A stretch of 32,935 nucleotides of DNA. It comes from Desulfobacter vibrioformis DSM 8776. GTDB lineage: Bacteria > Desulfobacterota > Desulfobacteria > Desulfobacterales > Desulfobacteraceae. The stretch covers positions 1-32,935 of the forward strand of contig NZ_JQKJ01000034.1 of NCBI RefSeq assembly GCF_000745975.1, in the 5' to 3' direction. The position numbers were made by a program, and so were the translations under genes. Positions 1-32,935 of this stretch are shown here, piece after piece (positions within the stretch are counted from its first letter, which is position 1; each line of letters opens with the position of its first letter). Under the pieces are notes generated by a model. The model did no database searches, had not been told where the DNA came from, and worked only from the letters and a program-made list of their open reading frames with translations.

Positions 1-386
1 GGGTCCAGGGCGATACTGCTGGGCAGCTTGGGCAGGTTGGGGTTTAAGGCCACAGGCAGATTCGGCCTGGCAATGGCGGGTCTTTGAATCTGTTTCTGTA
101 TCATTTTTGTGGCTGACGCCATCTCCCTGGGCGGTTCAGGCGGTTTAGGCGGCTCTTTTTTACGCGGCGGTGTCTCCGGACGCTTGATCCGGACAACCTG
201 GATGGCCTGGATAAGTTCCGCATCATCCGGTGCATCGGGCACACCTTGGATAAAGGCCGGCATAATCCCGAAGATAAACAGATTAAGTCCCAGGGCCAGA
301 ACAATGGCCGAAATCCAGACCAGAACAGTACCCGGCTGAAATCTGCGGGACCCTTCCCGGTATGAAAGCCGAGCAGTACCGGTCAT
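1..386 (-). CDS. tonB: TonB energy transducer, C-terminus cut by window edge
   Basis: Carries proton-motive energy from an ExbB/ExbD motor to outer-membrane receptors. The visible 128 residues have a short basic cytoplasmic start, one membrane anchor (about residues 21-42), and a Pro/Lys/Glu-rich periplasmic spacer (about residues 65-95, KKEPPKPPEPP). The C-terminal receptor-binding domain lies off the left edge. The ATG directly follows the exbD stop (TAAATG), with AAAGGAGAA inside the end of exbD as ribosome binding site, so the two are translationally coupled. Position after DUF3450, ttpC, exbB and exbD identifies a TonB2-type transducer. Family-level call is firm; the symbol is generic because the diagnostic C-terminus is not visible. 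Confidence 0.85.
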   Translation of the reverse strand, partial: MTGTARLSYREGSRRFQPGTVLVWISAIVLALGLNLFIFGIMPAFIQGVPDAPDDAELIQAIQVVRIKRPETPPRKKEPPKPPEPPREMASATKMIQKQIQRPAIARPNLPVALNPNLPKLPSSIALD

Positions 387-806
387 TTATTCTCCTTTGG
401 GCAGGCTTGCGGCAAGGGCCACGTTTTGCGCCCCGGCCAGTTTACAGGCATCCATCACCGAAATCACAAGACCGGTCCGGCTCTCCTTGTCCGCCACAAT
501 CACCACACCGGCGTCGGGATTTTCAGCCATGGCCCGTTCAACACCCGAACGCACGGCCCGGACATCCATCTCCCTGCGGTCCAGGTGAATGGTGTTGTCC
601 CGGGTGATGCCGATGAGAATGGTGGCTTTGGTTTTTGCCACAGCCGTACTGGCCGTGGGCCGGGAGATGTCCACCCCGGTCTCCTTGACAAAGGAGGTGG
701 TGACCAGAAAAAAGATCAAAAGGATGAACACCATATCGATCAGGGGCGCAATATTCAGTTCAAGGGTCTTTTTCGCGGCCCGCCTGGATGCGGATATATT
801 CAGCAT
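387..806 (-). CDS. exbD: ExbD/TolR-type biopolymer transport protein
   Basis: Inner-membrane stator partner of ExbB in the proton-driven TonB motor. The 139 residues are normal for ExbD: a short cytoplasmic start, one membrane helix (about residues 20-40, IDMVFILLIFFLVTTSF) that carries Asp24, the equivalent of the essential proton-path Asp of ExbD/TolR, then a periplasmic domain. AGGAG lies six bases before the ATG. The start overlaps the end of exbB by seven bases and the stop abuts tonB, so exbB-exbD-tonB behave as one translational unit. TolR is the main alternative, but the TonB-like neighbour and the absence of tolA or tolB favour ExbD. Confidence 0.9.
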   Translation of the reverse strand: MLNISASRRAAKKTLELNIAPLIDMVFILLIFFLVTTSFVKETGVDISRPTASTAVAKTKATILIGITRDNTIHLDRREMDVRAVRSGVERAMAENPDAGVVIVADKESRTGLVISVMDACKLAGAQNVALAASLPKGE

Positions 807-1423
807 GACACACTCCTGCTGCGGATAAAGGGTTTAAGATACATGGCTGTGGAGGCGATGCGGTGTTTAAGATTTGAGGCCCGCCGGTTCAGCCACCCGC
901 TCATGTAAAGCCCGGGTATGGAGATCATCAGCCCGGTCTGGGTGGTGACCAGGGCCACGGAAATCCCCGAGGCCATGGCCCGAACATTGCCCGTGCCAAA
1001 TACAGTGATCACATCAAAGGTCTCCATCATCCCCACCACCGTGCCTAAAAGTCCCATGAGCGGCGTCACGGCAGAGAGCACACCGATCAGGGCCAGGTAC
1101 TGGTCCAAAGAGGCGGTCAGGGCCATGACCGTTTCATCAAGAATATGCTCGTCCAGATCCGGGTCCGGCACCGGGCTGCGCCGGGATAAAAATTCCCTGA
1201 TCAGAAACGCATTGGCGCCCTGATATCTCTTTTCGGGCCACTGGTTGTCCCGGACCAGCTCCCCGGCCATGGCCCGGGGCATGTTTTTCACATACAGGCG
1301 ATGCAGGAAAAACAGGCGGTTGAAGATCAGTATCCACATCACAAGGGAAACGCACAAAATGGGCACCATCACCACCCCGCCGGAACGGATATAAGCGGTC
1401 ATCTGATAAAAAAACTCGTCCAT
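800..1423 (-). CDS. exbB: ExbB/TolQ/MotA-family proton channel
   Basis: Forms the pentameric proton channel around ExbD. The 207-residue protein has three membrane segments (about 15-40, 108-135 and 152-177). The conserved MotA/TolQ/ExbB core is visible as SAVTPLMGLLGTVVGMMETF and the SGISVALVTTQTGL stretch. AAGGAA lies nine bases before the ATG. It is a compact ExbB2-type protein, matching the second, shorter proton channel of Vibrio TonB2 clusters, where it works beside TtpC. A repeat element separates it from ttpC upstream, whereas most other junctions nearby are overlaps or short gaps. Confidence 0.9.
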   Translation of the reverse strand: MDEFFYQMTAYIRSGGVVMVPILCVSLVMWILIFNRLFFLHRLYVKNMPRAMAGELVRDNQWPEKRYQGANAFLIREFLSRRSPVPDPDLDEHILDETVMALTASLDQYLALIGVLSAVTPLMGLLGTVVGMMETFDVITVFGTGNVRAMASGISVALVTTQTGLMISIPGLYMSGWLNRRASNLKHRIASTAMYLKPFIRSRSVSC

Positions 1424-1491
1424 CCGGATCGTTCCTTAATTCTGATTGCTATCTGTTGCGCTGGAAATCTCACGTGGCCGGCACCCGGTCC

Positions 1492-1638
1492 TCAATGTCA
1501 TAAAGTTAAGATGCTTCCGAATTAAAACCATGAAGAGCATGAAGGACATGAAGATTGATTTCCCGGCATATATTCTTCATGCTCTTCATGTCCTTCATGG
1601 TGAAATAAAATACTCAATGCTTAAGTTTATGACATTGA
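1492..1638. repeat. Palindromic repeat element, copy 1 (147 bp)
   Basis: Ends are 19-bp inverted repeats matching at 18 of 19 positions: TCAATGTCATAAAGTTAAG at 1492-1510 and the complement of 1620-1638. Inside are two arms with 9-nt periodicity. The left arm (1527-1553) is ACC then ATGAAG three times, separated by AGC and GAC. The right arm (1575-1601) is CTTCAT three times, separated by GCT and GTC, then GGT. The arms can fold into a hairpin of about 27 bp with two imperfect three-base steps. The right end overlaps the last codons and stop of ttpC. Read on the minus strand it aligns along its whole length with the element at 17516-17652. No coding capacity; a non-autonomous mobile or REP-like repeat is the likely class. 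Confidence 0.85.
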
Positions 1639-3111
1639 CCCGTTCCTTGCCTTGAACACCATGTTGACAAAGGCCACGGACTTTTCCTCCATGGTGCTGA
1701 TCTGGGTCTCCACGCGCCGGGATAAAAGGGTGTGAAACAGCATAATGGGAATGGCCACGGTCAATCCGAGCATGGTGGTGACCAGGGCCTCGGAAATGCC
1801 GCCGGACATCATTCTGGGGTCACCGGCCCCGTAATAAGTGATCACATGAAAGGTATTAATCATGCCGGTCACCGTTCCCAGAAGCCCCATGAGCGGCGCA
1901 ATGGCAGCCAGCATGCCCAGGGTGGATAAAAACCGTTCAATGGCGGGGATCTGGGCCAGGATCGCTTCCTGGAGCACATTTTCCATGTCCGTGCGGGTCT
2001 GCTCCCTTACAGCCAGGGCCTTGAGCAGGACCCAGGGAATGAATCCCCGCTTGTTGGCCTGCATCAAATCCCGGCATGCCTGCCAATTTCCGGATGCAAG
2101 CAAAGGGGACAGTTTTTCCATAAAAGGCTGGATCCGGATCTGGTGCCGCACAAAGAACACCAGGCGCTCCACCAGGATCAGCACGGCAATGCCCAGCAGG
2201 GCCAGGATGGGCCATACAAGGGGACCGCCCTTGGGCACCTGGTCCAGCAAATTCAATTCATGGGTAAACCGCCGAAGGGCACCGCCCTTGGAGATATCCA
2301 CGGGCACACAGTCGCTTTGCCCGGCAAGATAGGCATTGATCTGGTCTGCAAATTTTTTTGAGGGCAGCTTGGACAGGGCGAAAAACCGGCTGCTTTGATC
2401 CGAATAGAGCAGAAAACCGGTTTCCGATTCCCGGCCCTGCCCATCCGTGAGCACATACAGGGAGGTAAAATTACCGATGCTCAGAATCCTGGCCTCCCTG
2501 TCCTTTCCCTGGCGGTCCACCACCATGCCCCGGCCCAGACCGACCTGCCCCGAAGCCAGAATTTCGCCAAACAGGATATCACACATTTGGCGCAGATCAT
2601 CCATGGACCAGAACCGCTCCTGGTTGACCACAGGTGCAAGAAAACTGTTCCGGTCTTTATCAAAGGCGCTTTGGGGGCTTTGGACCAGAAGGCTGTTGAG
2701 ATCCTTGGCGCAGGTTCTGACAAAGCCTGCCAGCTCCTTGTTCACCATCCTGGATTCTTCAAGACTGCTCTGCAGTTTAGCCTGTTCGTCTGCCAGGATA
2801 TCAATTTTTTCCTGAAGTGCCGCATTGGCGGTCCCAATGCGGCTGTTTTGGGCTTTCAGCGTTGCAATGGCCGAAACAAGGGCCTCTTTGTCCTTTTTGA
2901 TGGCCCGGGCATTTTCCAGGGCCTCGGCCCGGGCTGCGGCAAGTTCTTTTGCCGCCTGGGCAGCCATGTCCCGGCGTTTTTGTTCAAGATCGGCATAGGA
3001 TTTGCGCATATCTGCGGCCAGGATTTCCGGGGCAGGAACAAAACAGACCATCGCTGTGACCAGGATCAGGCTGATCAATAAAGGAAACAAAGGGATTGAC
3101 AGGGATTTCAT
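1627..3111 (-). CDS. ttpC: TtpC-type MotA/TolQ/ExbB protein with periplasmic coiled coil
   Basis: Accessory motor protein of TonB2-type systems. The 494 residues comprise an N-terminal signal or anchor (1-30), a long charged coiled coil (about 36-130), a periplasmic globular region (about 150-290), then a membrane segment (297-320) and the ExbB-like core with helices at about 395-420 and 438-462 (IAPLMGLLGTVTGMINTF). That combination is the TtpC architecture, about twice the length of a plain ExbB. The start overlaps the DUF3450 stop by four bases (ATGA), and a G-rich ribosome binding site lies eight bases upstream. The last residues (SMS) and the TAA stop come from the repeat element at 1492-1638, so the native C-terminus may have been altered. 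Confidence 0.85.
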   Translation of the reverse strand: MKSLSIPLFPLLISLILVTAMVCFVPAPEILAADMRKSYADLEQKRRDMAAQAAKELAAARAEALENARAIKKDKEALVSAIATLKAQNSRIGTANAALQEKIDILADEQAKLQSSLEESRMVNKELAGFVRTCAKDLNSLLVQSPQSAFDKDRNSFLAPVVNQERFWSMDDLRQMCDILFGEILASGQVGLGRGMVVDRQGKDREARILSIGNFTSLYVLTDGQGRESETGFLLYSDQSSRFFALSKLPSKKFADQINAYLAGQSDCVPVDISKGGALRRFTHELNLLDQVPKGGPLVWPILALLGIAVLILVERLVFFVRHQIRIQPFMEKLSPLLASGNWQACRDLMQANKRGFIPWVLLKALAVREQTRTDMENVLQEAILAQIPAIERFLSTLGMLAAIAPLMGLLGTVTGMINTFHVITYYGAGDPRMMSGGISEALVTTMLGLTVAIPIMLFHTLLSRRVETQISTMEEKSVAFVNMVFKARNGSMS

Positions 3112-3938
3112 TTCTGATCCCCCCCTTCCGGTGCAATGGCCCCCAGGGGCAGGGCCACCACCTCCATGGGCCGGTGTTTGGCCGCCATTTCCACCACGGC
3201 CTCAATGGCCGGCACACGGGTTTTGTCCAGGGTGCGCCACTGATTGGCCGCCACGTCAAAAATCCCGGCGCTTTCCCGGTCCAGGGCCAGAAAGAACAGC
3301 GCCACCCGGCCCATACGGAAAATGTCCGCAAGGACTTCTGTGCCGTCCGCAACAATTTTTTCCCGGTACACCTCCACTGTGTTGCCGTATTCGGCCTCCA
3401 CAAACAGGGCTTCCATCATTTTTCTGTATTTTTCGGCAATGGTGATATCCGGATCATCCAGGATCACCCCCAGCCGGGCCAGCCGGTCGTTGCGTTCCCG
3501 GGATAAAAACGGGGGGTCTGCGGCCACAAGAGATTTCAGGCGTCCCAGGCGCGCTGCTAAAAACGGCGCCAGTTCCGTTCTGATTCGCAATGCCTCTTCT
3601 TTTTCCCGGGTAAGGTCCTGAATTGATTTTTCCAGATCCCCAGCCTTTTGGGCCAGGTTCCTGTTGGCAAAGGCAAGCTGTTCATGTTCCGCTTTAAGGC
3701 GGTCATATTCCTCTGCAAGGGCCTGGCGCCGGGCGTCCCATTTTTCCCGGGCCGTCTGGGCAGCCTGGCGGGTATCCACGGCCTGGTCAACCGGGGCTTC
3801 AATATCCTGTGACACAGAAACCCGGGCATGGGCTGAAGATCCTGCCCATACCGGGAATATGAGCAGACATGCCATGACAGCGCGCCCCATCCATGTTCTG
3901 CCACGATCCCGGGCGCCCTGGTTCTTTTTGCTTCCCAT
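3108..3938 (-). CDS. DUF3450 periplasmic coiled-coil protein of TonB2 operon
   Basis: Member of the DUF3450 family, which is encoded immediately before ttpC in TonB2 operons; its exact role is unknown, but the genetic link suggests a periplasmic partner of the TtpC motor. With this start it has 276 residues: a twin-Arg-free signal peptide ending near AHA (residue 38), a coiled coil (about 55-105, rich in Glu, Lys, Ala and Gln), then a globular region with RMGRVALFFLALDRESAG, typical of the family. The ATG at 3938 is chosen because AAGGGAAG lies just before it; an in-frame ATG at 3953 has no clear ribosome binding site. It starts 16 bases after the methyltransferase stop, which ties the TonB motor to the uptake operon. 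Confidence 0.8.
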   Translation of the reverse strand: MGSKKNQGARDRGRTWMGRAVMACLLIFPVWAGSSAHARVSVSQDIEAPVDQAVDTRQAAQTAREKWDARRQALAEEYDRLKAEHEQLAFANRNLAQKAGDLEKSIQDLTREKEEALRIRTELAPFLAARLGRLKSLVAADPPFLSRERNDRLARLGVILDDPDITIAEKYRKMMEALFVEAEYGNTVEVYREKIVADGTEVLADIFRMGRVALFFLALDRESAGIFDVAANQWRTLDKTRVPAIEAVVEMAAKHRPMEVVALPLGAIAPEGGDQK

Positions 3939-3954
3939 TATCTTCCCTTTCATC

Positions 3955-4584
3955 TTATTTCCATAGCCGTATCCATCGGCCATCCGCCTCTATGGGGGCG
4001 GAAAACCGGGGGATCCCCACATCCTTCAGGATTTGATCAAAATCACGGCCCTTCATTATCTGCCAGGGATCGTCCGGGCCACCGGGCCGCCGTCTTTTGC
4101 CATCCGGTCCGGGCAGCCCTTCCTTTTTCATATTCCGTTCAAACTGCTTACGCATCTCAGGGGTTCCCCGGCCGCCGCCGACAAATGCTTTGCCATGGGG
4201 TGCCAGCAACCGGTAAATTTCCGACAATGCTTTACCCGGATCTTCCCAGAACGGAATTGACCCGCGGCTGATCACCAGATCCATGCACCCGTCCGGCAAA
4301 GGAATGTTGTGAACATCAGCCTGCAGGGTTCTGGCCCGGTTTTCAAGACCGTCTTCAATGATATGGGCATCTGCCTTTTCAAGCATCTCAGGTGAAATAT
4401 CCAGAAAGGTAAATTCAAGATCCGTGATGCAGGCAAGGGCCAGGCCAAGATATCCGCCGCCGCATCCGGCATCCAGGCAGCGGCCGGACACGACACGGGT
4501 TTCATCTTTTATCTTCTTTGCGTAGTACGCATACAAAGGGGCGTTTTTACCCCTGGCGGCATGGTCATATTTAGAAACATTCAT
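3955..4584 (-). CDS. Class I SAM-dependent methyltransferase
   Basis: Small soluble methyltransferase of Rossmann fold. The SAM-binding motif I is visible as CLDAGCGGGYLGLALA (about residues 37-52), followed by motif II (FTFLDISPEM) and a motif IV-like LPDGCMDLVISRGSIPFWED. The substrate is unknown. ATG 4584 is chosen because GGAG lies six bases upstream, inside the end of the radical SAM gene, and leaves a two-base gap; ATGs at 4602 and 4596 lie further inside that gene. A clear relative occurs at 26482-27078, sharing the ADV..LP..DG..DL(IV)(VI)SRGS..FW pattern and a later GGG. Both sit in uptake operons, so modification of the imported ligand or a product of the radical SAM partner is plausible but not shown. 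Confidence 0.85.
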   Translation of the reverse strand: MNVSKYDHAARGKNAPLYAYYAKKIKDETRVVSGRCLDAGCGGGYLGLALACITDLEFTFLDISPEMLEKADAHIIEDGLENRARTLQADVHNIPLPDGCMDLVISRGSIPFWEDPGKALSEIYRLLAPHGKAFVGGGRGTPEMRKQFERNMKKEGLPGPDGKRRRPGGPDDPWQIMKGRDFDQILKDVGIPRFSAPIEADGRWIRLWK

Positions 4585-4586
4585 CT

Positions 4587-6377
4587 TCAGCTCCATTGCC
4601 ATTCCCTGTCCGGTTTGCTGAAAGACCGGTTAACCCGGGATGGTGAAAATTCCATTTGATAAAATTTACGGTAAAAGTATGTTGCCTCGGCCATGACATT
4701 AAAATCAAAGCGTTCCGGGTGCAGCACATTTGCCATATACATCAGCCCCAGGATCCAGCGGGGACTGCCAAAATCCCATCCCGGGCAGGGCGGGGTAAAA
4801 ATCCGGCGGTTCTTTACTGCATTGGCCTCAATGCCAAGGTCCAGGCACTCCTGGTAAAAATCATTTACTGTGTTGGAAATAAAGGCTGAAATGAAAATGA
4901 CATCCGGGTTAAGGGCGTTCAGTTTTTCAACGGTAAGGGTTTGGCCCGGCCGTCCCCCGGATTCAAGGAACCTGTTCACACTGGTTCCTCCGGCCGTCTC
5001 TGTGAGCTGGTTTTCCAGCCTGCTGTAATTAAGATAAAACAGCGGCTTTGCCATGGTGTAATAGACCCGGGGATATGCTGTCGCCGATGCAACACCCGAT
5101 TCAATGGGCAACAGTTTTTCTTCCAGGTATACGGCCAGTTCTTCGGCGGCGTCCGGGACCTGGGCAATTTTGCCGAAATGGCGAAGCCCCTGGATATAGG
5201 CGCCGGGCGTCTGGATTCCATGGTGCAGTTTTTTTAAGCCCCCCTTTCCAAGCAGGGCTTCCCATGCCTTTGCCAGTTTGCTTTTATCCCGCACCCCCAT
5301 GGCGATCAGCATGGCTTCCACCATTTCCAGGGCCCGGGTAAAGGGATATCCGCCTTGAAAGTCTCCTTCCTGATACGGGGTTTGCGGGGAAACACCGGTC
5401 ATATTCAGATTCTTCCGGCACTCGGGACACCGCCCGTTTTGCAAGGACACCGGGGGCACCTCATAGGGTTTGGCCCCCATGGGCCCGTAAAAATCCCGTT
5501 TGTAAACCGTATGGTTACAATCGGGGCAGGCTGTATGGAGAAGCGTTGTCCCGGGGGTATTGAAAAGATAGACAAACGGAAGTATTTTGCGAAGTTCTGT
5601 GCAAAAGTTTTCGGCATCCCGGACATTGGGCTCCTGTGAAATATCCGCACCTTCAAAGGGAATGAACCGCATCACCTGCAAAGGGATGGCCGGGGATATC
5701 TGTGAAATAAACATGGCCAGATCCGTCAGTTCTTCGGCATTGTCTTTCATCAGGATGGCCGAAATTTCAACATGGACCCCGGAACAGACCAGTGACCGGA
5801 TGTTCCGCAGAACCGGCGCGATCCCGGATGAAGCCCCACAGGCATAATACGCTTTGTCGAAAAACCCTTTCATGCCGATGTTGATGAAATCCAAATAAGG
5901 CGTAAGCTGCGCCAACGCCTTTTCAGTAAAATAGGTGTTTGAAGAGCAGCCCACCCGAAGACCTTTGGACCGCGCCAGTTTTGCCACGCGCAGAAATGTT
6001 GGAAAAGATGCCAGGGGATCGTTCATTAAAAAGGCGATCCCCATACAGGTTTCCTCAATCGCTTTGTTAACGATCTGTTCCGGGGTCAGGGTTTGGAACA
6101 CCGGGCTGTCCGGGGGCATCTCCCGGACAATGACCGCGGAAATACAGCCCGGGCAATTGAAATTACAGCCCGTGGTGCTGATTTGAAGAAACTTTCCCCC
6201 GGGGAAGTAGTGCAGAATGGGCATGGTTTCAATGGAAATGGGGCAGGCAACCAGGTACCGGTCCGCGAACCGCTCTTCAATACGCCCTTGTTTTTGCTCA
6301 TACATGCCGCACAAACCGGTTTTCCCGTCAGCCAGAACACAGCCCTGTTCACAGATATGACAGTTCAGATTAACCAT
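4587..6377 (-). CDS. Radical SAM protein fused to binding-protein C-lobe
   Basis: 596-residue fusion without a signal peptide. Residues 1-30 carry CHICEQGC and a fourth Cys (C6, C9, C13, C23), followed by PISIETMPILHYFPGG and the radical SAM cluster motif C71-x3-C75-x2-C78, the layout of the AmmeMemoRadiSam/PflA-like family. A zinc-ribbon-like pair follows (C284/C287 and C317/C320). Residues about 411-580 match the C-terminal half of FecB/BtuF binding proteins, including the two in this window: YPRVYY, TAGGTSVNR, LNALNPDVI, NRRIFTPP and W.FGSPRWILGLMYMANVLHP. The N-lobe of the binding fold is absent. AAGGAAAA precedes the ATG by several bases and the receptor gene ends 11 bases upstream. Reaction and substrate are unknown; the fusion implies binding of the transported ligand or docking to its transporter. 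Confidence 0.85.
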   Translation of the reverse strand: MVNLNCHICEQGCVLADGKTGLCGMYEQKQGRIEERFADRYLVACPISIETMPILHYFPGGKFLQISTTGCNFNCPGCISAVIVREMPPDSPVFQTLTPEQIVNKAIEETCMGIAFLMNDPLASFPTFLRVAKLARSKGLRVGCSSNTYFTEKALAQLTPYLDFINIGMKGFFDKAYYACGASSGIAPVLRNIRSLVCSGVHVEISAILMKDNAEELTDLAMFISQISPAIPLQVMRFIPFEGADISQEPNVRDAENFCTELRKILPFVYLFNTPGTTLLHTACPDCNHTVYKRDFYGPMGAKPYEVPPVSLQNGRCPECRKNLNMTGVSPQTPYQEGDFQGGYPFTRALEMVEAMLIAMGVRDKSKLAKAWEALLGKGGLKKLHHGIQTPGAYIQGLRHFGKIAQVPDAAEELAVYLEEKLLPIESGVASATAYPRVYYTMAKPLFYLNYSRLENQLTETAGGTSVNRFLESGGRPGQTLTVEKLNALNPDVIFISAFISNTVNDFYQECLDLGIEANAVKNRRIFTPPCPGWDFGSPRWILGLMYMANVLHPERFDFNVMAEATYFYRKFYQMEFSPSRVNRSFSKPDREWQWS

Positions 6378-6388
6378 GGTAATTTTCC

Positions 6389-8569
6389 TTAAAAAGAGAA
6401 AGAGACTTCCATGCCAAGGGTCCGTCCGCGGTCCGGGTAGTATCCGGTCACGTAGCGTGTGGAATAGTTGTCATCTCCCAGGTTCCGCCCGAAAACCGCC
6501 ACATTCATGAGAATGTTTTTCAGGCTAAAATCCCGGGAAATATTGGCATCCACCCGGGTATATCCGCCAAGCCCGCCGGATGAAGAACTCCCCATGGCAC
6601 TGCTGGTATTGGTCCATTCATCCACCTGTTTGACGGATAAGTTGAACCGGTAAGAATTCCAGTGATGGGTCAGGGTTAATCCGAAAATATTCTCAGGTGT
6701 GGAAAGGCCGATTTCATCGGTTGTCACACCGTCACCGGTACTCTCGTTTTTGAGCATATAGGTCCAGCTAGCCTTGTAAAAAGTGTTTTGGCAGATCGTT
6801 CCCTGAACGGCCAGCTCTATCCCCTGCCGCAGTGTGTCAGACTCGGTGTAATAGTAATAGGTGCCGCTGTCCAGTTCATAGGTGGCGGACGTCGCGCTTT
6901 TTTCATTTTCCGTATCAACGTCAAACCAGGTCAGGGTCGGGTTGAAAAATGAGGCGATCTTTACGCCCAGGCCGATTTCAATACGTTCCTGCTTTTCTGC
7001 ATGGGGGATTGCGTCGTGTTCCAGCCGCATGTCAAAATCCCCGGAGGTTCCCTGGTCCCCGTAAAAATACCGGCCATCCAGGGTCACCCGGTCCATCACC
7101 TTCCAATGGGCACCAAAGGCAAGCACTTTTGCCGGGGCCATATCCACATCATTGTTGGCATCATCGCTGGCCGAGCTTGCGCTCCTGGCCGCACTGGAGT
7201 TGTCGATATGTTTTTCATCCCAGCGGCCCCCAAGATCCAGGATCAGGTTGTTGTGGAAAAGGGACTGCTCCACCGAGGCCGAAAAACCGGTGACGGTGGT
7301 GTCATACCTGTTGTAGCCTTTGCTGAGATTGGGGCCGTATCCCGTGCTGCTGGACATCTGGACCCCGGCCTGAACCAGGGTGCCCCCGAACCGGGCATTG
7401 TGCCGCAGACCGAATCCGGACGTGTCCTCGGTGTATTCCTCCTTGTCCGTAACGCTTGGGGAAGAAAAACTTTCATTATGCTCATGCTGCTCGTAATCGG
7501 TTTTGAATACGTTGAACAGCGTTACCTGGTCCCGGGTCCATTTCAGGCTTGCATCTGCTGAGAGTATACCGACTTTCAGGGGATCGTAGTACCACTTGGC
7601 ATTGTCCAGGGTTCCGTCCTCCTTGACCCCGCGCTGCATCTCGAACCGTCCGCTGTCCTGGTACACCATCATGTTAAGGCTGAACTTTCCTGCTGTGAGT
7701 CCGGCATTGGCCATCCCTCCATAGGATTCCTGTCCGTCAAACCAGGAATCCTGGCTTGACCGGTCCATCCTGGACCCCAGGGCCCCGATATACGCCTCGG
7801 AACCGGCTTGATTTTTCATGCGGGTGCCCACAAACAGATCTGCGGAATAGCCCACCGGATGTCCGCCCGCGGCCTTTTCAATACTGGTGCGCAAGGTGCC
7901 TTCGGTTCTTTCCGGCTGCCGGGTCCGGATAATGATAAAACCGGTGTTGATCCCTGATCCTGAGCTGGATGCGCCAATGGGGATGGTCGGCCCCAGGGTG
8001 AGAGAAGTGGCCCCCCTGACGACTTTGAGCTCTTCAATGGACGCCACCGGAAACTTGTAAAGAATCCGGTTGACCGACGGCGGCAGTACAGCACCGTCAA
8101 TGATATAAGTAAAATTTCCGCCACCTCGCTGGCGGATGATATAGGGGTATTTGCGGCCCTGGTATGCAATATCGATCCCTGCGGCCTTGTCAATCAGGTC
8201 GTTCAGGTCCTTGGGCTTGAAATTTTTAATGTCCTCCCGGGTAAATACCTCCGTGGCAAACTCGGTACTGGCTTCGGTCCGGTAGAGATTGGTCAGGCTG
8301 CCGGGTTGAAGGTCCGGCCGGGTTGACCCTTTTGACCCGGTCACGGTGAGCGGTGCCAGTTCCTGAACGTCTGGTTCCGTCTCCTTATCATCTGTCACGG
8401 CCACGGTATCTTGGCCCCCGGTGACAGCGGTTTCGGGTTCAGCACCCATTACATAGGATGTGTTCAGGACCAGGGCCATCATCATACATCCCGCAACAAA
8501 AAATAGTTTCCATAGGTTCATTCCGCTGCAACGCATCTTCCTTTCGGTCCAACGCATCAATCGTCTCAT
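6389..8569 (-). CDS. TonB-dependent outer-membrane receptor
   Basis: Imports a ligand across the outer membrane using TonB energy. The 726 residues fit the family. Visible parts are a signal peptide (about 43 residues, ending YVMGA), an acidic linker, a TonB-box-like segment (ELAPLTVTG), the plug domain (IIRQRGGGNFTYIIDGAVLPP, SIEELKVVRGATSLTLGP), many amphipathic strands and a terminal VSFSF ending in aromatic Phe. The ATG at 8569 is chosen over an upstream TTG because AAGGAAG precedes it. Downstream lies the radical SAM gene, upstream the binding protein gene. The plug has an ASSSGSG insertion where many receptors have a shorter loop. Ligand not predictable from sequence alone. Confidence 0.9.
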   Translation of the reverse strand: MRRLMRWTERKMRCSGMNLWKLFFVAGCMMMALVLNTSYVMGAEPETAVTGGQDTVAVTDDKETEPDVQELAPLTVTGSKGSTRPDLQPGSLTNLYRTEASTEFATEVFTREDIKNFKPKDLNDLIDKAAGIDIAYQGRKYPYIIRQRGGGNFTYIIDGAVLPPSVNRILYKFPVASIEELKVVRGATSLTLGPTIPIGASSSGSGINTGFIIIRTRQPERTEGTLRTSIEKAAGGHPVGYSADLFVGTRMKNQAGSEAYIGALGSRMDRSSQDSWFDGQESYGGMANAGLTAGKFSLNMMVYQDSGRFEMQRGVKEDGTLDNAKWYYDPLKVGILSADASLKWTRDQVTLFNVFKTDYEQHEHNESFSSPSVTDKEEYTEDTSGFGLRHNARFGGTLVQAGVQMSSSTGYGPNLSKGYNRYDTTVTGFSASVEQSLFHNNLILDLGGRWDEKHIDNSSAARSASSASDDANNDVDMAPAKVLAFGAHWKVMDRVTLDGRYFYGDQGTSGDFDMRLEHDAIPHAEKQERIEIGLGVKIASFFNPTLTWFDVDTENEKSATSATYELDSGTYYYYTESDTLRQGIELAVQGTICQNTFYKASWTYMLKNESTGDGVTTDEIGLSTPENIFGLTLTHHWNSYRFNLSVKQVDEWTNTSSAMGSSSSGGLGGYTRVDANISRDFSLKNILMNVAVFGRNLGDDNYSTRYVTGYYPDRGRTLGMEVSFSF

Positions 8570-8609
8570 CTCTCTTCCTTTATTTGATTGTGACAACGGT
8601 GTTGCCTTT

Positions 8610-9707
8610 TCAACTGTTTATCAGCGAGAGGAGTTCCTTCTCGCTTAGATCATAATGGTAAAACAGGGAGAAAAAGGTCTTCACCCTTGTTTTGGCCCAG
8701 TTTTCCGGAAAAAGGTCCGGATAGAGAACATGGGCTGTCCAGGGAATGCCCGGGATGCGGTTGACCCCGGGCGGGCGGTCGAACCAGTTAAACGGCATCC
8801 CGGGGGCGCAATGGATTCGATGATCCCGGACCGCCATCACTTTTTTCCATGTCCCGTCCCCATAGGCATGCTGTTCAAATTCCGGGCTTGTGGTGATGAT
8901 GTTGTCAGGATTCCACATCAATACCGACTCCATGGTCACCTGGGTCATGCCGGGTCCGGATGAGATTTTGCATTGGGCAACGTTGATACCGCCGCACACG
9001 TCGATCAGTTGTGAATGACAGGAGCCGGCAGGGTCGGTTGCCAGCCCGTTCTCCTTTTCAGCATAATAGACCCGTGCCCGCTTCCCGTCCGGGATACCGG
9101 ATACTTTTTGCTGCACCTCCTGCAAAAGATCCTCGTAAAAGCCGGCCAGGGTCTGGCCCCGGTCCGGCACACCAAGCACCTCCCCCATAAACCGCAGGGT
9201 TTCGGCATATCCCACCGCGTTTCTTGCATTGTCCACGCACACCACAGGGATGGTGCCGAACTTCTTCTGGACCAGGTCCACCCTTGACAGATCAAAGCCG
9301 GTCTCGTGCAGCTCGAACACAAGATCCGGATGCTGTGCAATATAGGCTTCATAGTTGGTTACATTCCGTCCCCAGCTCAGCACCGGGATATGCTGGAATT
9401 TTTCCGGGATAAACTTTTTGGCCTGCCCGGCAGGGGAGAAAAACCATCCGCCCAGCTTTTCAGGTGCGATCATGTAAACAAATGTCGCCGGCGGCGGAGA
9501 TGTGGTCAGCACTTTGGTTATGTTTGCCGGTATTTTGACCTTCCGGCCGGCCATATCCGTTATTTCCCGGAATGGCCCGGCAACCGGGCTGACAGTACTG
9601 CTGCCTGTATCTTCCTGGTTTACGGTGTTGGCCGATGTTATACCTGCCGGCAAAAGGGCCGTCAGCATCAGTATGCTGATTACGGCCGTTAGTTTTCGAA
9701 TCATCAT
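8610..9707 (-). CDS. FecB/BtuF-type ABC transporter substrate-binding protein
   Basis: Periplasmic binding protein of a class III metal-chelate/cobalamin importer. The 365-residue protein has a signal peptide (MMIRKLTAVISILMLTALLP, cleavage near TSA), the usual start motif ITDMAGRKVKIP, a long interdomain helix (near RGQTLAGFYEDLLQEV) and the C-lobe with WFDRPPGVNRIPGIPW. It carries an unusual motif, HSQLIDVCGGINVAQC, shared in pattern with the second binding protein at 30926. ATG 9707 follows GGAAGGAG; an upstream TTG is less likely. It sits between the ATPase gene (69-base gap) and the receptor gene (40-base gap). Ligands of the family include vitamin B12, siderophores and haem; none can be assigned. 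Confidence 0.88.
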   Translation of the reverse strand: MMIRKLTAVISILMLTALLPAGITSANTVNQEDTGSSTVSPVAGPFREITDMAGRKVKIPANITKVLTTSPPPATFVYMIAPEKLGGWFFSPAGQAKKFIPEKFQHIPVLSWGRNVTNYEAYIAQHPDLVFELHETGFDLSRVDLVQKKFGTIPVVCVDNARNAVGYAETLRFMGEVLGVPDRGQTLAGFYEDLLQEVQQKVSGIPDGKRARVYYAEKENGLATDPAGSCHSQLIDVCGGINVAQCKISSGPGMTQVTMESVLMWNPDNIITTSPEFEQHAYGDGTWKKVMAVRDHRIHCAPGMPFNWFDRPPGVNRIPGIPWTAHVLYPDLFPENWAKTRVKTFFSLFYHYDLSEKELLSLINS

Positions 9708-9776
9708 CTCCTTCCTTTCATTTTCGTTCCAATTCCGGTTCAAGCCCGGTCCAATCCTGATAAATAAATTTGATCA

Positions 9777-10574
9777 TCACATCCTGCCCCGGCCCTTTGC
9801 CAGAACCCGGGACAGCGGGATCACAAAGGGCGAATCCCCGATGCGTTTCACCATGGCTTTTATGCCGTAAACCGTCCCAAGATTTTCCGGGGTCAGCACG
9901 TCATCCGGTATGCCGTTGGCCAAAATTTTTCCTTTTTTCATCATCAGCATCCTGTCGGAATACCGGGCAGCCATGTTCAGATCATGGATGGCGATAATGG
10001 CTGTGAGCCGTTGCTTGCGCACAAGGGTTCGCAGGATCTCCATCACATCGATCTGGTGCCAGATATCCAGGTTGCTGGTGGGTTCATCCAGGAGCAGTAA
10101 ACCGGTGTCCTGGGCCAGGGCCCGGGCAATCAGCACCTTTTGCTGCTGGCCCCCGGACAGCTCACTGAAAAACGCCAGGGCCAGATTCTCAATGCCCAGC
10201 AGCCCCAGGACTTCCCACACTTTGCCTTCATCCTGTTCATTGGCCTTCCATCCCAGGTGGGGCCTGCGTCCCATGAGCACCACATCAAAGACCGTATGGG
10301 TAAACACCCGAAGCGAATTCTGGGGAACATAGGCAACCAGGCGCGCAGCGTCCTTGCGGTTCATTTTAAAAAGGTCCTGGCGTTCCACCAGCACATCGCC
10401 GGAACGGGGTTCAAGAATCCGGTCAATGCATTTGATCAGGGTTGATTTTCCCGAACCGTTCGGGCCGACAATACTGACGATCTGGCCGTCCCCGATGGCC
10501 ATGAAAAAGTCATGCAGCACATCATCGCCGGCATAGCCAAAGGTCAAATTTTTAACCGTAAGTTTATTGATCAT
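9777..10574 (-). CDS. FecE/BtuD-type ABC transporter ATPase
   Basis: Energises import through the adjacent FecCD permease. All nucleotide-binding motifs are intact in the 265 residues: Walker A GPNGSGKST (37-45), Q-loop within YVPQNS, signature LSGGQ (139-143), Walker B LLLLDEP (159-165) and H-loop His197. The segment VFDVVLMGRRPHLGW is typical of FecE/FhuC/BtuD ATPases. Its ATG overlaps the permease stop by four bases (ATGA), which indicates translational coupling and a stoichiometric complex. Confidence 0.93.
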   Translation of the reverse strand: MINKLTVKNLTFGYAGDDVLHDFFMAIGDGQIVSIVGPNGSGKSTLIKCIDRILEPRSGDVLVERQDLFKMNRKDAARLVAYVPQNSLRVFTHTVFDVVLMGRRPHLGWKANEQDEGKVWEVLGLLGIENLALAFFSELSGGQQQKVLIARALAQDTGLLLLDEPTSNLDIWHQIDVMEILRTLVRKQRLTAIIAIHDLNMAARYSDRMLMMKKGKILANGIPDDVLTPENLGTVYGIKAMVKRIGDSPFVIPLSRVLAKGRGRM

Positions 10575-11698
10575 GCCCAGAACTCCCGGCGTTTCCCCCT
10601 GATGATCAGATAGAGGAACAAGGGAATACCCAGCATGGACATGATGATGCCCACCGGAATAACAACGCCTCCCAGGATATTCATGGACACGGCATTGGCA
10701 ATCAGAAGCAAAGCGCTGCCAATGCCGCCGGATGCCGGAATCAGAAACCGGTGGTCATTGCCGATGATGATCCGCGCAATATGGGGGGCCACAAGCCCCA
10801 CAAATCCGATGACCCCGGTAAAGGCCACAATGGCGGCAACCAGCAGGCTTGCCACCACCATTACGGCCATGCGGACCGCATGGGCATCCACGCCCATGCT
10901 CCTGGCGCAGTCATCGCCCGTGGTCATCAGGTTAAGATCCCAGGCTTTGCCATAGAGGAACGGCAGGCAGACCAGACAGATGGCGCCCAAAAACCAGAGA
11001 CTGTTCCAGTTGAGATCCGAAAGAGATCCCATGCCCCAGTAGGACATGACGGTCCGCTGCTCATCGTCGGCAATATAGGTAAACAGCTGGTTGGCGGCCT
11101 GGAACAGATAGTTGACGGCAATGCCGGCAAGGATCAGGGTTTCGGACGTGGCCCCCCTCAGGGCTGAAAGGCCAATGATGAATCCCGAGCAAAGGGCTGC
11201 GCAGACAAAGGCATTTCCCACCAGGAAATAGGGGCCGTCCAGAAAGGAAATACCGAAAACCACGGCCAAAGAAACACCGAAATGGGCACCCGAGGAGATC
11301 CCCAGGGTAAAGGGGCTTGCCATGGGATTTTTTAAAACCGCCTGCATCACGCACCCGCAGACCCCTAACCCCACGCCGCAAATCACGGTTCCTGTGATAA
11401 GCGGCATGCGGATGTCCCAGATCACATGGGCGAGAATGGGATTGATATCCAACCCGCTTGGGATCAGCCGGTCAAACAGGGTGAGATAGACCTGGCGGAC
11501 AGTCATGGGAACCTGGCCCAGGGTGATGATGAAACTTGCCGCAATGATCAGCAGCAGGAGCAGGGCACCCAGGAAAAAGAATTTGCCCTGGACCGAATGG
11601 GCGTGGGCCTGCCGCATGGGCGTCATTTTTCCGGTGCGGGTTCTCCCGGGGGCCTGCCAGGACAGCCCGGGGGTGGCCCGTAAAAGCGCCTGTCTCAT
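10571..11698 (-). CDS. FecCD/BtuC-family ABC transporter permease
   Basis: Integral-membrane channel of the metal-chelate importer. The 375-residue protein has a longer-than-usual basic N-terminus (about 38 residues), then about ten hydrophobic segments. Family landmarks are WDIRMPLITG, GVCGCVMQAVLKNPMASPFTLGISSGA and the coupling region GVIGFVGLVAPHIARIIIG. The ATG at 11698 overlaps the slipin stop (ATGA type), with AAAGG ten bases upstream; a later start near MTPMRQ would trim the odd N-terminus but lacks a good ribosome binding site. It is followed directly by its ATPase gene. Confidence 0.93.
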   Translation of the reverse strand: MRQALLRATPGLSWQAPGRTRTGKMTPMRQAHAHSVQGKFFFLGALLLLLIIAASFIITLGQVPMTVRQVYLTLFDRLIPSGLDINPILAHVIWDIRMPLITGTVICGVGLGVCGCVMQAVLKNPMASPFTLGISSGAHFGVSLAVVFGISFLDGPYFLVGNAFVCAALCSGFIIGLSALRGATSETLILAGIAVNYLFQAANQLFTYIADDEQRTVMSYWGMGSLSDLNWNSLWFLGAICLVCLPFLYGKAWDLNLMTTGDDCARSMGVDAHAVRMAVMVVASLLVAAIVAFTGVIGFVGLVAPHIARIIIGNDHRFLIPASGGIGSALLLIANAVSMNILGGVVIPVGIIMSMLGIPLFLYLIIRGKRREFWA

Positions 11699-12453
11699 CG
11701 GTCAATCGCCTTTGCGCATCCGATCATGGCGCCAGTGGAATCTGTTCCGCCGGTTACCACGATCAGGTTACGTTCCTTTGCGATTTCAGACAGGGTCTGG
11801 AACTCCCGGAGTTTGAGTGCGGCCGGGGTGGTTTGGTAAGCCCTGGCCGCTTCGCTCATCCGCTGTGATGCCTGGCACTCGCCGTCCGCGAGAATGACCC
11901 GGGCCCGTCTTTCCCGCTCAGCCTCGGCCTGGCGGGCAATGGCCCGAAGCATGTTCTCGGGCAAGGCAATGTCGCGGATGGTGACGATATCCACACGGAT
12001 ACCCCAGGGCGCTGTTACGGTTTCAAGAAGGGCTTGGATTTTCTGGTTCAGGACCTCCCGGTCGGAAAGGATCGAATCCAGTTCGTTCTGCCCCAGAACA
12101 TCCCGAAGCATGGTCTGGGCAATCAGTGCCGTGGCACCCTCATAGTCTTCAATCGCCACCACGGCCTGGGCCGGATCAATGACGTGGTAGTAAATAACGG
12201 CATCCACATCTGCGCTGATATTGTCCCGGGTGATGATGGTCTGTTTGGGCACGTCAAGCTGACGGGTTCTTAAATCCACCCGGGCGATTTGATCCACAAC
12301 CGGAATGATCCAGAAAAGCCCCGCGCCTTTCACACCTTTCAGGCGGCCAAATCTGAAGACCACCGATCGGACATATTGACGGTTAATTCTGATGGACCCC
12401 AGGATGAACACAGCGATAAGACAAACAAATCCAACTTTCCACAAAAAGACCAT
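11695..12453 (-). CDS. Slipin/stomatin (SPFH, band 7) membrane protein
   Basis: Membrane-scaffold protein. One N-terminal membrane helix (about residues 4-22) is followed by the SPFH domain: VFRFGRLKGVKGAGLFWIIP, then RTRQLDVPKQTIITRDNISA and VDAVIYYHVIDPAQAV, the classic slipin pattern, then an Ala/Glu/Arg-rich helix (AIARQAEAERERRARVI). No NfeD partner gene, the common neighbour of bacterial slipins, is present. Instead its stop overlaps the permease start, so slipin and transporter are co-translated. ATG 12453 has GAGGG eight bases upstream; a GTG at 12468 with AAAGG six bases upstream is a real alternative. It is the first gene of the long minus-strand operon. Confidence 0.88.
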   Translation of the reverse strand: MVFLWKVGFVCLIAVFILGSIRINRQYVRSVVFRFGRLKGVKGAGLFWIIPVVDQIARVDLRTRQLDVPKQTIITRDNISADVDAVIYYHVIDPAQAVVAIEDYEGATALIAQTMLRDVLGQNELDSILSDREVLNQKIQALLETVTAPWGIRVDIVTIRDIALPENMLRAIARQAEAERERRARVILADGECQASQRMSEAARAYQTTPAALKLREFQTLSEIAKERNLIVVTGGTDSTGAMIGCAKAIDR

Positions 12454-12499
12454 CACAATATCCCTCACACCGGACCTTTGGGGGTCAGTGCCACGTTTG

Positions 12500-12540
12500 G
12501 GCCGTCCTGGTCTGGCATGGGATTTACCCCGGGACCGGCC
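12500..12540 (-). promoter_or_regulatory. Stem-loop in leader of slipin-transporter operon
   Basis: On the minus strand GGCCGGTCC (12540-12532) can pair with GGACGGCC (12507-12500) with one bulged G. The roughly 24-base loop contains a small inner hairpin, GGG-GTAAAT-CCC. It lies 32-47 bases before the possible slipin starts. It could be a regulatory leader or a stalled-translation element. It does not fit the cobalamin riboswitch consensus as far as can be judged by eye. Confidence 0.3.
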
Positions 12541-12603
12541 GCAGTCTGCTTTGATTGTCCTTTTAAAACACTGTATGTCGTCTCAAAACTGCAAGATTGA
12601 TCA

Positions 12604-12660
12604 GTTACAATACGGATCATGGGCCCGTCAACACTTTTTTCAGGACTTTTTTCAGGGACT
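12604..12660 (-). promoter_or_regulatory. Candidate promoter with tandem upstream repeat
   Basis: On the minus strand TTGACG (12631-12626) is followed after 16 bases by TGTAAC (12609-12604), a moderate sigma-70 match. Immediately upstream are two tandem copies of AGTCC(C)TGAAAAAA (12660-12647 and 12647-12635), which could be a regulator site. This is the only promoter-like signal seen before the slipin-to-tonB operon. Confidence 0.3.
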
Positions 12661-12679
12661 TTGCCAATGCCCGGCCATG

Positions 12680-12698
12680 AAAAAAAATTAATTTTTTT
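12680..12698. other. A/T palindrome between divergent units
   Basis: A run of A, then TTAA, then a run of T forms a self-complementary stretch of about 18 bases between the minus-strand slipin operon and the plus-strand toxin-antitoxin/restriction block. It could act as a weak bidirectional terminator or simply an intrinsically bent, AT-rich spacer. No protein start depends on it. Confidence 0.25.
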
Positions 12699-12740
12699 AA
12701 CTAGTTGCCAGAATTAGAGAATCTGAAAAAGCATAGACCC

Positions 12741-12905
12741 ATGAATAAAAAAAAGAAATTGGGACTATCAGACAGAATCGGCACCATTAAAAAGGGAAAG
12801 TACGGGAATAAGATCATTGCCCGGGTTGCCGACAAAATAAATGGTTGGCTATTTTCGCCCCGAACCATTACAGTTGATATAGTCAGCATGGTTAACAGGC
12901 GCTAA
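12741..12905 (+). CDS. Small basic hypothetical ORF upstream of antitoxin
   Basis: Encodes 54 residues rich in Lys and Arg (MNKKKKLGLSDRIGTIKKGK at the start, ending NRR) and ends 12 bases before the antitoxin start. No domain is recognised and no good ribosome binding site precedes its ATG. It may be a remnant, a small leader gene of the toxin-antitoxin operon, or not expressed. Confidence 0.25.
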   Translation: MNKKKKLGLSDRIGTIKKGKYGNKIIARVADKINGWLFSPRTITVDIVSMVNRR

Positions 12906-12917
12906 AGGAGATAAATC

Positions 12918-13217
12918 ATGGAAAAAATTATTGATGTAACCGTTGCCCGCAGGCAATTGGGCACATTGTTGGATGAGGTTTTTCACAAGGGAGATGTTTT
13001 TACCATTAAAAGAAAAGGAAAGGCCCTTGCCAGAATCGTCCCTCTTGATACGGCATTGCACCATAAAGAAAAAGAGAGCCTCTCCTTAAAACAAAAAGAG
13101 CTGCTCAAAGAGCTGAACAGCCTGCCCGTTATCGGGATGGACAAAGATCCTGTTGAGGTTCTAAGGTCCATACGACAACAAAAAAGGATTGAAGCAGGCA
13201 ATAAAGATGACAAATAG
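12918..13217 (+). CDS. Phd/YefM-like type II antitoxin
   Basis: Predicted to bind DNA at its own promoter and neutralise the PIN toxin encoded next. The 99 residues begin with the Phd/YefM-type pattern (IDVTVARRQLGTLLDEVFHKGDVF, then IKRKGKALARIVPL), followed by a charged, probably flexible C-terminal half (about 45-99) that would wrap the toxin. AAAGGAG lies seven bases before the ATG. Its end overlaps the toxin start by 11 bases, the usual antitoxin-first layout. Autoregulation is expected from the family and not shown here. Confidence 0.8.
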   Translation: MEKIIDVTVARRQLGTLLDEVFHKGDVFTIKRKGKALARIVPLDTALHHKEKESLSLKQKELLKELNSLPVIGMDKDPVEVLRSIRQQKRIEAGNKDDK

Positions 13218-13656
13218 CAGCTATGTACTGGATGCCAATGTGTTCCTGGAATACATCTATGGCCGGCCGTTGCAGGGGCAGGCAAAGCAAATATTTGAAG
13301 ATGCTGTATTGGAACACATCCAAATCATGGTTCCAAGCCTTGCCCTGGATGAAATCACTGAAGTCCTTTGCGGTAATTTGAACGAAATCACAGATGTTGA
13401 GCGCCATTTAAAATTTATTGAAAAAATGGCAGAGGCTGACGTCTTGAGCATTATTGTACCCAATATCCAGACCCGAATGAAAGCGATTGAGATCGCAAGA
13501 AGCGGGAACCCAAAAAGCGGTTATCCGGAATTAACAGACGCCCTTTATCATGCACTGGCCATTATGAATGATGCAGTGTTTATAACAAATGATAAAAGAC
13601 ATATTGCAAAAGTTGCGGTGTTTGGCCACATTGCCATGCTGTCTGACTACGCGTAA
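13207..13656 (+). CDS. PIN-domain ribonuclease toxin (VapC-like)
   Basis: Predicted metal-dependent RNase toxin. The 149 residues contain the PIN acidic quartet in order: Asp9 (YVLDANVFLEY), Glu49 or Glu52 (ALDEITEVL), Asp111 (ELTDALYHALA) and Asp129 (FITNDKRH). The ATG at 13207 overlaps the antitoxin end by 11 bases and is preferred over an upstream TTG at 13189. Size and domain layout fit VapC-like toxins; tRNA or rRNA cleavage is typical for the family, but the target here is unknown. It lies 161 bases upstream of hsdM and could help to keep the restriction locus in the population. Confidence 0.85.
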   Translation: MTNSSYVLDANVFLEYIYGRPLQGQAKQIFEDAVLEHIQIMVPSLALDEITEVLCGNLNEITDVERHLKFIEKMAEADVLSIIVPNIQTRMKAIEIARSGNPKSGYPELTDALYHALAIMNDAVFITNDKRHIAKVAVFGHIAMLSDYA

Positions 13657-13817
13657 TCCGGAATTCAAAAGACAGGTGTTTAAAAATTTTAATATGTTGC
13701 CGGATGATAAATGCCAGTCATAGCCTTGACGTGTATGGCATGCGGCAAAGGGATATGATACAAGCAAGGAAATTGAAGAGTCCCGAAATTCAACCGCTGA
13801 ACGCTGACAGGAATTAA

Positions 13818-16220
13818 ATGAATCACGCTGTACACAACAAGATCGTATCCTTTATCTGGTCCATTGCCGATGACTGCCTAAGAGACATTTATGTCAGGGG
13901 AAAATACCGGGATGTTATTTTGCCCATGGTGGTGCTGCGGCGTCTGGACAGCCTGCTGGAACCGTCCAAGGAAGCCGTACTCAGAGAAGCAGACTTTCAA
14001 AAAAAACAGATGGGATTGACGGAGCTGGACGGTAAAGGCCTTGAAGATGCCGCAGGCTTTGTGTTTTACAATACCAGCAAATGGACCTTGAAAAAACTGT
14101 TCACCGTGGCCGGCAACAACCAGCAGGTTTTAAAAGCCAATGTAGAGGAGTATCTTTCAGGATTTTCCGCCAACGTTAAGGAGATCATTGAAAAATTCAA
14201 CCTTAATGCCCAGATCCGCCATATGGCAGCCAAGGACGTTCTGCTGGATGTCCTGGAAAAATTCACATCGCCTTATCTGAACCTCACCCCCGAAGAAAAG
14301 CTGGACCCGGACGGCAATCCCATGCCGCCTTTAAGCAACCTGGGCATGGGGTATGTGTTTGAAGAGCTGATCCGCAAATTCAACGAAGAGAACAATGAAG
14401 AGGCAGGAGAGCATTTTACGCCAAGAGAAGTGATTGAGCTGATGACCCGTCTTGTCTTTGAACCGGTAAAGGAAAAGATGCCGCCGGTGATCACCATCTA
14501 TGACCCGGCCTGCGGGTCCGGCGGCATGCTCACGGAATCCCAGGCGTTTATTAAAAGGGAAACCGGGCGGCAGGCCGATGACGGGTATATTTATCTGTAC
14601 GGCAAAGAGATCAATGACGAAACCTATGCCATCTGTAAATCAGACATGATGATCAAGGGAAATGATCCGGGCTTTATCCGTCCCAATTCAACCCTTTCCA
14701 CGGATGAATTTGCAGGGACTGCCTTTGATTTCATGCTCTCCAACCCGCCCTACGGGAAAAGCTGGGCAAGCGAACAGAAATTTATCAAGGATGGCGCCAA
14801 TATCATTGACCCCCGGTTCAAGGTGACCCTGAAAAATTATTGGGGCGAACCCATGGAAGTGGACGCCGCACCCCGGTCCAGCGATGGGCAGCTTTTGTTC
14901 TTAATGGAGATGGTCAGCAAAATGAAGGCACCGGACCAGAACGTGTTCGGGTCGCGCATCGCCTCGGTTCACAACGGCTCTTCCCTGTTCACCGGGGATG
15001 CGGCAAGCGGTGAGAGCAATATCCGCCGCCACATCATTGAGAACGATCTGCTCGAAGCGGTTGTCCAATTGCCCAATAATCTGTTTTACAACACCGGCAT
15101 CACCACCTATATCTGGCTTTTGTCCAACAACAAATGTGATGCCAAAAAAGGAAAGATCCTGCTCGTTGATGCATCCAGGTGTTTTCAAAAATTGAGAAAA
15201 AACCTGGGGAACAAAAACTGCGGGTTCTCAGGCGCCCATATCCGCAAGATTGCTGCGGCCTGTGCAAAGATGCAGGCCATTGAGCCTATACAGGATGAAA
15301 AAGGAGAGGATACCGGTATTGGTGCCAAAGTATTTGAAAACAGCGACTTTGGATATTATAAGGTGGCCATTGAACGGCCGGACAGAAGATCGGCCCGGTT
15401 TACAAAAGAGTGCATCGCGCCCCTGCGTTTTGACAGGGCCTTTGCCGTTCCCATGGAATGGATATATGCGCAGTGGGGGGATGCCGTTTACACCCCTGGC
15501 ACCCTTGCGGATCATGAAAAGGAGATCCTGGCCTTTTGCCAGGACAACGGTGTTGCATTAAATACAAAGAGCCGCAAAAAACTGTTCAGTTTAAATAGCT
15601 GGAACAAGCATAAAGCCCTGGTAGACGCGGCCCAAAAGCTGATGGCGGCCATGGGCCGGGATGAATGCAAGGATTTTAACCGGTTTCAATCCCAGGTGGA
15701 TAACACCCTGAAAACCTTGAACCTGAAATTGTCGGCCCCGGAGAAAAAGGCTATTTTAACTGCGGTGTCCCGGTACGATGAAACCGCGAGGCGAGTGGTC
15801 AAAAAGAAGGTCAAACTGTCAGGAGACAAGCTTGAAAACCTGCTGGATCATCTGGGGTGCCGGCAAACAGACCTGCCGGACTTTGGATTTTATCCTGTGG
15901 CGGGCAAAAAGGGAGAATACCTGATTTTTGAACCCTGCTCGGATCTTAGGGACCATGAGTCCGTGCCCCTGAAAGATGATATCCATGACTTTTTCAAGAC
16001 GCAAGTCCTTCCCCATGTGCCCGAGGCCTGGATCAATCTGGATTCGGTGAAAATCGGCTATGAGATCAGTTTCAATAAATATTTCTACCGCCATAAGCCC
16101 TTGCGGAGCATGGAAGAGGTGGCCAGGGAGATCCTGGACCTGGAGCGCCGGGCCGAGGGGTTGATTGCCGATATTCTGGGCCTTGACGGGGCAGCGGTTT
16201 CAGGTGTGGAACATGACTGA
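13818..16220 (+). CDS. hsdM: Type I restriction-modification DNA methyltransferase subunit HsdM
   Basis: N6-adenine methyltransferase subunit; with HsdS it protects host DNA and with HsdR it forms the restriction complex. The 800 residues hold the HsdM N-terminal helical domain (about 1-150), the catalytic domain with SAM motif DPACGSGG (229-236) and catalytic NPPY (309-312), and a long C-terminal extension (about 560-800). Common HsdM proteins have about 500-550 residues, so this is a long subtype. AGGAATTAA precedes the ATG. The stop overlaps hsdS by eight bases. The catalytic motifs are intact, so it is probably active. Confidence 0.95.
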   Translation: MNHAVHNKIVSFIWSIADDCLRDIYVRGKYRDVILPMVVLRRLDSLLEPSKEAVLREADFQKKQMGLTELDGKGLEDAAGFVFYNTSKWTLKKLFTVAGNNQQVLKANVEEYLSGFSANVKEIIEKFNLNAQIRHMAAKDVLLDVLEKFTSPYLNLTPEEKLDPDGNPMPPLSNLGMGYVFEELIRKFNEENNEEAGEHFTPREVIELMTRLVFEPVKEKMPPVITIYDPACGSGGMLTESQAFIKRETGRQADDGYIYLYGKEINDETYAICKSDMMIKGNDPGFIRPNSTLSTDEFAGTAFDFMLSNPPYGKSWASEQKFIKDGANIIDPRFKVTLKNYWGEPMEVDAAPRSSDGQLLFLMEMVSKMKAPDQNVFGSRIASVHNGSSLFTGDAASGESNIRRHIIENDLLEAVVQLPNNLFYNTGITTYIWLLSNNKCDAKKGKILLVDASRCFQKLRKNLGNKNCGFSGAHIRKIAAACAKMQAIEPIQDEKGEDTGIGAKVFENSDFGYYKVAIERPDRRSARFTKECIAPLRFDRAFAVPMEWIYAQWGDAVYTPGTLADHEKEILAFCQDNGVALNTKSRKKLFSLNSWNKHKALVDAAQKLMAAMGRDECKDFNRFQSQVDNTLKTLNLKLSAPEKKAILTAVSRYDETARRVVKKKVKLSGDKLENLLDHLGCRQTDLPDFGFYPVAGKKGEYLIFEPCSDLRDHESVPLKDDIHDFFKTQVLPHVPEAWINLDSVKIGYEISFNKYFYRHKPLRSMEEVAREILDLERRAEGLIADILGLDGAAVSGVEHD

Positions 16221-17499
16221 TTTTTTACCCGTGATGCCGAGATATGAGGCTTATAAGGATTCCGGGGTGGCGTGGATTGGGGAAATTCCTAAAGACTGGA
16301 ATATCGAAAAAATAAAGTATCTTTTTAAAATAGGCCGAGGAAGAGTAATTTCCCAAGAAGAATTAGAAGAGTTTGGTCTATATCCTGTTTATTCGTCTCA
16401 AACAAGGGATGGGGGTCTTTTAGGTTTTATAAACTCATATGATTATAACTGTAAACAAATAACCTGGACAACAGACGGCGCTAATGCGGGAACTGTTTTT
16501 TTACGGGAAGGAAAACATAACTGTACAAACGTATGCGGTACGTTACAGGCTTTTTCAAAAAATTTATCTATGGAATATTTATCATTTGCATTAGGTGTGG
16601 GCACATTATTTTATAAACGTCCTGATACAAATGGGGCCAAAATTATGAGTGGTGAAATGGCTGAAATTAAAGTCCCATCCCCCCCTTTCCAAGAGCAAAC
16701 CTCCATAGCTAACTTCCTCAACTGTAAAACAACAAAAATCGACCAGGCAGTTGCCATCAAAGAGAAGCAAATCCGGCTTCTCAAAGAGCGCAAGCAGATC
16801 TTAATTCAGAATGCGGTGACAAAAGGCCTTGATCCGAATGTTCCCATGGCCGATTCAGGTGTGGAATGGATTGGGCAGATACCGGCGCATTGGCAGGTAA
16901 AACGTGCCAAGTATCTATTTATTGAAGTGGATGAACGCTCGACAACAGGCAAAGAAGAATTGTTATCGGTTTCACACATGACCGGCGTTACCCCTCGTTC
17001 TGAAAAAAATGTAAACATGTTTATGGCTGAAGACTATACGGGGTCAAAAACCTGCCGGAAAAATGATCTTGTTTTTAATATTATGTGGACATGGATGGGG
17101 GCGTTAGGGGTTTCTGACAGGTCCGGCATAGTCAGTTCTTCTTACGGTATTTTCAGACAGCAAAAAGATGGCCTGTTTAATTCGAATTACCTTGAATTTT
17201 TACTGAAAACAACAAAGTATATTGAGCATTATAATAAAGTTTCCACCGGCCTTCATTCATCTCGGTTAAGATTTTATGGTCATATGTTTTTCAACATGGA
17301 AATAGGTTTTCCCGACAGAAAAGAACAAGATCAGATTGTTACCCACATCCAAACCCAATCCACCAAAATAGACCAGGCCATAGCCATACAGGAGCAGATG
17401 ATCGAAAAGCTCAAAGAGTACAAGGCCACCCTGATCAACTCTGCCGTGACCGGGAAAATCAAGGTGCCGGATCCGGCAGAGAACAAGGTTGTGGCATAA
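16213..17499 (+). CDS. hsdS: Type I restriction-modification specificity subunit HsdS
   Basis: Recognises the split DNA target of the type I complex. The 428 residues show the two-fold HsdS plan: two target recognition domains, each beginning with a similar motif (SGVAWIGEIPKDWN near residue 17 and SGVEWIGQIPAHWQ near 217), and two conserved helical spacers (TKIDQAVAIKEKQIRLLKER and TKIDQAIAIQEQMIEKLKEY). Both recognition domains are visibly AT-richer than hsdM and hsdR: the 60-base line at 16561 has 16 G+C, that at 16381 has 21. The ATG at 16213 overlaps hsdM. It is intact, so the system should recognise a bipartite site; the target sequence cannot be read off. Confidence 0.93.
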   Translation: MTDFLPVMPRYEAYKDSGVAWIGEIPKDWNIEKIKYLFKIGRGRVISQEELEEFGLYPVYSSQTRDGGLLGFINSYDYNCKQITWTTDGANAGTVFLREGKHNCTNVCGTLQAFSKNLSMEYLSFALGVGTLFYKRPDTNGAKIMSGEMAEIKVPSPPFQEQTSIANFLNCKTTKIDQAVAIKEKQIRLLKERKQILIQNAVTKGLDPNVPMADSGVEWIGQIPAHWQVKRAKYLFIEVDERSTTGKEELLSVSHMTGVTPRSEKNVNMFMAEDYTGSKTCRKNDLVFNIMWTWMGALGVSDRSGIVSSSYGIFRQQKDGLFNSNYLEFLLKTTKYIEHYNKVSTGLHSSRLRFYGHMFFNMEIGFPDRKEQDQIVTHIQTQSTKIDQAIAIQEQMIEKLKEYKATLINSAVTGKIKVPDPAENKVVA

Positions 17500-17515
17500 T
17501 GATAAAAGGATAAAC

Positions 17516-17652
17516 CCAATGTCATAAATTTAAGCATTGAGCATTTTACCACGAAGAACACGAAGTTCACGAAGATATTAGCGCACTAACCTTCGTGTTC
17601 TTCGTGAACTTCGTGGTTTTAATCTCAGAACCTCTTAATCTTATGACATTGA
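17516..17652. repeat. Palindromic repeat element, copy 2 (137 bp)
   Basis: Lies between hsdS and hsdR. Outer ends are CCAATGTCATAAATTTAAG (17516-17534) and the complement of 17634-17652, matching at 16 of 19 positions. The left arm (17548-17574) is ACC then ACGAAG three times, separated by AAC and TTC; the right arm (17591-17617) is CTTCGT three times, separated by GTT and GAA, then GGT. It aligns with copy 1 in reverse orientation through the ends, the AAGCATTGAG.ATTTTA segment and the GGTTTTAAT segment. The arms have a different hexamer (ACGAAG instead of ATGAAG) but the same architecture. Confidence 0.85.
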
Positions 17653-17680
17653 GGATACCCCCTAAAAAAAGGAGCGTCAC

Positions 17681-20600
17681 ATGGTCAGCCAAACCAATGA
17701 ACAGGCCCTGGAAACTGCCATTGAAAGAAAGTTGACCGGCACCTGCCTCGAAGATCTCAAAACAGGGGATCTCAAAACCACGGCCCGGGATATGGACGAA
17801 GTGGCGGAAACCCGGGCACCCTTTGATACCCACCATGGATATGAGATCGGATATCACCAGCATTTCAATCCCCGGTTTGCCGTGGATGAAAAAAAATTCT
17901 GGGCCTTTCTTAAAAATACCCAGGAAAAAGAGATTGAAAAGCTGAAAAGCAAACGCCCGGGAAGCGATGAATGGCAACGAAAAATCCTTGAGCGCCTGGA
18001 CCGGATGATTAAAACAAAGGGGCTGTTACACCTGCTCAAAAAAGGCTTAAGCGTAGATGACGCCCATTTTTCATTGTTGTATCCAGCCCCCCTGGCAAGC
18101 TCTGCCAACCGGGTAAAAGAGCAGTTTCAAAGCAATGTGTTCAGCACCACAAGACAGGTCCACTACTCCCTGGACACCCCCGGTGAATCCATAGACCTTG
18201 TGCTGTTTCTCAACGGCCTTGCCTTTGCCACCCTGGAATTGAAGAACCCCTGGACCGGCCAGACCGCAAGATTCCACGGCCAGAAACAGTATCGCACCCA
18301 GCGGGACAAAAATCAGCCCCTGCTCCAGTTCGGCCGGTGCCTGGTCCATATGGCCGTGGATACCGATGAGGTCTATATGACCACCAAACTTGCAGGTCAA
18401 TCCACATTTTTCCTGCCCTTTAACAAGGGGCATGACCAGGGTGCCGGAAATCCCCCCAATGCAAACGGCCATAAATCCGCCTACCTTTGGGAGGAGGTTT
18501 TCAGCAAAACCAGTATTGCCAATATCATAGAGCATTTTGTACGGCTGGACGGAAAAGCCAAAGATCCGCTGAACAAGCGGACCTTGTTTTTCCCGAGATA
18601 TCATCAGATGGATGTGGTGCGCAAACTGATCCGGCACTCGGCAGAAAACGGGGTGGGACAGACCTGTCTGATCCAGCATTCGGCAGGGTCAGGCAAATCC
18701 AACTCCATCACCTGGGCCGCCTACCAGCTCATCGAAACCTATCCGCAAAACGGTCAGGTTCCCGGGGCAAAGGATCCGGAGCGCCCGCTGTTTGATTCGG
18801 TGATCGTGGTCACGGACCGGCGTCTTCTGGATAAACAGTTGCGGGAGACCATCAGAGAATTTTGTGAAGTAAAAAACATTGTTGCCCCGGCATACCGGGC
18901 CGCAGATTTAAAAGCGGCCCTGGAACAGGGAAAAAAGGTCATCATCACAACCATCCAGAAGTTTCCCTTTATCCTGGACGGGATCGGTGATCTGAGCCAA
19001 AAAAACTTTGCCGTGATCATTGACGAAGCCCACAGTTCCCAAAGCGGTTCTGCCCATGACAAGATGAACCGGGCCATGGGCACGGCAGCGGACAAAAAAA
19101 GCGACAGCGACAATGAGGCTCAAGATGACGCCCAGGATAAAATCCTCAAAGCCATGGCCGAACGAAAAATGCGGGGCAATGCATCTTATTTTGCCTTTAC
19201 CGCCACCCCCAAAAACAGCACCCTTGAAAAGTTTGGTGTCAAACAGGCCGACGGACAATTCAAGCCCTTCCACCTTTATTCCATGAAACAGGCCATTGAA
19301 GAGGGGTTTATCCTGGATGTCCTGGCCAATTACACGACCTATAAAAGCTATTACGAAATCCAGAAATCCATACAGGAGAATCCCCTGTTTAACACGCAAA
19401 AAGCCCAGAAAAAACTGCGGGCCTATGTGGAACGTCACCAGCAGACCATCAATATCAAGGCTGAAATTATCCTTGAGCACTTTATCCCCCGGGTGGTGAA
19501 CGCCAAGAAGCTTAGGGGCAAAGCCAAGGGCATGGTCGTCACCCAAAATATTGAAGCGGCCATCCGGTATTACAACGCCGTCACCCGGCTGCTGGAGAAA
19601 AAGGGAAATCCGTTCAAGGTGCTGATTGCATTTTCCGGCCACAAGGCGGTGGACGGCATTGAATATACCGAAAGCCTGATGAACGGATTCAGCGACAGCG
19701 AAACCAGGGACCGGTTTGATGGGGACGATTGCCGCCTGCTGGTGGTGGCCAATAAATATCTGACCGGATTTGATCAGCCCAAGCTGTCAGCCATGTATGT
19801 GGATAAAAAACTGCAACATGTTCTGGCGGTCCAGGCCCTGTCCCGGTTGAACCGGTCCGCACCAGGCTTAGGTAAAAAAACCGAAGATCTGTTCATCCTT
19901 GATTTCTTCAACAGCGTGGAGGATATCAAAGCTGCCTTTGACCGTTTCTATACAGCCACAAGCCTGTCCCGGGCCACGGATGTCAATGTCCTGCATGAAC
20001 TCAAAGTGTTCTTAGATGAGCAGGGCGTGTATGAATGGCAGGAGGTACAGCAGTTTGTGACTCTTTATTTCAACAACGCCGATGCCCAGCAGTTAAGCCC
20101 CTTTATTGATGTGGCAGCCCAGCGGTTTAACAAAGGACTTGAACTGGAAGACGAAGATAAAGCCGACTTTAAGATCAAGGCCAAGCAGTTTGTCAAAATT
20201 TACGGGCAGATGGCGTCCATCATGCCCTTTGAGATTATCGAATGGGAAAAACTGTTCTGGTTTTTAAAATTTTTAATTCCCAAATTGATCGTCAAAGACC
20301 CCAGGGCCGATGAAATCGATGAATTGCTCAACTCGGTTGACCTGTCTTCCTATGGATTGCAGCGGGTGAAATTGAACCACCCGATCCGTCTGGATGAAGA
20401 AGAAACGGCAGTTGAGCCCCAGAATCCGAATCCGCGCGGTGTCCACGGCGGTGAGGCAGAGCATGATCCTTTGGATGACATCATCCGCAATTTCAATGAA
20501 CGCTGGTTCCAGGGCTGGAGCGCAACGCCCCTGGAACAGCGGGTTAAATTTTTGAGCATCGCAGACAGCATCAAGGCCCACCCTGATTTTGACGACAAGT

Positions 20601-20770
20601 ATAAAAACAATCAGGATGCCCATACCCGGATTTTGGCGTTTCAAAAAATATTTGAGGATGTCATGCTCAAAAAACGGCGCGACGAACTGGAACTGTACAA
20701 ACTTCTGGCAGCCGATGCCGCATTCAAGTCAGCCATGCAGCAAAGTTTAAGACAGATTGTGGACGGATAA
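17681..20770 (+). CDS. hsdR: Type I restriction endonuclease/translocase subunit HsdR
   Basis: ATP-driven DNA translocase and nuclease of the type I complex. The 1029 residues contain, in order, a PD-(D/E)xK-type nuclease site (Asp172, Glu186, Lys188 in IDLVLFLNGLAFATLELKN), Walker A SAGSGKS (334-340), DEAH (448-451), motif III FTATP (506-510), later helicase motifs (VANKYLTGFDQPKLSAMYVD, QALSRLNRS) and a C-terminal helical region that would bind HsdM/HsdS. AAAGGAG lies six bases before the ATG. All key motifs are intact. The repeat element lies just upstream, so hsdR is separated from the overlapping hsdM-hsdS pair. Confidence 0.96.
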   Translation: MVSQTNEQALETAIERKLTGTCLEDLKTGDLKTTARDMDEVAETRAPFDTHHGYEIGYHQHFNPRFAVDEKKFWAFLKNTQEKEIEKLKSKRPGSDEWQRKILERLDRMIKTKGLLHLLKKGLSVDDAHFSLLYPAPLASSANRVKEQFQSNVFSTTRQVHYSLDTPGESIDLVLFLNGLAFATLELKNPWTGQTARFHGQKQYRTQRDKNQPLLQFGRCLVHMAVDTDEVYMTTKLAGQSTFFLPFNKGHDQGAGNPPNANGHKSAYLWEEVFSKTSIANIIEHFVRLDGKAKDPLNKRTLFFPRYHQMDVVRKLIRHSAENGVGQTCLIQHSAGSGKSNSITWAAYQLIETYPQNGQVPGAKDPERPLFDSVIVVTDRRLLDKQLRETIREFCEVKNIVAPAYRAADLKAALEQGKKVIITTIQKFPFILDGIGDLSQKNFAVIIDEAHSSQSGSAHDKMNRAMGTAADKKSDSDNEAQDDAQDKILKAMAERKMRGNASYFAFTATPKNSTLEKFGVKQADGQFKPFHLYSMKQAIEEGFILDVLANYTTYKSYYEIQKSIQENPLFNTQKAQKKLRAYVERHQQTINIKAEIILEHFIPRVVNAKKLRGKAKGMVVTQNIEAAIRYYNAVTRLLEKKGNPFKVLIAFSGHKAVDGIEYTESLMNGFSDSETRDRFDGDDCRLLVVANKYLTGFDQPKLSAMYVDKKLQHVLAVQALSRLNRSAPGLGKKTEDLFILDFFNSVEDIKAAFDRFYTATSLSRATDVNVLHELKVFLDEQGVYEWQEVQQFVTLYFNNADAQQLSPFIDVAAQRFNKGLELEDEDKADFKIKAKQFVKIYGQMASIMPFEIIEWEKLFWFLKFLIPKLIVKDPRADEIDELLNSVDLSSYGLQRVKLNHPIRLDEEETAVEPQNPNPRGVHGGEAEHDPLDDIIRNFNERWFQGWSATPLEQRVKFLSIADSIKAHPDFDDKYKNNQDAHTRILAFQKIFEDVMLKKRRDELELYKLLAADAAFKSAMQQSLRQIVDG

Positions 20771-20834
20771 ACAACCTCTATGTTCAAGAAGAAGGCACAA
20801 AGGCCGACATCGCAATCTGTGTCAACGGCACATG

Positions 20835-20868
20835 GAAGCGTCAGAAAGCAGCTTCTCATTCTTTTTTT
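20835..20868 (+). terminator. Candidate terminator after hsdR
   Basis: GAAGC (20835-20839) can pair with GCTTC (20851-20855), followed within seven bases by a run of seven T. The stem has only five pairs, so termination may be partial. It separates hsdR from the promoter motif at 20877. Confidence 0.35.
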
Positions 20869-20876
20869 CAAAACGA

Positions 20877-20902
20877 TGTAACCTTTTCATTGCTGGTTCG
20901 TT
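20877..20902 (+). promoter_or_regulatory. ECF-sigma promoter motif TGTAACC-N15-CGTT, site 1
   Basis: TGTAACC (20877-20883), 15 bases, then CGTT (20899-20902), 64 bases before the Gly/Lys-rich protein start. The AAC-containing -35 and CGT-containing -10 fit the general form of ECF sigma promoters. The identical pair with identical spacing precedes the operon that encodes the nearby ECF sigma factor. Just downstream is a 9-base direct repeat GCGCATCAA (20918-20926 and 20929-20937), which would fall in the early transcript. Confidence 0.65.
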
Positions 20903-20966
20903 TTCAAATTATATAGTGCGCATCAAGGGCGCATCAAATCATAACCCAAGGCAAAAGGAGTAAAAA

Positions 20967-21368
20967 ATGGTTAAAAACATGATCAAATTAGGTTTTCTTG
21001 CAACGATGATTGTTGTGTTTACCGGCACTGCATGGAGTGCACCTATGGAAACACAGGCAGGGGGCAGCAATCCGTACGTTCTGGCCAAAGCAGGAGGCCA
21101 TGGTCCCGGAGACGGTACAGGAAATGGTGGGGATGGACCTGGCGATGGGGGTGGTTACGGACCAGGCGACTGCGGCGCTGCCGGTTCAGCCGATACCATG
21201 CAACTTTTTGCTAAAAATGGTGGTGGTAAGGGCGGTGGTAAAGGTGGTAATGGTGGTGGTAAGGGTGGTGGTAAGGGTGGTGGTAAGGGCGGTAATGGAC
21301 CTGGCGACGGCACCGGTAACGGCGGTAACGGACCGAAGGACTGCACGGGGAACGGATCGGGGAGCTGA
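20967..21368 (+). CDS. Secreted Gly/Lys-rich repeat protein
   Basis: Unrecognised small exported protein of 133 residues. A Sec signal peptide (about 1-25, cleavage after WSA) precedes a mature part made almost wholly of Gly, Lys, Asp, Asn and Pro. Two GPGDGTGNGG blocks (residues 46-55 and 111-120) flank a tandem GGGK run (about 85-110). It has two cysteines (C69 in GPGDC and C126 in GPKDC), each next to an acidic Gly-rich turn, so a disulfide or metal site is possible. AAAAGGAG precedes the ATG. Promoter site 1 suggests control by the ECF sigma factor encoded convergently. Composition is too biased for family assignment; a cell-surface, matrix or metal-binding role is speculation. Confidence 0.8.
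   Translation: MVKNMIKLGFLATMIVVFTGTAWSAPMETQAGGSNPYVLAKAGGHGPGDGTGNGGDGPGDGGGYGPGDCGAAGSADTMQLFAKNGGGKGGGKGGNGGGKGGGKGGGKGGNGPGDGTGNGGNGPKDCTGNGSGS
21219..21296 (+). repeat. Tandem GGTGGTGGTAAG minisatellite within coding region
   Basis: Seven in-frame units in a row, five of 12 bases (GGTGGTGGTAAG and near copies) and two shortened 9-base units ending AAT, encode the GGGK/GGN run of the secreted protein. The in-frame unit length means copy-number changes would lengthen or shorten the protein without breaking the frame. Confidence 0.85.
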
Positions 21369-21393
21369 TAATTGCTCTAATCATTTAATCATT

Positions 21394-21432
21394 TCCGGCA
21401 CAACAGAAGAGATATTATTCTGTCGTGCCGGA
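21394..21432. terminator. Convergent hairpin terminator
   Basis: TCCGGCACAACAGAA (21394-21408) and its near-perfect complement (21418-21432) match at 14 of 15 positions around a 9-base loop. It sits between the plus-strand Gly/Lys-rich gene and the minus-strand lipoprotein gene. The right arm is the last codons of the lipoprotein gene and its stop codon lies in the loop. No strong T run follows on either strand, so it may end or stabilise transcripts from both sides. Confidence 0.6.
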
Positions 21433-21765
21433 CACTGTTTCAACCGCTGGATCAAAAATACAATTCCTGGAACCGAAATCATCACTTTCCTGCAGATGGC
21501 ATGCAGGCGTCACTGGCTGACCGTCAACAATATAAAAATAAGAAAAAGAACCACCGGCAGGCAGGCGAACCTCCCAGGCACCGGATACGTTCCGGGCCGG
21601 GACCGCTTTAAAATTATTCAGGCTTGATACAAAAAAGACCTTTTGAGCGGCAGGCTTCTTCAGATACAGTACCAGTTCACTCTTCCCCAGCCTGTAATAG
21701 TGTGTACGACTGCATCCCGCCAGGATTAAGACCGTTAAACAAAGGGTGAGCAGGCACTTCATCAT
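21415..21765 (-). CDS. E-set (CBM48/AMPK-beta-like) lipoprotein
   Basis: 116-residue predicted lipoprotein. Signal peptide with lipobox LAGC (Cys18), then a single immunoglobulin-like E-set domain of the type found in glycogen-binding AMPK-beta and CBM48 proteins (LVLYLKKPAAQKVFFVSSLN, then AWEVRLPAGGSFSYFYIVDG, ESDDFGSRNCIFDP). The same pattern, ending E.DDFG..N.I, occurs in the outer domain of the anti-sigma candidate encoded just upstream, so the two are likely paralogous domains. Its ATG overlaps the preceding stop by four bases. The conserved Trp residues that bind glycogen are not clearly present, so carbohydrate binding is uncertain. Confidence 0.75.
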   Translation of the reverse strand: MMKCLLTLCLTVLILAGCSRTHYYRLGKSELVLYLKKPAAQKVFFVSSLNNFKAVPARNVSGAWEVRLPAGGSFSYFYIVDGQPVTPACHLQESDDFGSRNCIFDPAVETVSGTTE

Positions 21766-22313
21766 ATGGACATCCCGACATTTAATATGGAATTCACGCC
21801 GCCAAAATCATCCAGTTCTTTTCCCGGGATGGTTGGATCAGCAATCTGCGTATCTCCGTTTAAAATATAGGCAAACCGGTATTCACCGGAGGGAAGCGGA
21901 ATGCGAATTTCCCAGTAGCCGCTGTTTCCGATGGGATCTAACGCGATTTTTTTCCATCCGTTGAACGACCCTGCCAGTTCTACCTGCCTTGCCCCGGGCT
22001 GGTAAAGAACAAATCGGCTGGCAACAAGCGGCGGTTTTTCAATGTGTGGGGAATAACCGCTGAAAAAGTAGACCAATACGGCCAGAAAAGAACATGCCAG
22101 AACATATCCCATAGGTCTGATGGCTTTTGATATTAAACTCCTGAAGGGTTTGGGCCCCAATGTTGACAAATGGGAACGCAGGGCCTGCTCCTGTTTAATC
22201 AGATCGCGGGTAATCCTATAAAACTGTTCATCCTCTCGGATGGTTGTTATAAACACCTGTTTATCCTGCAGGTTCATTTCATCGTCGATATACATACTGG
22301 AAAGATGTTCCAT
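21762..22313 (-). CDS. Membrane anti-sigma candidate with outer E-set domain
   Basis: 183-residue single-pass protein. The N-terminal about 65 residues are cytoplasmic and acidic at first (MEHLSSMYIDDEMNLQDKQV), resembling short anti-sigma domains that begin with an E/D-rich helix; no zinc-binding HxxxCxxC is seen. A membrane helix follows (about 68-86, MGYVLACSFLAVLVYFF), then an outer E-set/CBM48-like domain with SFNGWKKIALDP and GEYRFAYILNGD. It directly follows the ECF sigma gene (TAATG, one-base overlap), the common sigma-anti-sigma arrangement. The inferred role is to sense a periplasmic signal and hold the sigma factor. The CBM48-like sensor on an anti-sigma factor is unusual. Confidence 0.7.
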   Translation of the reverse strand: MEHLSSMYIDDEMNLQDKQVFITTIREDEQFYRITRDLIKQEQALRSHLSTLGPKPFRSLISKAIRPMGYVLACSFLAVLVYFFSGYSPHIEKPPLVASRFVLYQPGARQVELAGSFNGWKKIALDPIGNSGYWEIRIPLPSGEYRFAYILNGDTQIADPTIPGKELDDFGGVNSILNVGMSI

Positions 22314-22810
22314 TATTCTTCCTCTTTAAGCAGATCCATGAGCCGGAGCCTGGCCCGATGAACCTTGACTTTGACATTGCCTTCACTTAAGCCTAAACGC
22401 TTTCCAATCTGCCGATAGGTCCGGTTTTGCGAAGAAACCATAAAAAGCAGTTCCTGGTCCTGGGGATTAAGTTGCACAAAGGCCCGCGTTATGCCTTCTG
22501 CCTTTTGTTTTTCGATCAGTTGTTTTTCCGGTGTTTGGTCCGAGACCTGTTCGATGTCATCTGCAACGGTCTGCCTTTTATTTCTCCTGGCTGAATCAAA
22601 AGCCGTATTTCTGGCTATGGTATAAAGCAACGCGCGGCTTTTTTTTCGATCACGGTAACTGGAAAAATACCGGGTAAAACTTTCCTGCATAACATCCAGT
22701 GCGTTCTGATAATCGCCTGTCAGCTGAAATACATAGGCCGTGATCCGGTCTTTGTACTTCTGGTAGAACCGGTCAAAGGATAAGCTGTGCGGTTCATTCC
22801 TATCGGCCAT
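22313..22810 (-). CDS. ECF (RpoE-like) RNA polymerase sigma factor
   Basis: Directs RNA polymerase to a small set of promoters. The 165 residues contain region 2 (FDRFYQKYKDRITAYVFQLT, DVMQESFTRYFSSY, then LYTIARNTAFDSARRNKR for -10 recognition) and region 4 with a helix-turn-helix (TYRQIGKRLGLSEGNVKVKV) that reads the -35. The start at 22810 (MADRNEPHSL) overlaps the upstream gene by 11 bases. A longer reading frame to 22924 would overlap the Gly-rich tail of that gene by 125 bases and adds a low-complexity extension. The TGTAACC-N15-CGTT motif upstream of this operon and upstream of 20967 is a good candidate for its own promoter type. Confidence 0.88.
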   Translation of the reverse strand: MADRNEPHSLSFDRFYQKYKDRITAYVFQLTGDYQNALDVMQESFTRYFSSYRDRKKSRALLYTIARNTAFDSARRNKRQTVADDIEQVSDQTPEKQLIEKQKAEGITRAFVQLNPQDQELLFMVSSQNRTYRQIGKRLGLSEGNVKVKVHRARLRLMDLLKEEE

Positions 22811-23588
22811 GTCCGCCTGAGCCGCCACCGCCTTTTCCACCGCCACCGCCTTTTCCTGATCCGCCCCGGCCGCCTGAACGACGTCCCTGGCTACCGCCTG
22901 CGTTTGACTTTTGATTTCCTTCAAGTTGATGCCTTTCCTGGTTCTGTAACCGGGTCATTTCTTTCTCTGACAGTCCGTTTTTCACAGCCGTGGTCAATAC
23001 ATTTTCAATGGTGCCGGATCTTACACCTCGTCTCGCCATGGTCCGGGCAACCTGCATGGTCCGAATCGCTGTTTCCGGAGCGACATGGCTTTTTTTTGCC
23101 TGTTCAGAAATTTTATTGGAAAGGTTTGTTATATCATCGGGTTTCATGCCGGAGGCAAGGCATCCGGCAATCACATCGGTTAGCCCGTCTGTGTTTTGCC
23201 TGGCCTGCTTTAATTCCTGGGAAATCTGATTGCCGTATGCATACCTGCCTGCCACAGCCCGCATAGCCCTGACCACCTTTTCGTCTCCAACCCCCTTGGC
23301 CATTCCCTCCATGGCTTTTTCCATCAGGGGCTCATGGGGAAGGCCTTGGTTGACACTCGTTGTCAGCAGCTCTCTGGCCTGGTTTTGCATCTCATTGGAA
23401 AATTTATTTTGCACCATCGCTGTGAGCATTTCAGCGGCAGCAGACTCAGAAATTCCTGCTTTTGCCAACTGTCGAGCCTGTGTCCGGATTTGTCGAGCTT
23501 CTTCAGTGGAAAGTATTCCGGAATCTGCCGCACCTGCGATGGTTGTCAGGCCGGATAATAAAACTAAAATGATTATAATGTATTTCAT
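22800..23588 (-). CDS. Secreted helical protein with Gly/Lys/Arg-rich tail
   Basis: 262-residue exported protein, first gene of the sigma operon. A signal peptide (MKYIIIILVLLSGLTTIAGA) is followed by repeated Ala/Met/Arg-rich helices (about 25-215) with recurring spacing, for example QARQLAKAGISESAAAEM and ARTMARRGVRSGTIENVL. The last 40 residues are Gly-rich with basic residues (GRRSGGRGGSGKGGGGGKGG). No recognised family. ATG 23588 is preceded by AAGGGG; an ATG at 23609 lacks this. Gene order (this, sigma, anti-sigma, E-set lipoprotein) suggests a product controlled by or signalling to the sigma factor. The tail resembles in composition the secreted protein at 20967. Confidence 0.8.
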   Translation of the reverse strand: MKYIIIILVLLSGLTTIAGAADSGILSTEEARQIRTQARQLAKAGISESAAAEMLTAMVQNKFSNEMQNQARELLTTSVNQGLPHEPLMEKAMEGMAKGVGDEKVVRAMRAVAGRYAYGNQISQELKQARQNTDGLTDVIAGCLASGMKPDDITNLSNKISEQAKKSHVAPETAIRTMQVARTMARRGVRSGTIENVLTTAVKNGLSEKEMTRLQNQERHQLEGNQKSNAGGSQGRRSGGRGGSGKGGGGGKGGGGSGGHGR

Positions 23589-23634
23589 GCCACCCCTTTT
23601 TGATTTCAATTCATTTGACCTTTACTGTTGTTAT

Positions 23635-23660
23635 AACGGGCAGACCAACCAATGGTTACA
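23635..23660 (-). promoter_or_regulatory. ECF-sigma promoter motif TGTAACC-N15-CGTT, site 2
   Basis: On the minus strand TGTAACC (23660-23654), exactly 15 bases, then CGTT (23638-23635), 47 bases before the first start codon of the sigma operon. Both halves and the spacer match site 1 at 20877. A shared motif in front of the operon encoding the sigma factor and in front of a second, convergent gene implies autoregulation and a small regulon. Confidence 0.7.
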
Positions 23661-24055
23661 CTCTATCTTTTCAGGGTGCAATTCAATAATTTAGGTTTTG
23701 GCCTGATCACGGGTATTTTGCATAAAAAGTCAAAATGTGGAATTCATAACCACTTGATTTTATAGGACCTGAATTTTATGATTTGCCTGCTATCTTGCCC
23801 AAAAGGGTCAAATCTAAATTATCGGTTTGCACCCTCTTTTCAAGACGCATCAACCATATCTCTATCCTTGGTAATCGTCCATATCGAACAAAAGCTTAGG
23901 CTTTAGTGTTGACACTCCCCAAAAATGTATGATACCGATATCCAAAATTGTAGTTTTTAAATTATATTTAAATTTTATTGACGACATCATGGCATAATAT
24001 CTCAAGCCGGTCGTCTGTATTTTTTTATATGAAAAGCCATGAGGAGAAGAATTCC
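23661..24055. other. AT-rich 395-bp gap between sigma operon and uptake operon
   Basis: No supported gene. The two flanking operons diverge here. A perfect -35-like TTGACA lies at 23909-23914, but only a poor -10 (GATACC after 16 bases) follows, so a sigma-70 promoter for the plus-strand operon is possible and not certain. Several T/A-rich tracts occur at 23941-23980. Nothing resembling a tRNA, a B12 box or a strong hairpin was seen. Confidence 0.4.
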
Positions 24056-24748
24056 TTGTCCCTAGTATTTGTTATTGTAGCCGGCCCGCCATCCTCCGGG
24101 AAAACATCCGTGATGATGCAGGTTATCCGCCATCTGCAGCAGGACAGCCTTCAGGTTTCAGCATGCAAGATTGATTGTCTTGAAACCTCAGATGATGCGC
24201 GTTACCGCAGTCTTGGCATTCCGGTCTGCGTTGGGCTCAGCGACTATCTTTGTCCGGATCATTTTTATGTGGCCAACCTGGAAGAGGTGTGGGACTGGGC
24301 AGAAAATCAAAAAACCGATGTGCTGATTCTTGAAACCGCAGGGTTGTGCCACAGATGCGCCCCTGCGGTTCAAGGGTGTTTAACCGTATGCGTAGTCGAT
24401 AATCTGGTGGGGCTTGATACGCCTAAAAAAATTGGCCCGATGCTGAGTACGGCGGATATCATCGTCATCACCAAAGGCGACGTTGTTTCACAGGCGGAAA
24501 GGGAGGTCTTCAGCCATCAGGTGGAATGTGTGAACGATAAAGCCCGCGTCATCCATATCAACGGTCTGAATGGCCAGGGTTCCCTGGGTTTAAAGAGGGA
24601 CATCTTGAAAATGAGCCCGCTCCAGGGCATTACCGGCGGACAGTTGAGATACCCCATGCCGGCGGCCATATGTTCCTATTGCGCCGGAGAGACGATTGTC
24701 GGAAGCGCTTACCAGATGGGCAATGTCAAAAAAATTGATTTTAGGTAA
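24056..24748 (+). CDS. HypB-like P-loop GTPase, metallochaperone family
   Basis: Predicted cytoplasmic SIMIBI GTPase related to HypB, which inserts nickel into hydrogenase. The 230 residues have Walker A AGPPSSGKTS (about 9-18), ILETAGLCHRCAP (HypB has ENVGNLVCPA at this place) and ITKGD, the guanine-specificity motif with Gly in place of the usual x. A CHRC pair and a C-terminal CSYC pair suggest a bound metal. The TTG at 24056 is chosen because GAGGAG lies just upstream and the product starts near the P-loop, as is usual; an ATG at 24029 is in frame but preceded only by T. First gene of the plus-strand operon; the next gene starts six bases after its stop. Partner protein and metal are unknown. 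Confidence 0.75.
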   Translation: MSLVFVIVAGPPSSGKTSVMMQVIRHLQQDSLQVSACKIDCLETSDDARYRSLGIPVCVGLSDYLCPDHFYVANLEEVWDWAENQKTDVLILETAGLCHRCAPAVQGCLTVCVVDNLVGLDTPKKIGPMLSTADIIVITKGDVVSQAEREVFSHQVECVNDKARVIHINGLNGQGSLGLKRDILKMSPLQGITGGQLRYPMPAAICSYCAGETIVGSAYQMGNVKKIDFR

Positions 24749-24754
24749 GAACAG

Positions 24755-25591
24755 ATGAAACTGCGAAAAATAAGTATCCTGGGAGGACAGGATAAGGATG
24801 CAAATCCCGAAAACATCCGGCGTATAGATATTCAGACAGGAGAGGTCGTTGCCGTTGTCGGCCCCACCGGATCAGGAAAGACCCAGCTGATATCCGATAT
24901 TGAACAATATGCAGACGGCGCATCCCCCACAAGACGCACCATCCTGATAAACGACCTTGGGCCGGACAGCAACGGGCCAAATAAAGCATTCAGGCACCTG
25001 ATGGCAGAGGTTTCCCAGAAAATGAACTTTGTAATGGATTCCTCTGTGGCCGCGTTTTTACGCAAGCACGCCAGGGTACGCGGCATTGAGGACATTGAAA
25101 AGCGTGTTGCAGATGTGCTTGGGCTGACCAATGAACTGGCGGGCGAGCCGATCTCCATGGCGGACAATCTGACCCTGTTGAGCGGCGGGCAGGCCAGAGC
25201 ACTTATGGTGGCGGATGTGGCGCTTATCAGCAATGCGCCCGTAGTGCTCATCGATGAAATCGAGAATGCCGGTATCGACAGGCTCAAGGCCCTTAACATT
25301 CTGAAAGGCCAGGGCAAGATTGTACTGGTTGTGACCCATGACCTGACCCTCACCTTGATGGCTGATCGCAGAATCGTCATGAAAAACGGAGGGATGTGCA
25401 AACTTCACCGGCTAACCCGGGAAGAGAAGAGGATTGCAGCCGAGCTGGCAGCCATTGAAGCTGATATTTCCCGCTTGCGTAATTTGATCAGACGCGGCGA
25501 TTCCATTGAAAAATCAAAAAACAATAAGGAGAAAGCGGTCCTATGGCGAGAATTTTGCTCCACTGCCCACTTAACATCAGCCGGTCTTTAG
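24755..25591 (+). CDS. Cytoplasmic ABC-type ATPase without its own permease
   Basis: 278 residues with Walker A GPTGSGKTQ (36-44), signature LLSGGQ (141-146), Walker B VVLIDE (163-168) and H-loop His195. The segment after Walker B is DEIENAGIDRL instead of DEPTSGLD, and helical residues at the C-terminus (about 220-255) form a probable short coiled coil. No membrane segments. The permease in this operon (29028) has its own FecE-type ATPase (30053), so this protein may act with the GTPase and signal-less binding protein beside it. It overlaps the next gene by 49 bases. An unusual ABC protein related to transporter ATPases, with unknown substrate. Confidence 0.75.
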   Translation: MKLRKISILGGQDKDANPENIRRIDIQTGEVVAVVGPTGSGKTQLISDIEQYADGASPTRRTILINDLGPDSNGPNKAFRHLMAEVSQKMNFVMDSSVAAFLRKHARVRGIEDIEKRVADVLGLTNELAGEPISMADNLTLLSGGQARALMVADVALISNAPVVLIDEIENAGIDRLKALNILKGQGKIVLVVTHDLTLTLMADRRIVMKNGGMCKLHRLTREEKRIAAELAAIEADISRLRNLIRRGDSIEKSKNNKEKAVLWREFCSTAHLTSAGL

Positions 25592-26442
25592 TTCAGATGA
25601 TGGAAGAATTTTGCCGGGAATTCAATGAGAAGCACAACATTGAGGTGACCATCGAAACCCAGCCCCACCGCCCTTCGGAAAAAAGTCTGTTTGAGGCATG
25701 TGTGGAAAAAGATGAGATGCCCGATTTAACAGTGGGACATGTGGATGATTTTGCAGATCTTCCCCCGGGCTACCTGGCCGGGCATTTCAAATCCATTCCC
25801 GGCCGGTTCCCCATAAGAAAAGAACTCGCGGATATGGGGTGGACAGATCACAATGGATATTTTCATCCGTTTGTGGTCATTCCCTTTGCCATCTTTTACA
25901 ACCAAAACAGTCTTGGGAAAAATGATATCCCGCGGCTGTGGGAGGATCTGCTGGATGAGCAATGGGCGGGCAAAATTCTTATGCCCGATGCGTTCCGCAT
26001 TGTCTCCCTTGTTGTAAAGGCGTTCATGAAAACGGATTTCCCGGAAGACTTTGACAAAATGAAGACAAACTTCGTTCACCAGGGAAGCCCCATGGAAGTG
26101 ATCACTGCCGTGGATGAAGGCCGCTATCCCATCGGTATCACCAATATTGCCTTTGCACGCATTTCCAAACAGAAAAATACCCGCATCATATGGCCGGCAG
26201 ATGGCCTGTTCTGTATGCCCCAGGTCATGGTGTGGAGCCGTAAGGCAGCGGACCCGCTGTTTGAAATAGGCGATTTTCTCATGTCCCGGGAGGTTCAGAC
26301 ATACCTTTCCCTTCAAAGCTTTGTGCCGGTTGCACCGGACATCCCCATGCACAAACTTGTAACGGACAACCAATGCAACCTGCGCTGGAAAGGATGGCAC
26401 TCTTTTCTGGAGGCATTAAAGGGGCGGCGGTCAGCTGTTTGA
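25543..26442 (+). CDS. Solute-binding-like protein lacking a signal peptide
   Basis: Looks like an ABC extracellular solute-binding protein of the iron (AfuA/FbpA) or family 1 type: IPFAIFYNQNSLGKNDIPRLWEDLLDEQWAGKILMPDA, then GRYPIGITNIAFARI and DFLMSREVQTYLSLQSFVPV. These motifs are usually found in periplasmic proteins. Here the 299 residues begin MARILLHCPLNISRSLVQMM with no hydrophobic signal, and no in-frame upstream extension supplies one because the ABC gene covers that DNA in another frame. A cytoplasmic location is therefore inferred. AAGGAG lies about 12 bases before the ATG. Metal or chelate binding is suggested by the family, not shown. Confidence 0.8.
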   Translation: MARILLHCPLNISRSLVQMMEEFCREFNEKHNIEVTIETQPHRPSEKSLFEACVEKDEMPDLTVGHVDDFADLPPGYLAGHFKSIPGRFPIRKELADMGWTDHNGYFHPFVVIPFAIFYNQNSLGKNDIPRLWEDLLDEQWAGKILMPDAFRIVSLVVKAFMKTDFPEDFDKMKTNFVHQGSPMEVITAVDEGRYPIGITNIAFARISKQKNTRIIWPADGLFCMPQVMVWSRKAADPLFEIGDFLMSREVQTYLSLQSFVPVAPDIPMHKLVTDNQCNLRWKGWHSFLEALKGRRSAV

Positions 26443-26481
26443 CTCGGGGTTTAGCCTAACTTTTATGAAAGGAAAATGGAT

Positions 26482-27078
26482 ATGCAAACACATGGATATT
26501 CGCAGTTGGCTCCCGTATATCCCCTGATCGCCCAGCAGATCGTGGATGACTATGGGATTACGGAAGGCATATGTCTGGATATTGGTACAGGTCCCGGCTA
26601 TGTGGGCATTGAGCTTGCAAAAATCACCAGACTGGAAATGTATTTTATAGACGACAAACAAGAGGCCCTGGACAAAGCGAAAAAAAATGTTTCAGGATGC
26701 GGTCTGGACAATCTGGTCCATTTTACAAGGGCAGATGTTTGCGAACTGCCCTTTGGGGATGGCTTTGCCGATCTCATCGTCAGCCGGGGTTCCCTGTGGT
26801 TCTGGGATAATCAGGTCAAAGGGCTGCAACAGATTCACCGGGTATTAAAACCCGGTGGTATAGCCTTTGCCGGAGGCGGTTTGGGACGGTATTCCCCTCC
26901 TTCCATGCATAAGCGCCTGAAGGGAAAAGGACGCAGGAAAATGGAAAAAGAGGGAAAGGGTAATTTCCTGAATGGTGAAGGTCTCAAAGCGTTGTTGAAA
27001 AAAACGGGATTGGATGGTTGCCGGGCCATATCGGATATAGAGGGAGAAGATGAGACCTGGATTGAGATGAGAAAATAG
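26482..27078 (+). CDS. Class I SAM-dependent methyltransferase, second copy
   Basis: Soluble Rossmann-fold methyltransferase, 198 residues, motif I CLDIGTGPGYVGIELA (about 30-45), motif II MYFIDDKQEA, then ADVCELPFGDGFADLIVSRGSLWFWDN. It resembles the methyltransferase at 3955-4584 in motifs and in the basic, Gly/Lys-rich region after the GGG. ATG 26482 is chosen because AAAGGA lies eight bases upstream; an ATG at 26476 is only two bases from that site. It lies between the signal-less binding protein and the receptor gene, so in both operons a methyltransferase is encoded beside import genes. Confidence 0.85.
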   Translation: MQTHGYSQLAPVYPLIAQQIVDDYGITEGICLDIGTGPGYVGIELAKITRLEMYFIDDKQEALDKAKKNVSGCGLDNLVHFTRADVCELPFGDGFADLIVSRGSLWFWDNQVKGLQQIHRVLKPGGIAFAGGGLGRYSPPSMHKRLKGKGRRKMEKEGKGNFLNGEGLKALLKKTGLDGCRAISDIEGEDETWIEMRK

Positions 27079-27097
27079 CGGGGTTTGATTTGAAGAG

Positions 27098-29017
27098 ATG
27101 ATGATGAAGATAATGAAGACAATGATTGTTCCTTGTATCTGTTTTGCTCTGTTCATACCTGAAAGCGCCGTATCAGGCGGAATCCAGTCCAATGAGAATA
27201 GTTCCAAAATCCAGGACATGGTTGTAACGGCAACCATGACGGAAAAAAGAATAAAGGACGCGCCGGGTTCGGTGGAGGTGATCACGGAACAGGAGATCCT
27301 TGAGATGAATGCGGATACCGTTGCCCAAGCCCTTGAAGAGGCAACAGGACTTTTGATGACCACGGAAACCGGGCGGATGATGCGGCCCAGTATTCGCGGT
27401 ACGGGCAACAAACACACCCTGGTGTTGATGGACGGACGGCGGATCACTTCCGGGTTCAAGGATCTGACGGGACTTGAGCAGATTCCCGTGGATATGATCG
27501 ACCATATAGAGGTGGTTCGCGGCCCGGTATCGGCGCTTTACGGCAGCGATGCCATTGGCGGTGTGGTCAACATCATCACAAAGAAACCCTCAAAAGCATT
27601 AACCATGGGAGGAACGGCCAAATATGGCCAAAGCACATATGGCGATGGAGATGAAGCTGCAGCAAGTGCATATGTGGGGAACTCAATGGGGCGCTTCGGG
27701 TTCCTGGTGGCCGGAGGCTACCGCAATAAGGACGGGTATGATATGGACGGTGTTACCCCGGATGACGGTGATGCCATTGGGATGAAATCTGCGGGTGGCC
27801 GGTTTTCATACCAACTCACCCAAGGCCACGATCTTCTGGCGGGATTCGAGGCAGTTGACCGGAATTTCAACGGGCTCAGAGATCTTCAGAATCTTGACCG
27901 GGGAAGGGATACCAACGACCGCAGGCTGAACTATTTCCTGGAATATGACGGGAAGATCGCCCCTGAATCCTCCCTGATGCTGCGGGCAAATCGTTCCTGG
28001 CATGACAATGAGATTACGATTGATCCACCGACCTCTGAAATCATTGGGAGCATTGGAGATGAATCCAATGCAGAGCGGACACTGGATCAGCTGGAAGGCC
28101 GGTTTACCTCCCTGGTTATGAAAAAGCATCTGCTGACCATGGGCACGGAATACCTAAAGGAAAGCCGGGAAGATGACACAGATCTTGACGATAGTGTGGA
28201 AACCTTGAGTATCTATGCCCAGGATGAGTACCGGATTTTTGATCCGCTTTACATGGCATTGAGTGCGCGCTGGGACCATTACTCTGATTTTGGATCGGAA
28301 TGGACCCCCAGACTTTCCATGACCTATGCCATTCTGGACAACCTGAGATTAAAAGGAGCCTGGGGCATGGGATTCAGGGCCCCGGGGTTTCTTGAGCTGT
28401 ATATCCCCACCTATATGAGTCAGGGAAAGGTGATCTACGAGCCCAATGCCGGTCTTGAACCTGAATCCTCACAGAGCTATGAAATCGGCATCCAGGGTGA
28501 GTACAAAAATTTCCAAGCCGGCCTAACCTGTTTTAAAACCGATATCGATGACCTGATCGAAGCGGTTTATTATACGTCAACCGGTTCCGGGAAAAATAAA
28601 AAAGACTATTACCAGTACCAGAATATCGCTGAAGCCGCCATCTGGGGCGTTGAGTTTGAATGCAGCCTTAAACTGCCGGCGGGGTTCACGTTATCGGGCA
28701 ATCTGGCCTATCTGGATACCGAGGATAAAACCACCGGTGAAAAATTGGAAGGCCGTCCGGATTACAAAGGCTCTGTAAAGCTTGCCTATGCATACCTGCC
28801 CTTGGGGATTCGCGCGAATGTCCGTGTGACCCATATCGGTGAGCGTTACTATGCCGACGAAGACCAGGACAGGATGACCCTGGTCGATGCGTATGTGTCC
28901 AAGGATGTAACAGACCGCTTTCAAATCTTTGCCGGGGTGGATAATCTGTTTAACTCCGGAAAAGACAATTATGAGGAACCGGAGTTCTTTTATTGCGGAA
29001 TTAGATTCAGCTATTAA
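27098..29017 (+). CDS. BtuB/CirA-like TonB-dependent outer-membrane receptor
   Basis: Second outer-membrane receptor of the window. The 639 residues have a signal peptide (to about residue 27), a TonB box (DMVVTAT near 40-46), a classic plug (PSIRGTGNKHTLVLMDGRRI, IDHIEVVRGPVSALYGSDAIGGVVNIITKKP) and a 22-strand barrel ending in GIRFSY. The plug and barrel motifs resemble BtuB/CirA more than the receptor at 6389. No cobalamin riboswitch was seen upstream, so vitamin B12 is not supported. GAAGAG precedes the first of several in-frame ATGs. Confidence 0.92.
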   Translation: MMMKIMKTMIVPCICFALFIPESAVSGGIQSNENSSKIQDMVVTATMTEKRIKDAPGSVEVITEQEILEMNADTVAQALEEATGLLMTTETGRMMRPSIRGTGNKHTLVLMDGRRITSGFKDLTGLEQIPVDMIDHIEVVRGPVSALYGSDAIGGVVNIITKKPSKALTMGGTAKYGQSTYGDGDEAAASAYVGNSMGRFGFLVAGGYRNKDGYDMDGVTPDDGDAIGMKSAGGRFSYQLTQGHDLLAGFEAVDRNFNGLRDLQNLDRGRDTNDRRLNYFLEYDGKIAPESSLMLRANRSWHDNEITIDPPTSEIIGSIGDESNAERTLDQLEGRFTSLVMKKHLLTMGTEYLKESREDDTDLDDSVETLSIYAQDEYRIFDPLYMALSARWDHYSDFGSEWTPRLSMTYAILDNLRLKGAWGMGFRAPGFLELYIPTYMSQGKVIYEPNAGLEPESSQSYEIGIQGEYKNFQAGLTCFKTDIDDLIEAVYYTSTGSGKNKKDYYQYQNIAEAAIWGVEFECSLKLPAGFTLSGNLAYLDTEDKTTGEKLEGRPDYKGSVKLAYAYLPLGIRANVRVTHIGERYYADEDQDRMTLVDAYVSKDVTDRFQIFAGVDNLFNSGKDNYEEPEFFYCGIRFSY

Positions 29018-29027
29018 AAAAGGAACC

Positions 29028-30053
29028 ATGATTTTACCTGAAAAGACAGTTGTTTTGATGCCTTTGCTCCTGTTTCTGCTTTTTGCAGCAGCGGTTGTGT
29101 CCCTTTCCCTGGGCCGCTATCCCGTCACATGGAGTGACATATATGATTTTTTTACCGCTGTTTTGTCCGGCCAGAGCCTGGCAGGTTGTCGAAAGCTTCA
29201 GATTCTGAAAAATCTTTTTATCGATATCCGTTTGCCGCGCATTGTGGCTGCCATGCTGGTGGGGGCCTCTCTTTCCGTGTCAGGTGCGGCGTTTCAATCC
29301 ATGTTTATTAATCCCCTGGTATCACCCGGCCTTTTGGGGGTACTGGCTGGCGCCTCTTTTGGGGCAGCGCTTGGCATGGTCACCACCAGCACCTGGTTCG
29401 CTGTCCAGATCAGTTCTGTTGCCTTCGGCCTTGTGGCGGTTGCCGCCGCTGTCGGGATGGCAGCGATCTACCGGGGGGACCGTCTGTTAATGCTGATTTT
29501 GGGCGGCATTATCAGCAGTGCGCTGTTTACATCACTTCTGTCCGTGGTGAAATATCTGGCAGATCCCTATAGCCAGCTTCCTGCAATTGTTTACTGGCTC
29601 ATGGGCGGTTTTTCAGCAATAGATGCAGAAACCGTGTGGGCCGTATGCATTCCCATGGTATCTGGCATTGTGGTTTTAATTTCCCTTGCAAATTACCTGA
29701 ACATTTTAAGCATGGGCGATGAAGAGGCCCGTTGCCTGGGGGTGAATGTGCGCCTGATCCGCATGATGATGATTTTTCCGGCCACCTTGATCAGTGCTCT
29801 GACCGTGGCCCTGGGCGGGATGATTGGCTGGGTAGGGCTGGTCATCCCCCATATCGCCCGCATGCTTGTGGGGCCGGACAACCGGAAATTATTGCCGGCA
29901 TCGGCCGTTATCGGTGCCATTTACCTGCTGGTGGCGGATGACATCTCAAGGCTTGCATTCACCGTGGAAATACCCATTGGTATCCTGACCTCCCTGGTGG
30001 GAATTCCTTTTTTCGCCCTTATTCTGGCAAAATCAAAGAAAGGTTGGAATTAA
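29028..30053 (+). CDS. FecCD/BtuC-family ABC transporter permease, second copy
   Basis: Inner-membrane channel with about ten hydrophobic segments. The 341 residues include IRLPRIVAAMLVGASLSVSG, FINPLVSPGLLGVLAGASFG and GMIGWVGLVIPHIARMLVGP, landmarks of the family. ATG 29028 lies 10 bases after the receptor stop with AAAAAGGA upstream; a longer frame beginning inside the receptor gene is rejected. It shares plan with the permease at 10571 but lacks that protein's long N-terminus. Its stop overlaps the ATPase start by one base (TAATG). Confidence 0.93.
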   Translation: MILPEKTVVLMPLLLFLLFAAAVVSLSLGRYPVTWSDIYDFFTAVLSGQSLAGCRKLQILKNLFIDIRLPRIVAAMLVGASLSVSGAAFQSMFINPLVSPGLLGVLAGASFGAALGMVTTSTWFAVQISSVAFGLVAVAAAVGMAAIYRGDRLLMLILGGIISSALFTSLLSVVKYLADPYSQLPAIVYWLMGGFSAIDAETVWAVCIPMVSGIVVLISLANYLNILSMGDEEARCLGVNVRLIRMMMIFPATLISALTVALGGMIGWVGLVIPHIARMLVGPDNRKLLPASAVIGAIYLLVADDISRLAFTVEIPIGILTSLVGIPFFALILAKSKKGWN

Positions 30054-30901
30054 TGAGTTTTATCTGCATGGATCATGTCACCTATGGATATGGCAACACG
30101 CCGGTTTTAAACGACATCAACCTCTGCTTGGGAAAAGGAGAAGTCGTCTCTCTCCTAGGACCCAACGGAAGCGGCAAGACCACGCTTTTGAAAGTCCTGC
30201 TGGGACTTTGCCGTCCCCAAAATGGAGAGGTGCGCCTTGAGGGACGCCCTGTCCGGCAAATCAACGCCAAGGCCCTTGCCCGGCGGATGGCCTATGTGCC
30301 CCAGACCCATAAAATTTCCTTTGCTTACCGGGTAATCGATGTGGTGCTGATGGGCAGAATGCCCCATAAGCCCTTCTTTTTCCGGTATTCAACACAGGAT
30401 GAGGCCCAGGCCCTTAAGGCCCTGGAGCAGCTTTCCATTGCCCATCTCAGGAACCGTCCCTATACCGAGGTGAGTGGCGGGGAGCGCCAGTTGACCCTGA
30501 TCGCCCGGGCCCTTGCCCAAGGGGCTGACATCCTTGTGATGGATGAACCTGTAAGCGGACTGGATTACGGCAATCAGATCCGCCTGCTGGCGCAGATAGC
30601 CACTTTGGCAGACCATGGATACACCTTTATCAAAACCACCCATTTTCCGGAACACGCCGTCTGGATATCAGACCGGGTCGTAATGCTCAAAGGGGGCAAG
30701 GTCCTGGCAAATGGCCATGCCCCGATGGTCGTCAATGAGGAGAATCTGTATCTTCTTTACAATACGGATATTGGCATGGCGGATCTTGATGAAGGCCTAA
30801 GGGTCTGTGTGCCCCGGAATATGCTGGGCCACTTTAAAAAAAGAAAGCCGGTTGATTCTTTCAATTATTTTACCCCAAACCCGTTGAAGCAAGTCATTTA
30901 A
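30053..30901 (+). CDS. FecE/BtuD-type ABC transporter ATPase, second copy
   Basis: Powers the permease encoded immediately upstream. The 282 residues contain Walker A GPNGSGKTT (36-44), Q-loop YVPQTH, signature VSGGE (140-144), Walker B ILVMDEP (160-166) and H-loop His197. VVLMGRMPHKPFF is the typical FecE-type region. The ATG overlaps the permease stop by one base; AAAGG lies about nine bases upstream. The C-terminal about 50 residues are a longer tail than in the copy at 9777. Confidence 0.93.
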   Translation: MSFICMDHVTYGYGNTPVLNDINLCLGKGEVVSLLGPNGSGKTTLLKVLLGLCRPQNGEVRLEGRPVRQINAKALARRMAYVPQTHKISFAYRVIDVVLMGRMPHKPFFFRYSTQDEAQALKALEQLSIAHLRNRPYTEVSGGERQLTLIARALAQGADILVMDEPVSGLDYGNQIRLLAQIATLADHGYTFIKTTHFPEHAVWISDRVVMLKGGKVLANGHAPMVVNEENLYLLYNTDIGMADLDEGLRVCVPRNMLGHFKKRKPVDSFNYFTPNPLKQVI

Positions 30902-30925
30902 ACCGTTCATTTTTCAGGGAATGAT

Positions 30926-31978
30926 ATGAAAGTATATACAAAACCCAACGTTATTTTCATTGCAACGGCTGTTTTTATCTGGTGGTGCGGTTTTTCCTCT
31001 GCCGGGCAGATTACGGATATGCATGGTCGAAAGGTTGAGGTACCGGATGAGATCCATACAGTATATGGAACCAGCCCCCCTGTTACCTATATGCTTTATG
31101 CCATTGCCCCGGAACTGATTGCCGGCCTTAATATCCCCTGCAGGGAAAAGGAAAAACAATATCTGCCGGCCCGGTTGCAAACGCTTCCGGTGGTCGGCGG
31201 ATGGTTTGGCCAGGGACGGACACCCAGCCTGGAAACGCTGATGCAGGTAAATCCGGATGTTGTTCTGGCATGGTATATAAAAGATTCTCCAGCCTGCCGA
31301 AAAACAGAGGAGATGCTGATTCCCATGGGGTTTTCGCTGCTTTACATCTCTTTGGACAAACTGGAAAACTATCCTGAAACCTTCCGGTTTCTGGGACGCC
31401 TGCTCCACCGCGAAAAACGGGCAGCAGCACTTGCAGACTATGCACAACAAACCCTGGATAAAATCAAGGCAGTACGGGAGTCCATACCTGAATCCGATCA
31501 GGTATCTGTTTACTATGCCGAAGGCATGGATGGTCTGAGTACGGAGTGTGACACCTCTGTCCATGCCGAGCTTCTCGGGCTATGCGGTGGAAAAAATGTC
31601 CACATCTGTCCCTCCCGGACCATTTACGGCAAGGAAAAGGTCTCCATAGAGCAGGTAATGCGTTACGCGCCGGATGTGATCGTCTCAGAGGAATACGGTT
31701 TTTATGACGCAATATTTCAGGACCCGCGATGGCGGAATATTCCTGCGGTCCAAAACCACCGGGTTTACCAGATCCCCAATTCTTCTCTGAACTGGCTTGA
31801 CCGCCCTCCTTCCTTCATGCGATTTCTGGGGGCCAGATGGCTGCTCAATAAATTATATCCTGAAAAATATGATGTGGATATTGTAGATGAGACCCGAAGA
31901 TTTTATAGCCTTTTCTTGAATTTCAAGTTAGATCGGCAAGCGGCTGAAGACATGATAGAAAGGAAATCTTTGAAGTGA
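30926..31978 (+). CDS. FecB/BtuF-type ABC substrate-binding protein, second copy
   Basis: Periplasmic binding protein of the second importer, 350 residues. A signal peptide (about 1-27, ending SSAG) precedes ITDMHGRKVEVPD, the usual start of the family, the interdomain helix (about 160-185) and a C-lobe with WLDRPPSFMRFLGARWL. It shares with the copy at 8610 the motif H-x2-L-[IL]-x2-CGG-x-NV-x2-C. AGGGA lies six bases before the ATG. Last gene of the plus-strand operon. It ends 36 bases before the stop of the convergent TPR gene. Confidence 0.9.
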   Translation: MKVYTKPNVIFIATAVFIWWCGFSSAGQITDMHGRKVEVPDEIHTVYGTSPPVTYMLYAIAPELIAGLNIPCREKEKQYLPARLQTLPVVGGWFGQGRTPSLETLMQVNPDVVLAWYIKDSPACRKTEEMLIPMGFSLLYISLDKLENYPETFRFLGRLLHREKRAAALADYAQQTLDKIKAVRESIPESDQVSVYYAEGMDGLSTECDTSVHAELLGLCGGKNVHICPSRTIYGKEKVSIEQVMRYAPDVIVSEEYGFYDAIFQDPRWRNIPAVQNHRVYQIPNSSLNWLDRPPSFMRFLGARWLLNKLYPEKYDVDIVDETRRFYSLFLNFKLDRQAAEDMIERKSLK

Positions 31979-32014
31979 GGGAATCGGTAAAATCAAAGGA
32001 CCGGGGTATCTGTC

Positions 32015-32935
32015 TTAATGTTCCCCTGCCGCCTGCATGGCCCGGATCTGCCCCAGGGCAGCCAACGCCGCCGGTTTTTCCCTGGGGCTTTTACAGGCAA
32101 GGGAAAAGGCCTGTTTTGCCTTTTGGGGGGCATCGCTGCTCAGGGCGGCATATCCGGCCATGAGCCAGGACCGTCCCGGCGAGGACCCGAGACCGGCCAG
32201 CTCCTTGTAGGCGATATATGCGGCTTTGTATTGTTTTTCCCGGAACAGCAGGTCTGCCTTAAAGGCCAGAAGCCGTGCATCACCCCCCTGGGCAAGGCCC
32301 TTGTCCGCCCATTTAAGGGCTGCCTGGCAATCCCGGCCCTGCTGGTAGGCCCGGGCCAGGGCAAGGATATGGTCTGTCATCTTTTTCCTTCCGGCACCGG
32401 ACAGGCCTTCCGGGTCTTTTTGAACTTTTTTCAGCCACGCTTCATACACCCTGGCTGCTTCCAACGGGATGTTGCACCCGGCGTACAGGTCTGCCAAAAG
32501 CTTGGTTTCGGATGCGGACAAGGGGGTTGTGAAACTGTAGATCATGAACGCTTCAAGCCCTTTTTCAAGGCAGTTCTTATTCAAATGGATGTTGGCCAAA
32601 GCCCGCCACCACTTGGGCGCTTCCGGTTCCTGGCGGGTCAGTGTGCGGGCATAGGACACAGCCAGTTCATCCATGCCAAGTTCCATGTACTGGTACAACA
32701 ATACCTCCTGCCAGGTCCGCTTCTTATCGCCCTTGGATTTGGCAGCCAGCTCCTTAAGATACGGCAGGGCCTGGCGGTTTTTTTTCAGGGCAAACAGGAT
32801 ATTGACCAGAACCTCTTTTTTCTCAAGGGTCACGTCGGCGGGATGGTTTTTCAGCAGCCGGTTAAAGGTATCCAGGGCATTTGGATAATCAGCATTAAAA
32901 TAATAACATGCTGCGGCCTGATAGAGATACACCCC
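32015..32935 (-). CDS. TPR-repeat protein, N-terminus cut by window edge
   Basis: Open to the right edge: 306 residues of helical repeats with TPR-like signatures (LYQAAACYYFNADYPNALDT, WRALANIHLNKNCLEKGLEA, LALARAYQQGRDCQAALKWA). Such a protein is encoded after tonB in TonB2 operons of Vibrio (DUF3450, ttpC, exbB, exbD, tonB, TPR), where it is thought to support the motor. Here its 5' end continues beyond the window and its direction is minus, like the operon at the left edge. Either it is the last gene of a second TonB2 operon lying to the right, or the window is a circular or rearranged piece whose ends join. No signal peptide can be assessed because the start is missing. Confidence 0.75.
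   Translation of the reverse strand, partial: GVYLYQAAACYYFNADYPNALDTFNRLLKNHPADVTLEKKEVLVNILFALKKNRQALPYLKELAAKSKGDKKRTWQEVLLYQYMELGMDELAVSYARTLTRQEPEAPKWWRALANIHLNKNCLEKGLEAFMIYSFTTPLSASETKLLADLYAGCNIPLEAARVYEAWLKKVQKDPEGLSGAGRKKMTDHILALARAYQQGRDCQAALKWADKGLAQGGDARLLAFKADLLFREKQYKAAYIAYKELAGLGSSPGRSWLMAGYAALSSDAPQKAKQAFSLACKSPREKPAALAALGQIRAMQAAGEH

Follow-up and report, generated by a model that had tools for sequence, protein, structure and literature searches.

In a 32,935-nucleotide stretch of the genome of Desulfobacter vibrioformis DSM 8776 (contig NZ_JQKJ01000034.1, analysed at full length and called the window below), a minus-strand open reading frame at 4587-6377 codes for a 596-residue protein, starting MVNLNCHICEQGC, that joins a radical SAM enzyme to the C-lobe only of a class III substrate-binding fold. 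This architecture had been proposed in a first-pass annotation of the DNA. It was upheld by Pfam, a profile search, an AlphaFold model and Foldseek, confirming that the observation is real and that it is conserved. The fusion family is widespread, mostly in oxygen-avoiding microbes.

Architecture of the fusion and its gene neighbourhood

The fusion gene lies among minus-strand genes, which are given here with the three parts of the fusion protein.

387..3983 (-), DUF3450, DUF3450-ExbB, ExbB and ExbD-like genes, kept in four same-genus orthologous loci (L038-L041)
3955..4602 (-), class I SAM-dependent methyltransferase, overlapping the end of the fusion gene; a recurrent partner
4638..5198 (-), fusion residues 394-580, inter-lobe helix and C-lobe of a class III substrate-binding protein, no N-lobe
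5199..5402 (-), fusion residues 326-393, linker with a conserved GGY motif (342-344) and short helices
5403..6377 (-), fusion residues 1-325, radical SAM half, from Pfam/NCBIfam matches and cysteine alignment
6389..8596 (-), TonB-dependent outer-membrane receptor, Plug domain match
8610..9743 (-), FecB-type periplasmic binding protein (FecB1), domain/model match
9777..10574 (-), FecE/BtuD-type ABC ATPase, domain/model match
10571..11698 (-), FecCD/BtuC-type permease, domain/model match
11695..12468 (-), Band 7/SPFH protein, opening the gene run and shared by the four same-genus orthologous loci (L038-L041)

At 387-3983, the assignments come from Pfam matches for DUF3450 and for two MotA_ExbB genes and, for ExbD, from reading of the sequence; these genes are a probable energising module for the TonB receptor. 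Upstream of the operon we found weak inverted repeats.

The window also holds a second TonB/FecBCD cluster, headed at 23978-26442 by a HypB/CobW-like GTPase, an ABC-type ATPase (assigned from the sequence by eye and from a local match) and a solute-binding protein of the SBP_bac_6 type. The last of these represents a second binding-protein fold and, having no visible signal peptide, may be cytoplasmic. A second methyltransferase, TonB receptor, FecC, FecE and FecB set (by reading) follows at 26476-31978 with no fused radical SAM gene. Between the two Fec regions, antitoxin-like and PIN-like small genes precede type I restriction-modification-like M, S and R genes (12918-20770, by reading), and a sigma-factor-like gene and two small genes lie between two glycine-rich proteins (20967-23609, by reading). 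By the same reading, both small genes end in a carbohydrate-binding-like domain.

No signal peptide of the fusion is visible by eye, its N-terminus opens straight into a cysteine motif, and the protein is presumably cytoplasmic. The radical SAM half carries 11 cysteines (C6/C9/C13/C23; the CX3CX2C motif at C71/C75/C78; C284/C287; C317/C320), all of which are present in 19 of 19 aligned unfused relatives. Pfam Radical_SAM (PF04055) matched residues 67-223 at E 8e-13 with 49.3 bits against a cut-off of 29.5, so the protein has both marks of the superfamily, the CX3CX2C motif and a domain above cut-off.

The C-terminal region is the later part of a class III binding protein

Pfam Peripla_BP_2 (PF01497) matched residues 398-528 at E 4e-4, too weakly to reach the Pfam cut-off, and the match was restricted to profile positions 99-230 of 235, the later part. 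In BLAST comparisons, the fusion was 28% identical to one FecB protein of the window (E 4e-7) and 24% identical to the other (E 8e-6), the E values being computed for a nominal database size of 1e6. Smith-Waterman alignment of residues 401-596 with these two proteins gave z = 15 and 9 (500 shuffles), and residues 1-340 gave z = 1.0 and -0.5. The likeness of the lobe to both FecB proteins, first proposed by eye, is thus beyond chance. A profile of residues 336-596, built from 13 sequences including the window protein, matched the class III binding proteins 4hn9, 4ovk and 4pag in the PDB with E values of 9e-16 to 1e-13. The 4hn9 match starts at chain residue 151 of 335, which we take to lie past the N-lobe. 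The starting points of the PF01497 and 4hn9 matches agree with the absence of an N-lobe that had been claimed for the fusion.

An AlphaFold2 model of the full-length fusion, made from an alignment of 80 sequences, had a pLDDT of 93.5 and a pTM of 0.91. The best Foldseek matches of this model were again 4ovk, 4hn9 and 4pag (prob 1.00; 4ovk E 1.7e-12), with superpositions at 2.2-4.1 Å across 196-213 columns. Also among the profile and Foldseek matches was MolA (3psa), a molybdate-binding class III protein. The structural comparison suggested in the first-pass annotation, here made with the full-length model rather than with residues 411-596 alone, therefore relates the region to the class III fold, of which the C-lobe and inter-lobe helix are present and the N-lobe is missing. 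The domain itself stands, but the start at residue 411 or 435 given earlier falls slightly late: the inter-lobe helix from about residue 394 belongs to it.

Distribution and origin of the fusion

The genome of D. vibrioformis encodes a second full-length copy, which is 37% identical, lies on another contig (C10) and also adjoins a FecB gene, together with one unfused relative elsewhere. Among 389 genomes sampled from the class, 22 matched the fusion C-terminal profile, and a search with the lobe profile gave matches in eight of 395 genomes sampled from the phylum. A search for the same architecture, recommended at the outset, yielded 79 loci in one scan of named genomes; these gave 69 non-identical, near-full-length fusions from about eight phyla, methanogens included. 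The sequences in the tree come from Thermodesulfobacteriota, Bacillota, Campylobacterota, Deferribacterota, Chlorobiota, Pseudomonadota, Spirochaetota and Methanobacteriota, with one record under Myxococcota. Throughout an alignment of 80 rows, C9, C13, C23, C71, C75, C78, C284, C287, P445 and N468 are invariant, and C6 is present in 79. Chance or an assembly artefact is ruled out by these 80 aligned fusions; some fusions lie in single-contig genomes and one on a complete chromosome (L085). Plasmid spread was considered and rejected, as none of 31 matching plasmid records covers 80% of the query, and viral contigs gave one weak locus. Word searches of the open-licence literature found no paper that, judged by its listing, describes the fusion or its system.

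A tree of 78 fused C-lobes and 79 neighbouring binding proteins parted the two groups by one branch (SH-aLRT 100), this being a quick tree with long-branch warnings. When the radical SAM halves were compared (50 rows), four unfused copies from Fec clusters (L042, L043, L049 and L095) were sister to the fused clade, which suggests that the radical SAM enzyme was probably associated with Fec genes before it acquired the C-lobe and that, as far as the trees indicate, this acquisition probably happened once. A further unfused copy (L057:13300-14301), sharing 58% identity with the window protein, stops at the end of the radical SAM half; it nests inside the fused clade and seems to have lost the lobe secondarily.

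The fusion is linked to FecBCD/TonB importer genes

All 12 fusion loci of relatives had a FecB or FecC homologue within 6 kb, as did 55 of the 75 named loci with an anchor (four of the 79 had none). Combined, with three loci present in both sets counted once, this amounts to 64 of 84 anchored fusion loci; the homologue search found none within 6 kb in the remaining 20. As a control we used unfused relatives, from a pool of 92 places that a hand count divided into 13 fused and 79 unfused. Twenty and then 56 unfused loci were fetched. None of the 73 anchored loci among these 76 had a FecB or FecC homologue within 6 kb, and the figure became 3/76 once the unfused copies in L042, L043 and L049, already known to lie in Fec clusters, were entered as positives without a new search (Fisher 7e-23). 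Many unfused control loci are on short contigs, so that a neighbour could be missed; in the second control batch, 30 of 54 anchored loci spanned at least 12 kb and none was positive. These counts support a genetic linkage of the fusion to FecBCD/TonB importer genes.

Around 72 fusions, the recurrent neighbours at distances of up to 8 kb were a methyltransferase cluster (46 loci), FecC (42), FecE/ABC (40) and a cluster assigned to DUF364 from a single member (13). We scanned 90 neighbours in all, 84 from a 125-entry list that a script drew from 290 candidates within 4 kb and that was shortened by hand, and six added because they looked Mo-related, so that the counts of ModA, MoeA-like and FmdE neighbours are inflated. 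The fusion loci L055, L057, L058 and L084 each encode a BATS-type, HmdB- or BioB-like radical SAM protein. At L049:8711-10468 a related radical SAM enzyme is joined instead to the front part of an unknown protein of about 393 aa that L042 and L043 encode separately, in a neighbouring gene; the protein of this type from L042 had no Pfam or NCBIfam match.

Links to molybdenum and tungsten control in several lineages

The Rfam model of the Mo/W-cofactor riboswitch (RF01055) detected seven copies in five fusion loci: L055, L056 (three copies), L057, L058 and L074. With Rfam, neither the window nor L037-L039 showed any match, and seven other loci showed no metal riboswitch. A second model, derived from the seven RF01055 copies, detected 12 copies in nine of 92 sources, all nine among the 79 named loci, adding L066, L073, L084 (two copies) and L120; it had no match in the window or in L037-L048. 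Eight of the nine loci carry one or more copies on the strand of the fusion and upstream of it; in L057 the riboswitch lies just downstream. The gene order is riboswitch-FecB-fusion in L066 and L120, and riboswitch-FecC-FecE-DUF364-FecB-fusion in L073 and L074. Across 23 riboswitch-bearing fusion genomes RF01055 occurs at about 1.9 per Mb, a rate that draws on genomes of 49 of the 79 named loci (nine of 13 loci in one batch were chosen for having matches) and on a genome total of 83.1 Mb summed from rounded sizes, so that 0.79 copies would be expected in the 411 kb of their 24 fusion loci, against 12 seen (Poisson 6e-11). The segment that, by our own placement, corresponds to P3 is absent in the five Geobacter copies and present in the seven Bacillota copies. 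According to Regulski et al. (2008, PMC2408646), RNAs lacking P3 correlate with the tungsten cofactor and P3-bearing RNAs with the molybdenum cofactor, with exceptions.

A further locus, that of Desulfosporosinus fructosivorans (L201/L059, not among the nine riboswitch loci), contains modB, modA and modD with two RF01055 matches by position, followed by an XdhC-like gene, FecB, FecC, a FecE-like ATPase and a methyltransferase. Directly before this fusion (L201:11486-15195) lie nifD/E-like and nifK/N-like genes (below cut-offs) and a nifH-type gene, and after it lie nifH and anfD, both above their cut-offs, which places Fe-only nitrogenase genes near this fusion. The family has ties to Mo/W control in several of its lineages.

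The window protein falls in a 14-row clade (support 100) with two proteins from riboswitch-bearing Geobacter loci, and its own-genome paralogue falls in an eight-row clade (support 99) with the riboswitch-bearing L120. A search of 59 genomes around the window, the genome of the window among them, yielded no RF01055, and none was above cut-off in 25 of 36 further fusion-bearing genomes. We found no AOR N-domain in the window's own genome, and the window contains no match to one E. coli-type pattern for a ModE palindrome. With no RF01055 in the 59-genome set, we infer by kinship that the window's copy handles Mo/W.

Reworked residues of the fused lobe

We compared 78 fused lobes with 79 neighbouring binding proteins. 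Scaffold positions are common to both (V438, G463, P491, A520 and P554), and other positions have been exchanged. Position 455 is H in 56 of the 79 binding proteins and E in 77 of the 78 fused lobes; the corresponding changes are A (50/79) to N (78/78) at 468, G (60/79) to P (77/78) at 477 and R (50/79) to W (75/78) at 541. Position 445, variable in the binding proteins, is P in all 78 fused lobes, and C511, present in 76/78, stands in a column that is a gap in 79/79 binding proteins. Several of the changed positions presumably lie at the cleft, where the BtuF structure would place them. It is plausible, as first proposed, that the lobe binds the imported ligand. Because these positions differ consistently from those of the neighbouring binding proteins, any ligand would be bound via other residues, and with several residues unlike those of the adjacent proteins it is not assured that the ligand is the same.

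The first-pass annotation had offered, as another possibility, that the C-lobe docks the enzyme onto the inner face of the importer. The strong gene linkage between fusion and importer would fit such docking, and the window protein itself retains the glutamate of the SxEQ motif (E484), which we take to correspond to the BtuC-contacting E202 of BtuF. Across the family, however, this glutamate is relaxed (39/78 fused lobes vs 78/79 binding proteins), the Q that follows it is found in 11/78 vs 71/79, and binding proteins dock at the periplasmic, not the cytoplasmic, face of a transporter. With the docking glutamate relaxed and other residues swapped for a new, near-invariant set, docking at the inner face is highly improbable. 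Judged from its residues, the fused lobe is under strong constraint, though not that of a transporter-docking binding protein.

Proposed role and alternative explanations

The reading that we favour, while holding it with slightly less than even confidence, is that the fusion is a cytoplasmic radical SAM enzyme of Mo/W acquisition, with the C-lobe as a lid, that alters an imported metal carrier by radical chemistry. Mo/W would be acquired through a FecBCD/MolABC-type ABC importer and, in Gram-negatives, also a TonB receptor. A radical SAM enzyme already tied to such an importer would have acquired, probably in a single event, the ligand-holding C-lobe from a class III binding protein, and the lobe may now form a lid or wall of the active site. 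A metal-carrying small molecule, or its metal-free form, could then be held between C-lobe and radical SAM barrel, where a 5'-deoxyadenosyl radical would alter it together with the partner methyltransferase. The reaction would most likely free or rework the metal after import. In its most specific form, in which an imported Mo/W complex is handed to the enzyme, gripped by half a binding protein and dismantled or remodelled by radical chemistry, the proposal is more doubtful and offered as a possibility.

The genes near the fusions, among them an HmdB-like radical SAM protein, a methyltransferase and two MATE genes, fit the making as well as the unmaking of a chelator. The enzyme might accordingly take part in making an organic compound that binds Mo/W, either secreted or intracellular (a metallophore or a ligand of a cofactor), a role we consider rather unlikely; the C-lobe would, with the same low likelihood, recognise the growing molecule because the binding protein of the importer recognises the finished one. 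Class I and O-methyltransferases among the neighbours speak for synthesis, as do the BATS-type (HmdB- or BioB-like) radical SAM neighbour of L055, L057, L058 and L084, the MATE genes (two of the 90 scanned neighbours) and the DUF364/DUF4213 neighbours, for which one report suggests pterin-, flavin- or siderophore-like chemistry (PMC2954201). Against this, the top 25 families by count among the 90 neighbours, a non-exhaustive list, include no NRPS, ligase or other scaffold-making enzyme, and the partner genes differ between clades while the importer genes recur. The substrate could instead be a tetrapyrrole or iron complex (cobalamin, heme or a siderophore), with the Mo/W riboswitch marking only some lineages, and this we judge unlikely. 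The curated models that score highly for the window importer, though none reaches its cut-off, are those of BtuC and of corrinoid, heme and ferric-siderophore ABC subunits, and TonB receptors in the neighbourhood of fusions give hits to siderophore and heme models. A CbiK-like chelatase gene, seen divergent from the operon at L039:17498-18397, lies beside it in three of five same-genus loci. The CbiK-like gene and the receptor matches keep a tetrapyrrole or iron ligand in play as a minor prospect. The CbiK link was set aside, as it holds in only three of the five genus loci: the ORFs of the other two and of the 79 named loci yielded no homologue. Cobalamin control was likewise rejected despite the BtuCD-like importer, since 26 sources contain no cobalamin riboswitch above the Rfam cut-off, and five of them contain RF01055.

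If the more specific proposal of radical processing is correct, Mo/W acquisition in a whole class of anaerobic uptake systems ends in a radical enzymatic step; we know of no such step in metal acquisition for molybdenum or tungsten. To our knowledge, trace-level Mo/W uptake by anaerobes, and the chemical form taken up, are poorly known beyond oxyanion importers. Were an importer coupled in this way to a radical reaction across sulfate reducers, syntrophs, acetogens and methanogens, this would point to an unseen molecular form of Mo/W, on which a conserved, importer-linked enzyme would give a genetic handle. The fusion is also a clean case in which an enzyme has taken over half a binding protein as one of its domains.

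Comparison with known systems

The radical SAM half resembles the AmmeMemoRadiSam radical SAM protein (amrS, TIGR04337), with which residues 4-324 align and share the same cysteine pattern; the score of 118.8 bits is below the curated NCBI cut-off of 220. Unlike that protein, the fusion has about 270 extra residues (linker and C-lobe) and does not lie beside Memo and AMMECR1 genes, which we take to define the AmmeMemoRadiSam system: in its own genome the only Memo match is on contig C27, the only AMMECR1 match on C15 and the fusion on C33. In Foldseek, the first match of the radical SAM half was PFL-activating enzyme. This enzyme, NifB, MoaA, QueE and viperin have the radical SAM core in common with the fusion, but are just 11-19% identical to it in the Foldseek lists, and we know of no substrate-binding-protein lobe in any of them.

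The genes under control of the Moco/Tuco riboswitch (RF01055) likewise include those for Mo/W transport and cofactors (PMC2408646). In the main text of that paper, 'radical' and 'TonB' are absent and 'siderophore' occurs in a reference title only, so these terms are not used there to describe the genes of the fusion loci. For the MolBC-A molybdate importer of Haemophilus, the excerpts available mention no radical SAM partner. The class III proteins (FecB/BtuF/TroA-like; 4hn9, 4ovk, 4pag and MolA 3psa) are like the fusion, in fold and in sequence, over the inter-lobe helix and C-lobe. In contrast to them, the fusion has no N-lobe and no visible signal peptide, the docking glutamate is relaxed in its family, and other residues of the lobe have been replaced.
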